NCBI GenBank assembly: GCA_030625815.1
Contig: DAOUQF010000012.1
Coordinates: forward strand, 1 to 64,000
DNA length: 64,000 nt
From: Eubacteriales bacterium
Lineage (GTDB): Bacteria; Bacillota; Clostridia; Tissierellales; GPF-1
Direction of reading: 5' to 3'
The position numbers and the translations under genes were made by a program. Position 1 is the first letter of the stretch, and each line of letters begins with the position of its first letter. The notes beneath the pieces were generated by a model. That model did no database searches. It was not told the origin of the DNA and saw only the letters and a list, made by a program, of their open reading frames with translations. Shown piece after piece: positions 1 to 64,000 of this stretch.

Positions 1-423
1 GTCTTGTCCATAGGGATGTGTATGTAGCTTCTGCCAATGGGAGAAGCGGCTAAGAGAATTGTTCTCTTCTAGAATCAAATAATAGGCGACAGAAAGAATC
101 TGTTTGTAGGTATCAGGAAAGCATGCTCTCAAATCAGCTAAAACACCTGTCATGTTTCCAATTTGATCGAACAGATAACTTGCGCCATGGAAACTTCTTT
201 GAATTTTTGTGATAGGCACCGGACCACGCTTCGCAGGCACAAGAATGTTTTCCTTTTTCTTCTTGTAGGATCTGGTGGGCACAATCTCCCCCGTGACAGG
301 ATCAACTTTCCCAAGGAGGGTTGTTTTGGCTCTTGACTGCTGTTTTTCCTTGTCCCAATAAGCTTCATTGCTGTAGGCATAAGTGATACCCGTCTTCTTG
401 TTTGTTTGATAAATGATACCCAT
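1..423 (-). CDS. IS1634-type transposase, N-terminal part (runs off the window edge)
   Basis: An open frame of 141 codons runs from ATG at 423 to the window edge without a stop. The protein begins MGIIYQTNKKTGITYAY and continues with a lysine-rich stretch and a DQIG...LADLRACFPDTYKQIL segment. This is the usual opening of IS1634-group transposases of the IS4 superfamily, which are around 500-600 residues, so the catalytic DDE core lies outside the window. The start is supported by a GAGGGG-like site about 8 bases upstream. A 10-bp inverted repeat lies just upstream at 528-572 and may mark the element's end. The transposon abuts, and probably truncated, the group II intron at 600-1021. Recognition rests on N-terminal similarity only. 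Confidence 0.7.
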   Translation of the reverse strand, partial: MGIIYQTNKKTGITYAYSNEAYWDKEKQQSRAKTTLLGKVDPVTGEIVPTRSYKKKKENILVPAKRGPVPITKIQRSFHGASYLFDQIGNMTGVLADLRACFPDTYKQILSVAYYLILEENNSLSRFSHWQKLHTHPYGQD

Positions 424-527
424 AATTATCACGCCCCTCGTTATACATCTAGGGAATCTAGGATCCAAGAAGAAATTCCAATCCTTGTCTATTAAAAAAG
501 AAGTGAGTAAGCCCACCTAGAATAACC

Positions 528-572
528 AAAATGGGAACCCGCTGATCGTAATTGACCGGCTAGTTCCCATTT
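528..572. repeat. Inverted repeat near the transposase 5' side
   Basis: Perfect 10-bp arms, AAATGGGAAC at 528-537 and GTTCCCATTT at 563-572, are separated by 25 bases. The repeat lies about 105 bases upstream of the IS1634-type start codon and next to where intron similarity ends. It could be part of the element's terminus or a hairpin terminator. No target duplication can be checked because the other end is outside the window. Confidence 0.45.
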
Positions 573-599
573 GTTCGTATCGAAACTATCATTTGCTTG

Positions 600-1021
600 G
601 CACGTTTATCGGATAAAGTTCGTCATCACTTTCCTCTGCTTCTCAGGCTCTTGCACCGCATTCTTGCCAACTTCCAGATTTTTCAACGTCCAAGCCATGT
701 TTCGACCCAATACCTTCATAATCTGAACCCTTCAAAGCTCCTTGTTCACCTACGGCTTTCAGCCTTACTTCCACAAGTGAACCTTCATATAAAGTTTTCT
801 GCTGACTATCTTGATTCTGTGAATCTTTCATCTTCTACTCACCTCGTATGGAGTTCGTATTCCTTGGCTCAGATTTTTGCCGCCGGCTTCCAGAATCGCG
901 AAGCATCCCCTCGGAGGAGACCCAACCTCACGAATGACGCCCGTGTCTTCAGCTAGTGGTTGGCACGATTAACTTCAACAATGGACTTTCAGCCCCTAAC
1001 AGATGCGCATGCCCGGCACAC
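600..1021 (-). mobile_element. Group II intron 5' part (IIC-like), truncated
   Basis: Read on the minus strand, the sequence starts GTGTGCCGGGCATG at 1021, the GUGYG-type 5' end of bacterial group II introns. It is followed by AGGGGCTGAAAGTCC and further on by GAATACGAACTCCATACGAG, which resemble domain I segments I recall from group IIC introns such as that of Oceanobacillus iheyensis. The 5' end sits three bases beyond the T-run of a terminator hairpin (1024-1062), the classic target of class C introns. No reverse transcriptase or domain V/VI follows. Similarity fades between about 573 and 640, where the IS1634-type element begins, so this is a remnant. Short open frames inside it are not genes. 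Confidence 0.75.
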
Positions 1022-1023
1022 CA

Positions 1024-1062
1024 TAAAAAACTCCCCATATCAAACGCAAATGGGGAGTTTTA
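1024..1062 (-). terminator. Rho-independent terminator of the transketolase operon
   Basis: AAAACTCCCCAT at 1027-1038 pairs perfectly with ATGGGGAGTTTT at 1050-1061. On the minus strand the stem is followed by a run of six T. It lies about 85 bases beyond the stop of the last operon gene, and a group II intron begins immediately after it. Confidence 0.85.
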
Positions 1063-1146
1063 ATGAAATCAGTCGTCCAATAATGATCAGAAAGCATAAG
1101 GGCTTTTAACTATTCCGTTTGCTACAGAATGACTTGAAGGGTGGAC

Positions 1147-2070
1147 TTAAAAAAGTTTTTTAACTGTCTTGTAAACTTCCTCATCATCAAGTTGGTACTT
1201 TTTCAACAACTCTTCGAAAGGTCCCGACTCTGCATATCGATCCTGGATCCCAAGCTTCACAATTTTTATAGGGCAAAATGCCACACTTACGTCCGAAATA
1301 GCTGAACCAAGCCCCCCAATTACATTGTGTTCTTCTGCTGTTACAATCACTTCATGTGCTTGTAAAATTTCTGTTATCCCCTCATGATCCAAAGGCTTAA
1401 GACAGCTGATATTCACAACTGTTGGATTGATCCCTTCTGCCTGCAGACGCTTCACCGCCTTCAAAGAGGCTTGAACCATAAGCCCTGTCGCAAAGATAGC
1501 AACCCTTTCTCCTCGATTCAATACACAAACCTTGGTAAAATCGAATTCTGTATTTTCATTGAAAACATCATCAACTGCTGAACGTCCAAGACGCACATAA
1601 CAAGGCTCTTTGATCAAAGCAACATGTCTTATTATCGCCTTCGTCTCTGCGCCATCACAAGGTTGATATACCTGCATTCCAGGAATTGCACGCATAAGCG
1701 CAATATCCTCAATCGCTTGATGAGAAACACCGTCTTCACCAACTGCGATCCCCGCATGAGTACCACAAATCTTTACATTTAACTGCGGATATGCCACCGA
1801 ATTGCGAATCTGCTCCCAAGCTCGGCCGACCGCAAACATTGCAAAGGTCGCTGCAAATGCTGTATAACCGCTTGCAGCAAATCCCGCAGCCGTACCGATC
1901 ATATTTGCTTCTGCAATGCCCATATTATAATGACGTTCTGGACAGGCTTCTTGCGCAGCATTTGTCTTGGTTGATTTTGTCAAATCTGCGTCAAAAACAA
2001 CAATTTTCTGATCCTTCACAATTAATTCTGCCAATACTTCACCGAAGGCTTCTCTGGTCGCTTGACCCAT
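1147..2070 (-). CDS. Transketolase, C-terminal subunit (split type)
   Basis: This 307-residue protein carries the pyrimidine-binding and C-terminal domains of transketolase. The motif GIAEANM contains the catalytic glutamate at residue 54 that activates thiamine diphosphate in the family. The protein pairs with the upstream TPP-binding half to transfer a two-carbon ketol unit between sugar phosphates in the cytoplasm. The two coding regions overlap by one base (TAATG), so they are translationally coupled. As the last gene of the PTS operon it is followed by a strong terminator. Split transketolases in carbohydrate operons often act on an unusual ketose phosphate rather than in the general pentose phosphate pathway. 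The donor here is unknown. Confidence 0.92.
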   Translation of the reverse strand: MGQATREAFGEVLAELIVKDQKIVVFDADLTKSTKTNAAQEACPERHYNMGIAEANMIGTAAGFAASGYTAFAATFAMFAVGRAWEQIRNSVAYPQLNVKICGTHAGIAVGEDGVSHQAIEDIALMRAIPGMQVYQPCDGAETKAIIRHVALIKEPCYVRLGRSAVDDVFNENTEFDFTKVCVLNRGERVAIFATGLMVQASLKAVKRLQAEGINPTVVNISCLKPLDHEGITEILQAHEVIVTAEEHNVIGGLGSAISDVSVAFCPIKIVKLGIQDRYAESGPFEELLKKYQLDDEEVYKTVKKLF

Positions 2071-2876
2071 TATTGCACCTCCAATTCTTCCAATGCCTGA
2101 TTAGCTTGCTCTAAATTTGGAGCGGCGCCATGCCATGATGGATTATTCTCCATAAATGAAACCCCTTTTCCCTTAATCGTATGCGCCAAAATCATTGTCG
2201 GCCTGTCTTTGATCTGTTTTGCTTCTTCAAACGCTTTTCTAATCTCTTCATATTCATGTCCGTTGATTTCAATCACATGCCAACCAAATGCCTTAAATTT
2301 CTCATCGATTGGTGTCGGATTCATCACTTTTACAATCGGCCCGTCAATTTGTAATCCATTAAAGTCAACAATGGCACAAAGGTTATCAAGCTTGTAGTGA
2401 GCTGCCGCCATGGCCGCTTCCCACACCTGTCCTTCTTCACATTCACCATCACCTAGAAGCGCATATACACGATTTGTATTCCCCTCTAACTGGTTGGCCA
2501 TAGCCATACCGACAGCACAAGAAATCCCTTGTCCCAAAGAACCTGTAGACATATCTACTCCGCTGACATAATTCATATTCGGGTGCCCCTGCAGTTTTGA
2601 ATCCATGGCGCGAAAGGTCAATAAATCTTCCTCCAACAACCCTTTTTCTGCAAGAACTGCATACAACAACGCCGATGCGTGCCCTTTCGAGAAAACACAT
2701 CGATCTCGATTCGTTATATCCAAATTTGTTTGATTGATGTTCATCACTTCAAAATACAAAATTGTAATCAAGTCTACCGCCGATAACGCTCCTCCAGGAT
2801 GACCCGAATTTGCATTAGCAATCATCTTGATTATATTTTTTCGTATGTTTCTTGCATGGTCCCGTACGATACTCAT
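2070..2876 (-). CDS. Transketolase, N-terminal TPP-binding subunit (split type)
   Basis: This 268-residue half-enzyme has GHPGG near the N-terminus and the thiamine diphosphate/metal motif starting GDGECEEG with the downstream NFN-like element (VDFNGLQIDG). I place the start at the ATG at 2876 (MSIVRDHARN), which has an AGAGGTG site five bases upstream. A longer frame to 2924 adds 16 residues with no family likeness. It is the partner of the overlapping C-terminal subunit. It lies directly downstream of a glucose-type EIIA gene in the operon driven by the sigma-54 promoter at 7402, which suggests that its substrate derives from the sugar imported by this PTS. Confidence 0.92.
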   Translation of the reverse strand: MSIVRDHARNIRKNIIKMIANANSGHPGGALSAVDLITILYFEVMNINQTNLDITNRDRCVFSKGHASALLYAVLAEKGLLEEDLLTFRAMDSKLQGHPNMNYVSGVDMSTGSLGQGISCAVGMAMANQLEGNTNRVYALLGDGECEEGQVWEAAMAAAHYKLDNLCAIVDFNGLQIDGPIVKVMNPTPIDEKFKAFGWHVIEINGHEYEEIRKAFEEAKQIKDRPTMILAHTIKGKGVSFMENNPSWHGAAPNLEQANQALEELEVQ

Positions 2877-2947
2877 TCTTTCACCTCTACGACTACTTAG
2901 TTTTCTCCAAATGAACCAAAACAATTACAAGACATTTCTTTCATTTC

Positions 2948-3466
2948 TCAGGTATTAGATAGTTCCTTTATATAGTTTTTTCCCTGTCTCGAATATTTTA
3001 CTACTTCAGTTACTCCAGCTTCCATTTCTCCTTCAAGAATAAACTGAAATTCCCCAAAATCTTCATGCTTTATTATCGCAACTGGCACGAACCATTCCCC
3101 TTCCAATTGCGGCTTTCCATCACCCTTTAGTTCAATAAGAACTTCTCCTTCTACAACTTTTTGTCCCTCTTTGCAATATATGCAAATATCATCTGCTTTC
3201 AACATCACTGAATCTAATCCAAAATGAATAACGATTCCGAGCCCATTTTCAAGGGTCATACCAATGGTTTGTAAGTTTTCTGGAATACACTTGACTGTAC
3301 CAGCTGCCGGAGCAACGAATTGTTTTCCTTTTGGAACGAATGCAATCCCTTCTCCCATTTTTTTATGTGAAAATATAGAATTTGGCACTTCTTCCATCGG
3401 AATAGCAATGCCATCACAAAGTGCAACCAAAATATATTCTCTCTGCGACTTCATAAATTCAAACAT
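2948..3466 (-). CDS. PTS EIIA component, glucose (Crr) type, one active-site His missing
   Basis: This EIIA-Glc fold protein has the usual opening LVALCDG, the segment EEVPNSIFSHKKMGEGIAF, and the phosphoacceptor motif VIHFGLDSV, equivalent to His90 of E. coli Crr. The second histidine of the family (His75, exactly 15 residues earlier) is replaced by glutamine. From published Crr mutant work, as I recall it, such a change allows phosphorylation by HPr but impairs transfer to EIIB. The operon already encodes a mannose-type IIA, so a regulatory or scavenged role is possible. The start is uncertain: the ATG at 3466 abuts a GAGGGG site, ATG 3454 lies 12 bases from it, and a TTG at 3493 would extend the protein. 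Confidence 0.85.
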   Translation of the reverse strand: MFEFMKSQREYILVALCDGIAIPMEEVPNSIFSHKKMGEGIAFVPKGKQFVAPAAGTVKCIPENLQTIGMTLENGLGIVIHFGLDSVMLKADDICIYCKEGQKVVEGEVLIELKGDGKPQLEGEWFVPVAIIKHEDFGEFQFILEGEMEAGVTEVVKYSRQGKNYIKELSNT

Positions 3467-3657
3467 CCCCTCACCATACGCTGCTCCCAACAATAAAATG
3501 TTTATTCCTTAAAATAACAAAATCATTGGACTCTTGATCTTGCGGAATTGATCCACGAAGAACAACCCCATCCTAATTACTTGTGTATAATAACCCTCTT
3601 TTCTAATACAGCTAATTACCATACTTTTAAATAAGGTCTTTCGAAAAGACGCTGATG

Positions 3658-4644
3658 TTATTTACAATACTCTTCACAAGCTTCAATGATCCAGTGAATT
3701 CTTTCAACCGGAATTCTATAATCAATACTGCAATCCGAACTCATGATAAAGTTCTCTTTACCCACCGATCGAATTAACTCTTTTGCATATAATTGAATCT
3801 CTTCTTTCGTTCCACTGTAAAGCAATGTATCCGCCCTATTATCAAACCCACCCATCAATACCGTATCTTTTCTAAAGTATGAGCGCCCTTCAACAATATC
3901 AAGTGGCCTACTATTAATTGGGTTTTTCTCAACATGAATATCCCAATTCAAAGCTTTGTAATCGTAGTCTTTCCATAAGGAAATATCATTCCCACCATAC
4001 CATCCACAAAGATGAGTAATATTATGTGCAAAATTCAAATTAGCATGGGCAAGAAATCGATGGTCCCATTCGCTCAGATATTTTATATATTCCTCTGACT
4101 CCATTTTGTCGTCTCCGCCGTTTCGAAATGATATCATTACACCATCCACTTTAGTCTGACGCTTATATTCATCAAGAAGAATGTCATTCGCTTCCTCTGC
4201 ATACTTCATTGCATCTAAGATAACCTGCTTATTATCTTCCCAACATTTCATAATATCAAGTTTATTGTTGAAAGCATATTTCAATGTTTTCTTTATATTA
4301 TTAAAAGGCGTATACATAACCGGGAAAATCGCTATTTCCTCACTCAATGCTTCAGATATTCTTTTAGCTCGATCCACTTGACCAGTAATGAATTTGTCAT
4401 TGCGGCTAATGGAACGTAGATTTTTTAAGTCTTCAATTGTGAATGTCTTTGCTTCAATTGGACAACCATCATATCCATCAACTTGTATCAGCAACATATC
4501 AATTCCACTTTTCCGCGTCCAATCGATATATTCATTTACGTTATTGTCCTCATTTTGATCAAAATAATGACGATAAAGCATTACTGGAATACGATCGACT
4601 GCAAGTCCATCCATCGCATTCAACGCTCTCATTTTCTTATTCAT
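3658..4644 (-). CDS. Uroporphyrinogen decarboxylase-superfamily protein, methyltransferase-like
   Basis: This 328-residue member of the URO-D superfamily starts at the ATG at 4644 (MNKKMRALNAMDG), with AAGGAG upstream. The family's C-terminal signatures are visible: GGFDNRADTLLYSGT and FIMSSDCSIDYRIP. It also shows His-Leu-Cys (residues 211-213) and a Cys near residue 305, an HxC...C arrangement like the zinc site of MtaA/MtbA-type corrinoid methyltransferases. That suggests a zinc-dependent methyl transfer or decarboxylation rather than heme synthesis, and no heme genes are nearby. It sits between PTS IID and the EIIA gene in a sugar operon, an unusual setting. No corrinoid protein is present in the window, so the acceptor is unknown. 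Confidence 0.75.
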   Translation of the reverse strand: MNKKMRALNAMDGLAVDRIPVMLYRHYFDQNEDNNVNEYIDWTRKSGIDMLLIQVDGYDGCPIEAKTFTIEDLKNLRSISRNDKFITGQVDRAKRISEALSEEIAIFPVMYTPFNNIKKTLKYAFNNKLDIMKCWEDNKQVILDAMKYAEEANDILLDEYKRQTKVDGVMISFRNGGDDKMESEEYIKYLSEWDHRFLAHANLNFAHNITHLCGWYGGNDISLWKDYDYKALNWDIHVEKNPINSRPLDIVEGRSYFRKDTVLMGGFDNRADTLLYSGTKEEIQLYAKELIRSVGKENFIMSSDCSIDYRIPVERIHWIIEACEEYCK

Positions 4645-4770
4645 ACAATCTCCTTCTTTCTGTCGCATTCACGCAAATATCAACATATTACCAACCATCC
4701 TCGCCAATAAAAGTTAAGAAAAAATCTCAACAAATTCTTTCTTAACCTCGGCCTTTAATAACTTCTCCTA

Positions 4771-5640
4771 TTATCCAAGAATCCCAAGCATTCCAAGTGT
4801 AAATGCAAGAACAAATAGAAGAAATAGAACTGTTGTGCCTTTCATTTTTTTCTTTTTCAAAAGATAGTACGTGCCAAACGTTGTACCAAGTGGAAGCATT
4901 CCCTTCAAAATTGCATCAAAGACCTGTGTCTGCAATGCAAGCTGAAACTCTCCAATATTAATGACATACGGACAAGTCACTGTAACAAAAGATGCAGAGA
5001 GCGCTCCGAGGGTCATAGCTCCCAAGATCGAAGCCCCCATGATAATAGACTTGAGCATTTTGCCACCCATAATCTTCTGAATGCCCATGCTTCCAACCTC
5101 ATAGCCTTTCATCCAAATGTTATAAGCCAAGGTAAGCATAATGACACCCAATAGAACCATGTATAGTAATGGTCCCATCAAATTCCCCTGTATACCTAAT
5201 GAAATCCCGATCGCTAACAGAATTGGCACCAAAGTTCCCTGCCATAGCGTGTCTCCAACACCCGCAAAAGGACCCATCAATCCTGTTTTTACACCATTGA
5301 TTGCCTCAGTGGTAATCGGAGCGCCATTGGCTTTTTCCTCTTCCATCGCAATTACTATCCCATGAATAACACCACCAAAATGTGGCTCTGTATTAAAGAA
5401 GGCCATGTGCCTTTGAAGTGCTTCTTTCATTGCTTCCGGATTATCTCCATAAAGTTTTACTAGCACCGGCTTCAACGCATAAATCAATCCTGTTGCTTGA
5501 AGCCGTTCATAGTTGTAATTAGCATGTGAGAAAAATGTCCATCTCCAGAATGCTCTTTTAACATCCTTCCGATCCAGCACAATCTTCTTTTTCGTCACAC
5601 CATTTTCTTCTCCGCTTATTGCTTGTGTGTTCTCAACCAT
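4771..5640 (-). CDS. PTS mannose/fructose/sorbose-family IID component
   Basis: This integral membrane PTS subunit of 289 residues starts at the ATG at 5640, with GGAGG located inside the end of the IIC gene. A longer frame to 5658 is less likely. Typical EIID signatures are present: HANYNYERLQATG, RHMAFFNTEP with GVIHGIVIAMEEE, and GLMGPFAGVGDTLWQG. The C-terminal half is hydrophobic, with several membrane spans and a KKKKMKG stretch near the end. With IIC it forms the transport channel and passes phosphate from IIB to the incoming sugar. The gene order IIA-IIB-IIC-IID is the standard one for the family. The sugar cannot be told from sequence. Confidence 0.93.
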   Translation of the reverse strand: MVENTQAISGEENGVTKKKIVLDRKDVKRAFWRWTFFSHANYNYERLQATGLIYALKPVLVKLYGDNPEAMKEALQRHMAFFNTEPHFGGVIHGIVIAMEEEKANGAPITTEAINGVKTGLMGPFAGVGDTLWQGTLVPILLAIGISLGIQGNLMGPLLYMVLLGVIMLTLAYNIWMKGYEVGSMGIQKIMGGKMLKSIIMGASILGAMTLGALSASFVTVTCPYVINIGEFQLALQTQVFDAILKGMLPLGTTFGTYYLLKKKKMKGTTVLFLLFVLAFTLGMLGILG

Positions 5641-5641
5641 T

Positions 5642-6403
5642 TTACGCTTCCTCCGCATTCATAAAAAGTTTGGTATAAACATAAGCTATAACGCCTGCGA
5701 AAATTGCAATTGCAATGATTGGCAGATTTACATACTGAACCAAGAAGAAACCTGTGACAAAAAACAACAATGTCCCTTCTCGATTAATTGCCCTAAGATT
5801 CATTGCAATACCAAGTGCTGGCAATACACCACCTACTACTGTTAATGCAGTTAATACTCGTTCTGGCATATTCGCAATGATATCTGTCACAGCGCCTGCA
5901 CCATAAAATGCACCAATCGTTACGGGGATAATGCATATAATCGCCATTACAATTTGTGGCGGCCACACATGCCAAAAACAAAGTCGATTAATATCTCCTT
6001 CTGCTGCTGCCTTATCGCAAACATGTACGAAAATTACATCAATTGACATATGTGCAATCCAAATTATTGTTCCCAACAATCCTAGGGGGATTGCAATACT
6101 TATTGCGACTGCAGGCGATACTCCAGCAGCCATTGCAAGTGCTGTACCTAACGTGCCGGCCAACCCAGGATTTGAAGGTGATGTTCCACCCGCATTAATG
6201 AAAGCAATATAAGGCAAGTTAATCGTTGCACCAATAATACATCCTTGTACTGGATCGCCAAGTATAAAACCAACGATCGTACCGCCAATTAAAGGTCGAT
6301 AAAGTCCGGTAAAACTAAAAAGTAATGTTAACCAAGGGGTGCCTACTTCACCTAGATAGTAAACCACTCCAATTAGAAAAGCTTGAAACAAACTAATTTC
6401 CAT
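5642..6403 (-). CDS. PTS mannose/fructose/sorbose-family IIC component
   Basis: This 253-residue polytopic membrane protein belongs to the EII-Sor PTS system. Family features include an early FLIGVVYYLGE helix, ILGDPVQGCIIGATINLPYI and the GG...SNPGLAGTLGTALA loop. It is the sugar-binding and translocating subunit. It is placed directly after IIB and its 3' end supplies the ribosome site for IID, so the two are coupled. Confidence 0.93.
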   Translation of the reverse strand: MEISLFQAFLIGVVYYLGEVGTPWLTLLFSFTGLYRPLIGGTIVGFILGDPVQGCIIGATINLPYIAFINAGGTSPSNPGLAGTLGTALAMAAGVSPAVAISIAIPLGLLGTIIWIAHMSIDVIFVHVCDKAAAEGDINRLCFWHVWPPQIVMAIICIIPVTIGAFYGAGAVTDIIANMPERVLTALTVVGGVLPALGIAMNLRAINREGTLLFFVTGFFLVQYVNLPIIAIAIFAGVIAYVYTKLFMNAEEA

Positions 6404-6438
6404 TGTACCCTCCTTATTATTTGTTATAAGAAACCGGC

Positions 6439-6912
6439 TTATAAATACTTAGAAATCTTCAGCCGCTTATCCTCCGCAATAACCTGAATGCCTACATCAA
6501 TGCCTTTAACGATAAGCCTCTTATAGCATTCTCGTTCTTCCTCCGATACAGCAATCCACTTGTAAAGTGTTTTTCTTCCTGGTTTCGATCCCATTCCTCC
6601 AACATTGATTGTCTTAATGGGAACACCTCCGTCGATTAAATCTTCAAGGATCTCAGGGAATTTGACAAGCAGTATGACCTTGTCATTCATGCCCAAATTA
6701 TTCAGGGCTTCAATCCCATCCGCCGTCGAGCAAACATCGAGTTTGATATTTGCCGGAATGACACTTTTAAGAACTGTCATCATTAACATGTCTCCCGCTA
6801 CAATCTCATCAACAATAATAATTTTATTTGCACTCAAATAATTTAACCATGAAGTCATAACTTGTCCATGAATTAATCTATCATCGACTCTTGCTAGTAC
6901 AATTTCTCCCAT
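6439..6912 (-). CDS. PTS mannose/fructose/sorbose-family IIB component
   Basis: This 157-residue cytoplasmic phosphocarrier opens MGEIVLARVDDRLIHGQV. The histidine in LIHGQV is the phosphorylation site of the family, and the following SWLNYLSANKIIIVDE matches the conserved core. Length is normal for a free-standing IIB. The ATG overlaps the IIA stop by one base (TAATG), so the two genes are coupled. The LevR-like activator upstream is probably controlled by the phosphorylation state of this carrier, as in Bacillus lev operons. Confidence 0.94.
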   Translation of the reverse strand: MGEIVLARVDDRLIHGQVMTSWLNYLSANKIIIVDEIVAGDMLMMTVLKSVIPANIKLDVCSTADGIEALNNLGMNDKVILLVKFPEILEDLIDGGVPIKTINVGGMGSKPGRKTLYKWIAVSEEERECYKRLIVKGIDVGIQVIAEDKRLKISKYL

Positions 6913-7334
6913 TATTTCTCTCCTTTAATTGAATTATTTAATATCCCATTCACTTTTTTTATTCCTTCGATCGCGCTCTCATAGCATCGGTTATACAAAT
7001 TTTCAGCATTCACTCCCAGAGTTTCCCTGCCTAAAAACACATCAAGAAGCATGGGTAAATTCACTCCTGAAACGCAAAAGAAGCTTTTATTTCTTAAGTG
7101 CATAATTGCACGATTACAAGGACTCCCTCCAAAAATATCTGTTAATACAACTACACCATCGCCTCGATCAACCTCATCAATATAGTTTCCGAGGATTTCT
7201 CCAAATCGACTAATATCATCTCCATAATTCAACCCACAGGTTTTAACATTTGTTTGTTTGCCTACCAGCAATTCTGCACTCTTTAGCAATGTATCGGCTA
7301 ATTCACCATGGCTCGCTATTACTACACCTATCAT
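6912..7334 (-). CDS. PTS mannose-family IIA component
   Basis: This protein of about 140 residues starts at the ATG at 7334, with GGAGGT four bases upstream; the codon at 7346 would put the ribosome site inside the gene. It opens MIGVVIASHGELA, with His in ASHG as the phosphoacceptor that receives phosphate from HPr. VVVLTDIFGGSPCNRA is the other diagnostic motif. It is the first gene of the operon transcribed from the sigma-54 promoter at 7402-7417, leaving a short leader. Phosphate then passes to IIB and to the sugar via IIC/IID. Confidence 0.94.
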   Translation of the reverse strand: MIGVVIASHGELADTLLKSAELLVGKQTNVKTCGLNYGDDISRFGEILGNYIDEVDRGDGVVVLTDIFGGSPCNRAIMHLRNKSFFCVSGVNLPMLLDVFLGRETLGVNAENLYNRCYESAIEGIKKVNGILNNSIKGEK

Positions 7335-7401
7335 TTCTACCTCCATAGATAATCATATATTTGTTATATTCAAAGCAAAACAGTTGGTCATATATCTTTA
7401 A

Positions 7402-7417
7402 TGCAAGTAGCATGCCA
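7402..7417 (-). promoter_or_regulatory. Sigma-54 (-24/-12) promoter of the mannose-family PTS operon
   Basis: The minus strand reads TGGCATGCTACTTGCA. The -24 TGGCAT and -12 TTGCA are separated by the five bases required for RpoN promoters. It lies about 70 bases before the IIA start and behind the gene for a GAFTGA-containing LevR-like activator, so motif, spacing and context all agree. Confidence 0.88.
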
Positions 7418-7483
7418 AACTGTGTATCATTTCTAATTTGTTCAATTTTTAGGTGTAGATGTTGTTCTTTTCTGGTTTGTAGC

Positions 7484-7533
7484 AAAATAAAACAGAAGGA
7501 ATGTTTTTGCAAACATTCCTTCTGTTTTATTTT
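7484..7533 (-). terminator. Long perfect hairpin after the LevR-like gene
   Basis: Two 23-base arms, 7484-7506 and 7511-7533, are perfectly complementary with a 4-base loop. The arms centre on AACAGAAGGAATGTTT and are flanked by A/T runs. The hairpin begins 14 bases beyond the activator's stop and would terminate in both directions. It sits 67 bases upstream of the sigma-54 promoter, where an activator-binding dyad could also lie. I favour terminator. Confidence 0.8.
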
Positions 7534-7546
7534 CCAATATTGTGTA

Positions 7547-10381
7547 TTAATCTGTATTAATCAAATCTAGCACATATGCAACTTCTGTGTCATCGATTCC
7601 AACGCTGAACGTATCCTCGATTATTTCAAAAGCCTTTCTTACAATACCGTATTTCTCTTGATTATTTTCTATCACCTTTTTTGCATTTCCATACTCCAGC
7701 GGCTGCTTTAAAATCGCCCGTTCTATCATAGAACAGCAATGAATCAAAAATCTGATTCGAATACTTGATTTATTGTGAAATTTAATATTCTGATTGATAG
7801 TAGCAAATGAAAAATTAACTGTTTCATTTGCTTTTTTGGGATTCAAGAATGTAAGATATTCCGTCAAAATTTTACTTACAACAAAATTTGGTATTTCTAC
7901 CTGTTCTTCCTCCCTTTCTTTTCGCGAAAGAATTCGAGCAATTTTTTGCAAGCCTTTGCCCATTATAACTTCATCAATGCTTATATATGGCACCCCTTCA
8001 ATCTTTAAATCGGAAGCCCCTACCAAAAGAACCGCTCGTTCCCTTTCTTCCTCAGTTAACTCTGATCCCTTATAATCAAAAGGCTTAATCTCAAAATCTT
8101 CCTCTTCGATTAAAGCTACTTCATTTTTAATTAGCTCACACAGCTTAACGGCTACACCTTTTCCACTTATACAAGTTACAATAATTAAATCTCCTGTTCT
8201 GCTCATCGTTTTTTTATATCGCAATTCGCTCGAAACCATCTTCCCTGTATATGGAAGATGGTTCATCAAACTATTTGCAATGCTATCCAAGTCCTCGTCA
8301 CTATAAAGACTTTTTCTCACCGCCTCTAACGCAACTGCTGTCGAAACCATTCCTATGCTCCGGACATGAATGTTAGTCTTTTGATGAATCACTTCAGCAA
8401 ATGCATTTAAAGAACCCATATCTACAAGCAGTAAAACGCCTTTCCCCGTGTCTGTATTCACTACAAATTCTGTAACCTTCTCAAGACAAGCCTCAACAGA
8501 ATCATTTAGATCCATATCGATCGCTTTACACAACGAAGTATCCAAAAGAGAATTGGCAACATCTGCCATGCTAGTGGCTGTGCTTTTCCCGTGTGCAACT
8601 ACAACAATGCCCACTCTACTTGTGTGTTCTTTTTTTTCTGACAACGCTGCTGATAAAAACGCAATAAAGAATGCGATCTCCTGCTTTGGTATGATGACAT
8701 GAAATTGCGTCTCCATATAGTATTTCATCTCACACGCAACCTGATATTCATTTGGTTGATTGTTTTCAATTTTTTTTAGTTCTTCATTGGTGATCTTAGA
8801 AATATAATTGGATGAAATCCTTTCTAGGAGGGCAGAAATATGTAAAATAAATGCAATAACTGTTTTTCTATCCAATTTTCTACCCAATCTTAATTCTGCC
8901 ATCTCGATTGCATTTTTAGAAATATCATATACCGCCATACTAACCATTTTAGAGAGTTTTTCTTTTTCCTCATGAAAGTCAAAGATATGATTCTTCTCAA
9001 TTAGGCTATCCATATATTGTCTGATATATATATCAATATTCTCCATGATATCTTTTTTATCCATGTTCTGTTTCAAATAATTCTTGTAAAACTGTGTGAT
9101 TTTTCCATATAACTGTGAGATATCTGCGTTCGGATTCGATGTACCTCCTGCATGTTTCCCATTAAATATAAAAGTCTTCAATTCGTTTAAGATAGAGAAG
9201 CTTTCGATTTCGCTACGATGCTTTTTTATTCTTAATATTCCTTGATAGACTTCATCTGGCAACAAATTAATATCTACTATGATTTTCCCGTTTGATTTGC
9301 CCTGCAATTTATAATCAAGAAATCCCTTGGCACAAATAGTTTGAATATCGCTTCGAAGTTGTCCGATATTCCCTCGAGGATCATAAAAAAGCAATCCCAG
9401 AATAACCTCCCGGCATACTTCAATATCCATTCCCAGCACTATTGATTCCCCACAAAAAAAACCTTCAATTAGCCCAAAGCGTTCTTCAACTGTGCTTTCC
9501 GATAAGCCAGGCAAATCGATTACCATTGGAATTCTTCTTAAAAAAGTAATCAGTATATTTGATTCGATTTTTTCAGTTGTTGCACAAATCAAACGCAAAT
9601 CTACCTGATGAACCGTTGTATTCTCACCAAGACGCCTAAAATATCCTTTGTCAATTAATGTGAAAAGAATCTCTTGTCCCTGCGGTGGCAATCTATGAAC
9701 CTCATCAAGCAAGAGAATGCCTCCGTCCGCCTCATCAATAATTCCAACTTGCTCATGATCCGCTCCAGTAAATGCACCTTTTGTATATCCAAATAGCTGC
9801 GACAATAACAATTGTGGATTGTCTGCATACTCAGCACAATTAAAAACAATAAATTTACCGTCTGATTTCAAATTCCTATGCTCTCGGGCATAATTATACA
9901 TTGCCTCAGCAAAAAAAGTCTTTCCGACTCCACTTGGTCCTAATATCAATGTATGCAACCCATTAGGGGGATAAATGATCGCCGCTTTCCCTAGTTTTAT
10001 CGCCTTGCTCAAACTTGGTCTTTTTTCAAGAATCAAATCGAGATTTTCCCTACATGAAAAATTCTTACTCTCAATAGCATCTTCACCTTTAATCTGTTTC
10101 AATGAAATGACATGCTGAACTTGGTTCCCAGTCATGACCAGATGATAAATTTCTTCCATGCGTTTTTTACTAAAATAATAGACTGGGCGGCCAGCAATCT
10201 TTAACACTTCTCCCTTTTTAACCAAAAGGTTTAGCTCCTTGCTTGTATTACTCCTGCTGATATTGGCAAATTCACTAATAGTATTTGTATCATAGCCACT
10301 AAACCCTTGCTCAATTTCCTCATTCGACACGTCTTTACAAAGGTTTTCTAGTGCATTTTTAACTATGTCAATCCTTCTCAT
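7547..10381 (-). CDS. LevR-like sigma-54-dependent PTS transcriptional activator
   Basis: This protein of about 944 residues starts at the ATG at 10381 with AAGGTG upstream. Domains in order are: an N-terminal winged-helix region (about 1-80); an AAA+ domain with Walker A GPSGVGKT (148-155) and the RpoN-contact loop GAFTGA (202-207), followed by LLLDEVHRLP; a first PRD with LHISALLER; an EIIA-Man-like domain with VVAHGKS; an EIIB-Gat-like stretch with TCISGKG; and a C-terminal second PRD with IHCCSMIER. PTS phosphorylation of the PRD histidines is expected to switch activity. It lies upstream of and in line with the PTS operon carrying the -24/-12 promoter. An AT-rich 286-base gap upstream shows nothing I can assign. 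Confidence 0.92.
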   Translation of the reverse strand: MRRIDIVKNALENLCKDVSNEEIEQGFSGYDTNTISEFANISRSNTSKELNLLVKKGEVLKIAGRPVYYFSKKRMEEIYHLVMTGNQVQHVISLKQIKGEDAIESKNFSCRENLDLILEKRPSLSKAIKLGKAAIIYPPNGLHTLILGPSGVGKTFFAEAMYNYAREHRNLKSDGKFIVFNCAEYADNPQLLLSQLFGYTKGAFTGADHEQVGIIDEADGGILLLDEVHRLPPQGQEILFTLIDKGYFRRLGENTTVHQVDLRLICATTEKIESNILITFLRRIPMVIDLPGLSESTVEERFGLIEGFFCGESIVLGMDIEVCREVILGLLFYDPRGNIGQLRSDIQTICAKGFLDYKLQGKSNGKIIVDINLLPDEVYQGILRIKKHRSEIESFSILNELKTFIFNGKHAGGTSNPNADISQLYGKITQFYKNYLKQNMDKKDIMENIDIYIRQYMDSLIEKNHIFDFHEEKEKLSKMVSMAVYDISKNAIEMAELRLGRKLDRKTVIAFILHISALLERISSNYISKITNEELKKIENNQPNEYQVACEMKYYMETQFHVIIPKQEIAFFIAFLSAALSEKKEHTSRVGIVVVAHGKSTATSMADVANSLLDTSLCKAIDMDLNDSVEACLEKVTEFVVNTDTGKGVLLLVDMGSLNAFAEVIHQKTNIHVRSIGMVSTAVALEAVRKSLYSDEDLDSIANSLMNHLPYTGKMVSSELRYKKTMSRTGDLIIVTCISGKGVAVKLCELIKNEVALIEEEDFEIKPFDYKGSELTEEERERAVLLVGASDLKIEGVPYISIDEVIMGKGLQKIARILSRKEREEEQVEIPNFVVSKILTEYLTFLNPKKANETVNFSFATINQNIKFHNKSSIRIRFLIHCCSMIERAILKQPLEYGNAKKVIENNQEKYGIVRKAFEIIEDTFSVGIDDTEVAYVLDLINTD

Positions 10382-10667
10382 ATGAACACCTTCCCATAAT
10401 ATTTTAGTTCTTAATCGTGCAATAATCTGGCAATTCAAAAAAGTAATCCAATTATCCTCACTTTTTCAGACAACCTTTATTACTATGTAATTATCTCAGA
10501 CGAAATAACGCCTTTATTTATCCACATTTTCCAACTCACCTTGGCACTCTCTACACAACTCTTCCACCCATTCTACAATCAGCATTTTCCTAATCTTCCA
10601 CAGCTATCCTTAGCATCGATTGCTGTACAACAGAGGACTCCTTGAATTCTACTATCCCGAATGACCT

Positions 10668-11063
10668 CTAAGACTCCCAATCCTCCAGATTCAACACCAT
10701 CAGATACTCATCATAATACTGCCTGCCAATCTTTAATGCATGACGCTCTTCTCCAAAGATCGTAAAGCCGAATAGCTCATACAACCGAACCGCCGCATCA
10801 TTGTTCGTTACCATCCACAGTTGAATCAGTTCCAGTCAATCCAACCATGCCCACCAATCGATCATGTTCAAAGGCGCCCACAACAAAATGAATGGACTGC
10901 GGAAAATCATACTTTCCAAATATCGTTCCCTTCGGCTCGTTTCCATTTTGTGCAATTCCTCTTCATAGGAAGAGCCAAAGGCTTCCGGAAACCCGCGCAA
11001 GGCCTCCAACCGCAACTCCCAAAAGACATCCACATCTTCCGGCGCTAAATTTCGAATAATCAT
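10668..11063 (-). pseudogene. Broken GNAT-family N-acetyltransferase
   Basis: The N-terminal reading frame from ATG 11063 begins MIIRNLAPEDVDVFWELRLEAL, a standard GNAT opening. The match then continues in a second frame (VVGAFEHDRLVGMVGLTG) and ends in a third frame with NNDAAVRLYELFGF and the tail MVLNLEDWES, closing at 10668. Two frame changes and a missing acetyl-CoA loop segment show the gene is dead. Its start overlaps the end of the upstream membrane-protein gene by four bases, as in an intact operon, so decay is probably recent. Confidence 0.75.
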
Positions 11064-11518
11064 GATCCACCTCCCTCATAACTGGCTACAGGTTCCCGCA
11101 TTTCGCGCTCACTATAGGTATAAACAAGAATTGCATGCAGCGGCGAACACAACATGGCGACCACCGCCATCCAATGGGTGTGCTTCGAATATTGGGCGTA
11201 GAAATCGCGAAACATGATGTATGTAACGTACACCATAAAAACAGCAATGACTATTAGAAAGCCAATCGCAATTGGCGTTCTAATATATAATAAGAGATCC
11301 GTTGCAATCGATCCCATCAATAAATACGCAAATAAATGATCGGTCTTGTATGTCCCAAACAGGGTATAAGACCCTACCAATTTGCATTGCACCCACTTGT
11401 TTAAAAAGGGGATCCATGCAATCCACGACTTTCGAATCCCCTGATTCTTTGCCATGCTTTGAAGCCCGCTTGCTTTTAATACAAAAACCACGATGCTTGT
11501 TGCCAATGAGATATACAT
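11060..11518 (-). CDS. Small membrane protein of unknown function
   Basis: This 152-residue protein starts at the ATG at 11518. An N-terminal hydrophobic helix precedes a basic stretch (KNQGIRKSWIAWIPFLNKW). Further hydrophobic segments lie around residues 63-80, 82-102 and 118-135, giving about four membrane spans. The motif of a soluble loop followed by WIPFLN is shared by many small uncharacterised Bacillota membrane proteins, but I recognise no named family. It is coupled to the broken acetyltransferase by an ATGA overlap. The function is unknown. Confidence 0.65.
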   Translation of the reverse strand: MYISLATSIVVFVLKASGLQSMAKNQGIRKSWIAWIPFLNKWVQCKLVGSYTLFGTYKTDHLFAYLLMGSIATDLLLYIRTPIAIGFLIVIAVFMVYVTYIMFRDFYAQYSKHTHWMAVVAMLCSPLHAILVYTYSEREMREPVASYEGGGS

Positions 11519-11712
11519 TGCAACCTCCCGCTAATCTATATTCTGTCAGTGTTCTATTAGCCGATTTTGCTCTGCTACCAGTGTATCACGATTCCAAGAA
11601 ATCACAATTGTCTGTTTCATCCGTCCCAAGATAAAACTTATCTTTTCCCGTATACTAGAAGCAACGAATCAAATCTCTTGATGTGAATGAAGCATATGAA
11701 ATAGAGGAGCCC

Positions 11713-11964
11713 ATGAGAAAAAAACTTTTGAATCTGGCTATGAGCCTGGACGGGGATATCGTTGATGAAGAGGGCGGGTACGTGTGGATCGTCGGGGATG
11801 GGGACAAGCATCTCGATACGGACGCGAATTTTGATTTCCCCGCCTTTATCGAAAGCATTGATACTGTTGTTATGGGCAGAAAGGCCTATGAAGATATTGG
11901 CGCCGACGACTATATGACAAAAAAGGTCATTGTCGCGACATCGAAAACCTTCCAAACTGTATGA
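11713..11964 (+). pseudogene. RibD/DHFR-like reductase, truncated at the 3' end
   Basis: The frame starts at ATG 11713 with AGAGGAG three bases before it. It opens MRKKLLNLAMSLDGDIVDEE and continues to IDTVVMGRKAYEDIG and KKVIVATSKTF, characteristic of the RibD C-terminal/YyaP-like dihydrofolate reductase superfamily. Such proteins are about 170-180 residues. Here similarity stops after about 81 codons, where the sequence switches to an antisense reverse transcriptase fragment. The enzyme would lack its C-terminal half and cannot be functional. Confidence 0.75.
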
Positions 11965-12097
11965 TTCGAGTCTTTTCTTCTGCTAGTTCCAGCCCAAACT
12001 TAGCAAATCGTCCAGGCAGTGCATTGTAGAATCTAATGGCGTCATCCCAGTATTGAAAGCAGACCACAAAATCATCCGCATAGCGTATTTGCATTTT
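11945..12097 (-). pseudogene. Group II intron reverse transcriptase, internal fragment
   Basis: The translation IRYADDFVVCFQY contains the YADD catalytic motif of reverse transcriptases. It is followed by FAKFGLELAEEKTRIIQFGR, a close match to group II intron maturase-type RTs just after the YADD box. Only about 50 codons remain, with no start, finger or maturase domains. The fragment is fused to the first codons of an acyl-CoA dehydrogenase on one side and to a RibD/DHFR-like gene on the other. Confidence 0.85.
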
Positions 12098-12151
12098 AAA
12101 CTTGCCAAATACATTCATCATCATATTTTGTTCGCTTAATTGAAAATCCAT
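12098..12151 (-). pseudogene. Acyl-CoA dehydrogenase, first 18 codons only
   Basis: Just behind the MaoC stop is an AAGGAGGAG site followed by ATG at 12151. The codons read MDFQLSEQNMMMNVFGKF, the standard N-terminus of short-chain acyl-CoA dehydrogenases (family pattern MDFxLxExQxM). The match ends where reverse transcriptase sequence begins. The arrangement implies an ancestral maoC-acd pair broken by intron-related rearrangement. Confidence 0.6.
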
Positions 12152-12164
12152 CACAAACTCCTCC

Positions 12165-12479
12165 TTACTCCGCCGGCGGACTAACAACCGCTTCGCCTTT
12201 TAACACCAAATCTCCGTTTTGATTGCTGCATTCCGTCTTCAAAGTTACTCGTTTTCTCATCTCATCCAACTCTGTCACTGTAACGGTTGTGGTGATCGTA
12301 TCGCCAAAACGCACGGGTGCCGTAAACTTCAATGATTGCTTTAAGTAGATCGTTCCCGGTCCAGGCAATTGCATCCCCAGTGCCGCGGAGATATACCCGG
12401 CAGTCAACATCCCATGAACGATTCGTCCTTTGAACATGCCCTTGCTGCTCTCCACTTCATTGAAGTACGCAGGATTCAA
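12165..12479 (-). pseudogene. MaoC-like enoyl-CoA hydratase, 5' end degraded
   Basis: FKGRIVHGMLTAGYISAALG followed by LPGPGTIYLKQSLKFTAPV and the tail GEAVVSPPAE are typical of the C-terminal three quarters of (R)-specific enoyl-CoA hydratases of about 135-140 residues. The same frame stays open upstream and encodes DVVIYGGISGDLNP, the conserved hydratase region with its Asp. Before about 12520 it no longer resembles the family, and no ATG with a ribosome site precedes it. The start at 12479 would delete catalytic residues. I read it as a truncated gene. An N-terminal extension from a non-ATG start cannot be excluded. Confidence 0.6.
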
Positions 12480-12604
12480 GTCTCCACTAATTCCACCGTA
12501 AATTACAACATCCGGTTCCCAATAATTTAACCGAAAAAATTTTAGGGAATAACATGTTTTGAAAAACGCTGTTCTGACAATCTATTTGCAAGCAATTTTT
12601 TGCA

Positions 12605-12630
12605 TAAAAAAACCCATCGCTTCCGATAGG
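12605..12630 (-). terminator. Terminator of the first polysaccharide operon
   Basis: On the minus strand CCTATCG, a GAAG loop and CGATGGG form a stem (one G-T pair) followed by seven T. It lies directly behind the stop codon of the UDP-xylose-synthase-like gene. Confidence 0.8.
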
Positions 12631-12631
12631 C

Positions 12632-13582
12632 TTAATCATACTTTATGAACAAATTTTGATTTTGAAAATACTTTATTGTTTCTTCTAACCCTTCCCTTAA
12701 CTCCACTTTCGGTATCCAATTCAGTGCCTCTTTTGCCAAGGTGATATCTGGCTTTCGGATTTTAGGATCATCGATCGGCAATTTCTGATACTTCAGCTTC
12801 ACTTCATTCCCTGTACCCGCCGCGACCAAGTGCGCAAGCTCTTTAATTGTGTACTCATCGGGATTTCCCAAATTTACAGGCCCAACAAAATCATCTTTAC
12901 TGTTCATCATGGCTATTAATCCGTCAATTAAATCAGAAATATAACAAAACGAGCGAGTTTGGTTCCCATCCCCATAAACAGTCAACGGCTCTCCCAGTAT
13001 GCCCTGCGCAATAAAGTTTGGAACAACACGCCCATCGCAATAACTTTGATACGGACCATATGTGTTGAAAATACGAACAATTTTAATTCGCGTACCATAC
13101 TGCCTCATGTGATCAAAGAATAGAGCTTCAACACAACGCTTTCCTTCATCATAACAGGCTCGAGGACCAATTGGATTGACATTCCCAGCATAATGCTCCG
13201 GCTGTGGATGCATCTCCGGATCTCCATATACCTCGCTGGTTGAAGCTTGCAATATTTTAGCATCGTGCCGCTTGGCCAGTTCCAGCAGATTCAGGGCGCC
13301 AATAAAATTCGTCTTCAAAGTCTGCACGGGTTCCAGTTGATAATACTTCGGTGACGCCGGGCAAGCCAAATTGTAAACTTCATCAACTCGCAGATCAAAC
13401 TCTTGCACAATATCTCTTTCTTCAAACTCAAAATGCTCATTCAACAAAAGCATTTCAACATTGGCATGTTGCCCAGTGCTCATATTGTCTACGCCTACAA
13501 CGTGGCACCCTTCCGACAAAAGTCGCTTACATAAATTACTGCCTATAAAACCCGCTGCTCCCGCAACTAATACCTTTTTCAC
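12632..13582 (-). CDS. UDP-glucuronate decarboxylase / UDP-xylose synthase-like epimerase
   Basis: This 316-residue extended short-chain dehydrogenase has GAAGFIGSNLC near the start for NAD binding and the STSEVYGDP segment. The active-site tyrosine is in RACYDEGKR (YxxxK). NLACPASPKYYQ and NPIGPRACYDEGKR are hallmark blocks of the UXS/UDP-glucuronate decarboxylase group, which converts UDP-glucuronate to UDP-xylose. The required UDP-glucuronate could come from the ugd gene at 42.6-43.8 kb. It is the last gene of a tightly packed glycan operon (3-base gap to the preceding glycosyltransferase). A different nucleotide sugar is possible, since close relatives differ. Confidence 0.85.
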   Translation of the reverse strand: MKKVLVAGAAGFIGSNLCKRLLSEGCHVVGVDNMSTGQHANVEMLLLNEHFEFEERDIVQEFDLRVDEVYNLACPASPKYYQLEPVQTLKTNFIGALNLLELAKRHDAKILQASTSEVYGDPEMHPQPEHYAGNVNPIGPRACYDEGKRCVEALFFDHMRQYGTRIKIVRIFNTYGPYQSYCDGRVVPNFIAQGILGEPLTVYGDGNQTRSFCYISDLIDGLIAMMNSKDDFVGPVNLGNPDEYTIKELAHLVAAGTGNEVKLKYQKLPIDDPKIRKPDITLAKEALNWIPKVELREGLEETIKYFQNQNLFIKYD

Positions 13583-13585
13583 GCC

Positions 13586-14617
13586 CTAAACCTCCACGCA
13601 ATTGATTCGATTTCGCATCATTTTTCTGTCATGCGCATACACAAAATAATAGCGTAACCGCAAACTAAAAATCGTCAAACCCATCGCATTGCTCAAACCC
13701 CAACCGACGATCCGATGATTGGTTTTCGGCGAATCCAACAAATTCTTGCTTCGCTTCTTTAACCAACCGCTTAGATCAATTTCTAGCATAGTCTTATACA
13801 GATGAAAATTTGCTGCGGCCTGAATGACAAAATTTCCAATTTCACGATTTACATACTTCTTTCGTTCTTCCGAACCTTCCCATGAATAACAAAATTCGGC
13901 CAAGCGATCTGCATTAACAACCAAACTGTTTAATTTCTTCGCATTCATTCCGGTCATTGTAAATGCCTGGCTCCGCTTGCGATAATAGTAGATTGGATAA
14001 TCGACAACGCCAATACAATCAGCGCTCAAAACGCATTTTGGCGTAAACTCACTATCTTCATATACTTGTCCCTCCGCGAAACCAAACATAAGCTGTTTCC
14101 AAAAATCTTTTCGATAGAGATAGCGCCAAACAACAACATCATACACCGCTAAATCTGCAATAAAAGCAACAGGATCCAATAGCTTGACAGACTCTTTCGA
14201 CATTCCCGTATTCCTAGCTTGAACTGCTTCATATGTATACTCATTCTCATAGAATACAACCTTATTTCCAAATACAATCGATAAATCATTTGTAGAAGCA
14301 GCTTCATAGAGTATTTCCATTGCATGGGGATCAATAAAATCGTCAGAGTCATAGAAATACAAATACTCGCCACTCGCCATGGCGGCGCCTTTGTTTCTTG
14401 TAGCGGAAAGACCCATATTTTTATGTGAAACAGCCACGATCCGCTGATCCCGTTCCGCGTATTTATTGATTATCATCTCTGTTTTATCCGTTGAACCATC
14501 ATTTAGAATAATGATTTCAATATCTTCTAGCGTTTGCGTAACAGCAGCTTCCAGACATTCACCGATATACTTCTCGACGTTATAGGCAGGTATAATCAAT
14601 GATACTTTGGGTTTCAT
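13586..14617 (-). CDS. Family 2 glycosyltransferase
   Basis: This 343-residue GT-A enzyme opens with VSLIIPAYNVEKYIGECLEA, has NDGSTDKT for nucleotide binding and YFYDSDDFIDP as the metal-binding DxD region. After about residue 230 it carries a family-variable C-terminal tail rich in aromatic and basic residues (RLRYYFVYAHDR), without clear membrane spans. It probably adds one sugar to a lipid-linked repeat unit on the cytoplasmic face. The donor and acceptor cannot be read from sequence. Confidence 0.88.
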   Translation of the reverse strand: MKPKVSLIIPAYNVEKYIGECLEAAVTQTLEDIEIIILNDGSTDKTEMIINKYAERDQRIVAVSHKNMGLSATRNKGAAMASGEYLYFYDSDDFIDPHAMEILYEAASTNDLSIVFGNKVVFYENEYTYEAVQARNTGMSKESVKLLDPVAFIADLAVYDVVVWRYLYRKDFWKQLMFGFAEGQVYEDSEFTPKCVLSADCIGVVDYPIYYYRKRSQAFTMTGMNAKKLNSLVVNADRLAEFCYSWEGSEERKKYVNREIGNFVIQAAANFHLYKTMLEIDLSGWLKKRSKNLLDSPKTNHRIVGWGLSNAMGLTIFSLRLRYYFVYAHDRKMMRNRINCVEV

Positions 14618-14675
14618 CCTCTCTCCTCCATCTCTTGTTCTTCTACATGATTTCGATCATAGTCCAATATAACAA

Positions 14676-16226
14676 CTAGTCCTTGATTCTTCTCAAATAC
14701 GCTTTTATCAGCGACAGCTCTTCAACCCTTAACACTGCAAGCATCACAAGATACACCACCGCCCCCAAAATAATAGCGATTAGCAAACCGGAAACTTTAG
14801 CTAAAGCGCTTCCTTGAAGTACTGAAATCACTATAAGCAAACGATTAAAATAAAACACAACTGTCCCCATACAAAGAGCCGCCATACATGATTTGATCAC
14901 AGAAACCACTGTGCCTTTACCCAAATCGATTTCATAACATCGATATAAAAAGATCGCATACGCCACCAATCGGAAAACACTTGCCGCAATCGTTGCAGCA
15001 ATTAATCCCAAATAATCATATTTCACGACGAGTACAAAGTCCAAGACAATATTCAATGCAACACTTGCAATACCAATATACATCGGTAGAGACATATTCT
15101 GTTTAGCATAGAAAACCTTTAAAAGAAACTCACTCAAAACATACGTCAATATAATAATCGCATACAAAGCAAGCGCAGGAACAGTCAAGTCCGTGGAGGA
15201 AGACGTAAATTCACCCCGTTGGTATAAAAGTTCAATAATCGGTAACCGCAAAACAATAATGCCCGTAACGAGAGGCAGAATCAAATAGAGAAGAAATGAC
15301 AAGCCCTTACGTACCGAAAGCTTCAGCCATTCATCATCCGCTAAGGAAATTTTAACAATCGAAGGAAAAACAATGGTGATTGTAATAGAAACCAAAAGCG
15401 TAGTTAGCATCCCAGTGACTTTCGATGCATAGTTCATCGCTGATATTTTACCCGGGCTCAAACCCGAGGCGATAAATTTATCCACCATTCCATTCACATA
15501 ATATGTCATTGAGCCCAGCAAAATCGGTCCAGCCAATCTTAATGTCTCTTGTATATCAGAATCCTGAAGGATACCGTTGCGAAGATGAATCGCACCGAGG
15601 TTTTGTCTGCTGCAAATCCACAGTACAATGCCTTTGATCAGCATGGCCACTACAACCATCCCCATCAACGATTGTACCGTTAGCCATTTTCCGGGCATCA
15701 GCAAAAAGTATCCTAAATATGCAATATTTAACATCAATCCAGCAATCGATTCTGGAATAAACCTCTCAACACTAATCAAATAATTCCCAAACAAATCATA
15801 AATCCCACTTAATAAAATGAAGGTTGTACCCGTTCTTAGCAACATAATGGTTAACGTCTTTTTTTCTCCCACAAACCCTCTGGCAAAGAAACTCACCAAT
15901 TGCGGCGACAAAACAAAAACAGTCAGCGAAACGATCGCCAATGCCACTATAGCCCCTGTTAACAAGCGCTCTATATAATGCTTTTCTTCCCGTTTGCCTC
16001 GCCCACGCACATTAATGAACATGGGTACAAGGCTACCATGCATCGCATGGGAAATCAGACAGAACATACCCAAAATCGAATATGCCATAAAATAACTATC
16101 CGCCGCATCTGAAGCCCCAAAATGCTTGGCAATAAATATTTCACGTAACAAAGCCAATATTTTTGTGAAAACAGATATCACCAGGACCCACAACGCTGAT
16201 TTTCCTAATCTCTGAATATTTGACAT
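14676..16226 (-). CDS. MurJ/MviN-like lipid-linked oligosaccharide flippase
   Basis: This 516-residue protein starts at the ATG at 16226 with GGAG five bases upstream. About 13-14 hydrophobic spans fill the chain. The N-terminal ALLREIFIAKHFGASDAADSY is the MurJ/MviN hallmark, followed by SHAMHGSLVPMF. Within a glycan operon it most likely flips the completed undecaprenyl-linked glycan rather than lipid II, although the family includes both. It lies between two GT2 genes, 8 bases beyond the upstream one. It is one of three flippase genes in the window. Confidence 0.88.
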   Translation of the reverse strand: MSNIQRLGKSALWVLVISVFTKILALLREIFIAKHFGASDAADSYFMAYSILGMFCLISHAMHGSLVPMFINVRGRGKREEKHYIERLLTGAIVALAIVSLTVFVLSPQLVSFFARGFVGEKKTLTIMLLRTGTTFILLSGIYDLFGNYLISVERFIPESIAGLMLNIAYLGYFLLMPGKWLTVQSLMGMVVVAMLIKGIVLWICSRQNLGAIHLRNGILQDSDIQETLRLAGPILLGSMTYYVNGMVDKFIASGLSPGKISAMNYASKVTGMLTTLLVSITITIVFPSIVKISLADDEWLKLSVRKGLSFLLYLILPLVTGIIVLRLPIIELLYQRGEFTSSSTDLTVPALALYAIIILTYVLSEFLLKVFYAKQNMSLPMYIGIASVALNIVLDFVLVVKYDYLGLIAATIAASVFRLVAYAIFLYRCYEIDLGKGTVVSVIKSCMAALCMGTVVFYFNRLLIVISVLQGSALAKVSGLLIAIILGAVVYLVMLAVLRVEELSLIKAYLRRIKD

Positions 16227-16234
16227 AAGCTCTC

Positions 16235-16975
16235 CTACTGCTTTTGGATCCCCTGAAGAATATAATGGATAAAGCATTTTATAGACTGAAAAACACTTAG
16301 TTTTTCATGATTTCGATATATATTCCAAGTCCAAATCGCCGATTTCAACTTATTTCCAGACAACGAGTTCCCCATTACCCGGTAGAATGCTAGCGGCTTA
16401 TTCAATCCGCGCATGACAATTCCATTCCTTGCAAGACTCAACCACGCCGCGTAATCTTCATGACGGATTTTTTCCATTTGAAAATTGCCCGTTTCTTCAC
16501 GATCCACCATCACCGTTAGACATGCAATTTGATTCCCCTTCAGCAATTGCGAATAGGTTAACTTTTCAGGTACGCTCACATATTTATTCTCGCCTGTATG
16601 ACCATCTACTCTGCAGTACGAAGAATACACCAATCCGGCTTTCTCCGCCCTGATAAACTTCACTTGTAATTCCAGCTTTTCTGGCATCCACCAATCATCC
16701 GAATCCAAAAAGGCCATATACCGTCCTTTTGAATTCTGAATACCAAAATTCCGAGTAGCCGCTACCCCAGAATTTTTTGGCATATGGAGAAGTTTGACAC
16801 GATCGTCTTTTCCCAAATAGAGCAACACTTTTTCAACACTTCGATCTGTTGACAAATCGTTAATGATTATAAGTTCCCATTTGGGATATGTTTGTGCAAC
16901 AACTGATTCAATCGTCTTAATAATTGTGGTTTCCGCATTATACATTGGTGTAATAATCGAAACATAATCAGTCAC
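16235..16975 (-). CDS. Family 2 glycosyltransferase, short
   Basis: This 246-residue GT-A enzyme carries VSIITPMYNAETTIIKTIES at the N-terminus, NDLSTDRS, and MAFLDSDDWWMPEK as the DxD motif. The short length is typical of the EpsJ/WcaA-like group with no C-terminal membrane segments. Its 5' end overlaps the upstream GT4 gene by eight bases and its stop is next to the flippase start. It is probably a cytoplasmic or peripheral transferase in repeat-unit assembly. Confidence 0.86.
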   Translation of the reverse strand: MTDYVSIITPMYNAETTIIKTIESVVAQTYPKWELIIINDLSTDRSVEKVLLYLGKDDRVKLLHMPKNSGVAATRNFGIQNSKGRYMAFLDSDDWWMPEKLELQVKFIRAEKAGLVYSSYCRVDGHTGENKYVSVPEKLTYSQLLKGNQIACLTVMVDREETGNFQMEKIRHEDYAAWLSLARNGIVMRGLNKPLAFYRVMGNSLSGNKLKSAIWTWNIYRNHEKLSVFQSIKCFIHYILQGIQKQ

Positions 16976-18017
16976 TCCAGTCGCCTCCTAGTATTCTCTT
17001 GTACCAATTTACATATGGATTCACGATGTTCTGCCAATAAAACTTCTCAAGCATTTCCCCGTTCATCACGATTGGATGCCGTATTTGTTGAGCGATTGCA
17101 CTTGCAATCGCATTTTCATCCAATTTTTCAAGGTATACAGCCGAATCCTGAAAATAGTCTTTCGTTCCCCCATGGGCTGTAATGACAATGGGCTTTTCGA
17201 AAAAAGAAGCCTCCAAGGCACTGAGTCCTGGTGTCTCGATAATAGAAGGAAGTGCAAAAACAGTACACGCATCATACGCTGCAGATAGCATTGAATCGTC
17301 ATAAATCGGTCCAGTAAAGATCACAGACTCGTCAGCAATTGTCCTGCATTCTTCATAGTACGCCTGATCCCCCACTTTTCCGACAATCACCAAAGGAATC
17401 TTCAATTTTCTGCACGCTAAAATCAAGTTTTTCTGATTCTTTCGCTTTTCAATTCTACCAACATTTAAAACAAATGGTGTTTCTTCCAATTGTGGATATT
17501 GTTTAATGAAAATATGTGCATTCCCCCGCTGAAGTCTCTCAGGATCGATACCATTGTAAACAATCTCGATATGCTCGTTAGCGCCGAACTTTTTCAGCAT
17601 GAAGGCCTCTGCCGAAGTGTTCGGAAATAACACTTCTGCGCCTTGCCACAATTCGTTCAATGCGCCGAAGTACACCACCCGTTTTACAATAGAAGGCATA
17701 ATCTTCATTACTCGATGCGAAAATTGTACAAGCTTCATTGGAAAAGGCGGATAATATACAGTTGATACTACATATGGGATCCCTTGCTGTTTGAGTTTCC
17801 GAGCAAGATCCGCGTAATAGGGATGCGATTGAAAAAAATGAACCAAATCAACCTTTCCAAGATCATGAACATGATTGATCGGTACAATATCAATAGCTAA
17901 CTGTTGTTCTAGCGCTTCGGCCGTTTTCTCTCTTTGAATTTCAGCGCCACCATGGAAACATGTGATTTCACCAAAATGGTATCCTACGAAACCGATTCTC
18001 ATTTTATTTTTTCCCAT
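16968..18017 (-). CDS. Family 4 glycosyltransferase
   Basis: This 349-residue GT-B enzyme has the N-terminal RIGFVGYHFGEITCFHGGAE acceptor-side loop. The C-terminal donor domain shows LNVGRIEKRKNQKNLI and the EX7E-type motif in LPSIIETPGLSALEASFFEK. The start at 18017 has AGGAG seven bases upstream, and an in-frame ATG at 18002 is an alternative. It overlaps the preceding glycosyltransferase by 14 bases. It is a retaining transferase, possibly for mannose or rhamnose given the GDP-sugar genes in the same operon. Confidence 0.86.
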   Translation of the reverse strand: MGKNKMRIGFVGYHFGEITCFHGGAEIQREKTAEALEQQLAIDIVPINHVHDLGKVDLVHFFQSHPYYADLARKLKQQGIPYVVSTVYYPPFPMKLVQFSHRVMKIMPSIVKRVVYFGALNELWQGAEVLFPNTSAEAFMLKKFGANEHIEIVYNGIDPERLQRGNAHIFIKQYPQLEETPFVLNVGRIEKRKNQKNLILACRKLKIPLVIVGKVGDQAYYEECRTIADESVIFTGPIYDDSMLSAAYDACTVFALPSIIETPGLSALEASFFEKPIVITAHGGTKDYFQDSAVYLEKLDENAIASAIAQQIRHPIVMNGEMLEKFYWQNIVNPYVNWYKRILGGDWSD

Positions 18018-19155
18018 AAAAAAACTCCTGAATATGTTTATTCTCCTGAATCAAATTCCGATAAAGGAAGTTTTCACGATAATACGAACCTTGCACTCTG
18101 CCCCGATCTATTGTTTCTTTCGCATGCTCAAAACATGCTTGAATTTGTTTCATAATCTCTTCCCAGTCATTTGCTTCAACAATCACACCCAGTTTGCCAT
18201 CATTTGTAATATCCATCGCCGCACCCACCCGGGTGCTGACAATGAAATTATCAAAATATGCTGCTTCGCCCAATACAATTCCAAAACTTTCTCGGCTGGA
18301 GGCAAGAACGATCCCCATTGTTTCCGCATATTGCCGATACAACTCCTCACGCCCTGCAATTTCACCGAGCCAATGCACCTTGTCTTCAAACCCATTGGTC
18401 CCTGCACAAAGCTGCCGATACTCCGAAAGGAATTCCCCGTCTTCTTCGGCCGGTCCGATAAATCGAAATTCACCCTTAAAATCTATCTGACTCAGCCCCC
18501 GAAGGATAGAAACAGCATTCTTAACCGGGTCGTCGAGCCGACCGACAAAAAGAATCACGGGTTTCTTTTCTGTCCCCAAATCCATTCCCTGAATCTGTCG
18601 CTCATCAAATCCATTCGGCAAATACATCATTTTCTGTCGCTGTTTCTTGTCAACTGACTCACACAATCTCGCATAACAAAGCTTGGTTTCAGCACTGACC
18701 ACGTCTGCCCATTCCAGCATCCGATTGTTCATCGGACGCTTGACAGCCATTTTGTTTGCCCACCTTGCGCCGCGCCATAAATCCAGATAATCTTCATCAA
18801 TATCCAATTTCCAATAAATCTTGCCTTCAGGATTCGTCTTTCGAAAACGGCGCATTAAGAAATAATTGCGTAGTGAGGTCCCAAAAAACATGGCATGCCC
18901 GTACTCTTTGCCAATTGATCGTGCGACCTGAAGATATCGAAACCCTTCCAAACCCCAAAAACGGGGAGTATTAGAAAACACTTCAATTTCCACCCCATCC
19001 AGTTTTGGTATTTCCTCTCGGAAACAAAAGCAATAAAGGCGTGTTCGAATATTCATAAGTTGATAGAAAACACTCGGTATTCTGCCCAAATCTTTTTGAG
19101 CACCCACTTGGTACATCTCAAAAGGATAAAGCAAAAGTAATTTATCATCTTTCAT
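18004..19155 (-). CDS. Family 4-like glycosyltransferase
   Basis: This protein of about 383 residues starts at the ATG at 19155 (MKDDKLLLLYPFEM) with GAGGG upstream. The donor half contains KPVILFVGRLDDPVKN and the EX7E-like segment ASSRESFGIVLGEAAYFDN, placing it in the GT4 superfamily. The N-terminal half is divergent. Both ends overlap neighbouring genes by a few bases, so translation is coupled along the operon. No donor can be assigned. Confidence 0.82.
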   Translation of the reverse strand: MKDDKLLLLYPFEMYQVGAQKDLGRIPSVFYQLMNIRTRLYCFCFREEIPKLDGVEIEVFSNTPRFWGLEGFRYLQVARSIGKEYGHAMFFGTSLRNYFLMRRFRKTNPEGKIYWKLDIDEDYLDLWRGARWANKMAVKRPMNNRMLEWADVVSAETKLCYARLCESVDKKQRQKMMYLPNGFDERQIQGMDLGTEKKPVILFVGRLDDPVKNAVSILRGLSQIDFKGEFRFIGPAEEDGEFLSEYRQLCAGTNGFEDKVHWLGEIAGREELYRQYAETMGIVLASSRESFGIVLGEAAYFDNFIVSTRVGAAMDITNDGKLGVIVEANDWEEIMKQIQACFEHAKETIDRGRVQGSYYRENFLYRNLIQENKHIQEFFYGKK

Positions 19156-20302
19156 TTTGACCCTCGATTTCAGCGGCGAGATCCTTAGCAATTTCTGCCG
19201 TATCCAACCTACGCCTGATATCTTTCATCTGATCCAGATACCGTTGCTTTTCCCCAGCATCTGGGTTTGCTATCATTCGAAATACTTCATCAAACAATGC
19301 CTCTTCCGTCTCAAAAAGTTTCCCGAATGGACCAAAACGCTCAAACAGATCTTCAAAATACGGATTCCTCAAAGCCAGAATCGGCTTTTCAAATATAATT
19401 GCTTCGAAAACCGAAGCGCTTGCCATCAACCGATATGCCGATAAAGGATAGAAGAATAAAATATAGTCCAACGCCTTCACCCAGTTTTCATATTCTTCAC
19501 GAGGCAAGAATTCAAGATTGTGCTTCTCTTGAAACGCTTCAATCGTCTTCGTTTCATCGATGTCAATGATATATCCTCGAACTGAAAAGTTGGCAGTCTT
19601 CCACTCGCTTTTCCATTCAACGAGCCGCTTGAATAATTGCGCAGCTCCGCGCTCTTTCTTGAAAATCCCCACTGTGCCAAAATGAAGGGGTCCTTCCGTT
19701 ATGCCTCCCCCGTCTTTTTCCGGGTAAAAACAAGGCATATCGATGGCAATCATAGATTCGATATGGGGCAACCGCAACTCCTGTGCAATTCTTCGAATCG
19801 ACTTTCCCAGCACGATATATCGAAAATTCTCGCATTTCTTTTCCATCGCAAATCGGAAATAATGCGATTTTTGCCAGGGTTTCGTCTTCCATTCAATGGC
19901 TTGCAAGTCCTGATGCAACACCAAGTAGGTCTGAATCCCTGTTTTCAACGCCAACCGCTTCGCTTGGCAATGTGTAAACAGCGTCGCTGATGTGAAATAC
20001 ATCGCAGTCGCCTTCATTTTTTCCGCATACTTATACGCCCTATCGACCACTTGTCGCGTTTGCAGCTCATTGATCCATGCTTTCACTCCACTGAGTTGGC
20101 CAGGAATGTCTACTGCAGTTAATTGAATCAAATTACTAAATCTATCATTACGAACCAAGTGTTCCTTGACCCGTTCGCCATACATCTGCTCACTCCAGAA
20201 TTCAATTGCTTCCTCAGGATGCGCTTTCTGAATCACATCTAAAAATCCGGCAACAAACTCACCATGCCCCACCGTATAGTAGGGCTCCACTACAATAATC
20301 AT
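19145..20302 (-). CDS. Probable GT-B glycosyltransferase, divergent
   Basis: This 385-residue protein has a likely GT-B layout: VVEPYYTVGHGEFVAGF at the N-terminus, a central RYIVLGKSIRRIA segment, and LHFGTVGIFKKERGA followed by ASASVFEAIIFEKPILAL in the C-terminal half, which resemble the donor-binding elements of family 4 enzymes. The canonical EX7E motif is not clear, so assignment is by layout and context. It overlaps the genes on either side (4 and 11 bases). Confidence 0.68.
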   Translation of the reverse strand: MIIVVEPYYTVGHGEFVAGFLDVIQKAHPEEAIEFWSEQMYGERVKEHLVRNDRFSNLIQLTAVDIPGQLSGVKAWINELQTRQVVDRAYKYAEKMKATAMYFTSATLFTHCQAKRLALKTGIQTYLVLHQDLQAIEWKTKPWQKSHYFRFAMEKKCENFRYIVLGKSIRRIAQELRLPHIESMIAIDMPCFYPEKDGGGITEGPLHFGTVGIFKKERGAAQLFKRLVEWKSEWKTANFSVRGYIIDIDETKTIEAFQEKHNLEFLPREEYENWVKALDYILFFYPLSAYRLMASASVFEAIIFEKPILALRNPYFEDLFERFGPFGKLFETEEALFDEVFRMIANPDAGEKQRYLDQMKDIRRRLDTAEIAKDLAAEIEGQNER

Positions 20303-21298
20303 ACATCCATTCCCACCATTTCATAAATCCTTTGATGCTCTTTCGCAGATCTCTCCCACGAAAAAGACAACGCGTATTCCCGCGCTTCCTCAAGTTTTTC
20401 AGAAGAAACCATCCCGTCCCATTTTAGCATTTTTTCTTTAACCTGATTCCGGTCCAATGAAATCACCTGCGCATGGTCTCCTGCAATTTCAGGCAAACAC
20501 GATTGGTCGGATACAATCGTTGGTGTCTTCATGGCCAATGCTTCAATAATTGGCAACCCGAAACCTTCAAAAGACGACAAGAAATAGAATTGCTTTGCAA
20601 AGCAATACAACAGTGCCATATCTTCTTCTTCCACAAATCCCGTAAACAGAACATCTGGATGTTCCGGATATTTTTTACGCCTCAACTGATTCCCCAAAAC
20701 AACCAACTTCCCCGGCAGACCATGGGTTTCCTTTAACTCGATAAAGGCTTCAATGACAACCTTCGCATTTTTCCGCCGATCCCGCCCATTAGTTAAGTAA
20801 AACTCCTCCCCAATGCCGTATCGCTGCAGACGGCTGAAATCAGATTGCGTAGGCATCCTATGATATTGTTGATCCAAACCGTGATAAATCACAGCAATCT
20901 TCTCACCAGATACGCCCAATCGCTTTATGATATCCTTTTTCACAAATTCGCTGGCCGTTATAATCATCGTCGCTTGTTTCGCAACCCGTCGAATATCTTG
21001 AAGATACCGAGCTCTACGCCATCCTGTAACCGTATCCAACGGGATCAGATCATGAATTGTCACAACAGTTGGTAGCGTGTTCGGCAGATACCCGATATTA
21101 TGCGGCAAATGATACACACTTGCTTTTCCGTTTAGCTGCTTCTCCCACCAAGCACGGCGTTTCAGTCCGCCCATGTAGGGAATCTGATCCCAAACGGACA
21201 TCTCCGGCTTCATTAGAGTATGCGGCATATCCATACAAGAAACAAACCCATAGATATAATGGGAAATTCCAGAAAAAGGCACATCATTTGCTTTGGCA

Positions 21299-21315
<17 letters not shown>
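20299..21315 (-). CDS. Family 4 glycosyltransferase, mannosyltransferase-like
   Basis: This 338-residue enzyme starts at the ATG at 21315 with GGAGG seven bases upstream. It resembles the MtfB/WbaZ branch of GT4: the N-terminal segment YHLPHNIGYLP is followed by TVVTIHDLIPLDT. The donor half has EEFYLTNGRDRRKNAKVVIEA and the motif LSSFEGFGLPIIEALAMKTP (EX7E). Such enzymes often use GDP-mannose or GDP-rhamnose, consistent with the three GDP-sugar genes immediately upstream. The start overlaps the rmd gene end. Confidence 0.86.
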
Positions 21316-23234
<1,919 letters not shown>

Positions 23235-24272
23235 CTATACACCCTCCTGATCAATCTGCTTAATTTTATTCAACTGATGCTTATTGCAGATTAATAATTG
23301 ATCATCTGTCTGTACAATGACCATATCCTCGATCCCCACCAATGTAATCTTTTGTCGATTGTTTGTGTATACAATATTTCCCGAACTCTCAATCCCTTGA
23401 AATGCCGTACCCACGACTGTATTCTGTGAAGCATCTTGCTCATACAGATCCTCAAAGCTCAAGAAATTCCCTACATCACTCCATCTTAACTCCAATGGAT
23501 AAACTACAATACTTTCCGTTTTTTCCATTACGCCAAAATCAATCGAGATTCTGGGAAACTCAGAAAAGCAACCTTGAACCTCCTGAAAAGAGTCTCGCTG
23601 TGCAATCCTCTGAATCACCCGATGATGCTTCGGCAAATAACGCTCGATCTCCTTTTGCATATGTACGGTTGAAAAGGTAAAGATCCCACAATTCCACAAG
23701 TAATTGCCTGCACGCAAATACTGCTCAGCCCGCTCCTTGTTGGGCTTTTCCCAGAACCGCATTACCCTATTCATTCGGTTCTTTTTCCAGCTTTTCTCCA
23801 ATTCCAAATACCCATAATTCGTATCTGACCGATAGGGTTTAATGCCAAACAAAACAGTAACTGCTTCTCGCTTTGCCGTCTCGTATGCTTGGAGAAGCGC
23901 ATCGCAAAAAGCGGATGCCGGTTCAAACAAATGGTCTGAGGGCAAAACCGTAACCACAGACTCGCCAAATCGTTCATGCAAGCGGTAGTTTGCGTACGTA
24001 ATTGCGGCAGCCGTATCTCGAAATGCCGGCTCAATCAAAAACTGATCTTCCGAAAACTCCGGCAAGACAGACTGAATCTTTGCCGCTTGCGATACATTGG
24101 TCGCAATAAAGATATTCTCCTTCGGAATAACAGCCAACAACCGATTGACTGTGTCAACAATCATTGGTTGTTCTGAGATTAACGGTAATAATTGTTTCGG
24201 ACGGTCAGCTGTAGATAAGGGCCAAAATCGTTTTCCGCTTCCACCTGCCATAATCAATGCAATATGCTTCAT
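23235..24272 (-). CDS. manC: Mannose-1-phosphate guanylyltransferase
   Basis: This 346-residue protein starts at the ATG at 24272 (MKHIALIMAGGSGKRFWPLS) with GGAGGGG three bases upstream. The longer frame to 24323 overlaps the chimeric gene before it. Nucleotidyltransferase signatures are GGSGKRFWPLS, VLPSDHLF and RFWEKPN. The protein ends where the pyrophosphorylase domain ends, so it lacks the isomerase domain of bifunctional ManC/AlgA. It makes GDP-mannose for the downstream Gmd and Rmd. Confidence 0.93.
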   Translation of the reverse strand: MKHIALIMAGGSGKRFWPLSTADRPKQLLPLISEQPMIVDTVNRLLAVIPKENIFIATNVSQAAKIQSVLPEFSEDQFLIEPAFRDTAAAITYANYRLHERFGESVVTVLPSDHLFEPASAFCDALLQAYETAKREAVTVLFGIKPYRSDTNYGYLELEKSWKKNRMNRVMRFWEKPNKERAEQYLRAGNYLWNCGIFTFSTVHMQKEIERYLPKHHRVIQRIAQRDSFQEVQGCFSEFPRISIDFGVMEKTESIVVYPLELRWSDVGNFLSFEDLYEQDASQNTVVGTAFQGIESSGNIVYTNNRQKITLVGIEDMVIVQTDDQLLICNKHQLNKIKQIDQEGV

Positions 24273-24298
24273 TTTCCCCTCCATATATTCACGTCTGA

Positions 24299-24883
24299 CT
24301 AACACCAAAATATTGTTGCACAATTGGCTTCCTTTGGAGTTGTTGTATATTTCCCCAACACCTGTCCCAATCCCGTTACCCCTGCTTTTACCCGTGTTCG
24401 ATAGCGAAACGCCGGTATTTCTTCGCTATATTTCTCAATAAAGAACGATCGCTCGGGCCGTGGTCCTACCATGCTCATCTCTCCGCGGAACACATTGATC
24501 AGCTGCGGCAATTCATCCAAACGGGAAGCCCGCAGAATTCGTCCAATTTTCGTAATTCGCTCGTCTTTTTCCGTTGCCAAAGCGGGATCACTCTGTTGTT
24601 CCGCATTTTTAATCAATGAAATATTCTTCTCAAAATGAATCTGCTTGGTTGCAAGATGATAACCAAAAACAATTAATGTTACAGCCGTCAAAGCCAGCAA
24701 GGTCTGCGCCTTTACCAATGAATACAAATCATTAAACCCTGATTCCGGATATAGGGTCTGCTCTGAAAGCGTATACGCGTGTTTGGTCATTCTAAACAAT
24801 AAAGGGACCAATCCCACTACAAAGAAAATCGGTAGAAGTTCTTTCCAACGTATGGGTTGATCCGCTTGATTATTACCCTTCAT
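24299..24883 (-). pseudogene. Chimera of O-antigen ligase N-terminus and sugar-1-phosphate transferase C-terminus
   Basis: Residues 1-90 (IRWKELLPIFF..., GFNDLYSLVKAQ...) match the start of the O-antigen ligase at 60753-62795. From about residue 92 (IKNAEQQSDPALA, KIGRILRASRLDELPQLINV, MSMVGPRPER) the sequence matches the C-terminal catalytic part of the transferase at 58284-59675. The end (KYTTTPKEANCATIFWC) is again broken and lacks the last 50 or so residues. In the 58-63 kb locus those genes stand in the order ligase-rmlB-transferase, so a single deletion in a paralogous copy explains the fusion. It lacks the transferase membrane hairpin and most of the ligase, so it is probably inactive. 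Confidence 0.82.
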
Positions 24884-24976
24884 AACTTATGCCTCGTAAT
24901 ATGTTCATAACTACAGTTTACTAGATTTCGAAGGCTTTTCCCAGTTATAAATTGAATTCATTGTTATTTTTACAAT

Positions 24977-25106
24977 TTAATGGGTACTGGTCCAAAAGAA
25001 GCCGACTTCACCCGCTTTCTTGCCATCTATGGCAAAATGTATTGCTTTCAAGGATTCCTCGGTAATGAGAGATGCCAAGCTCTCTGACGCCGGGGAAGCC
25101 ACTATA
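24977..25106 (-). other. Unidentified coding-like fragment behind the intron remnant
   Basis: A minus-strand frame of about 43 codons reads EDIVASPASESLASLITEE, then LKAIHFAIDGKKAGEVGF, and ends in a stop at 24977. It looks like the tail of a real protein (regular amphipathic pattern, no start codon of its own) but I do not recognise the family. It begins where group II intron similarity ends, so it is probably a rearrangement scrap. Confidence 0.35.
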
Positions 25107-25414
25107 TCCTCACCATACCGTCTATAGTGATGCTGCCTGCTGCATCAGGTACTGCATCGGCCTTCCCATTTGAGCAGGATTTTCGGGGCTCAATTACTTC
25201 ACTTTCGCTTCGGCTAGTTCCGTTCTCTGGCCTACGCTTAACACTAACGTTACCGCTTCGTGTCCAAGGTCTTGATACTGGGTGCTGGTTAGGCTTTCCC
25301 AGATGGGTCTGTCTCCCACTGCATAACATAAACTTACAAATGTTGAAGCTTATTTCTCTTTCAACAAGTGGAACACCCGCGCACTTTATGCCTCGCTGTG
25401 CTCTCAGCTCGCAC
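25107..25414 (-). mobile_element. Second group II intron, 5' part
   Basis: The minus strand starts GTGCGAGCTGAGAGCAC at 25414, matching the GUGYG 5' end. It continues with blocks I associate with domain I of clostridial group II introns: CGGGTGTTCCACTTG, AACCAGCACCCAGTATCAAG, ACGAAGCGGTAACGTTAG and ATTGAGCCCCGAAAATCC. It stops after ACGGTATGGTGAGG, roughly where an intron-encoded protein would follow, and unrelated sequence begins. It differs from the intron at 600-1021, so two lineages have visited this region. The 97- and 116-codon frames inside it are not genes. Confidence 0.62.
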
Positions 25415-25495
25415 TCCTGAATTCCCGGAACAATTATAACGTGGAATGCCACAAACCCTGATATTATGCGGATTTCAAGTGGTTTTCACTTGCAA

Positions 25496-25719
25496 AAACC
25501 TCCGTTCACGTTGTAATTATAACGTGAACGAAGGTAATCATATGGCTCCTGTATATGTGAAGAAGGATGTCGGATTTTTTCAACAACTTCATCCTTGTGA
25601 ACCGGGTTCAAAGTAACATATTCTATGTAACTCCAATCTCGGATGTTGCCTGACCATCGGGCAGGGTGCTCTTGTCTAGCCTTCTCATAAGTTTCAATTC
25701 GATTTTGAACTCGTCTTCG
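25496..25719 (-). pseudogene. Transposase C-terminal fragment (IS3/integrase-core-like)
   Basis: An open frame without a start reads RIETYEKARQEHPARWSG, then NIRDWSYIEYVTLNP, and stops at 25496. The pattern of Tyr, His-Pro-x-Arg-Trp and a final x-LNP resembles the C-terminal tail of integrase-core transposases. The upstream part is missing; a stop lies at 25720. It precedes the group II intron remnant. Confidence 0.5.
25503..25530. repeat. Palindrome inside the transposase fragment
   Basis: CGTTCACGTT and AACGTGAACG are perfect 10-base arms around an 8-base centre. A partial copy of the core (ATTATAACGTG) recurs at about 25434-25444, next to the intron's 5' end. It may be an element terminus or intron target. 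Confidence 0.5.
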
Positions 25720-25759
25720 TCAAATACCGAAATTCCCACACCGCCAGAATCTTTTTGCT

Positions 25760-27349
25760 TTACTTCTTAAGCAATCGCTTCCGATATTCAGTAGGCGACA
25801 AATTTTCATGCTTTTTAAAAATCCTGCTAAAATACGAGGCGGTGCTGAATCCAACTTCTTCTGAAATCCGATTGACCGTCAAGCTTGGATCAACCAATAA
25901 TTTTTTGGCCGCGCTTAACCGTTTTTCTGTCAGGTATTCTGAAAAAGAACATTTCGATTCCGTTTTAAAGAGCCGACTAAAATAATGCTGACTAAGGTTA
26001 ACCGCATCAGCGACTTCTTTCAAACTGAGATAGGATGCATAATGATCATCTATGTATCTTTGCGATTTTTTTATAATTTTACTCGCGTACGATTTATTTG
26101 CTTCCGCGACAAGATTGCGATAGACTTCGATCAGTCCCATTACATATTCAACAAGGTCCTCCAAATGATTGTTGGATGTCAGCTTCTGATAAAAATCCGC
26201 GTTTAAACAAAGAATGTCCTTATGTTCCACTCCTTCTTCAATGGCGACTCTTGACATCACAACCACCAACTCCATAATCCGCACACGCTTTATGATGTTT
26301 TTTTCATCGGATTGCATAATTTGTTTTAGTACTGTTTTCACGTCTTGATTGGCAAATTGCCATTCGCCATTGAGTATATGCTTCGTTATACTATCCTTCA
26401 TAAAGACAGGATATTCACTGTCTTCTTCTTTATTGATCTCATCCACATGAATCACTTGGTTCCCGCCTAGGATAATATAGCCGTATTTGAATGCTTTCCT
26501 CGCCTCTAGATACGATTTTCTTATTTCTTGGAAGCTCGTATACTGTCCCCCTATCCCAATCGTCACCGTCCCAGGAACCATAGCCGAAATACAATGCTGG
26601 ATTTCTGCCATCAGTCCACCAATTCGATTTTTATTGCGGCTATTGGTTTCGGAAGAAGTGATTAATATGGCAATTTTCCTTCTCCCAATCGAATCAACCA
26701 AAACGGAAGTTGTATCATATGAATTTTTTTGCAGGCACTCCATCATTATCTCTTTAATCAAGTCCGAGGTGGCGCTTTCCAAATCACAATCAATTCCGAT
26801 TACGATTGCAACTCCCGGCAGTATTTTCATATTGAGAAACAGTTCCTGGTTCTCAATATCCTCGTGATCCAACGTACCGCTTATTAATTTGTATAACAAG
26901 GAGAGTTTTATGTACGGCTTAATCTTTTCGATCCGTTCTTCCGCTTCCCTGCTGTTCACCTTCGACAAGCGCCTTGCATCGACTTCTCGAATCACATCAT
27001 AAATAAGCTTCGCCACGCGATCGGAAGAAACTGGCTTTAACAGATATTGATAAGCGCCTAATTCAATCCCTTTTTGCGCATACTCGAATTTATCGTATGC
27101 GCTGAAAATAACAATAATGGTTTCCGGATTGTTTTCAAGGATTTTCCGCATCGCCGTGAGCCCGTCCATTCCAGGCATTTTGATATCAATAATCACGATC
27201 TCAGGTTGAAGCTTTTTTGAAAGCTCGACCGCTTCAATTCCATTTTCCGCCACTCCCACTAAAAGAATCGGCAATTGTTTTTCATCAATAATATGCTGAA
27301 TCGCTTTTCGTTCCAATGGTTCATCATCGGCAATCAGTAATTTATACAT
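25760..27349 (-). CDS. Response regulator, REC plus AraC-type DNA-binding domain
   Basis: This 529-residue protein starts at the ATG at 27349 with GGAGGGG nine bases upstream. The receiver domain (residues 1-120) has the acidic pair in LLIADDEP and the phospho-Asp in VIIDIKMPGMDG. A poorly conserved middle region follows. The C-terminal 100 residues form an AraC helix-turn-helix pair (ADAVNLSQHYFSRLFK and ISEEVGFSTASYFSRIFKKH, then SPTEYRKRL). This YesN-like architecture pairs with LytS/YesM-type kinases, and the kinase gene lies immediately upstream with an 8-base overlap. The likely target is the glycyl radical enzyme operon. Confidence 0.9.
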   Translation of the reverse strand: MYKLLIADDEPLERKAIQHIIDEKQLPILLVGVAENGIEAVELSKKLQPEIVIIDIKMPGMDGLTAMRKILENNPETIIVIFSAYDKFEYAQKGIELGAYQYLLKPVSSDRVAKLIYDVIREVDARRLSKVNSREAEERIEKIKPYIKLSLLYKLISGTLDHEDIENQELFLNMKILPGVAIVIGIDCDLESATSDLIKEIMMECLQKNSYDTTSVLVDSIGRRKIAILITSSETNSRNKNRIGGLMAEIQHCISAMVPGTVTIGIGGQYTSFQEIRKSYLEARKAFKYGYIILGGNQVIHVDEINKEEDSEYPVFMKDSITKHILNGEWQFANQDVKTVLKQIMQSDEKNIIKRVRIMELVVVMSRVAIEEGVEHKDILCLNADFYQKLTSNNHLEDLVEYVMGLIEVYRNLVAEANKSYASKIIKKSQRYIDDHYASYLSLKEVADAVNLSQHYFSRLFKTESKCSFSEYLTEKRLSAAKKLLVDPSLTVNRISEEVGFSTASYFSRIFKKHENLSPTEYRKRLLKK

Positions 27350-28598
27350 ATTCTTCAACCCCTCCTCCGTGGTAAGGAAGACTCATGATTATCTTTGTCC
27401 AAGCCCCTTCTTCACTCTGTATTGAAATTTCACACTCGCCATTAAAATAATGTTCCAGCCTTTTCCTTACATTATTGAATCCAATGGCGGTGCTATGGCC
27501 TGCCCCTGTGCTTCTCGCAGATCCATGAAGAAGTTTATCGATCCTTTCCTGCGATATTCCTTTTCCCGTATCATAAATTTCTATCAGAACCTGGTTCTCT
27601 ACTATTCTACCTGTGATTCGAATAATCCCGCCCTCAATTTTGGGCTCTATTCCGTGAACAATCGAGTTTTCTATCAAGGGTTGCAAGGTCATGGCCGGCA
27701 AATGAAAATTCATCACCTGTGATTCGAATTCGATCTCATATTTTAATCGTTTTCCAAAGCGCACACTCTGAATATTCAGGTAATCCTTGATGTAATTCAG
27801 CGCCTCTTCTATACTAACGCTCTGATTAATATTTTTTATGCTATATCGCAACAAGTTTGCCAAACTATAGGTAATGCTCTCTGTCGTCTTGGCGCTTTCA
27901 AACATCGCTAACCTTGCAATTGTATTTAACGCGTTAAATAAAAAGTGAGGATTCACTTGCGCTTGAAGGGTTTTCAATTCCAATTCTTTTAATAGGTTTT
28001 CCATTTTTATTCGATTTGCACTGGCTTCAATCAGCTTTATTTCTTGCTCATGGAACTTTATTTGGCTGATGGAGTTAATGCTGCTCTCCACGATATAGCT
28101 GCTGATAATCGTAAGCAGATCAATAAATCCAAAAAACTTCTTTTTGGATATTACTTTTATTTTTTCCCTGTATTCCAGCAAAACCCGGCTATCCAGATTC
28201 AACTCTTCGGCCAGGCTCTGATATTCACCAGGATCTTTTGATTCTGTTTCAGGAAATAAAACCTGCCCGCACATTACCTGCCCAATATACATGTCTTCAA
28301 CAATAACGGGAACAGACACATCAATTAATCCTGCATGGCAAACATGCCAAGCCCTTTTACTCGGTGAAGATACGGCCATCATTCCAAGTTTTTTATCGCA
28401 CTCTCTACATCTTTCCCGCCCAATCTCCGAGCGATGAATATAATTGCAAAGATCCGTACCATTGCTGTATTCTGTAAGCGGATTCCCTTCAGCATCTACA
28501 ATCAAGGCCGAGATTCCAGTCGCTTCTGAGAATTTATCCTGAATGATCTGCAGGGTCTTAAGATTGATAATTTCATTTAAATCCAGATCATGTTTCAA
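27342..28598 (-). CDS. PocR-domain sensor histidine kinase
   Basis: I place the start at the TTG at 28598, nine bases behind AAGGAGG. Similarity to known domains begins there, whereas the frame to 28778 adds 60 residues of no family type. Residues 5-170 form a PocR sensory domain with cysteine clusters CNYIHRSEIGRERCRECDKK and HVCHAGL, then VGQVLF-like IGQVMCGQVLFPE. A short helical linker leads to the LytS-type kinase core QVNPHFLFNALN, with the phospho-His, and to a HATPase with NSIVHG and GKGI. No membrane spans are seen, so it probably senses a cytoplasmic metabolite. PocR domains commonly regulate diol and glycyl radical pathways. Confidence 0.88.
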   Translation of the reverse strand: MKHDLDLNEIINLKTLQIIQDKFSEATGISALIVDAEGNPLTEYSNGTDLCNYIHRSEIGRERCRECDKKLGMMAVSSPSKRAWHVCHAGLIDVSVPVIVEDMYIGQVMCGQVLFPETESKDPGEYQSLAEELNLDSRVLLEYREKIKVISKKKFFGFIDLLTIISSYIVESSINSISQIKFHEQEIKLIEASANRIKMENLLKELELKTLQAQVNPHFLFNALNTIARLAMFESAKTTESITYSLANLLRYSIKNINQSVSIEEALNYIKDYLNIQSVRFGKRLKYEIEFESQVMNFHLPAMTLQPLIENSIVHGIEPKIEGGIIRITGRIVENQVLIEIYDTGKGISQERIDKLLHGSARSTGAGHSTAIGFNNVRKRLEHYFNGECEISIQSEEGAWTKIIMSLPYHGGGVEEYV

Positions 28599-28825
28599 CG
28601 CTCTTCCCCTCCTTGAAAATCCAATACCTGAATAGACTTGCACAATAAACCACGGATGAACAGCTTCATGTTCGGAATATTCCGAACAAAGCGGGCGAAA
28701 AAGTGAACACATCAAAATGGAAAACAGCAATCCCTTACTATTTTCCATTCCGTATATATATCTATTTAATTTTATCACAAATCGCGCGCACTCAACTATA
28801 AGTTTAAAAATTGTCGTACAGCTAC

Positions 28826-29980
28826 TTAATACAAGGTCGTGCTTCCAACCGATACCGGCAAATTGTATGCCCTCATAATCTCCGCCAATTTTTTTATTTG
28901 CACTTCATACTCTTGCAGGGTGGGTTCTTTGAACTTTTCCAATGGCCATTTTAAGCCAATGGAGTCGTATTTCTCTTTGCCCAGTTTTTTGAATCGCAAG
29001 AGTTGAATTTGTTTGAGGATTTTCTTTTCCCCAAACAGCTCGGAAATAAATTCGGCAGATGCTTTTATGTTTTCTTCCGAATCATTACAATTTGGTATAA
29101 CAGGGATTCGAATCAGGACCGGTGTGCTTCCCTCCGAAACCTTTCTGATATTCCTTAATATCGCTTCATTCGATATTCCCGTAAATCTCTTATGCTGCTG
29201 CGGATCCATATGTTTAATATCAGTGATAATGAAATCCGTATACGCCAAAATCTCTTCGATATTTTTCCATGACCCATTTAACGTGGACTCGAAACAAGTA
29301 TGGATCTGGTTTTCTTTGCTTTTTTTCAACAATTCCCGAGTGAACTTCCATTGAACCAAAACTTCTCCACCCGAAAGCGTAACCCCGCCGTCGCGTTCTT
29401 CATAAAAAACCCGTTCCTTCAATACCTCTGCCATGGCCTCATCAACACTCATGGTTTTACCCCAAACCTTAATTGCTTCAGACGGGCAGGCCTCTGCGCA
29501 TTTTAGGCAGTCCAAACACAGATCTCTATCGATGCCTGAAATGACGTACCGCTCGTTTTCACCCTTTCGATCCTTCTTCAACTCGATCGCAAACAGATCC
29601 TGTTCAGAAAAAATTGTCATCTCCCTTTCCTGCCCTGTTTTTTTCATATTTTCGATCGCTGTTTTTTTCATCTTGTCCGCATATGCTTTTCCGATCTGAG
29701 GACATGCCTCCATGCACAAATTGCACTTGTCGATTCCAATGCATTTTGACGGATAAAGCCCTACCTCCTGAAAAGGATGAAAACTTTCCGGATTAAAACA
29801 CCAGCGGCATCGCAAGGGACACCCCTTTAAAAAAATTTCCGTTCGAATCCCCGGTCCATCATGGACAGTAAATCTTTGAATATTCGTTACATATCCTTTT
29901 TGTCCCGTCAGCATTTCTTGATCCACTCTTACTTTTTCTTGGCTGTAAAAATTGATTTCATGTGTATTTTTAAATTCCAC
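28826..29980 (-). CDS. Glycyl radical enzyme activating enzyme (radical SAM)
   Basis: This 384-residue protein starts at the GTG at 29980, five bases behind GGAGGTG. The radical SAM cluster motif CPLRCRWC (Cx3Cx2C) lies near residue 54. It is followed by an inserted ferredoxin-like region with two cysteine groups (CIGIDKCNLCMEACPQ and CLDCLKCAEACPSEA) that should hold two further 4Fe-4S clusters. This insertion is typical of activases for dehydratase- or decarboxylase-type glycyl radical enzymes and absent from PflA. GGVTLSGGEVLVQ is the SAM-binding GGE motif. It will install the glycyl radical on the partner encoded 129 bases upstream. Confidence 0.95.
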   Translation of the reverse strand: MEFKNTHEINFYSQEKVRVDQEMLTGQKGYVTNIQRFTVHDGPGIRTEIFLKGCPLRCRWCFNPESFHPFQEVGLYPSKCIGIDKCNLCMEACPQIGKAYADKMKKTAIENMKKTGQEREMTIFSEQDLFAIELKKDRKGENERYVISGIDRDLCLDCLKCAEACPSEAIKVWGKTMSVDEAMAEVLKERVFYEERDGGVTLSGGEVLVQWKFTRELLKKSKENQIHTCFESTLNGSWKNIEEILAYTDFIITDIKHMDPQQHKRFTGISNEAILRNIRKVSEGSTPVLIRIPVIPNCNDSEENIKASAEFISELFGEKKILKQIQLLRFKKLGKEKYDSIGLKWPLEKFKEPTLQEYEVQIKKLAEIMRAYNLPVSVGSTTLY

Positions 29981-30109
29981 AAAGACACCTCCCCGCTTTC
30001 ATCTCAAAGGATCAACTGGCCGCTCGACGCGATAAGACCTTTCATCTCCCCGTAAATCGAACAGCCAGCCGTCTTTAAAATTAAATCGTTTTCTCAAAAA
30101 AGCAATGCT

Positions 30110-32629
30110 TTAAAACGACAATTCAGTTCTTTCAATCAAGTCTCTTTGTAGAGAAGGATCCAATTCAGTAAAGAAAGCGCTATATCCAGCAACACGGATA
30201 ATCAACCCTTTGTACTTTTCAGGATGCTCCATGGCTGCTTCCAATACTTCTCGATTCACTACGTTGATTTGGTTATGCAACCCACCTCGTTTGAAATAAA
30301 CCTTCATCAAATTAATAAAGTTCTCATCGCCCATTTCACCGGCCAAGGTAGAAGGAGAATATTTTTGATTCAATAACGTACCATTGGATGCGATAGAATG
30401 GTCGAGTTTCGATACGGACAAGATCCCTGCTGTCGGACCGTTTATATCATGTGAACCCGCTGAGGTATGTACCGGGGATACGCCATCGGCGACAGGCTCT
30501 CCTGCTTTTCTGCCGTCAGGCGTTGCGCCCTGCATAGATCCTGCAGCGACATTCCCTGACACTGGGTAAAGGCCCGGTTGGAAAATTCCGCCGTGTGAAG
30601 TCGGTCGTTCTTCAATTGCCGTGCAATAGGACAATGCGCCCCAACGTCCCAATTCATCAGCAAAGTCATCGTTGTTGCCATAGTGATGAACTTTACCACT
30701 ATTGACAAGCGCGTAAAGCGGCTCATATCCTTCCCAGTTCTTCTTCAATGCGTCTAACAATTCTGGTCCGCTCACCTTGTTCTCTTCAAAGACCAATTGC
30801 TTGATTGCAGCCAGTCCGTCCGCAACATTGGAAGTTCCCACGCCTTGTGGTCCAATAAAGTTATATCTTGCTCCGCCGGCTGTAACATCCAAGCCTTTAT
30901 CGATGCAATCTTCAACAAGCAGGGACAAATACGGCAACGGCTTCAAGGTTTGATGAGCGATATCCATGCAGTTTTCAGTTCGCACCAGGCGATCCACCCA
31001 GTACTTCATCTGCTCGTCATAGGCAACCTGCACTTCTTCAAATGTCGCAAAGTTTTCCAAAGACCCCGTTTTAACGCCTAATTGCGTGCCCGCGCCAACA
31101 CAGCGGTCATATCGTGCGCAACTTTCGCTGCAGTCGATGCATTTGCCATCGTTGATCGCAAGTTCCAACACCTTGTTCATATTAAAGAACGCCGCGTCAT
31201 GCCAGCCATATTCCCGGCCGCCCGCGTCAGGTTCTACGCAACCCAATGCGTTGTAATCTCTGGAATCTTCTATGGATCTTCCTCTCGTCAACATAGAAGG
31301 AATAATGATATCGTCATTAAAGTACGATGGCAGCCCGGTACCGAGTTTCGCGCACTTCGTACATTTCACCCACCACTCTTTTGGTTGGTTCAAATGATGT
31401 CTCGTTGTAATCCAAGGCGCATGCAAGCGAACTTGCGCTGTCGCGTCAATGCCCATATACGATAATTCATTAACTGCACATTTGCCTTCCGGTGTCACGC
31501 CGCCTAGCGTTAACGACGGACCGCCCAATTCAACACCGCCAAAGGCTTTCGTCGAACCCGCATCTCGAATTTTCGTCAACTCACTAACCTTGATCCACGC
31601 GCATTCAATCAATTCCTGAACAAATTCTTTGCTGATCGTTTCGTTTTCCATATCCTTTTGATAGAACGGATACATATACTGATCAAATCTGCCGTAGGAA
31701 ATTGAATGGCCATTGCCTTCTATGGTAATGATGGTTGTGATAAACCACCACATTTGCATCGCTTGCCAGAAGGTTTTTGGCGGTCTTTTGGCGATTGCTT
31801 CGCAGTTTTTCGCCATGCTTGTCAATTCTTTTTTCCTTTTTTTATCTGTCTCAGCCTTCGCAAGTTCTTTTGCTTTTTTTGCATATCGCAGAATAAAGGC
31901 TTTTACTCCCGTCAAAATCATCAGTTGCGCTTCATAGAATTGATTCTTTTTAATCCCTTCAGGACTAAATTCATCCAAGCTCTCGATTTTTCCCTTTACT
32001 TTTTTCTCCAAGCCATTCCAGCCTAGTTTAAAGAGCATTTCATATCGCGGCGAGGTATGTCCAACTCCACCAAAGAAATAATTCCCTACCAAGTAAACGC
32101 CTTTTCCATAGCAGCCTGTCCCTTTAAGCTCATCTTCCGACATATAACTTTTCGCTAAATCATGAACGGTATTCCCTTTCCAGAATTCATGCAGTCCATT
32201 CAGCGCGCTTTCTGTTTCTTTTGTATAGAGGAAACGGTCCCCAGCCCTTTCATTAAATGGAGCATTCTCCATTTCTTCAATAAACCAATCAAACGAGAAT
32301 TCAGGAAAAACGGGGGCGCATCGTGGCGGTGCAGCCATATTTCCCAAAATCAATTCATGTTTTCCAATATAAATTTCAACATTCTCCATAACATTCACTA
32401 ACGCCAATGCGTTTCTAACAACTTGTGGCTTGCCTTTGCTTGTTTCCATTGACTCGGTCCAGTATTTTGCTCTTTCATGATCCATAGTTAGCGACGTTTC
32501 AAGAAATTCATTTTTCCATTCATTAATACGAGGAAATGGCGAGGTGTTTGCTGCTTTTTCCCCTGTATTTCCGGTTCCCCATTCATGATCAAATCCAACT
32601 AAACCAAATTCCTTTTTCTTGTTTTCCAC
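30110..32629 (-). CDS. Glycyl radical enzyme of the PFL2 (lyase/dehydratase) class
   Basis: I choose GTG 32629, six bases behind AAGGAGG, giving 839 residues. The frame to 32767 adds 46 residues unlike the family. The catalytic cysteine loop is NALGCVEPDAGG (Cys464, Glu466), the Cys-x-Glu arrangement of the choline lyase, diol dehydratase and arylacetate decarboxylase groups rather than the Cys-Cys of pyruvate formate-lyase. The radical glycine lies in IIRVAGYSAFF near the C-terminus (residue 815). Other blocks are GVGHTSPRYE, GWHDAAFFNMNK and HGGIFQPGLYPVSGNV. No microcompartment shell, small HpdC-like subunit, alcohol dehydrogenase or sulfite-handling gene is adjacent, so the substrate is open. 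The PocR-type kinase downstream is probably its regulator. Confidence 0.93.
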   Translation of the reverse strand: MENKKKEFGLVGFDHEWGTGNTGEKAANTSPFPRINEWKNEFLETSLTMDHERAKYWTESMETSKGKPQVVRNALALVNVMENVEIYIGKHELILGNMAAPPRCAPVFPEFSFDWFIEEMENAPFNERAGDRFLYTKETESALNGLHEFWKGNTVHDLAKSYMSEDELKGTGCYGKGVYLVGNYFFGGVGHTSPRYEMLFKLGWNGLEKKVKGKIESLDEFSPEGIKKNQFYEAQLMILTGVKAFILRYAKKAKELAKAETDKKRKKELTSMAKNCEAIAKRPPKTFWQAMQMWWFITTIITIEGNGHSISYGRFDQYMYPFYQKDMENETISKEFVQELIECAWIKVSELTKIRDAGSTKAFGGVELGGPSLTLGGVTPEGKCAVNELSYMGIDATAQVRLHAPWITTRHHLNQPKEWWVKCTKCAKLGTGLPSYFNDDIIIPSMLTRGRSIEDSRDYNALGCVEPDAGGREYGWHDAAFFNMNKVLELAINDGKCIDCSESCARYDRCVGAGTQLGVKTGSLENFATFEEVQVAYDEQMKYWVDRLVRTENCMDIAHQTLKPLPYLSLLVEDCIDKGLDVTAGGARYNFIGPQGVGTSNVADGLAAIKQLVFEENKVSGPELLDALKKNWEGYEPLYALVNSGKVHHYGNNDDFADELGRWGALSYCTAIEERPTSHGGIFQPGLYPVSGNVAAGSMQGATPDGRKAGEPVADGVSPVHTSAGSHDINGPTAGILSVSKLDHSIASNGTLLNQKYSPSTLAGEMGDENFINLMKVYFKRGGLHNQINVVNREVLEAAMEHPEKYKGLIIRVAGYSAFFTELDPSLQRDLIERTELSF

Positions 32630-33038
32630 AATTAACCCTCCTTTTGAATAATCATTATCACACCGACAAACTTCAACACTCTTTCTCGATATTTCCTCCC
32701 CTCCGCACAGAAAAGGTTTTCCCACCCCGCGCAAATATTCACATTTTCTCTCACTTCCATTATCCAATATTTCGAGCTTAAGGGTTTAGGAGTATCATGC
32801 TTGACCTTTGCAATGTCATGTCAGAAAATAATCAGCAGAATAATCTCTTGTGTCTATTTCTTCACACTTGTAGATTTATGCTATTTTTCTGCACTTTATC
32901 CTTTTCAGCCCTCAACGCCGTCAATTTTCCCTGAATTATGTTATTTTTGATTCCGGGATCTGTCGTTGCCTCGCTCATGCGGTTTGTGTAAATGGTAAGA
33001 TAACAAAAACGACTGCTCTACAGTCTCTTCACGCAACT
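32630..33038. other. AT-rich gap upstream of the glycyl radical enzyme
   Basis: About 400 bases without a convincing gene in any frame. It should hold the leader and promoter of the glycyl radical operon, but I find no -35/-10 pair or -24/-12 element I would defend. The far end abuts the decayed ugd copy. Confidence 0.5.
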
Positions 33039-33283
33039 CTAGTCTCTGGAATACAAATCCCGCGTATACACATTCTCAGTAACATCCATCAAATCCACAG
33101 ACATGCGATTACAGACAATTAGACTCTGTGTACCCCACCGGAACCGTGGACTTAATCACCATCACTGCCGACGGTTCAATCACCAATACCTGTCCGATCA
33201 CAATCTCCACCGAGCTTGTGTCAAAAAAATTCTTCACCGGATCATAATTGATCGGCGTAAAGATAATCACATAGTCCACGCAA
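33039..33283 (-). pseudogene. Decayed UDP-glucose 6-dehydrogenase with large internal deletion
   Basis: The minus strand encodes [34 protein letters not shown], then in another frame [13 protein letters not shown] and YTRDLYSRD followed by a stop. These match, in order, the NAD-domain region and the last residues of the intact Ugd at 42628-43794. The roughly 200-residue middle is missing, as is the N-terminus. The remnant shows that a second polysaccharide or ugd-bearing locus once stood here. Confidence 0.85.
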
Positions 33284-33285
33284 TA

Positions 33286-33321
33286 AAGGATTGAATCCCA
33301 TTGGTTTCGGATTCAATCCTT
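33286..33321 (-). terminator. Terminator-like hairpin after the aldolase operon
   Basis: AAGGATTGAATCC (33286-33298) pairs perfectly with GGATTCAATCCTT (33309-33321). It lies 85 bases past the aldolase stop. The T-run is short (TT, then ATT), so strength is uncertain. Confidence 0.65.
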
Positions 33322-33405
33322 CTTACTGGTGATACTATCTTTGCTGATGTGTAACTAGGCATATTCTTGTCAATTCATTATAAACCTATTATTATGAACG
33401 CTTCA

Positions 33406-34059
33406 TTAAAGTCCCAATCGTTTTTTGATCGCTCGCAACCCTTCAATCTGCTGCTCATTTAATTCATTATCACTTCCAAAGATTCGTGTTGTGTACATCA
33501 AGACTTTCGCGTAATGCTCCATGGATTCCATACGGTGATAGGCTTCCAAAATATTCCTTCCCCAAGTTAACGCACCATGATTCGCTAGCAAAACCCCGTT
33601 GTGACCGTTGCAATACGGTGCAATCGAATCCGGCACTTCTTCTGTCCCAGGCTCTGCATATGGAGCAATATGGATCGGTCCTAACAAAACAACTGCTTCC
33701 GACATAATCGGTTTGCTCATTTCAACACCAACGATTGAAAATGTGGTGGAAACTTGAGGATGCGCGTGAACAACAGCCTTCTGTTCAGGGTTTTCCTTAT
33801 ATACCCGAAGATGCATCTTGACCTCGGATGACGGCTTTAAGTCTCCTTCCAACCGATTGCCATCCATATCGATGACACACATCATCTCTGGTGTCATATA
33901 TCCTTTTGATACGGCGGTTGGTGTACAAACAACCTGGTTCTCGCCCGTACGAATCGAAATGTTTCCGTCATTCGCTGCCACAAATTCCCGCACATACATC
34001 CTTTTCCCCACTTCACAAATCCATTTCTTCGCTTCCTGTACTGAAATATACTCACTCAT
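33406..34059 (-). CDS. Class II aldolase (L-fuculose-1-phosphate aldolase-like)
   Basis: This 217-residue protein is of the FucA/AraD family. Zinc ligands are visible in VVHAHPQVS (two His) and LLANHGALTWG (third His), and the catalytic Glu in SSEVKMHLRVY. NDGNISIR is the conserved substrate-phosphate loop. The enzyme cleaves a ketose or aldonate phosphate to dihydroxyacetone phosphate or a related three-carbon unit plus an aldehyde. It is the last gene of the sigma-54-controlled galactitol-type PTS operon, following the alcohol dehydrogenase by 21 bases. The phosphorylated substrate is not known; AraD-like epimerase action is an alternative. Confidence 0.87.
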   Translation of the reverse strand: MSEYISVQEAKKWICEVGKRMYVREFVAANDGNISIRTGENQVVCTPTAVSKGYMTPEMMCVIDMDGNRLEGDLKPSSEVKMHLRVYKENPEQKAVVHAHPQVSTTFSIVGVEMSKPIMSEAVVLLGPIHIAPYAEPGTEEVPDSIAPYCNGHNGVLLANHGALTWGRNILEAYHRMESMEHYAKVLMYTTRIFGSDNELNEQQIEGLRAIKKRLGL

Positions 34060-34080
34060 ATTATTCTCCTCCTCAGTTGA

Positions 34081-35103
34081 TTACTGATCAAATCGTATAC
34101 AGTTCTTAATCACATGTCCTTTTGAATGTTCAATCAACGCTTCTTCCGTTTCTGCAATCCCGTAGGAATGATCGATAAAATCTTCACCGCTTAAAACACC
34201 CATTTTTAACATTTCAAAGGCCTGCATCACATGACGCGGGGTCGTATGGAAAATCCCTTTCACCGTCAACTGCTCGTAATGCAGTTTTGTCGTATCCAAG
34301 GTTACAGTCGAACCTTTTTTCGTTCCACCAAAGCAAAGAACAAATCCGCCTTTTCTTACCATTTGAATCGAAAGATCCCAAACTGACGGCAATCCAACTG
34401 CTTCGATCGCAATGTCGACACCTCTTCCATCGGGTGTCAGTGCTCGAACACTGTCTACCTGGTCTTCCACCTCAGAAACATGAATCACGTGCTTTGCTCC
34501 CATTTTTCTTGCCTTCTCGAGCCGTTCTTCTGTCATATCGCATGCAATTACCTCAGCTCCGCGTAGCGTACAAAGTCTAATAAACATCAATCCCAACGGC
34601 CCGCACCCATTCACACACACCTTACTTCCCATTTCTATGGGCAAAAGATCCGTTCCATAAACCGCGCACGAAAATGGCTCTGTCAATGCAGCGGTTTCAT
34701 GGCTCATGGCATCTGGCAAGAGATAGGTGTTCTGCACCACAATCTCGCGGGGTATTTTTTGATACTCCGCAAACGCACCCATATTAAAAGTCAGATTTTC
34801 GCATAGGGAATGAAGTCCGGATTTGCAATAATAGCATGAGTTGCAAGGCGCTGTGTTGTGGGCAAATACACGATCCCCCACAGCAAATTTTTCAACGCCC
34901 TCCCCAATTTCCGAAACAACCCCTGAAGCTTCATGCCCAAAGGCAAAAGGAGGATCCCAAATATAGCCCCGCTTATAGATCTTTACATCTGTACCGCAGG
35001 TCAATGCCACTTTATTTTGAACCACAATTTCACCCGGCCCCGGAATCGGGATTTCATGTTCAATCAATTCGATTTGTTCTGGTCCATGATAAACAATACT
35101 TTT
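34081..35103 (-). CDS. Zinc-dependent alcohol/polyol dehydrogenase (MDR family)
   Basis: This 340-residue protein starts at the ATG at 35103 with GGAGG ten bases upstream. Catalytic zinc ligands are in LTCGTD and FGHEASG; the structural zinc site is CNSCYYCKSGLHSLC. The Rossmann motif is VNGCGPLGLMFI. It is of the sorbitol/threonine dehydrogenase type and probably oxidises a polyol phosphate delivered by the PTS to a ketose phosphate, as galactitol-1-phosphate dehydrogenase does. The 3-(hydroxyacid dehydrogenase) gene upstream ends just in front of this start. Confidence 0.9.
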   Translation of the reverse strand, partial: KSIVYHGPEQIELIEHEIPIPGPGEIVVQNKVALTCGTDVKIYKRGYIWDPPFAFGHEASGVVSEIGEGVEKFAVGDRVFAHNTAPCNSCYYCKSGLHSLCENLTFNMGAFAEYQKIPREIVVQNTYLLPDAMSHETAALTEPFSCAVYGTDLLPIEMGSKVCVNGCGPLGLMFIRLCTLRGAEVIACDMTEERLEKARKMGAKHVIHVSEVEDQVDSVRALTPDGRGVDIAIEAVGLPSVWDLSIQMVRKGGFVLCFGGTKKGSTVTLDTTKLHYEQLTVKGIFHTTPRHVMQAFEMLKMGVLSGEDFIDHSYGIAETEEALIEHSKGHVIKNCIRFDQ

Positions 35104-35107
35104 CATA

Positions 35108-36169
35108 TTAAACGTTCCTCCACTCGACGCCATTCACAACCATCTGGCTTTCTCCATTCGCTAAAAACAGATTGATCTCGTTCACCAACAATCGAGGCGA
35201 TAAAGGGATCGCGCTGACAGTATCTCCGGCAATATGCGGCGTCATCGTGACGTTCTCAAGCGCCAAAAATCGGTTTTCCGGAGAAATCGGTTCTTCCCAC
35301 CAAACATCAATTGCAGCTCCGCCGATTCTTCTAGCTAACAGTGCCGCGTACAATGCGTCTTCATCAACTACACCAGCTCTCGATGAATTAATTAAATATC
35401 CAGTCGATTTCATTTTCCCAATCAAGTCCTCGCCGACGAAGCCTTGTGTTTTCTCCGTCAACCGCAAATGAAGTGAGACGACATCGCAGGAAGCAAAAAG
35501 CGTTTCTGCATCCACGAGTTTCACATCCAAACCTTCCCGTTGAAGATCATCTTCCAATATATAGGGGTCTGCCGCCCACACTTGAGTGCCCATCCCCAAT
35601 AGTTTCTTCGCTGTTAATTTCCCAATGTACCCCAGACCTACCAAACCAACGGTCATTTCTTCAAAGGTTTTTGTATAGGCACTATTGGGAAATTCCTTTT
35701 GCCAAATCCCCTGTCGAAATTGCGCATGGCTTCTTGCAATATTTCTTGTTTCACTCAAAATGGTCCCTACCACAAACTCGGCAACGGGCAGAGCGTTTCG
35801 GATGCAATGAATCACCGGAATTCCTCTTTCCGTTGCGGTCGCCACATCAATATGCTCCATACCTCCACGGCAGGTTCCAATCAACTTTAGTTTTTTTGCT
35901 GCCTGAATCACTTCCGCTTGAAGTGGACAAAAATGGGTGATGATCATATCCGCATCTTTCACCATCGCCACTAGCTCCTTGCTTGGTACTTCCGCTTCCG
36001 GTCCGTGCTTTTCAATTTCCAAGGCACGCACGCGAAAATGATCCTTGCTTCTATTTTCCCAATTATAAGTTTGCACAAAGACTTTATCTTCGAGATTTAT
36101 CCGACGTGCCTCTTCTGCCATAAATTCAGGGTCAACATAAATGTCACCAATTACCACGATCTTTACCAT
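35108..36169 (-). CDS. D-isomer-specific 2-hydroxyacid dehydrogenase (SerA-like)
   Basis: This 353-residue protein starts at the ATG at 36169 after GGGGGATT. The NAD site is VGLVGLGYIGKLTAKKL. Catalytic residues fall in TCRGGMEHID and NSSRAGVVDEDAL (Arg), the WWEEP region (Glu) and MTPHIAGDT (His). It lacks the ACT domain of true SerA, and its position inside a PTS/aldolase operon suggests a catabolic role on a sugar-derived 2-hydroxy or 2-keto acid. The upstream gene is PTS IIC. The specific substrate cannot be told. Confidence 0.88.
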   Translation of the reverse strand: MVKIVVIGDIYVDPEFMAEEARRINLEDKVFVQTYNWENRSKDHFRVRALEIEKHGPEAEVPSKELVAMVKDADMIITHFCPLQAEVIQAAKKLKLIGTCRGGMEHIDVATATERGIPVIHCIRNALPVAEFVVGTILSETRNIARSHAQFRQGIWQKEFPNSAYTKTFEEMTVGLVGLGYIGKLTAKKLLGMGTQVWAADPYILEDDLQREGLDVKLVDAETLFASCDVVSLHLRLTEKTQGFVGEDLIGKMKSTGYLINSSRAGVVDEDALYAALLARRIGGAAIDVWWEEPISPENRFLALENVTMTPHIAGDTVSAIPLSPRLLVNEINLFLANGESQMVVNGVEWRNV

Positions 36170-36249
36170 TTCAATCCCCCACACATACATGAAATGAAAT
36201 TCGGCACTCTCTCTTCAGAAAGTGCTGCATTCCCGTTCAACCATACTTG

Positions 36250-37677
36250 CTATATTGCCTGCTCTTCTGTCATTCCGTTATCTATGTCCTCGCCGTAATG
36301 CGCTTGGTACTCAATGTATGCATGAACTTTTTCCTTATTCTTTCGGAAAAAGAAGTATGCGCCGAAGTACAAAACAATGGTCAATCCGATAAATAATGGG
36401 TTCTTCGTTAAAAAGGCCAAGAAAATCAGCCCCATGGTCGGGTTGCTTAAAATTCCAAAACTCGTAACCATCAATCCAACTGCCGGAATGGTTACATTCA
36501 CAGATGCAGCAACATCGGTAAAAATCGGTGCCGTAGCCGTACAGATCAAAAGACCAATAGCAAAGTACACTGCTCCGCCGATAATCCCTTTAAACACATT
36601 ACCGTTTGACATGGAAATAATAACTTCAATCATAAATGGAAGAGCGATAAGATCAACCATTGGCAAGGTTTTGTTGCCAGGCAAGATGACCGCAATCAAG
36701 ACGATTATTGGAATCAGGATGATTCCGGTAATTAACGTGTTGGGTTCGCCATATCCAACCGCATCGTTTACTGCCAGATACCATTTTCGTGTTTTCCCGT
36801 TTTTCTTTGCCGATTTTTTTGTCGCTTCTGTAATAGGCCCAAATGCTGATGCAAAGATTCCTGCAACCTTAGGGAAGATCGTCATAACTGCTGCGGTCGA
36901 AATTCCGACGGTTGCAATCTGACCCCATGCTCCCAAAGTGCCCAAGTTCCCAAGGTTCCCGATGATGCCCAGACCCATGCCCAAAATCAAGCCCAGTGTC
37001 ATGGGTTCACCCAAGAATCCGAGTTTTTCCTGCAATGATTCCGCACTGATCTTCACTTTGTAAAAACCTAATTTGTTCATCACAATGTTCAATACCAGCG
37101 CAAAGGGAACACCACCGATATGATGCGGGGCCGTCATTGCGCAGTTCGGATAGTTGTAATAGGTCGACCAGCGCTTTTCCAAAACCTCTGCAAACAAAAG
37201 GATATACAGGTTTTGTACAATCATGACACCAATGGCGAGCGGAATGCTTTTTGTTACGATATAGATCATAGAACCCCATACCATAAACGAGTAGTTATTC
37301 CAAAGATCGCCTGGCATAAAGATATCAGTCCATTTTGTTAAAAAGAGAATCGTTTGAATCAAAATTGCCAATCCGATGAAAATCATGCCAATTTCAGTCG
37401 AATAACCGACGATGGAAGTGGTTTGCCATCCGATATCCAGTATAGGAAGTTGAACACCTGTGGTATCAACCATTGACTGTACCACGGGAACAATCAGCGG
37501 AATGAAAGCACCAATCAACATATTAAATCCAGTTAAGCCAATCCCGGCCAAAACAGCGACTTGGAATGCTTTTTTCAGCTTCACTTTCAGGATCAACGAG
37601 ATAATAAAAAGAACGACAGGAACAAAAATTGCTGCGCCAAAGGTACTAAAAATTACATTTAAAGTTTCTAAAAACAT
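36250..37677 (-). CDS. PTS galactitol-family IIC component
   Basis: This 475-residue polytopic membrane protein carries the GatC layout: an N-terminal FSTFGAAIFVPVVLFIISL, the conserved SAESLQEKLGFLGEP segment, and KTRKWYLAVNDAVGYGEPNT. It forms the permease through which a polyol or related sugar passes while being phosphorylated by IIB. IIB lies 15 bases upstream. The C-terminus is a charged cytoplasmic tail (FFRKNKEKVHAYIE). Substrates in this family include galactitol, arabitol and others, so the sugar is undetermined. Confidence 0.9.
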   Translation of the reverse strand: MFLETLNVIFSTFGAAIFVPVVLFIISLILKVKLKKAFQVAVLAGIGLTGFNMLIGAFIPLIVPVVQSMVDTTGVQLPILDIGWQTTSIVGYSTEIGMIFIGLAILIQTILFLTKWTDIFMPGDLWNNYSFMVWGSMIYIVTKSIPLAIGVMIVQNLYILLFAEVLEKRWSTYYNYPNCAMTAPHHIGGVPFALVLNIVMNKLGFYKVKISAESLQEKLGFLGEPMTLGLILGMGLGIIGNLGNLGTLGAWGQIATVGISTAAVMTIFPKVAGIFASAFGPITEATKKSAKKNGKTRKWYLAVNDAVGYGEPNTLITGIILIPIIVLIAVILPGNKTLPMVDLIALPFMIEVIISMSNGNVFKGIIGGAVYFAIGLLICTATAPIFTDVAASVNVTIPAVGLMVTSFGILSNPTMGLIFLAFLTKNPLFIGLTIVLYFGAYFFFRKNKEKVHAYIEYQAHYGEDIDNGMTEEQAI

Positions 37678-37692
37678 TATTTGCCTCCCTTA

Positions 37693-37980
37693 TTATTTTA
37701 GAATCGCAAGTACTTCTTCAATAAATTCTTCTTCTGCAAACCCGGTTAAAAACCCAACCGCATTCAATGTTGGAATATCATAGGTGCCAGGGATTGGACT
37801 CGTAAACGCAATCAAGTCAAAATCGCCTGCGACCATTGCCCCGGATACGCCCCCCGGATTCACTTCATCTGTCACAACCTTGTAACCGTATTCAGCCAAA
37901 GAATCTTTCAGCTTTTCAGAAAGCATAGACGAACTCACTGTTCCAGAACCGCATACCGTTAAGATTTTAATCTTTTTCAT
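37693..37980 (-). CDS. PTS galactitol/lactose-type IIB component
   Basis: This 95-residue protein begins MKKIKILTVCGSGTVSSSML, with the phosphorylated cysteine in VCGSGT, the P-loop-like motif of galactitol-type IIB. VTDEVNPGGVSG follows at the expected distance. It is cytoplasmic and transfers phosphate from the IIA encoded ten bases upstream to the substrate at IIC. Length is normal for a stand-alone IIB. Confidence 0.92.
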   Translation of the reverse strand: MKKIKILTVCGSGTVSSSMLSEKLKDSLAEYGYKVVTDEVNPGGVSGAMVAGDFDLIAFTSPIPGTYDIPTLNAVGFLTGFAEEEFIEEVLAILK

Positions 37981-37990
37981 TAGACCCTCC

Positions 37991-38452
37991 TTAATTTTTT
38001 AATGCTTCATCCAGATATTCGTAAATCACTTCCACTTCTTCCGCTGCAACAATTTTCGACAAGACTTCATCATTTTGAAACAATCTCATCAGTTTTTTCA
38101 ATAGTTCAATCTGTGCTTTTGAATCTGAAATTGCCAGCAAGAAAACAATTTGCGCATCGATCTGCTCGCTTCCGTCGCCACCCATCAAGGAAAATCCTAC
38201 TGGTTGGTGCAATACGGCAAGCCCAATGGCGGATTTCTTCACATGACTGCTATCCGTATGCGGGATTGCCACACTAATTCCTCTTGTCGGCAACCCTGTC
38301 GGGTAAATCTTTTCCCGGTCCAGAACTGCTTGAACATACGTTGGCTTTACCAGTTGCTTTTCTTCCATCAACATTCCCAGCATCTCGATCACTTCATTCT
38401 GCTTTTCTACGTCTACCCCAATTCGAATTAAATCTCTGTCTAAGTAACTCAA
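37991..38452 (-). CDS. PTS fructose/galactitol-type IIA component
   Basis: This 153-residue EIIA-2-type protein starts at the TTG at 38452, seven bases behind AAGGAGG. The longer frame to 38518 would run through the terminator and sigma-54 promoter. The phosphoacceptor His is in GISVAIPHTDSSHV, and FLLAISDSKAQIELLKKLM is the usual downstream helix. It is the first gene of the operon. IIA, IIB and IIC together make a complete galactitol-family PTS. Confidence 0.92.
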   Translation of the reverse strand: MSYLDRDLIRIGVDVEKQNEVIEMLGMLMEEKQLVKPTYVQAVLDREKIYPTGLPTRGISVAIPHTDSSHVKKSAIGLAVLHQPVGFSLMGGDGSEQIDAQIVFLLAISDSKAQIELLKKLMRLFQNDEVLSKIVAAEEVEVIYEYLDEALKN

Positions 38453-38485
38453 TTCACTTCCTCCTTCCTTCTTGACTCTAACTAT

Positions 38486-38501
38486 TGCAAAAAGCGTGCC
38501 A
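38486..38501 (-). promoter_or_regulatory. Sigma-54 (-24/-12) promoter of the galactitol-type PTS operon
   Basis: The minus strand reads TGGCACGCTTTTTGCA, an exact match to TGGCAC-N5-TTGCA. Transcription would begin roughly 20-25 bases before the TTG start of IIA. The -24 element is the 3' arm of the activator's terminator hairpin and the spacer plus -12 are its T-run. Confidence 0.92.
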
Positions 38502-38524
38502 ATTCCAAAGAATGGCACGCTTTT
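38491..38524 (-). terminator. Terminator of the second LevR-like gene, overlapping the promoter
   Basis: AAGCGTGCCA pairs with TGGCACGCTT around a short internal loop, and the minus strand continues with five T. It lies about 40 bases past the activator's stop. The second arm doubles as the -24 box of the next operon. Confidence 0.82.
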
Positions 38525-38560
38525 CTCTCATTTTTCTCTCGTTTTTTTCTACGCACTTGC

Positions 38561-41464
38561 CTAGCGAAATCCATAATTTCGAATCACCAAAGCCTTGATT
38601 TCTTCAGCACTTTTGCAATTCCTGATCTCTTCAATCACACTCGCGTTTAGTAGAATGCGGTAAAAATTTTTAAAATACTTTTTCGAATCATTTTTATAGG
38701 CAATCATGAAAATTATGTCAATTTCATTCCCATTTGCCCAAACAATGTCAGTTTTCAACTTGGCGATCGCAATGACAGGTTTTGTGACATGTTTTGGCAA
38801 TCCATGGGGCGCTGCGATATTCCCTTTAAAAAACGTGGGTGTGATCGCTTCCCTCCGATATACGCTCAATAAAAAACCTTCATCCACATAGCCGCGCTGC
38901 AAAAGCTTATCGGTCAAAAATTCAATCGCCTCACTCTTATCCCGAAAATCTCGGTTATAAAAAATCAATGCATCATCTAGAATGTCTTCCACATTGGGAA
39001 TCATTTCAACTCCTTGAATCAGTTCATTCAGGCGACTAAGACCGTTCCCCGTATAGAGGCTTTCTATAGATAGATAAGGAATTTGACGATATTCAGGGTT
39101 CAGCGTTCCAACGAAGGCCAGAATTTCATATTTCTTTGAAATACGCTGGATTTCTGCGTCCATACTCACCATTGAGATGAGTCCAATGGAAACCACCTCA
39201 ATGGTACGTTCTGCCCGCTCAGCATATTCGCGGACAAACTTTTCCATTTTTTTAGCAGCCCCTTCGCCCGTCATGCAAACCGTAACAATGGCTTTGGGTA
39301 AATGACGACCCTGTAATTCCGCGGGGTTCAGTTCCACCATTTGGTCCTCTTTGACCAACCCCTGAACTACTTCATCCAAATCTGACTCTACTAGGGTTGC
39401 CCTTCGAACCACTTCAAGCGCCATCAGGGTATCCACTCTTTTTATCACCCGAACCGGGATTCCAGTCTGCTTCGTTATCAAATCGCCGAAGGCCACTAGA
39501 CTTCCCATATCCACCAATAGTGCGCACCCCTTCCCCTGATCCTGTTTTTTAATCACAGCAATGGCTTTATCCAATGCAGCTTGCGGACTCTCAGTCAATG
39601 ACATTTCAACGCCTATCGCATGGTCTGTATTCAATAATTTATTTGCCACATCAGCAATAGCCTTCCCTACCTGCCCATGGGTTAGAATCACCACAGCGAC
39701 CCGCGTCTGTTTTGCAACAGAAGCGCCTGAAAAGGTTTTTAGGTACATGGCAATAAACCCAATTTCATCTTCCGGAAGAACCAAATCCAGTTCCTGTTGA
39801 ATGACTTTCCCTAAAATCTGAGCTACCTTGTACTCATCTACATATTCTTCTTTCACCTTCGCCAAATGAGGATTTTGAATTTCCTTTCCATCAAGAAGCC
39901 TTTCATATGTCGCGCTTAAATGAATTCCCAAGGTATAATAAAAACTATCCTGCAGCTCTTCAAAATATCCCGATGCGATATTTTGACAGGTATCCAATAT
40001 TTTTGCAATTTTCGCCCCCACCAGATTTTTCATTTCCAACCTTGTCATTGGATGTAGGTCTTCAGTTTGGTGTAAAAGCTCTTCGAATTTCTTTTCAAGT
40101 TCCCGGCTGATCACGACATTGATTTCATTCGGCGTCAAGCCATCCCCTTCGAGTTTCCCCGACCGCTCTTCAATAAACCGATAAATCCAATCAGAAAATT
40201 CGTAACGCCCGTCACCCACAGGTTTCTCCACCTCTTCCCGGTGACTGAACAGCATGTCTTTCGTAACGTACTTGCTCACTTTTTCATTTCGCATATCTTT
40301 ATCGAGCATACCGATTTTTACGTGGTTCGCCACTTCCATGGGATGTACAACCAATAGCTCCTGCTTTTTAATCATTGTATTCAATAACGCCCGAGCGCAA
40401 GCCACTTGAATGTCACTACGCAATTGCCCGATATTCCCTGCGCATTCATACACCATCAGCATCCGAAACGTATCCTTTTCGACGTAGATATCCTTATTGA
40501 TCTTCTTCGATTCCTCAGAAAAAAACTGCTTGATCAGTTGATATCTTTCTCTTGTGGATCGTTTGGCCAGGCTGGGCAATTCAATAACCATGGGGATCCG
40601 TCGACGGAACGTGGTCAAAAGCGTTGAATTATGATTTTCTGATGTTGCCGTGATAATCATGATTTTCGCACGTCTTTCCGACATGGTTTCTCCCAATTTC
40701 CGATAGGTTCCCTTGTCGAGAATCGTAAAAAGGATTTCCTGTCCTTCGCTCGGCAATCGGTGCACCTCGTCAAGGAAAAGAATTCCCTGGTTCGCTAATT
40801 CAATAATCCCATCCTTCTCCCTTTCCGCGCCGGTAAAAGCACCCTTCACATATCCAAAAAGTTGAGAGAGCAATAGCTGTGGATTTTCAGCATAATCCGC
40901 ACAATTAAAACTCACAAAGGGCGACTCGCTGGTAAAGTTCGAGGTTTGTATGGCATAGCGGTACATGGCTTCTGCCAATTGGCTCTTTCCAACGCCAGAA
41001 TCTCCAATAATCAGGGTGTGCATCCCTTTGGGTGGATAAAGAACCGCCGCCTTTGCCTGGCTGATCTGCATTTTCAATGACCGATCATGTCCCACAATTT
41101 CTTGAAATCCATAGTCTTGTGTCGCTTGCTGCACGAGATGCTCTTCCATTTTCCCGTTTGAATCACTCCGCTCTCCGATTTGACTCATCAGATTCAAGGC
41201 TATCTGTCTCGAAATTTGGTATCCCATTTCATTCAGTTTACGCATTAATTCTCGATGGGATAATGCCGGATCATCATTAATCAGTTCTTTTGCATCACTT
41301 TCAATGATCGGTTTCAAACGATCCCTTGAATTTGAAATCCCATACTTCTTCCGGATTTCCGTGACTTTTTCCCGATTGGTTCCCACCAATTCAGCCACCT
41401 GGCGATCAGAGTACGGATTTCTCTTATTCTCCTGATGAAATAATTCCAACACCTTTTCTACCAT
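38561..41464 (-). CDS. LevR-like sigma-54-dependent PTS activator with C-terminal EIIA
   Basis: This 967-residue protein has, in order: an N-terminal region of about 110 residues with two helix-turn-helix-like segments (SDRQVAELVGTNREKV and SHRELMRKLNEMGYQISR); an AAA+ domain with Walker A GDSGVGKS (154-161), GAFTGA (208-213) and LFLDEVHRLP; a PRD with GIHLSATYERLL; an EIIA-Man-like domain with VILTHGQV; an EIIB-Gat-like part with VCMTGEG; and a C-terminal EIIA-Fru/Mtl-type domain with GNIAAPHGLPK. This end differs from the activator at 7547-10381, which finishes in a second PRD. It should activate the promoter at 38486 under PTS phosphorylation control. The start ATG follows a G-run. Confidence 0.92.
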   Translation of the reverse strand: MVEKVLELFHQENKRNPYSDRQVAELVGTNREKVTEIRKKYGISNSRDRLKPIIESDAKELINDDPALSHRELMRKLNEMGYQISRQIALNLMSQIGERSDSNGKMEEHLVQQATQDYGFQEIVGHDRSLKMQISQAKAAVLYPPKGMHTLIIGDSGVGKSQLAEAMYRYAIQTSNFTSESPFVSFNCADYAENPQLLLSQLFGYVKGAFTGAEREKDGIIELANQGILFLDEVHRLPSEGQEILFTILDKGTYRKLGETMSERRAKIMIITATSENHNSTLLTTFRRRIPMVIELPSLAKRSTRERYQLIKQFFSEESKKINKDIYVEKDTFRMLMVYECAGNIGQLRSDIQVACARALLNTMIKKQELLVVHPMEVANHVKIGMLDKDMRNEKVSKYVTKDMLFSHREEVEKPVGDGRYEFSDWIYRFIEERSGKLEGDGLTPNEINVVISRELEKKFEELLHQTEDLHPMTRLEMKNLVGAKIAKILDTCQNIASGYFEELQDSFYYTLGIHLSATYERLLDGKEIQNPHLAKVKEEYVDEYKVAQILGKVIQQELDLVLPEDEIGFIAMYLKTFSGASVAKQTRVAVVILTHGQVGKAIADVANKLLNTDHAIGVEMSLTESPQAALDKAIAVIKKQDQGKGCALLVDMGSLVAFGDLITKQTGIPVRVIKRVDTLMALEVVRRATLVESDLDEVVQGLVKEDQMVELNPAELQGRHLPKAIVTVCMTGEGAAKKMEKFVREYAERAERTIEVVSIGLISMVSMDAEIQRISKKYEILAFVGTLNPEYRQIPYLSIESLYTGNGLSRLNELIQGVEMIPNVEDILDDALIFYNRDFRDKSEAIEFLTDKLLQRGYVDEGFLLSVYRREAITPTFFKGNIAAPHGLPKHVTKPVIAIAKLKTDIVWANGNEIDIIFMIAYKNDSKKYFKNFYRILLNASVIEEIRNCKSAEEIKALVIRNYGFR

Positions 41465-41590
41465 CGATATCCCCCCATTTCATGTCACACACCATTTATG
41501 GCAATGTCATATTGTGTCAAGTGTATCACAATATTCAGTCAATCCCTGACCGGATAACTCAAAAATTTGTTGGAGCTTGTTCTTAGATAT

Positions 41591-41617
41591 AAAAAAGCCG
41601 GCTATTCAGCCAGCTTC
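41591..41617 (-). terminator. Terminator after the VanZ-like gene
   Basis: On the minus strand AGCTGGCT, GAAT and AGCCGGCT form a stem (one G-T pair) followed by six T. It lies 17 bases past the VanZ stop and closes the long polysaccharide operon. Confidence 0.85.
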
Positions 41618-41633
41618 ATCATTTATCAAAATT

Positions 41634-42125
41634 TCAATTGTCGATTCCCACATAATGCACTTTCCTTTTAAACGGCAGATGTACTAAATAACAAACCATC
41701 AAGCCAGCCAAAGCACCCAGCCCATCGATGGATACATCCACCAAAGAAGGTCCCCGTCCCGGCACCAGCATCTGATGCGCCTCATCGGAAACTGCATACA
41801 GCAGGCAAATAATCAGGGTATGCCGCGCATTTTCAATCCCATGCAAACCATTGCGCGAGAAGGCATGGCTCACCAGCAAGCCCAAGATCAAATAGGCAAA
41901 GAAGTGCGCCTCCTTGCGAATAAAATGATTAAGAGACTCCGCACTCATCGAAGTGGAAGGAGCAACCTTCTCAACTGCATCAAGAACCACTTCCGTCACC
42001 CCGCGGCTCAAGGCGGCCGACTGAACAGCAGGCTGCGCAGACAAGTTGTAAATCACACCCATCCACAAGAGCACCAGTGCCCACGATACAAAAATTATGA
42101 CCTTCCTTTTCTTGGTGATCTCCAT
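41634..42125 (-). CDS. VanZ-family membrane protein
   Basis: This 163-residue protein has about four membrane spans. It has SWALVLLWMGVIYNLSAQP at the N-terminus, HFIRKEAHFFAYLILGLL, and the VanZ signature DEAHQMLVPGRGPSLVDVSIDG. VanZ-like proteins are associated with lipoglycopeptide resistance and envelope genes, but the molecular role is unknown. It is the last gene of the locus beginning at 55.8 kb, 21 bases beyond the truncated galU. Confidence 0.85.
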   Translation of the reverse strand: MEITKKRKVIIFVSWALVLLWMGVIYNLSAQPAVQSAALSRGVTEVVLDAVEKVAPSTSMSAESLNHFIRKEAHFFAYLILGLLVSHAFSRNGLHGIENARHTLIICLLYAVSDEAHQMLVPGRGPSLVDVSIDGLGALAGLMVCYLVHLPFKRKVHYVGIDN

Positions 42126-42146
42126 AGATCCCCTCCAGGCATTGTA

Positions 42147-42627
42147 CTATCTGCCGTGTTTCTTTAATGTCTCTTCCATATAGTCAAGCAATGTCTCTTT
42201 CATGTTGTCACGCTGTAAAGCATACTCGAGCGTCGCTTCAATAAAACCTTGCTTGTCTCCCACATCATAACGTCGTCCCTCAAAAATATATGCATACATG
42301 GACTCTCTCAAAGCCAGTTCCTTTAACGCATCCGTTAATTGAATCTCTCCGCCTTTGCCTGGCGCAGTTGTTTCCAAGATCTCAAAGATTGCCGGATTAA
42401 TAATGTAACGACCCAAAATTGCTACATTCGAAGGAGCCTCTTCAACTGCTGGTTTCTCCACCAAGCCTTTGACCGTATACACAGTATCCGATACCGGCTT
42501 GCCATCCACAATGCCGTATTTGCAGACATTCTCACGCGCCACTTCTTGTACCCCTAGAATTGATGTTTGGTATTCTTCATAGACATCTATCATTTGCTTC
42601 AAGCATGGCTTTTCATCGTTATTTCCC
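42147..42627 (-). pseudogene. galU: GalU (UTP-glucose-1-phosphate uridylyltransferase), N-terminal third missing
   Basis: Clear GalU sequence begins immediately behind the ugd stop codon: NDEKPCLKQMIDVYEEYQ, GLVEKPAVEEAPSNVAILGR, GGEIQLTDALKELA and YDVGDKQGFIEATLEYAL. The first 110-120 residues, with the GxGTR nucleotide-binding motif and the DD metal site, are absent. No start with a ribosome site fits. The longer frame to 42707 borrows an unrelated reading frame of ugd. The C-terminal part itself has no frame damage, so truncation looks recent and caused by recombination at the ugd junction. Confidence 0.87.
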
Positions 42628-43794
42628 CTAGTCTCTACAATACAAGTCTCTTGTATAGATTTTCTCTTCCACATCTTGAAGATCTTTGTCCATACGATTG
42701 CAGACAATCACATCAGACATCGATTTGAATTCGTCCAGATCACGAATCACTCGAGAATTATAGAACTGATCTTCTTTCAAAGCTGGTTCGTATACGACCA
42801 CTTCAATACCTTTGGCCTTGATTCTTTTCATAACCCCTTGAATAGATGACTGACGGAAGTTATCTGAGTCTGTTTTCATTGTTAAACGATGCACCCCAAC
42901 AATTTTAGGTTGGCGAGCTAAAATCATATCTGCAACATGATCCTTCCGAGTTCGGTTTGCATCAACAATTGCACCCATAATATTATTTGGAACATCCGCA
43001 TAATTCGCTAATAATTGTTTTGTGTCTTTTGGCAAGCAATATCCACCATAGCCAAATGAAGGGTTGTTGTAATGGCTACCGATACGCGGATCCAAGCAAA
43101 CACCATCAACAATTTGTTTCGTATCAAGACCTCGCACTTCCGCATATGTATCAAGCTCGTTAAAATATGAAACGCGCATAGCCAAATATGTATTTGCAAA
43201 CAATTTAATTGCTTCTGCTTCTGTAGAATTGGTGAAAAGAATTTCGATATCTTCTTTTATCGCTCCACCTGCTAAAAGAGAAGCAAACTTTTCAGCTCGC
43301 TCCGATTGCTCTCCAACAACAATTCGAGACGGATACAAGTTATCATATAAAGCTTTTCCCTCACGTAAGAATTCAGGTGAGAAAAGAATATTCTCTGTAT
43401 CAAACATTTCACGCACTTTCTCTGTGTATCCAACCGGTACTGTAGATTTAATTACCATAACAGCATCGGGATTTATCGATAATACATTCGCAATTACCGC
43501 TTCAACAGTACGTGTGTTAAAGTAGTTCTTTTCAGCATCATAATTCGTTGGTGTTGAGATAATTACAAATTCTGCATCCTTGAATGCCATATAATTATCC
43601 GTTGTCGCAACAAGATTCAACGACTTATTAGTCAAATAATCTTCAATCTCCGTATCAATAATCGGTGATTTCTTCGCATTGATCATATCTACTTTTTCTT
43701 GAATAATATCCAATGCAATCACTTCATTATTTTGTGCTAGCAATACCGCATTTGATAAACCAACATATCCAGTTCCAGCTATTGTAATTTTCAT
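42628..43794 (-). CDS. ugd: UDP-glucose 6-dehydrogenase
   Basis: This 388-residue protein starts at the ATG at 43794 with GGTGG five bases upstream. The NAD motif is [20 protein letters not shown]. The catalytic cysteine lies in [20 protein letters not shown], and STPTNYD and [10 protein letters not shown] are family blocks. It oxidises UDP-glucose twice to UDP-glucuronate, an acidic precursor for capsule or teichuronic-type polymers and the substrate of the decarboxylase at 12632. It shares its C-terminal sequence with the decayed copy at 33039-33283. It marks the low-coordinate border of the AT-rich cassette. Confidence 0.95.
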
Positions 43795-43841
43795 TAATTC
43801 CACCTCTGCCTATTAAAAATTAAATGCTTATGATCATATCT

Positions 43842-44756
43842 TTATATTTCCCACATATCTCCAAGCATAATATTATACTGCTGTGGCCATATATACTCAA
43901 ATCCGCTACTATTTGTGAATGTCATCTCTCCAAAATATATTTTCCCCTCAATGTTATACCAATCGACACGCACATGGGAAAACCCTTTGGCTAATCTATT
44001 TGTTAGCTCTATCATTAGATCAAAGTTTTTTGGTTTCTGAATTGGTAAATCAGTATTTTTATATGAATGTTGTTGCCATGGTTGTAATTTCCAATTTATA
44101 TCATACACATTACGCCTATGGTCTGAATAACGATTAGCATCAATCCAACAAAACTTTGTTTCACCATCAAAACATATAAATTTATAATCTTCTAAGTCAT
44201 ACTGGAATGATTCAATGAACTTTTCAGCAATAATTTTCGGTGTTATTAATTTATAATGCATCTCTAATGAATAATATGCATAATTAGTTTTTAACCATTT
44301 ATCGAAATTCCTCTTCGCTTCTCTTCGGTCAAAAGTAGCTTTGTCTAGAACAATATAATTCCAACCAGATCCGTGTGTAGCTTTTAATACAAACTTATCG
44401 GGTAAATTATCGAAATCTATCTGCTCAAAATTATCCCAAACCCCCAATAAAGGTACCAAATACTTTTCGCCGATATTATCCTTTATCCATCCACGAACTT
44501 TATACTTATCCGTTAAGTCTGCTTTGATAAGCGAATTATCATGTAGTTTTGTCCATTGCATTTTTTCGTTATACGTTTGCGGATTATTCATATTCAATTT
44601 ATGTCCAGTCGCTTTTTTATACATATATTTCAATATACTGGGATAAAACTTTTCATCAATATGCTTGAATAAGAAATATCTAATTTCTCTTTTTAACAAC
44701 AGATATTTACAATAGATATCCTCAAATAATGTATTACTCACTCTTCTTTTACGCAC
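43842..44756 (-). CDS. TupA-like ATP-grasp protein (copy 1)
   Basis: This 304-residue protein of the TupA-like ATP-grasp family is found in polysaccharide clusters. Conserved blocks are NPQTYNEKMQWTKLHD, ADLTDKYKVRGWI, LPDKFVLKATHGSGW, KIIAEKFIES, DYKFICFDGE and VRVDWYNIEGKIYFGEMTF. The family name comes from TupA, implicated in teichuronopeptide synthesis in Bacillus halodurans; ATP-grasp enzymes typically join a carboxylate to an amine. A paralogue of the same frame length lies at 50789. The gene is AT-rich like its neighbours. The exact reaction is unknown. Confidence 0.85.
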   Translation of the reverse strand: MRKRRVSNTLFEDIYCKYLLLKREIRYFLFKHIDEKFYPSILKYMYKKATGHKLNMNNPQTYNEKMQWTKLHDNSLIKADLTDKYKVRGWIKDNIGEKYLVPLLGVWDNFEQIDFDNLPDKFVLKATHGSGWNYIVLDKATFDRREAKRNFDKWLKTNYAYYSLEMHYKLITPKIIAEKFIESFQYDLEDYKFICFDGETKFCWIDANRYSDHRRNVYDINWKLQPWQQHSYKNTDLPIQKPKNFDLMIELTNRLAKGFSHVRVDWYNIEGKIYFGEMTFTNSSGFEYIWPQQYNIMLGDMWEI

Positions 44757-44785
44757 TTAATAAACTCCTTATTGTCGAATTAACT

Positions 44786-46099
44786 TTATGAATCATTACG
44801 AAAAACAATATTTTTTGGATTTATGGAATCAAAAATATAGAAAGTATGTATTCTGGTCTCTTTATAAAAAAGCGGAGCTACTATTGTAGTAATTAATTGA
44901 GTCATTAATGTGGCAAAAGCTGCACCCTGAATGCCCATCGTGGGAATTAGAATCCAATTGAGAATAATATTGAAAATCGTACCCCAAAACAAATATTTCT
45001 TTACATATCGATTTTTCTTTTCACATACAATCCAGATTCCTCTAGCTACACCAAGTGATGAAAAAATTGTATACCATACTGCAATCCTCAAAACAAATAC
45101 TGCTGCCAAATACTCTTTCCCGTATAAAATCAGTACAATCCATTTGGCAAATATTGTAATAAACGAAGCAAATCCAATTCCTCCCCATATAATTACTGAA
45201 TATAGTTGCTTCAGTCTTTTAATATACTCATTAGTATTTTGATTGCTCAATTCCATAATAAGTGGTCTTGAAGAGTTTATTAAAGCTTGAGGGATAAACG
45301 TCCATAATCCGCATATAACTATCGCAACTGCATAATAACCGACTTGCTCTCGTCCTAACATCTTTCCAATCATCACTCTGTCAATTTGAGCGTATATCGC
45401 AACCAATAAACCTGAAAAGATAAAGTGATAACTTTGTTTTAACAAGTTTTTTGCTTCGATTAATGAAAACGATAGCTTCCCCCCACTATATTTATGATAA
45501 GAGATAATGCTGAATAAAGAAATAATTGCCAATTCAATAGTAATGGAAAACGCAAACCACACAACATTCTTATTCATGAGCAGTATCATAAGTTTGTATA
45601 AAGCAGTTATTGTGTATGCTGACGCTTTCATAATCGATGATATTTTCGACTTCAGTTTCGACTGATACCAAAACTCAATCAGCTCAAAAGATCGAAACAA
45701 TAATGCTAACGACTGTGCTGCCGCAAGTATCAGAATTAATTTATCATGTGGATTAATAATAGTAATTATACTTATAATGAACACCATCGAAATAAAACTT
45801 GATGCAATACGCATAACTAATCCGCTACCAATTATCATCCCTTCATTATTAGGATGAGTTATTAATTCCTTAACAAAAACTCCTTCCAATCCTAAAGTAC
45901 TAATTGGTATAAAAAAGGCTATAAAAGAAGCCGTATAATTAAGTAGTCCATAATTACTTGGACCTAAATATCTTGCTGTTAACATCGTTAAAATCAAATT
46001 AATTGCCATTTGATAAACTCTCTCAGCAACAAGCCAACTTGCATTCGAAAACATTTTCTTATTTATCATGCGATCATTATAAATATTGGCTATCTTCAT
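44786..46099 (-). CDS. Wzx-like polysaccharide flippase
   Basis: This 437-residue polytopic membrane protein of the polysaccharide transporter family starts MKIANIYNDRMINKKMFSNA, followed by SWLVAERVYQMAINLILTML and ARYLGPSNYGLLNY, the Wzx N-terminal signature. Spans continue to YKETRIHTFYI near the end. It should export the undecaprenyl-linked repeat unit made by the surrounding transferases to the Wzy polymerase encoded just upstream. It is a different family from the MurJ-like protein at 14.7 kb. Confidence 0.9.
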   Translation of the reverse strand: MKIANIYNDRMINKKMFSNASWLVAERVYQMAINLILTMLTARYLGPSNYGLLNYTASFIAFFIPISTLGLEGVFVKELITHPNNEGMIIGSGLVMRIASSFISMVFIISIITIINPHDKLILILAAAQSLALLFRSFELIEFWYQSKLKSKISSIMKASAYTITALYKLMILLMNKNVVWFAFSITIELAIISLFSIISYHKYSGGKLSFSLIEAKNLLKQSYHFIFSGLLVAIYAQIDRVMIGKMLGREQVGYYAVAIVICGLWTFIPQALINSSRPLIMELSNQNTNEYIKRLKQLYSVIIWGGIGFASFITIFAKWIVLILYGKEYLAAVFVLRIAVWYTIFSSLGVARGIWIVCEKKNRYVKKYLFWGTIFNIILNWILIPTMGIQGAAFATLMTQLITTIVAPLFYKETRIHTFYIFDSINPKNIVFRNDS

Positions 46100-46112
46100 C
46101 CATTACCTCAGT

Positions 46113-47360
46113 TCAACTTGAATTACTAATTCTATTCATTTTATTTATTAAACCTTGTATCAAACCAAATTGCAGTATAAATATCATAAAAAGGATATAA
46201 TGGCCTCCCAAAATTGGTTCAACCATACAATTTAACAATACCGATATTGATATCGAGAAAACAAACAATTTGAATCCTCTATGTTGGTAAGTCAGTCTAA
46301 AGACAACAATAATGCTGTGAATATATTTAATTGTTATAAATATTAGCATCGTAAATGGTACTATACCTGTAACATATGCAACATCTAACCACAAATTATG
46401 TGGTGCCGATAAATCAATATTTGCTCTTGAACCCCCAAAAGGAAAATCAGCTAAACCAACAATTGTCTTTTCCCATGCATCAAATCGCGCATTATGCGAA
46501 ATGTTTTTATCTAGTAGCTGCATTCTTAAATAAAAGTTGCTATTTTCATACAAATTTCGTATATTAAATACATTCTGAGTATAGAGGAACAGACCAAAAA
46601 CTATAATGATAGTCATTGCAAACAGAAATCTTAAATATACCTTCCCATTAGATTTATTCCAAAGCAAATACATAAAAGCGCATAAAACGATATTAATGAA
46701 CAGTATTATTAATAAAGTTCTATTAGACATAATCAAAGTTTCAATTATTGAAATTACGGCAAAAATAATAACAATGACTCTTGTTTTTATCTTCATCTCC
46801 CTTTTAACAAATGCTCCTATTGGTAACATTGCGCTTATTAATATAAATCTACTCCCTTGAGTTGTTGCTGCAGTTCTTGAGCTCGTCCAAATATCATAAA
46901 CATATCTCTCGTAATATGTTATTTCCCCAAATTTAATTAAATGAACTGCCAAATTAACGCTTGAATATAAAAACAAACTAATTGCCAATAAAACAATTAT
47001 ATTCTGGAATCGTTTATACGACTCTTCAATGTCTGTTACCTCATATATAATTCTAAACCCTATAGCAAACAAAAGCGGTGGAAGTAAGAACTCTCTATAA
47101 CCTCGAAAAAAATTATATTCCCCATAATAATTTAAAAAAAGTGAATAAACCAATCCAAAAGAAATCACTTGAATTAAAGTTACAAAATACGACTGTGGAA
47201 GTTTCTTATTCTTCAAATCCATGTATAATATTAGCAATATACCACCAAAAAAAACAATTCTTGTACCAAGCCCGAATAAATTAATACCCCACATCACTAT
47301 CCAGAAATACACTACTATTTCAATATTAGTTTTTTTCCCCCAATTATTGTTTTTTTTCAT
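46113..47360 (-). CDS. Wzy-like O-antigen/capsule polymerase
   Basis: This 415-residue very hydrophobic protein has about 11-12 spans and one larger extracytoplasmic loop (roughly residues 260-310, containing YENSNFYLRMQ and FDAWEKTIVGLADFPFGGSR). The short block SAPHNLWLDVAYVTGIVPF resembles the conserved His loop of O-antigen polymerase/ligase families. Position next to Wzx and two GT2 genes supports a repeat-unit polymerase. Sequence identity within this family is always low, so the call rests on topology and context. Confidence 0.82.
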   Translation of the reverse strand: MKKNNNWGKKTNIEIVVYFWIVMWGINLFGLGTRIVFFGGILLILYMDLKNKKLPQSYFVTLIQVISFGLVYSLFLNYYGEYNFFRGYREFLLPPLLFAIGFRIIYEVTDIEESYKRFQNIIVLLAISLFLYSSVNLAVHLIKFGEITYYERYVYDIWTSSRTAATTQGSRFILISAMLPIGAFVKREMKIKTRVIVIIFAVISIIETLIMSNRTLLIILFINIVLCAFMYLLWNKSNGKVYLRFLFAMTIIIVFGLFLYTQNVFNIRNLYENSNFYLRMQLLDKNISHNARFDAWEKTIVGLADFPFGGSRANIDLSAPHNLWLDVAYVTGIVPFTMLIFITIKYIHSIIVVFRLTYQHRGFKLFVFSISISVLLNCMVEPILGGHYILFMIFILQFGLIQGLINKMNRISNSS

Positions 47361-48261
47361 CCATCAACCTTCTAACTTTTAAATATTCAATGAAATAGTC
47401 AAAAATATATTTCAAAAAAATGAAACCACACTCTCTTGAATATTGAAAAAGGATACCAAAAGCTTCTAGATATTGACCCTGTCTGCAATAACTCCAAAAC
47501 ACAGTTGAAAAATGTTTCGCATAGACACGATTCTTAAAACCGCGTTTTTTTTTGTCTATTAGCACAATTTGGTTATCGAATTCCAACAAAAATTGTTTTT
47601 TTAAATTTTCAAGTTCCTTACCGATTAACGAATTATTGACTTCATTTCCTTTTATTTCTATTAAGGGTTTTCCCACAACACCAATTCTATATTTTTCAAA
47701 GAAACGTAACATGAATTCATAATCTTGATGTCGTTTGTAAGACTCATTGAACCCATTTATATTTTTATATGATTCATACCTTAGCATTAAGGAACTCGTA
47801 AATGGTGTAAATGTTAACGACAACAAATCTTCAGTTAAATCACCTTCTCTATCAGATGTCACTAAAATACCATGCTGATATCTCCAACAATAAACAGCTT
47901 GAAAGCATTCATTCTTCTCTAGAAATTCAACTTGAAGATGGATTTTCATTGGTAAAAAAATATCATCATCATCAAGCAAACAAATATATTTCCCAGTTGC
48001 ACTCCGAAATCCGGTGTTACGTGCAGCTGATCCATTTAAATTTTTTTCATGTTTTATGTAACAAACATTATGCATAAGTGCATATCTTTCCATCATTTTT
48101 TCAGTTTTTCTTCTGTGCAATGTGTTTGGTTCGTTATCATCAACAACAATTATTTCTGAATTTTCATATTCTTGATTACGTACTGATTCAATTGCAAAAA
48201 TCAAAGATCCATTGTTTTTATAAGTTGGGATAATAATACTCACCTTTGGATAAATAATCAT
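47344..48261 (-). CDS. Family 2 glycosyltransferase
   Basis: This 305-residue enzyme opens KVSIIIPTYKNNGSLIFAIE, with VVDDNEPN, NGSAARNTGFRSATGKYICL and LLDDDDIFLP as the DxD region. KRHQDYEFMLRFFEKY fits the acceptor-side block of the family. The C-terminal part is basic and without clear spans. It overlaps the polymerase gene start by 17 bases. Donor and acceptor are unknown. Confidence 0.87.
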   Translation of the reverse strand: MIIYPKVSIIIPTYKNNGSLIFAIESVRNQEYENSEIIVVDDNEPNTLHRRKTEKMMERYALMHNVCYIKHEKNLNGSAARNTGFRSATGKYICLLDDDDIFLPMKIHLQVEFLEKNECFQAVYCWRYQHGILVTSDREGDLTEDLLSLTFTPFTSSLMLRYESYKNINGFNESYKRHQDYEFMLRFFEKYRIGVVGKPLIEIKGNEVNNSLIGKELENLKKQFLLEFDNQIVLIDKKKRGFKNRVYAKHFSTVFWSYCRQGQYLEAFGILFQYSRECGFIFLKYIFDYFIEYLKVRRLMDEKKQ

Positions 48262-48302
48262 AAATTAGTAACCTCTCACTCATTAAATCATATCCTAATG
48301 GT

Positions 48303-49097
48303 TTAGTCGTTATAAGGTTTTAGCAAATTATAACTTTTCACACCCTTTAACAAACTCGATAAGATAATTGAACTTGAAAGCTTAACGTGCTTCTTCAACC
48401 TCAACAAAAAATATAACACTAAGATATATTTTGATTTCGGAAAAGCAGCAGCTAACATCGCCCCTTTATCGTAAAAAAACTTTTCATTATACCCTCGAAA
48501 CCATGAAGAATCCGAAAAATCCACAGTTGCAATAGTTGCTGGATATTCATAAACCTTTAATCCTCTCTTTCGTAATTCCCATAAAAAAATAGAATCTTCA
48601 CCCGATGAGTAAATACTACCTGCGCCAAAATTCTCATCAAACCCTAATTTACTTTCACGAATTGAGTTTCGCTTAAATGCAATCCTTACAGATCCATAAG
48701 CCTTATATTTGGGTGCAATTCTAATCTTATGAATACTATCTGTCGGTTCATGTAAGTTGATCCGATTTATATTAAATACAATTACATCTGCATCACTTAT
48801 TTCCTGAAAAGCTCCAGTGATAACTTCAACATAGTTTTCAACATACTCTACATCATCATCACATAAGATGCATATATCTCCGGTTGCATTTTCTAAAGCA
48901 ATATTCCTGCTTTTTGACAGCCCTATACTACTTGACGATATTGTTTTTATTTTATTTCCATTTACAATAAACTCATCATAATAGTCATTCCCGCATTGAT
49001 TAACAATAACAGCATCAGATTTAATTCCTCTAACCTTGCAAAATTCTTCTATGCGACTTTCATTCATACATGATAAAAGAACTTCAATATTCAACAT
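48303..49097 (-). CDS. Family 2 glycosyltransferase, divergent
   Basis: This 264-residue GT-A protein has an atypical N-terminus (MLNIEVLLSCMNESRIEEFC). The core motifs are clear: SSIGLSKSRNIALENATGDI, ILCDDDVEYVEN as the DxD and GAGSIYSSGEDSIFLWELRK. It ends in a short basic helix. It is the gene nearest the IS element at 49.1-50.8 kb, and its start codon is only about 45 bases from the IS end, so its transcription could be affected by the insertion. Confidence 0.82.
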   Translation of the reverse strand: MLNIEVLLSCMNESRIEEFCKVRGIKSDAVIVNQCGNDYYDEFIVNGNKIKTISSSSIGLSKSRNIALENATGDICILCDDDVEYVENYVEVITGAFQEISDADVIVFNINRINLHEPTDSIHKIRIAPKYKAYGSVRIAFKRNSIRESKLGFDENFGAGSIYSSGEDSIFLWELRKRGLKVYEYPATIATVDFSDSSWFRGYNEKFFYDKGAMLAAAFPKSKYILVLYFLLRLKKHVKLSSSIILSSLLKGVKSYNLLKPYND

Positions 49098-49141
49098 TCA
49101 CAACTCCTAATCAATATTTATTCATGAGCATAAAAACAATC

Positions 49142-50767
49142 TATATAGTGTTTGCTGATTAACCTTTAAAGCATTGATTTCACTGACTTTCAGCCGCATG
49201 TTTGATATAATAAATGCAAGGGTATTTCGCAATTAGAATCATTTTCCTTGCACTTATCTATAGTATTTCCTCAAAAAGGAGCCCAAAACCATGTATAAAG
49301 CCACTGATCAATCACAACCTACTTTTCTTGATTTCAATCAGCCGCTAGGACTTAAAATGAATCCTCAAAACCGTTGGGTAAAAATAGCGAATTTGGTTCC
49401 GTGGGAACAATTTGAGGAAAGATATGCCTTATTATTTCCCAGTAATATTGGAAATGTAGCTAAGCCTTTACGAATGGCTTTAGGCTCATTAATTATACAA
49501 ACAAAGTATGGATTTTCTGACAAAGAACTGGTTGAACAACTTACAGAGAATCCGTATTATCAGTATTTCATAGGACTTCCTGGTTATCAGGAAGCTGCAC
49601 CTTTTGAATCTAGCACACTGGTTGCATTTAGAAAGCGAATCAGTGCTGATATGTTGATGGAGGTCAATGAATATCTTTTGGAAATGGCGAATCATGATAA
49701 AAAAGATGATGATGATTTCAAACCGGGTTCTAGTGGTTCTTCGGACAACCCAAGCAACACCAAAAATAGCACAAACAAAGGTACTTTAATCTTAGATGCG
49801 ACCTGCGTTCCTTCCAACATACGTTATCCGCAAGACTATTCGTTGCTCAATGAAGGAAGAGAAAAGCTAGAAAAAATCATCGATCGTTTCTGCAGTGACT
49901 ATTCACTTTCAGCGCCTAGAATGTATCGAAAAGAAGCTAGAAAGAATTACCTTGCTCTTGCAAAATCCAAAAAACCAGGCAAGAAGAAAATTAGGAAAAT
50001 CATTCGCAAACAGCTAGGTTATGTAAAACGCAATCTTGGCTATTTAAGTAACTTCATGATGCAAGGGTATGCACCAACTGAAAAGGAAATCAAATTTCTC
50101 GAAACGATCACCACATTATATGAACAGCAAAACTACATGTATGAGGAAAAAACACATTCAGTTAAAAATCGGATTGTTAGTATAGGTCAACCCTATTTAA
50201 GGCCAATCGTCAGGGGTAAAGCAAAGAATCCCGTTGAATTTGGTGCTAAGTTTGATCTTAGTATAGATGAACATGGTTACGAGAGAATCGAAGAACTTTC
50301 CTTTAACGCCTATAACGAAAGTACGATCCTTCAAAATGCTATTGAACGATATAAGGAACGCACTGGGCATTATCCAAAACGAGTTTTGGGAGATCAAATT
50401 TATAGAACCAGAGGTAATCGTAGCTATTGCAAATTAAAAGGCATTCGTTTATCGGGTCCCAAATTAGGACGACCATCAAAAAACAATGAATATGATAAAA
50501 AGATTGAATATCAGGATAATGTAGACCGTATTGAGGTTGAAAGAGCATTCAGTTTAGCTAAAAGATCTTATAGCCTAGGGTTGGTAAAAACAAAGCTGAA
50601 AGAAACCACAATGACTGCTATTGCATTGTCAATATTTGTGATGAATTTATTTAAAATTCACTCACGCTTTTTCATATACTTTATTTGGAATTTATTATTT
50701 GAGCGTAAATTTTCATTGGCGATAGTCCCACAATAAAAAATGAGAATTATTCAGTAGACACTATATA
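49142..50767. mobile_element. Insertion sequence with imperfect terminal inverted repeats
   Basis: The left end reads TATATAGTGTTTGCTGATTA (49142 on) and the right end, read inward from 50767, TATATAGTGTCTACTGAATA. The two agree at all but three positions over about 21 bases. A single complete transposase gene lies between them on the plus strand. I do not see an unambiguous target duplication because the ends and flanks are TA-rich. The element lies between two minus-strand polysaccharide genes and seems to interrupt none. Confidence 0.8.
49291..50736 (+). CDS. IS5/IS1182-type transposase (DUF772-like N-terminus)
   Basis: This 481-residue protein has AAAAAGGAG seven to eight bases before the ATG. 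The N-terminal domain shows WVKIANLVPWEQFEERYA, MALGSLIIQTKYGFSDKEL and PFESSTLVAFRKRI, the pattern of IS5/IS1182 transposases. Acidic catalytic candidates lie in LILDATCVPSNIRYPQD and RVLGDQIYRTRGN, with the C-terminal glutamate in RIEVERAFSLAKRSYSLG. A low-complexity acidic, Ser- and Asn-rich stretch around residues 135-165 is typical for the group. The gene is intact and probably active. It is the only large plus-strand gene in the window. Confidence 0.87.
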   Translation: MYKATDQSQPTFLDFNQPLGLKMNPQNRWVKIANLVPWEQFEERYALLFPSNIGNVAKPLRMALGSLIIQTKYGFSDKELVEQLTENPYYQYFIGLPGYQEAAPFESSTLVAFRKRISADMLMEVNEYLLEMANHDKKDDDDFKPGSSGSSDNPSNTKNSTNKGTLILDATCVPSNIRYPQDYSLLNEGREKLEKIIDRFCSDYSLSAPRMYRKEARKNYLALAKSKKPGKKKIRKIIRKQLGYVKRNLGYLSNFMMQGYAPTEKEIKFLETITTLYEQQNYMYEEKTHSVKNRIVSIGQPYLRPIVRGKAKNPVEFGAKFDLSIDEHGYERIEELSFNAYNESTILQNAIERYKERTGHYPKRVLGDQIYRTRGNRSYCKLKGIRLSGPKLGRPSKNNEYDKKIEYQDNVDRIEVERAFSLAKRSYSLGLVKTKLKETTMTAIALSIFVMNLFKIHSRFFIYFIWNLLFERKFSLAIVPQ

Positions 50768-50788
50768 TACTCATAAATGATTTCTAAC

Positions 50789-51688
50789 CTACAATGGCAA
50801 ATTAAATAAATTTCCTACATACATGTCACCATCTTCATTATAATAATTGGCCATACCCGCTGCGGGTGTAAAAGATAATTCTCCAAAGATAATACGGTTC
50901 TCGCAATCATACAAATCAACTCTTACAAACGGAAAGCTTTTTGACAATTTCTCACATATTTCTAACGCTTCAGATAGTAACTGTGGTTTCTTTAATTGAT
51001 AATCAGGTTCCATTTCACCAATGTTTACAACATTCCATTCAGTATCAAAAAAAGACAATCTTAGATTTTCTTCACGCTCAGTACAAACCAGTATTAATTT
51101 TGGTTTGCCATCAAAACAATATACTTTATAATCTATAGGCATATCTCCGTTAGCAGTCTCAATAAATTCTTCACAAATAATCTTCCTTGAAATTTTGTCA
51201 TAATGAGGTTCAATATTATATAATCCAAAATCATCTTTCATCCATTTTTCAAGCAAGTGTTCTGCTCTTGAAATATCAAAGTGATTCTTATCACGACATA
51301 TAATATTATATCCACACCCATGATTACATTTTAATGCAAATTTATTAGGAAGCTCGTCCCATCTCACTTCATCAGTACTATCCCAAACACCTAAAATTGG
51401 ATTTAAACATTCTTTGCAATCATTTTGAATTAGATATTCGCGCACCGCATATTTATCAGAACATTGAACAGCCAGGTTGTTATAAGGACAAAAGTACAAC
51501 TTGTACCATTGAATTTTCTCATTAAAAGTTCGAGGTGAATTCAAATCAACTCTTTTCCTCAGAACAACCCAATAATAGAACTTCGTCAATATTTCTCGTG
51601 GTAACACTTTAGCTACAAACTTTTGAATTAATCTTCGAACTGCATAGAAGTTATCTTGGCGGATTTGTCCAAAATCATTTTCAGTCAT
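50789..51688 (-). CDS. TupA-like ATP-grasp protein (copy 2)
   Basis: This 299-residue protein starts at the ATG at 51688, six bases behind GAGGAGG. It shares the blocks of the paralogue at 43842: NSPRTFNEKIQWYKLYF, SDKYAVREYLIQND, LPNKFALKCNHGCGYN, RKIICEEFIET, DYKVYCFDGKPK and VRVDLYDCENRIIFGELSFT. Divergence between copies is large, so they probably act on different residues or acceptors rather than being a recent duplication. It lies between the IS element and a membrane glycosyltransferase. Confidence 0.85.
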   Translation of the reverse strand: MTENDFGQIRQDNFYAVRRLIQKFVAKVLPREILTKFYYWVVLRKRVDLNSPRTFNEKIQWYKLYFCPYNNLAVQCSDKYAVREYLIQNDCKECLNPILGVWDSTDEVRWDELPNKFALKCNHGCGYNIICRDKNHFDISRAEHLLEKWMKDDFGLYNIEPHYDKISRKIICEEFIETANGDMPIDYKVYCFDGKPKLILVCTEREENLRLSFFDTEWNVVNIGEMEPDYQLKKPQLLSEALEICEKLSKSFPFVRVDLYDCENRIIFGELSFTPAAGMANYYNEDGDMYVGNLFNLPL

Positions 51689-51712
51689 TTTCATCCTCCT
51701 CACTTAACAATA

Positions 51713-52879
51713 TCATCTGGTACTTTCTGCTTTTTCCCAAAACGATTTTGCATTACCAGATAATATATTATAAACACCAACCCATTGAGAAAAAATAGTT
51801 ATTGTATAATAATAAATCATTTTAAACAAATTCCCTCGAATCCATCGTTTTTTCCACATATATGCTGTTAAAAAAAATAGTCCCTGAAATAGTAGTGCGC
51901 ATCTATAGAATACTGAATCTGGGAATAATACGAAGCTACATATAAAAACAAAAAAATGACTGCTCCATAATAAATAACGGCATGTTCGATGTCCGAAATA
52001 AAAGTATGAAAACCATTTATATTTAAAAATGTTGAGTATTCGTATATCTGGCAAAATAAGCCTTAGTATTTCACGATTCATTCTAATTTTTCTATTAAAC
52101 TCATCTTCCATTAACTCTCCAGCTTTTTCATATGCTATTGCATCATGATTACATATTGCACGTTTTTTCTTCAAGGAAAACTGTAACGGCATTTCTGAAT
52201 CATGACAACGTATAGGTTCAATATCAAAGTAGTCATCATTTCTACATGCATATAATGCGCCGTTTCCTGCAGTTATTGTCTGAATTTTACTTTCAATTTC
52301 ACGTATTGTGAGATCTTTTTCCCAATAATTTGATTCTGCCGAACTCGTAGCTGCACAATCAGAATTGCTAATTGCTAATCTTCCTGAAACATAAGAAATT
52401 TGAGGGCTCGTAAATGTTGCCATAAGTTCTATTATTGAGTTCGCATCAAGCATTGAGTTCGCATCAGTCATAACCAAAAATTCAGTATCAACTTGTTTTT
52501 GAGCCTCATTTTGTGCATTTGTTTTACCTTTTCGCTCATTAACTTCAAAAAGTCGAATTTTCAAACTCTGGTGATCTAACGCAAAATTTTTAACGATCAT
52601 ATTTGTACTATCTGTACTATTATCAGAAACAATAAGAAATTCAATTCTGTCCTTAGGATATTTCAAATCAATTATATTATTCAATTTATCTTCAATTACT
52701 TTATCTTCATTATGCGCTACAACCATTACAGTAACAGATGGTTTTAGATTATAGTCTTTTACAAGTTCTCTATTTTTATATAGCTTTTCAATTATTTTAA
52801 GTGACATTGAATATCCTATCATAGCCCAAAAAATTATGAATGCACTTATATAAAATAATGTTTTATATATTACTTCCAA
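51713..52879 (-). CDS. Membrane-bound family 2 glycosyltransferase (CESA-like)
   Basis: This 388-residue protein has an N-terminal membrane helix (LFYISAFIIFWAMIGYS) followed by a GT-A domain with VTVMVVAHNEDKVIEDKLNN, VSDNSTDSTN, MTDANSMLDANS (DxD) and RKIRMNREILRLIL. Three C-terminal hydrophobic segments follow. The layout is like processive or lipid-acceptor transferases of the hyaluronan synthase/IcaA type, but the QxxRW motif is not clear, so a single-sugar transfer is equally possible. It is 40 bases downstream of the FemAB-like gene. Confidence 0.83.
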   Translation of the reverse strand: MEVIYKTLFYISAFIIFWAMIGYSMSLKIIEKLYKNRELVKDYNLKPSVTVMVVAHNEDKVIEDKLNNIIDLKYPKDRIEFLIVSDNSTDSTNMIVKNFALDHQSLKIRLFEVNERKGKTNAQNEAQKQVDTEFLVMTDANSMLDANSIIELMATFTSPQISYVSGRLAISNSDCAATSSAESNYWEKDLTIREIESKIQTITAGNGALYACRNDDYFDIEPIRCHDSEMPLQFSLKKKRAICNHDAIAYEKAGELMEDEFNRKIRMNREILRLILPDIRILNIFKYKWFSYFYFGHRTCRYLLWSSHFFVFICSFVLFPDSVFYRCALLFQGLFFLTAYMWKKRWIRGNLFKMIYYYTITIFSQWVGVYNILSGNAKSFWEKAESTR

Positions 52880-52918
52880 TATGATTCTCCTTGTAGCTCT
52901 TATTTGGATTTATCTTTT

Positions 52919-53977
52919 CTAGCTTCTATAAGCTGGGAAAAAGTTAGTTTTTGATTTAAATGATTCTTCCTTTTCTCTAATACTCAACAACTCAGAGTAA
53001 GCAGCCTCAATAAATATTTTATTCCCAATGCAAAAATCATAATCCGATTTTCGATTAAAACCATTTTTGAATTTGAACAATCCATCTTCTTTGCTACCAA
53101 GGCCTCCTCCCAAATGAAATTTTTCATGTCCATTTTCATACCCCCATACAGCGGCCTCATATAACAGCAAATTCATGGATGCCAATTTCTGATATTTTTT
53201 ATCCAATGCAGAAAGATGATAATGCATTTGTCTATTTGCATGTAATATAATAGCCATAGCAATTATTTTTCCTTCATATACTGCATAAAAAAATAATGAG
53301 TTTTGTTTTAAATCATCCCGTATACAAGAATAAAATTCTTTATTAAAATAATAATAGCTTGTTGCATTATCTCTATCCATTGTAGCATTATACAATGGTA
53401 TGAACTCATCAATTAATGATTGTCCTTTTCCCAAAAAAACCTTAACACCATTTTTTTGAGCTTTCCTAACCATATTTCTGGTTTTACTGGTTAAATCACT
53501 CCAAATTTGATCCTTGTTTTTCAACTCAATTGCAATGGTTTTACCCAATGTACTTGTATGATAAATCAATTCAGCACACTTCGAATTCTTAATAATTGGA
53601 TGAAATCTTACAAACTCACTAACTATATTGTTCGTTTTGCAATATTGTGTGTATTCAAAATTTAACTCATTTAAATTCTCAGCTGTAATATTCCCTTCAA
53701 CTATCAGACCACCATAACCATATGGAGTTGATAAATCAAATATCATATCCCTCGTCATCTTACCAATTAAATTTTCATCTGCACCAACGTCTCTTTTCAT
53801 TACAACGTTAATAGCTCGAATATCATCATTCTTGAAATATATTAATAAAGGTTCTCCATCACCATGGAGTTGAAACGCTTTTACATAACCTGATAAGTAA
53901 TAAACATCATAATTCTCAAACTGCTTAACAATATCATCCCATCTATTACTTTCTTCAATTGAAATAACTATGAACAT
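52919..53977 (-). CDS. FemAB/GNAT-fold aminoacyl- or acyltransferase-like protein
   Basis: This 352-residue protein starts at the ATG at 53977 with GGGAGATT upstream. It is of the peptidoglycan-bridge (FemAB) and BioF2-like group: WSDLTSKTRNMVRKAQKNGV is the signature basic helix and is followed by FYAVYEGKIIAMAIILHANR, YHLSALDKKYQKLASMNLLL and HLGGGLGSKEDGLFKFKNGF. Classical Fem enzymes transfer amino acids from tRNA to lipid II. Members inside glycan loci are thought to attach an aminoacyl or acyl group to a nucleotide sugar or lipid-linked sugar. No coiled-coil Fem arm is evident. Confidence 0.8.
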   Translation of the reverse strand: MFIVISIEESNRWDDIVKQFENYDVYYLSGYVKAFQLHGDGEPLLIYFKNDDIRAINVVMKRDVGADENLIGKMTRDMIFDLSTPYGYGGLIVEGNITAENLNELNFEYTQYCKTNNIVSEFVRFHPIIKNSKCAELIYHTSTLGKTIAIELKNKDQIWSDLTSKTRNMVRKAQKNGVKVFLGKGQSLIDEFIPLYNATMDRDNATSYYYFNKEFYSCIRDDLKQNSLFFYAVYEGKIIAMAIILHANRQMHYHLSALDKKYQKLASMNLLLYEAAVWGYENGHEKFHLGGGLGSKEDGLFKFKNGFNRKSDYDFCIGNKIFIEAAYSELLSIREKEESFKSKTNFFPAYRS

Positions 53978-54042
53978 TACAAAATCTCCCAACTAAACTT
54001 TAAATCAAATTAATCTCCTAGATTATAATTCAATCTTTTCTC

Positions 54043-54675
54043 TTAATTATGATTCCTAATATCAGCTAAATTCCCTTCGACTTCATCTGTGTTTTCGGCA
54101 ACATTTTTCTTATGTAACACCGTATGAAACGTATTAATGATAATTACAAAATCACTTCTGACTGTTAACATATTTACATATTTCACATCTAGTGAAAGAC
54201 GCTTTTCCCACACTATATAATTTCTTCCATTTATTTGCGCTAAGCCTGTTAATCCAGGTCTTACAGTATGTCGTGTCTTCTCATTTTTTGTATAATGTGG
54301 TAAATATTCAATCAATAAAGGTCTTGGACCAACAATACTCATATCACCTTTGAAAATATTGAATAATTCAGGAAGTTCATCCAAGCTTGTACTTCTTAAA
54401 AACATGCCAAAACTTGTTATTCTTATACTATCCGGAAGTAATTCATCATTCTCATCTCTTTCGTCAGTCATCGTTCTAAATTTGTACAAAGTAAAGATCT
54501 TTTCATTCAATCCAGGTCTTTTCTGTTTGAAGATGATCGGACTACCGAGCTTTATTCTCACAAGAATTGCAACAATAATTATTATTGGACTTAAAACGAT
54601 GCTCGCGAATAAAGAAAGGATGAAATCCATCGGTCTCTTAAAGAATCGTTCGTATATTCCCTTTTTCCTTTGCAT
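54043..54675 (-). CDS. Polyprenyl-phosphate sugar-1-phosphate transferase (PglC/EpsL type)
   Basis: This 210-residue monotopic phosphoglycosyltransferase has an N-terminal hydrophobic hairpin (RPMDFILSLFASIVLSPIII), GSPIIFKQKRPGLNEKIFTL, FRTMTDERDEND, and the catalytic region RSTSLDELPELFNIFKGD then MSIVGPRPLL. Its small size is that of PglC/WcaJ C-terminal enzymes. It starts repeat-unit synthesis by loading a sugar phosphate on undecaprenyl phosphate. The adjoining EpsN/PglE-like aminotransferase suggests a 4-amino or diacetamido-trideoxy sugar as first residue. The matching dehydratase and acetyltransferase are not in this locus. Confidence 0.92.
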   Translation of the reverse strand: MQRKKGIYERFFKRPMDFILSLFASIVLSPIIIIVAILVRIKLGSPIIFKQKRPGLNEKIFTLYKFRTMTDERDENDELLPDSIRITSFGMFLRSTSLDELPELFNIFKGDMSIVGPRPLLIEYLPHYTKNEKTRHTVRPGLTGLAQINGRNYIVWEKRLSLDVKYVNMLTVRSDFVIIINTFHTVLHKKNVAENTDEVEGNLADIRNHN

Positions 54676-54681
54676 CCATTA

Positions 54682-55794
54682 TCACCACAATTCTTTTATA
54701 ATCTTTACAATTCTCACTAAATCTTCTTCAGTCATCTTCGTATCACTAGGCAGGCAAACACCATTCTCAAACAGTTTCTGTGAAATTCCTTCTCCAACGA
54801 AATCATATTGCTCAAAGAATGGTTGCATGTGCATGGGCTTCCATATCGGTCTTGATTCGATGTTTTCTTTTTCCAAGGCTTCCATAACATCGATTGGTTT
54901 GACTTTGCCTTCAAGTGTTAAACAACTCAGCCAGAAGTTTGGTTCATTCCAGTCATTCACTGGCATCATTTTCACACCTTCAAGCTGTTCCAACTCTTGC
55001 TTGTAGAACTCGAAGATTTTTTTCTTTTTCGCTACGCGTTGATCAAGCACCTTTAATTGTCCTCGTCCAACACCGGCAACCACATTGCTCATTCTGTAGT
55101 TGAATCCTAACTCGCTATGCTGGTAGTGTCTTGCTTGATCCCTCGCTTGTGTTGCCCAGAATCTCGCTTTTTTGATTCGTTCTTCATCATTGGAAACCAA
55201 CATACCGCCACCCGAAGTGGTGATGATTTTATTTCCGTTAAAGGAAAATATCCCATACTCTCCAAATGTGCCTGTTGCTTGCCCTTTATATGTAGTTCCC
55301 AAACTCTCCGCCGCATCTTCAATTAACGCTACATTATACTTTTTACAGATTTCTGTAATCTTATCCATATCCGCTGAAAGACCATAGAGGTGCACAACCA
55401 AAACGGCTTTCACTTCAGGATATTTATTAAAGGCTTCTTCCAAAGCTTTGGGATCCATATTCCAAGTTTCTTCATCACTATCGATGAATACCGGAATTGC
55501 CTTTTGATAAATAATTGGATTTGCTGTTGCTGAAAAGGTAAGGTCTTGACAGAACACGATGTCACCTTCGCCTACATTTGCGGCTTTTAAAGCAAGATGA
55601 ATCGCTGCCGTTCCTGCAGACAACGCTGCTGCGTGTCCAATGCCAACGTACTTGGCTAACTCTCTTTCGAATTCATCCACGTTTTTCCCAAGCGGAGCAA
55701 TCCAATTCGTATCAAATGCTTCTTTAACATATTCCTGCTCATAGCCTTCTTCACTCATATGGGGCGATGCAAGATAAATCCTTCTATTCATCAT
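54682..55794 (-). CDS. DegT/DnrJ/EryC1/StrS aminotransferase, EpsN/PglE-like
   Basis: This 370-residue PLP enzyme starts at the ATG at 55794 (MMNRRIYLASPHMSEE), behind AAGGAAG. The opening IYLASPHM and FDTNWIAPLGKNVDEFE are characteristic of EpsN/PglE, which transaminate UDP-4-keto-6-deoxy-GlcNAc. IEDAAESLGTTYKG and FSFNGNKIITTSGGG contain the cofactor-binding Asp and the Schiff-base Lys. It is the first gene of the operon, about 110 bases behind a consensus promoter. Codon use is less AT-rich than in the genes that follow. Confidence 0.92.
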   Translation of the reverse strand: MMNRRIYLASPHMSEEGYEQEYVKEAFDTNWIAPLGKNVDEFERELAKYVGIGHAAALSAGTAAIHLALKAANVGEGDIVFCQDLTFSATANPIIYQKAIPVFIDSDEETWNMDPKALEEAFNKYPEVKAVLVVHLYGLSADMDKITEICKKYNVALIEDAAESLGTTYKGQATGTFGEYGIFSFNGNKIITTSGGGMLVSNDEERIKKARFWATQARDQARHYQHSELGFNYRMSNVVAGVGRGQLKVLDQRVAKKKKIFEFYKQELEQLEGVKMMPVNDWNEPNFWLSCLTLEGKVKPIDVMEALEKENIESRPIWKPMHMQPFFEQYDFVGEGISQKLFENGVCLPSDTKMTEEDLVRIVKIIKELW

Positions 55795-55909
55795 TCTTTC
55801 TTCCTTCCCACTACAAAAAGACAGCACAAAAAACCTAGCCATCTTCTCTCCAATTTTTACGCCTTACTTATCTGTCAAAAAAGTTGTTTTTTTGTAACTT
55901 CCAATGTTT

Positions 55910-55938
55910 ATTCTATAAATTATAGCAGGATTTGTCAA
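55910..55938 (-). promoter_or_regulatory. Vegetative promoter of the 55.8-41.6 kb polysaccharide operon
   Basis: On the minus strand TTGACA (55933-55938) and TAGAAT (55910-55915) are 17 bases apart, near-perfect sigma-A spacing. The first gene starts about 110 bases further, giving a long leader in which I see no riboswitch-like structure. The upstream operon's terminator lies immediately before it. Confidence 0.75.
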
Positions 55939-55994
55939 TTATTATACATGAAATTTATGATTTTTAAGTTCTACTAAACTCTTTCATAAGAAAA

Positions 55995-56056
55995 TCCCCT
56001 GGTATTTACGAGGTTGTTTTACGATTTCTTACAATCTCGTAGCTATCAGGGGATAC
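55995..56056 (-). terminator. Large hairpin after the 2-hydroxyacid dehydrogenase gene
   Basis: TCCCCTGGTATTTACGAGGT and TCCCCTGATAGCTACGAGAT (the latter read on the other strand) match at 18 of about 22 positions and fold into a long imperfect stem beginning a few bases past the gene's stop. On the minus strand it is followed by TTTTC. It separates the two polysaccharide regions. Confidence 0.7.
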
Positions 56057-56061
56057 ATATC

Positions 56062-56967
56062 CTATTCTTGATAACTTTCTAAGTTTTTCATAATAATGCA
56101 AATCATGCGTTCTTTTATTTTGTCTGACACATAGCAATTATGCGGCGTGATAATCACATTCTCCAAACGCCAAAAAGGATGCTCGGGTTTCAATGGCTCC
56201 TCTTCGAAAACGTCCAAGGCAACACCTCGGAATTTGTGATTTGCTACCGCATTGATCAAGGCTTGTTCGTCCACAATCGCGCCTCGAGACACATTGACGA
56301 AGATGCTGCCATCTTTCATCAGTCCGAATTCCTTTTCACCAATCAAGTGCCGGGTCTCTTCCTTCAGCGGCAAGGTGCTGATGACAATGTCGCAGTCTGG
56401 CAAGATCTCGCACAGGTCGCAGATACCGAAGCAGTCATCGGCTTCCGGATGCTCCCTCGGTTTGGTATTAATGGCCACAATCTTAACACCAAAGGCCTGC
56501 AGCCGTTTGGCAATCTCCTTGCCAATATGCCCAAATCCGATAATCACCGCCTTTTGTCCCGGCAACTCCGTCAGATTTCGGCTCTTGAGCCATTTATGCT
56601 CGGTTTGGGCTTCATAGAAGTGCTTGGAATCTTTCACGATCTCGAGAACCTTCAGTACTACCCATTCTGCAATGGGAATGCTATACACTCCTCTGGCATT
56701 CTTTAAAACAATCAGTCGGTAGTTGATTTCCCGCACCGGTACCCGGTCGAGTCCCGCGCTGGTGACTTGTACATACTTGAGATCAGGAAACTCATCCAAG
56801 GAATGATAGGAAAAAAGATCATTGCATACGATGGCTTCAACTGATTTCGCCCCTGCTGGAACAGGGTCTTTTTCCGATTCCATAAATACAACATCGTATC
56901 CCATGTCTCTCATTCTTTGAAAGTTTTCCTCCGTATAGGGGTAAACCCCTGTAACCAAAAGTTTCAT
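56062..56967 (-). CDS. D-isomer-specific 2-hydroxyacid dehydrogenase
   Basis: This 301-residue protein has its ATG directly behind AAGGAGGAAGT. The NAD motif is VIIGFGHIGKEIAKRL. Catalytic elements are VTSAGLDRVP, NVSRGAIVDEQALINA (Arg) and NVIITPHNCYVSD (His). The chain is shorter at the N-terminus than SerA. It may act on a 2-keto or 2-hydroxy acid such as phosphoglycerate, glyoxylate or a sugar acid. It stands alone after a sigma factor gene, with its own terminator, and shows no operon link to glycan genes. It is not close to the SerA-like protein at 35108. Confidence 0.86.
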   Translation of the reverse strand: MKLLVTGVYPYTEENFQRMRDMGYDVVFMESEKDPVPAGAKSVEAIVCNDLFSYHSLDEFPDLKYVQVTSAGLDRVPVREINYRLIVLKNARGVYSIPIAEWVVLKVLEIVKDSKHFYEAQTEHKWLKSRNLTELPGQKAVIIGFGHIGKEIAKRLQAFGVKIVAINTKPREHPEADDCFGICDLCEILPDCDIVISTLPLKEETRHLIGEKEFGLMKDGSIFVNVSRGAIVDEQALINAVANHKFRGVALDVFEEEPLKPEHPFWRLENVIITPHNCYVSDKIKERMICIIMKNLESYQE

Positions 56968-57032
56968 ACTTCCTCCTTTCTTGTCTTTTTCTTTTCCTTA
57001 CGCTGTATTGATACCCAGAATCAAAGATGCAT

Positions 57033-57536
57033 TTACTGCCCAATATCACTTCTCAGCAAATCTCGCAATCTTCTCATAGCCCGCTTCTTGTGGGTCTTCA
57101 CCGTTTCATAACTGACATTTAACTCAGCTGCAATCTGCGGCAGCTTCTTGTTATGGAAGAACACCTCCTTTACAACGATTCTCTGCTGCGGACTCAGTGC
57201 CTGCAAGGCCTGTCGAATGCAGGCCTCCGTTTGCCTTTCCAGCACTTCTTCCTCCGTGTTCTCTTCCGCTGGTATAAACAGTTCCAAGGTGCTGTCCTCC
57301 GTTCCCACTTTTGTTTGCAGAGAAATGGCGGGTTTCTTTTTTCTTGCCTGTTCGAGAAAATGGAACCTAAGCCGTTGGGCAAGGTAAGCATTGAATGGCA
57401 CACCTCTTCCTTTGTCAAATTTCTTTTCCGCTTCCAAGAAAACAAGATAGCCTTCTTGAATCATGTCCTCATCCACCCTTCCATAGATCTTTTTCGCCTC
57501 ATAAATAATCAAAGGCTTGTACTCGGTAATCTCCAT
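57033..57536 (-). CDS. Sigma-70 family RNA polymerase sigma factor, small
   Basis: This 167-residue protein has region 2 (EDMIQEGYLVFLEAEKKFDK, FNAYLAQRLRFHFLEQARKK) and region 4 (LSPQQRIVVKEVFF, PQIAAELNVSYETVKTHKKR). Regions 1 and 3 are missing, as in ECF sigma factors. The region 2 text, with IQEGYL, is closer to group 3 (sporulation-like) factors. No anti-sigma gene adjoins it. Its target may include the surrounding envelope genes, but no matching promoter motif could be tested by eye. A 14-base palindrome lies in its leader. Confidence 0.88.
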   Translation of the reverse strand: MEITEYKPLIIYEAKKIYGRVDEDMIQEGYLVFLEAEKKFDKGRGVPFNAYLAQRLRFHFLEQARKKKPAISLQTKVGTEDSTLELFIPAEENTEEEVLERQTEACIRQALQALSPQQRIVVKEVFFHNKKLPQIAAELNVSYETVKTHKKRAMRRLRDLLRSDIGQ

Positions 57537-57551
57537 GAGTATCCCTTCATG

Positions 57552-57565
57552 GAGAGGCGCCTCTC
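57552..57565. repeat. Perfect palindrome in the sigma factor leader
   Basis: GAGAGGCGCCTCTC is a perfect 14-base palindrome 15 bases before the sigma factor start codon. It could be a protein-binding operator or a small hairpin near the ribosome site, so it is a candidate for autoregulation. Confidence 0.4.
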
Positions 57566-57633
57566 ATATATTATCCAGATGAGTACAGAGTACGCTTATT
57601 GTTATCGTTTTGCGAATTCCGAATAAAAGAAAT

Positions 57634-57659
57634 ACGAGCAACGAAAAACCGTTACTCGT
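57634..57659 (-). terminator. Terminator of the orphan gene at 57668
   Basis: ACGAGTAACG and CGTTGCTCGT form a stem (one G-T pair) eight bases past the stop codon, followed on the minus strand by ATTTCTTTT. Confidence 0.75.
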
Positions 57660-57667
57660 AATCTTCC

Positions 57668-58156
57668 TTACTTATAAATAATAACCCTATCAATATTTCC
57701 ATTTTCTCCTTTTTGTATCATATTGTCTTTCCTTAAGTTCTTTGTTCGTCGACGATATTTATTTATGGTACTTATCTTATTCTCTAAAATGATTGTATCG
57801 TCATTTATGAATGTAATCTTAGTCCCAGATCCAACTTCCTCCACTTTCTTTATCGCCTCATCAACAATGTATCCATACGCACCATCGTCTTTGATCCGTG
57901 GCTTACGCACCTTACCAGGAATAACGCAGCACTCATTGCTAAACAGCAATACATGATTTCTTTTCTTTCCATTTACTTCTTCTGACTGCATGATCGCTTT
58001 CTGAAAATCTGTTCCATAGGCTTCCGCCCAATGGTGTTTGAAAGTCGTAAGACAAATTCTATACCATTTTTTGCCGTCCTTGGAGACAACCATAATTCCA
58101 TTCCCCACGCCGTCATTGTATGACGGGTAAACCGCATAAACATCATTGTAGCTCAT
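57668..58156 (-). CDS. Protein of unknown function
   Basis: This 162-residue protein starts at the ATG at 58156 (MSYNDVYAVYPSYNDGVGNG), seven bases behind GGAGG; the longer frame to 58225 lacks a ribosome site. The sequence is soluble and mixed alpha/beta in character, with KDGKKWYRICLTTFKHHW, RNHVLLFSNECCVIPGKVRK and a very basic C-terminal region (NKYRRRTKNLRKDN). I recognise no family. The gene is flanked by its own terminator and by that of the upstream operon, so it is probably monocistronic. The basic tail could bind nucleic acid, but that is a guess. Confidence 0.65.
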   Translation of the reverse strand: MSYNDVYAVYPSYNDGVGNGIMVVSKDGKKWYRICLTTFKHHWAEAYGTDFQKAIMQSEEVNGKKRNHVLLFSNECCVIPGKVRKPRIKDDGAYGYIVDEAIKKVEEVGSGTKITFINDDTIILENKISTINKYRRRTKNLRKDNMIQKGENGNIDRVIIYK

Positions 58157-58238
58157 AATAGTTCCTCCATAAAATTGAATTTTTAGATCCAATAATATCG
58201 TAACCATTTTATGGCAAAATTTCAATTTTCTTACGAAA

Positions 58239-58266
58239 AAGAGCGATTCGGAAACGAATCGCTCTT
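58239..58266 (-). terminator. Terminator of the third polysaccharide operon
   Basis: Perfect 12-base arms AAGAGCGATTCG and CGAATCGCTCTT close a 4-base loop. The hairpin starts 18 bases past the sugar transferase stop and the minus strand continues with a T-run. Confidence 0.88.
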
Positions 58267-58283
58267 AAACCATGTTTTTTTAT

Positions 58284-59675
58284 TTATTTGTTTACAACAA
58301 AGTATCCTTCGCCCTCTTCCACCTTGTATTCCTCGTTTTGCCTGACTGCCTCAAAGGTGTCCGCATGGGTAAATCCCTTTGCGGCGGTTTTTGAGAAGAG
58401 GATCTGTACGGTTTGAAAACAGATCTTGATGTCAAACAGGAAGGAATAGTTCCTGATATAAATCATATCAAAGGTCAGCTTGTCCCGCGGAGTGGTGGTG
58501 TACTTGCCTAGGATTTGGCCCAACCCAGTTATGCCCGCCTTCACTTTGGTTCTGTATTGAAACTCCGGCAACTCCTTGCTAAATTCCTCCACGAAGAAGG
58601 CTCGCTCCGGTCGTGGACCCACCATGCTCATCTCGCCCTTTAACACATTAATCAGCTGAGGGAACTCATCCAGGCGTGTAGCTCGAAGGATTCTGCCCAC
58701 CTTGGTGATCCTTGTATCCGCACCCATGGCCAGTACCGGGCCACTATCCTTCTCGGCATTCTTGATCATGGTTCTGAATTTCATCACATGAAAGACCTTA
58801 TTGTCCAGGGTCAGGCGTTCCTGCCTGTAAATCACCGGGAATCCATCTTCCAAAGCAATGGCCAGGACCACCGCTGCATATATGGGAGATAGAACGATGA
58901 TGCTAATAACTGAAGTTATAATGTCAAAGCTTCGCTTGAGCATCCGCTGCACTTGGTTCAGCCCCAAGGGCTTGATGGTTAGAATCGGAATATCATCTAT
59001 CTGCCCCAGTTCCGTGGCAAACATGGAAACCTCATGCAAGGTCGGGCGAATGGAAAGTTGCACTTTACTCTCAAAACAAACTTTGATGATCTCGTCTTTC
59101 ATTTGAAAGTCCATGGGGACAACAACTTCATCCGCTTCCAACAAGAGTTCCTTGACCTCTTGGTTGTAATTCTCCGCAAAGATCTTCTTATCGTATTCCT
59201 TGTTGCCGGACAAGAGCTTAAAGAAGATTCGCTCGTTTTCCTCTTGGGTGCCAAAAACCAGAATGGTCTTGCCGGGGAACATCATCAGGTACACCCGGTA
59301 AAGGATATTCTTCCAAATAATCAAGAGTCCCGATTGCGTCAGAAAACTAATGGCAACAATTGAACGCGGGTAGGCAAACCCACGGGTGAAATAGGTAATT
59401 GCCATGGTAAAGAAGTTCAAAACCAGCAACGCGGATATCGCGGCAAAAACACTGTCGGATACCCGCTTCTCTCCGCAGCGGTACGACTGGAAGAAATAAA
59501 AGAGCGCAATGGCTCCTATAAATAGAACCCACCAAATTTCGATAAAGGGTTCCCAGTTTCGTGCCTGAATGATTTCATAGCGAAGATGAAAGGCAATGAC
59601 AATGCCGAGAATTGTCAAGGTGGCATCACCCAAGAGCTGTATGGTATTAAACCCACTGGTATCTCTCTTTCCCAT
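58284..59675 (-). CDS. Undecaprenyl-phosphate sugar-1-phosphate transferase (WbaP/EpsE-like, long form)
   Basis: This 463-residue protein has four or five N-terminal membrane spans, then a nucleotide-fold middle domain (ILVFGTQEENERIFFKLL). The C-terminal catalytic domain contains KRSFDIITSVISIIVLSPIY, FPVIYRQERLTLDNKVFHVM, LRATRLDEFPQLINVLKGE and SMVGPRPERAF. It transfers sugar-1-phosphate from a UDP-sugar to undecaprenyl phosphate to start a glycan. Its C-terminal half is closely similar to the second half of the chimera at 24299-24883. It is the last gene of its operon. Confidence 0.93.
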   Translation of the reverse strand: MGKRDTSGFNTIQLLGDATLTILGIVIAFHLRYEIIQARNWEPFIEIWWVLFIGAIALFYFFQSYRCGEKRVSDSVFAAISALLVLNFFTMAITYFTRGFAYPRSIVAISFLTQSGLLIIWKNILYRVYLMMFPGKTILVFGTQEENERIFFKLLSGNKEYDKKIFAENYNQEVKELLLEADEVVVPMDFQMKDEIIKVCFESKVQLSIRPTLHEVSMFATELGQIDDIPILTIKPLGLNQVQRMLKRSFDIITSVISIIVLSPIYAAVVLAIALEDGFPVIYRQERLTLDNKVFHVMKFRTMIKNAEKDSGPVLAMGADTRITKVGRILRATRLDEFPQLINVLKGEMSMVGPRPERAFFVEEFSKELPEFQYRTKVKAGITGLGQILGKYTTTPRDKLTFDMIYIRNYSFLFDIKICFQTVQILFSKTAAKGFTHADTFEAVRQNEEYKVEEGEGYFVVNK

Positions 59676-59690
59676 TTTCCATCCTCCCTT

Positions 59691-60659
59691 CTATTTCTCT
59701 TCTTTGTATTGCTGCATATACCACCGAATGACCGTCTCCAATTCGACCTTGAAGTTCGCTGTCGGTTCCCAATGGAGTTCTTGTGTCAGCTTGGTGTGGT
59801 CCACCGCGTATCTGCGGTCATGGCCCAAGCGGTCCTGTACATGCGTAATTAGGTTCTTTGGTTTCTTCGTTACCTTTAGAATTGTCTCCACAATCTCCAT
59901 ATTCGTGACTTCATTGTCCCCGCCAATGTTATAGACCTGACCAGGAGTTCCCTTATCAAGAACCAGCTTTACGGCATTGCAATGGTCAACCACATGAATC
60001 CAATCCCGAATTTGAAATCCGTCCCCGTAAACCGGCAGCGGATTGTTTTCCATGGCTCGCTTCACCATTAATGGGATGAGTTTTTCAGGATATTGATGGG
60101 TGCCGTAATTGTTGCCGCATCGGGTAACGAGTACGGGGAAACCATAGGTCTTGTAATAAGAAAGGGCTAACAGATCCGCAGCCGCCTTGCTGGCCGAGTA
60201 GGGGCTGTTGGGCTGAATCTTTGATTCTTCAGTGAACTTGCCGGTTCTTCCCAATGAACCGTAGACCTCGTCCGTGGAGATCTGCAAAAATCTTGTGCCC
60301 TCTCTGTTTCCCCAGGCTTCCCTTGCCGCGTCCATCAGGGCTTGGGTCCCCAGTATATTCGTGGATAAAAATACGCCGGGGTCTTCAATGCTTCTGTCAA
60401 CATGGGACTCGGCTGCAAAGTTGACTACTCTCGTAATCCCATAGGTCTCGAAGAGTTCCTTTAATAGTGCTCTATTATTAATATCCCCTTTTACGAAGAT
60501 ATAATTCTCTTTATTTTCCACAGCCTTGTTGTTTTCTCGGTTGCCCGCATAGGTGAGGGCGTCGAGGTTGATGACGGTGTCTTTTGTTGTCTGGATCATG
60601 GTTCTGATAAAGTGCGAACCAATAAAACCGGCGCCGCCGGTCACTAAAATTCCGTTCAT
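59691..60659 (-). CDS. rfbB: dTDP-glucose 4,6-dehydratase
   Basis: This 322-residue SDR has ILVTGGAGFIGSHFIRTMI, NFAAESHVDRSIEDP, the STDEVYGSLG active-site Asp-Glu and SPYSASKAAADLLALSYYKT (Tyr, Lys), all signatures of RmlB. RNYGTHQYPEKLIPLMVKRA-type text (NNYGTHQYPEKLIPL) is the usual end block. It makes dTDP-4-keto-6-deoxyglucose, but the other rhamnose genes (rmlA, rmlC, rmlD) are not in the window, so they must be elsewhere or the product feeds another sugar. Confidence 0.95.
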   Translation of the reverse strand: MNGILVTGGAGFIGSHFIRTMIQTTKDTVINLDALTYAGNRENNKAVENKENYIFVKGDINNRALLKELFETYGITRVVNFAAESHVDRSIEDPGVFLSTNILGTQALMDAAREAWGNREGTRFLQISTDEVYGSLGRTGKFTEESKIQPNSPYSASKAAADLLALSYYKTYGFPVLVTRCGNNYGTHQYPEKLIPLMVKRAMENNPLPVYGDGFQIRDWIHVVDHCNAVKLVLDKGTPGQVYNIGGDNEVTNMEIVETILKVTKKPKNLITHVQDRLGHDRRYAVDHTKLTQELHWEPTANFKVELETVIRWYMQQYKEEK

Positions 60660-60713
60660 GGTTTTCTCCTACTCTTTTCTTTGCTCTTATTGTACCATGA
60701 CGAACAAAGTCAA

Positions 60714-60742
60714 GCTCCGGTCGAAGGAATTCCGGCCGGAGC
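60714..60742. terminator. Intercistronic GC-rich hairpin between the ligase and rfbB
   Basis: GCTCCGG (60714-60720) pairs with CCGGAGC (60736-60742). The plus strand ends in GGTTTTG, whereas the minus strand lacks a T-run, so it is a weak terminator or an mRNA-stability hairpin for the operon. Confidence 0.4.
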
Positions 60743-60752
60743 GGTTTTGTTC

Positions 60753-62795
60753 TTATTTATGTTTCTTGTTTGTTCCTTTATGTGTTTCTTTTTTTATTTT
60801 TTTATTTGCAGTTTTGACTTGCGCCTTTTTCGGCTGCTTTAATCCATTTACCGCACCAACAGCAAGACCAAAAACCATCCAGAAGATCGGCGCTACGGAA
60901 ATTACGCTGTCATTGAAGATTCCTGCTGCGGCATAGGCGAAGACCATGGCTACCAAGGTAATGGTTACAATGTCTTCCTTGTTGCCCAACAAAAATTTCT
61001 TAATGGATTGGAAGAGAAGCAAAATTCCCATGGCCAATACGGCCAAGAGTGAAACTACTCCCGTATTCACGCCCATCTGCAAATACCAGTTATGGGGCTT
61101 ATCGTACAAGAGGTAAGTCGGCTGCCTGATATTCCACTTGGTAATATGCTCATACTGCGGAAATTCAAATACAAAACTGTCGGGTCCCGCTCCCAAAAGA
61201 ACATGATCCGCAAGCAGCGGTATGGTTCTTGACCAGATATATCCCCGATAGGTAAACAGGGCTTCCCTGCCTTCAAATCCGAAACGCGCCGGGCTGTCAA
61301 TCTGAACCGGTTCGTGGTTTCTTCCTTTGTAGGAAAGTCCCTCTTTATCAATAAGAACCCAAATATCAAATTTCGGTATGGTGGCGAAGATCTGATCCTC
61401 TACTTCCTTGATCTTGGTCAACACGAGTTCATAGTCTTGGTAGCCTTCAGCCTCCACTTGATAATGGCCTGGGCTGGTATTGTCAAAGCCTAGGTTGTTG
61501 CCTTCGGCATCAAGCGCCATAACGCGATTCTCTTTGATCTCAAAGGCAATGTAGTCGCCGTCGGCTTCAGTAATTTGAATTTGTTCCGTGGTAATCACAA
61601 CATCTTGCAGTTTTTCTCTTTCACTGTTTCGTTCCGCTCGTCTTTCCTCTTGGGTTTCTCCATAATAGAGCTGATAGGTAGCATCTTGCAAAGGACTGTA
61701 AATAAGGGCGGCACCCACAAGAACCAAGCCCGCATAGACAATGGTAATGCCCAGCAAAACCTTGTTCTTCTCTCTTCTGTTAAAGATCACCCGGTAAAGG
61801 ACTGTTGCCGCTATAAAGAAGAGGAAATACACCGCAAGAGTCAGGTAATCCTGCTGAATCAGACGGTTTCCGTCCCACATGTTCGCGTACACCATGCTCA
61901 TTACAACGACCATGCCAGCCCAGGCAACGACCAGTGCTGCAAGCTGTTTTTTGTTTTTCTTCATGGCTTCCGGCATCAAAAGCACCATAATAATCAGACC
62001 GGCGGCAAAGCCGACCAAACCGGCTGAAGATCGGGAACCGACCAGGGCTGAAAAGCTGACCAGATTAACAACCAGATAAAAGATTCGCTGTTTCTTCCAA
62101 CCGACGGCTTCCATAAAATAACCCAAGGAAAGCAGGCTCGCCATGGCGGCGTAACTGCCCATAAAATTCGGGTTATAGAGGCTGCCGACAACCCCAGAGT
62201 AGAATGACGTTTTCACTGTTTCGCCTACGGTATCCCATACCGCTTGCGGGAAAGCAAAGAAACGAAGGAACCCTTCCGTATAAGGGTCGTAACCGACATA
62301 TTGAAGAAATCCGATCATCCCCATTACAATGGCCGAGGCCATCAAAGTATGGGTTAAAAGATTGACTGCTTGTCTTTGTCTGCCATAGTGAATACATAGA
62401 AAGAAGATGGCGAGATACGACAACAACACCCATGCCCCTTCAAATCGATCCGTCAATCCGCCGAATGCAACATCATAAGGACTTAAAAGCGCTGAAAAAA
62501 GAATTGTCACGCCATAAATCCCCGCAAAAACAGTGTAGCTGCTCTTCTCCAGATGAATGCGCTTCTTCGCCACCTGATAGAGAAAGATTCCAATGGCAAT
62601 TAAGACAAAGAAAATCAACGCCTTCGCCTTAATCAAGGAATACAAGTCATTAAATCCTCCTCCGTTATAAAAGGCTGTTTCATCTGGTGTATATCGGTGA
62701 AGGTGCAAACGGAACAAAAGCGGCACAACCCCGATAATCAGGGCCAAAGGCAGCAGCTCTTTCCATCTCACTTCCCGGTCAACTATATTCTTCAT
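60753..62795 (-). CDS. O-antigen ligase/polymerase-family membrane protein
   Basis: This 680-residue protein starts at the ATG at 62795, four bases behind GGAGGG. About 12 membrane spans are interrupted by a large extracytoplasmic insert (roughly residues 365-560) rich in Glu, Tyr and Gln. The Wzy_C core is seen in HVLLGAGPDSFVFEFPQYEH and the catalytic-type His loop YDKPHNWYLQMGVNTGVVSL. It probably joins or polymerises lipid-linked glycans on the outer face. The C-terminal tail is strongly basic. Its first 90 residues are mirrored in the chimera at 24299-24883. Confidence 0.88.
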   Translation of the reverse strand: MKNIVDREVRWKELLPLALIIGVVPLLFRLHLHRYTPDETAFYNGGGFNDLYSLIKAKALIFFVLIAIGIFLYQVAKKRIHLEKSSYTVFAGIYGVTILFSALLSPYDVAFGGLTDRFEGAWVLLSYLAIFFLCIHYGRQRQAVNLLTHTLMASAIVMGMIGFLQYVGYDPYTEGFLRFFAFPQAVWDTVGETVKTSFYSGVVGSLYNPNFMGSYAAMASLLSLGYFMEAVGWKKQRIFYLVVNLVSFSALVGSRSSAGLVGFAAGLIIMVLLMPEAMKKNKKQLAALVVAWAGMVVVMSMVYANMWDGNRLIQQDYLTLAVYFLFFIAATVLYRVIFNRREKNKVLLGITIVYAGLVLVGAALIYSPLQDATYQLYYGETQEERRAERNSEREKLQDVVITTEQIQITEADGDYIAFEIKENRVMALDAEGNNLGFDNTSPGHYQVEAEGYQDYELVLTKIKEVEDQIFATIPKFDIWVLIDKEGLSYKGRNHEPVQIDSPARFGFEGREALFTYRGYIWSRTIPLLADHVLLGAGPDSFVFEFPQYEHITKWNIRQPTYLLYDKPHNWYLQMGVNTGVVSLLAVLAMGILLLFQSIKKFLLGNKEDIVTITLVAMVFAYAAAGIFNDSVISVAPIFWMVFGLAVGAVNGLKQPKKAQVKTANKKIKKETHKGTNKKHK

Positions 62796-62858
62796 AATTC
62801 CCTCCAACTTATAATCTGCCTTTATTTTACACCAAACCATTACTGTCTTGTGAAAAAT

Positions 62859-63806
62859 TTAATGAGGTTTAAAGGAATTTTTCCAGGCGCGAAAATTGCT
62901 CTTCATGACATGCCGCGCCGTAATGGGATGAGTCAACCATAGCTGAAATGCCATGGGCAGGGTGCTGCGCTTGTAATCCTTATGCTCCAACCCCATGGAC
63001 TCCATAAATACATTGATAAAAACCATCTCGTAGAGCCGCGCCGCATAGGGCGAATGAAGCTCCATGATTATCTGCTGGCGAAAATCAAGCACACCCAAAT
63101 TTCTTTTCCGCTTCTCAATCGCCTCCGCGGAGCGGTTCAGGGTCACGGAAGCCGAATGGATCCGATAGGTCATGCCGATATATTTGCAGGTCGCCACCCG
63201 CCGGCAGCGCAAAAGATATTCAATCTGAAATCCCACATCCTGACCATAGATCAGCGCCTTGTCGAAGACCAATCCCCATTCCGAAATTCGATCCTTTCGG
63301 TACAGACCACAGGCTAGCATCATCATATACTTGTTACGCAAATAAACCATAAAAAAGTCCTTGCCCGAATAGACGTGATTCCGAAGCAGGAGGGGAAATC
63401 GATAGGGCTTGAATTTTTCCTTTTTCTGAACCCATCGGCGAAATCCCATAAAGGCAAAGTCGATGGCCGGCGCCCGCTCCATGGCGGCGACCAGGGTTTC
63501 CAATGCTTTTGATTCCAGCCAATCATCTCCGTCCAAAAACAGCAGATAATTGCCCTTGGCATGACGAATGCCGCGGTTTCTGGCCATCGATGTGCCCTGA
63601 TTCGATCCCGTAAGAATCTGCATTCGTTCCGGTTCGGTCAGAGAGGCTCGAAATGCTTCTCCAATCGCCATGGTGTCGTCAACACTACCGTCATCCACCA
63701 ACACAATTTCCCATTCCAGATAAGTTTGAGCTGTTATGCTTTTCAGCGCAGCTTCCAAATAGACGGCTGCGTTATAACAAGGAACAATTACACTTACCAA
63801 TTCCAT
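62859..63806 (-). CDS. Family 2 glycosyltransferase
   Basis: This 315-residue enzyme opens VSVIVPCYNAAVYLEAALKS, has VDDGSVDDT and SMARNRGIRHAKGNYLLFLD, then DGDDWLESKALE as the metal site. The rest is the variable acceptor domain with RYPFPLLLRNHVYSG-like text, no spans. It lies 64 bases upstream of the ligase start and 17 bases downstream of the flippase tail, so it is in the same operon. Sugar specificity is unknown. Confidence 0.88.
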   Translation of the reverse strand: MELVSVIVPCYNAAVYLEAALKSITAQTYLEWEIVLVDDGSVDDTMAIGEAFRASLTEPERMQILTGSNQGTSMARNRGIRHAKGNYLLFLDGDDWLESKALETLVAAMERAPAIDFAFMGFRRWVQKKEKFKPYRFPLLLRNHVYSGKDFFMVYLRNKYMMMLACGLYRKDRISEWGLVFDKALIYGQDVGFQIEYLLRCRRVATCKYIGMTYRIHSASVTLNRSAEAIEKRKRNLGVLDFRQQIIMELHSPYAARLYEMVFINVFMESMGLEHKDYKRSTLPMAFQLWLTHPITARHVMKSNFRAWKNSFKPH

Positions 63807-63822
63807 CGCCTCCCCCTCCCTT

Positions 63823-64000
63823 TTAATTTCGTTTCATCAGCCATTTCCACTCCGGCGGATTAAAGAGCCGGAGCACAATCAAAAACACAATGGCGCCGGT
63901 GACAACAACAGCCCCGAGTCCGCCTAATTTAATCAATAAATTCATATGAGTCAAATAATACGGTCCCAAGACCTGCTGCAACTGCCAAATCACCAATCCC
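63823..64000 (-). CDS. Membrane protein C-terminus, probably MurJ/Wzx-type flippase (cut by the window edge)
   Basis: An open frame from the window edge to a stop at 63823 encodes about 58 residues: LVIWQLQQVLGPYYLTHMNL, a hydrophobic span (LGAVVVTGAIVFLIVLRLF) and a basic tail ending WKWLMKRN. A final span followed by a short basic tail resembles the end of MurJ/MviN proteins, like that at 14676-16226, and the operon context fits. With so little sequence the family is an inference. Confidence 0.5.
   Translation of the reverse strand, partial: GLVIWQLQQVLGPYYLTHMNLLIKLGGLGAVVVTGAIVFLIVLRLFNPPEWKWLMKRN

Follow-up and report, generated by a model that had tools for sequence, protein, structure and literature searches.

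The 64,000-nucleotide stretch of DNA analysed in this study (hereafter, the window) contains a polysaccharide operon in which a FemAB-family transferase occupies the position usually held by PglD, and which also encodes two TupA-like ATP-grasp ligases, a kind of amide-forming enzyme unrelated to FemAB. We give a probability of about one half to the following account, taken loosely and with either half adjustable in its substrates: a repeat unit would be assembled on undecaprenyl phosphate and would receive two chemically different amide substituents from separate modules. In the first module, an unlinked 4,6-dehydratase, PglE and PglC would make a 2-acetamido-4-amino-4,6-dideoxy sugar and load it onto the carrier, and FemAB would use aminoacyl-tRNA to aminoacylate the 4-amino group, where PglD normally puts an acetyl group. 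In the second, glycosyltransferases would extend the unit with more sugars, among them a uronic acid derived from the UDP-glucuronate of Ugd, and TupA2 and TupA1 would use ATP to activate the uronic-acid carboxylate and couple it to an amine (an amino acid or an amino alcohol). This amidation would act on a sugar already incorporated into the chain, as with Cj1438C of Campylobacter jejuni, and the product would be flipped by Wzx and polymerised by Wzy. Both predicted products have precedent, since N-acetylalanyl 4-amino-6-deoxy sugars and the D-alanine amide of GalNAcA are known constituents of polysaccharides from bacteria (PMC3210612). We infer both reactions, their substrates and their order from gene content, family membership, the TupA1 fold, catalytic residues and gene neighbourhoods.

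Amino-acid substituents on bacterial polysaccharides are chemically well known, and the enzymes that add them to amino sugars are mostly unassigned in the literature found. The exchange of PglD for FemAB would be the new element here; if true, it would single out one enzyme family as a candidate source of N-aminoacylated 4-amino sugars and would link the chemistry of surface glycans to charged tRNA. On the TupA side, a family of capsule amidoligases characterised only recently is extended to numerous and varied loci. The preliminary description of this DNA had proposed an acidic glycan whose amino-acid substituents are built by what could be one new decoration system. Both family precedent and the intact catalytic residues speak well for amide-linked substituents, whereas a single combined ligation system is not supported.

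Organization of the polysaccharide operon

From position 55842 down to 42147, the genes are close-packed on the minus strand except at an insertion sequence on the plus strand, and the locus is a single Wzx/Wzy polysaccharide operon cut in two by this element. The first gene (54682..55842) encodes a LegC/PglE-type sugar aminotransferase (DegT, PF01041, 344 bits), which is predicted to make a UDP-4-amino sugar; its TIGR04181 score (400.6 bits) is slightly below the cut-off of 420, and it is 70-80% identical to PglE genes adjoining PglF/PglD/PglC in other genomes. It is followed by a PglC/EpsL-type phosphoglycosyltransferase (54043..54675; PF02397, 202 bits), predicted to load the first sugar on undecaprenyl phosphate, by the FemAB-family transferase (52919..53992), by the GT2 glycosyltransferase GT2c (51713..52879; PF00535) and by the adjoining TupA2 (50789..51703). 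The insertion sequence (49141..50768, plus strand) carries a transposase ORF at 49291-50736 (PF13586/PF05598) and imperfect terminal inverted repeats matching at 14/16 positions, and is present as a single copy in the genome. Beyond it, again on the minus strand, are the GT2 glycosyltransferases GT2b (48303..49097; PF00535, 35 bits) and GT2a (47344..48261; PF00535, 103 bits), a Wzy-like polymerase (46113..47360; PF04932, 30.6 bits, slightly below the cut-off of 31.7), a Wzx flippase (44786..46099; PF01943/PF13440) and TupA1 (43842..44756). The UDP-glucose 6-dehydrogenase gene ugd, the predicted source of UDP-glucuronate, is complete (three UDPGDH domains; TIGR03026, 335 bits against a cut-off of 190); it belongs to the locus as had been proposed, with its position, 42628..43803, falling just outside the segment assigned to the locus in the preliminary description. 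Behind ugd lies a C-terminal fragment of GalU (42147..42707) that covers only positions 134-261 of TIGR01099, the N-terminal half being missing.

Such a layout may suggest a decaying cluster from which no polymer is made in this strain. The insertion sequence separates TupA2 from GT2b, GT2a, Wzy, Wzx, TupA1 and Ugd, and may silence half of the operon; in addition, galU is truncated, and PglF and PglD are missing from the cluster. However, all biosynthetic ORFs other than galU look full length, and the genome has both an intact galU elsewhere (L246) and a PglF-type dehydratase on another contig, so that we consider decay unlikely. Given the location of PglF outside the cluster and the presence of RmlB nearby (59691-60659), it is also possible that the amino sugar is dTDP-linked.

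FemAB-family transferase in the position of PglD

The presence of a FemAB-like transferase, noted previously, was confirmed by its match to PF02388 (46.6 bits; cut-off 24). All PDB matches of this protein found by phmmer were FemX and aminoacyl-tRNA-dependent peptide synthases, and a profile built from 25 FemAB sequences retrieved FemX (5e-20) from the whole PDB, all its other hits being Fem-type aminoacyl-tRNA-dependent transferases. Its K309 aligns with the catalytic Lys305 of Weissella FemX (whose role is reviewed in PMC12945691) and is invariant in 25 homologues. A single-sequence AlphaFold2 model of the protein reached a pLDDT of only 34.5. On the basis of its sequence, the protein would be an aminoacyl-tRNA-dependent N-aminoacyltransferase. 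It would share family, catalytic lysine and (as predicted) an amine acceptor with FemX/FemABX and with BD-12 Orf11, a FemX-like enzyme that aminoacylates, specifically glycylates, an amino sugar (review PMC12945691); unlike FemX/FemABX, it sits in a polysaccharide initiation module. The protein also matches the GNAT-like family PF13480, and the chemistry of the Fem-like protein HfsK in the Caulobacter holdfast exopolysaccharide system is unsettled (PMC5362036). These observations would fit an acyl-CoA-dependent N-acyltransferase of GNAT fold, or an enzyme acting late as HfsK does, in which case no amino acid would be moved and the TupA part would be unchanged. As the solved relatives recovered by the profile are all Fem-type and aminoacyl-tRNA-dependent, and the FemX catalytic lysine is invariant, this explanation appears improbable.

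The gene neighbourhoods place FemAB with the amino-sugar module. FemAB homologues were sought in 398 sampled genomes of the phylum and found in 19, and in the 22 FemAB loci inspected their neighbours are mostly PglC and/or PglE. These 22 loci contain no TupA, and a clear FemAB was not seen in any of 80 named TupA loci; weak matches were present in L137 and L093 (E about 1e-4 to 1e-3), and the one in L137 matches no Pfam family. Thus, FemAB travels with the PglE/PglC module and not with TupA, and the occurrence of both in one locus is not usual. The idea that the TupA pair and FemAB form one conserved decoration system, as put forward in the preliminary description, was rejected on these counts. 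They bear equally on the possibility that the TupA ligases and FemAB cooperate in placing an aminoacyl or peptide chain onto one acidic sugar, as in teichuronopeptide. Such a chain would be in line with the location of TupA1, TupA2 and FemAB within one operon, and with the genes for poly-gamma-glutamate capsule (PGA_cap) and for alanine dehydrogenase-like proteins (AlaDh/PNT) found near TupA in other loci, which make amino-acid substrates plausible. Considering the mutual absence of the two families, the association of FemAB with PglC/PglE and the lack of PGA_cap in the scanned part of the window surrounding the locus, we regard a joint chain as very unlikely.

The canonical PglF-PglE-PglD-PglC set, which corresponds to EpsC-N-M-L in Bacillus subtilis, includes PglD/EpsM as the enzyme that acetylates the 4-amino group (PMC10653937). 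The window resembles these systems for undecaprenyl-PP-diacetylbacillosamine in B. subtilis and C. jejuni in having PglE and PglC as neighbours at the head of the cluster, and differs from them in that PglD/EpsM is lacking from cluster and genome, FemAB follows PglC, and PglF is unlinked. PglD_N (PF17836) had no match anywhere in the window genome, which is 98.5% complete. The best single comparison is provided by the sister locus L212, in which the order is PglF-PglD-PglE-PglC-GT2-TupA-Wzx-Wzy-Ugd, with identities to the window of 71% (PglE), 60% (PglC), 43% (the GT at the place of GT2c), 38% (TupA) and 65% (Ugd), and with a Wzy of the same family. The corresponding order in the window is PglE-PglC-FemAB-GT2c-TupA2-...-Ugd; L212 has PglD and no FemAB, and shares with the window the order PglE-PglC-GT-TupA...Ugd. 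In two other clusters with TupA and Ugd (L064 and L111), PglD stands straight after PglC. Around PglC genes, we counted 23 cases with PglD only, 14 with FemAB only, one with both and 23 with neither (Fisher p 0.0025), an exclusion that is suggestive rather than clean because the count is partly drawn from loci gathered via FemAB.

These data point, tentatively and at somewhat less than even odds, to replacement of the acetyl-CoA-dependent PglD by the tRNA-dependent FemAB, by which a surface polysaccharide would start with a sugar bearing an amino acid from the translation pool. Against this reading, FemAB has a GNAT acetyltransferase as a neighbour in roughly half of its loci and may not be the sole N-acylator there; the target of the GNAT enzyme could be the sugar or the newly attached amino acid. 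In L057, PglF-PglE-PglC is followed by three consecutive FemAB genes; if the reading is true, the sugar might there bear a chain of several aminoacyl units. No description of a FemAB substitution in a bacillosamine-type module was found in the literature searched, the coverage of which was partial.

Two divergent TupA-like ligases

TupA1 and TupA2 are indeed TupA-like ATP-grasp proteins (PF14305, 201 and 168 bits, respectively; cut-off 25), and their reported divergence was borne out by an identity of 33-34%. In the phylogenetic tree, TupA1 groups with the L058 protein, near those of L060/L063/L064, and TupA2 groups with the TupA of L212 (support 100/81). Since these are separate, well-supported groups, the two genes are not recent duplicates, and a recent duplication was ruled out. 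An alignment of 46 homologues revealed that K84, K125, E178, R263/261, D265/263 and E277/275 (TupA1/TupA2) are kept in both proteins and are invariant or nearly so throughout. By motif, we read them as the ATP-grasp lysines, the hinge Glu, the Arg and the metal-binding Asp/Glu, with the usual ExN of ATP-grasp enzymes appearing as ExT in the TupA-like family. A PDB sequence search with TupA returned no relative; relatives were found by fold. The AlphaFold2 model of TupA1 (pLDDT 93) has an ATP-grasp ligase fold, with the L-amino-acid ligase RizA as the best Foldseek match and with Z-scores against carboxylate-amine ligases of 14.9 for D-Ala-D-Ala ligase (Ddl) and about 13 for ArgX/LysX.

Polysaccharide loci commonly carry TupA-like ligases, in many cases more than one, and fusions of these ligases to glycosyltransferases are frequent. 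One genome scan gave at least 574 stretches matching PF14305; multiple TupA genes were present in 10 of the 80 named loci, two genomes of the same genus carry three and four copies, and at least seven of 10 long TupA proteins scanned are glycosyltransferase fusions. The TupA half of the window locus is an already known kind of enzyme and nothing new in itself, and it can be assigned with good confidence as a predicted carboxylate amidoligase.

Acceptor and amine of the TupA-like ligases

The closest functional parallels come from Campylobacter capsules. Cj1438C of C. jejuni amidates the C6 carboxylate of in-chain glucuronate using ATP and (S)-serinol phosphate or ethanolamine phosphate (PMC11800397; PMC11800379), and HS19.11C carries out the same amidation of in-chain glucuronate in vitro with serinol phosphate (PMC13276843). 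In both Cj1438 and HS19.11, the TupA-like domain is fused to a glycosyltransferase (PMC11800397; PMC11800379; PMC13276843). The window shares with them a TupA-like ATP-grasp ligase in a capsule or polysaccharide locus with Ugd, and a coupling to GT2 that takes the form of the adjacent genes GT2c-TupA2 instead of a fusion. In contrast to Cj1438C and HS19.11C, the window enzymes stand alone as two divergent copies with no dedicated phosphatase seen alongside, and the locus has Wzx/Wzy export and an undecaprenyl carrier; the comparison with the Campylobacter proteins is drawn from their published descriptions. UDP-glucuronate is not a substrate of Cj1438C (PMC11800397) and, by analogy, is probably not one for the window ligases either. 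Nucleotide-sugar dehydrogenases were not enriched in TupA loci (24/76, compared with 9/38 other polysaccharide loci; p 0.51). We therefore dropped the linkage to ugd as proof of a glucuronate acceptor.

With regard to the amine, PGA_cap genes adjoin TupA in L111, L241, L236/L114, L097 and L084, and an AlaDh/PNT gene is found near TupA in L011 and L074. Because of these neighbours of related TupAs, an amino acid is plausible as the amine joined by the window enzymes, although neither kind of gene was detected in the window locus by the Pfam scan, which covered the genes at 27-64 kb. Alternatively, TupA1 and TupA2 may attach amino-alcohol phosphates (serinol-P or ethanolamine-P) instead of amino acids, exactly as Cj1438C does, this being the activity of all TupA-like domains for which biochemistry was found. 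However, the same scan showed neither a phosphatase nor a pathway for amino-alcohol phosphates next to the window genes, and the alanine dehydrogenase-like and PGA_cap genes suggest amino acids in some related loci; we thus view amino-alcohol phosphates as somewhat unlikely here. The link to teichuronopeptide made in the preliminary description is weak at this locus. The window shares with Bacillus halodurans tupA the TupA-like family, Ugd and, as predicted, an acidic polymer with a glucuronate part, but no poly-gamma-glutamate synthesis gene (PGA_cap or similar) was found among the genes at 27-64 kb, PGA_cap lying beside TupA in some relatives only. A distant CapA-like ORF was observed on another contig (L139).

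At positions 6853-9906 of locus L057 (G125:C2:60000-77000), the PglF-PglE-PglC genes of a 4-amino-sugar module are followed by three tandem genes of the FemAB family (inferred aminoacyl-tRNA-dependent transferases). A PylC-like ATP-grasp gene comes after this trio, and together they possibly serve stepwise aminoacyl additions. Genes for PylC-like ATP-grasp proteins adjoin PglC, the phosphoglycosyltransferase gene, in loci L204, L217, L224, and L216. An adjoining HAD phosphatase gene was confirmed in L204 and L217, while L224 and L216 have a neighbor of similar size; such a pairing resembles the ligase/phosphatase pair in Campylobacter capsule synthesis. A recurrent neighborhood of FemAB is a triad with a GNAT acetyltransferase and a remote PLP-dependent enzyme (L016, L018, L040, L054, and L055).

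With regard to TupA-like ATP-grasp ligases, five TupA-containing genes (645-697 aa each) lie in tandem in Epulopiscium sp. (L115, 1633-12016), and the single member scanned is a TupA-GT2 fusion. Moreover, poly-gamma-glutamate capsule (PGA_cap) genes adjoin TupA in L111, L241, L236/L114, L097, and L084, which is reminiscent of teichuronopeptide.

The window also contains a second polysaccharide cluster (12632-24883) with GDP-mannose pyrophosphorylase-like, GDP-mannose dehydratase-like, MurJ-like flippase, and group 1 glycosyltransferase genes, as well as a short PglC-like gene (24299-24883). Adjoining the main locus, a neighboring cluster (60753-64000, continuing in L141 on contig C8 to 72120) carries genes for RmlB, for a fusion of GT2 with MurJ, and for two AMP-binding (CapK-like) proteins. 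It also holds a third ATP-grasp gene, which belongs to PF14397, a sugar-transfer-associated family. Immediately behind ugd, and overlapping its end, is a galU gene lacking the N-terminal half (42147-42707); an intact galU copy is present elsewhere in this genome.
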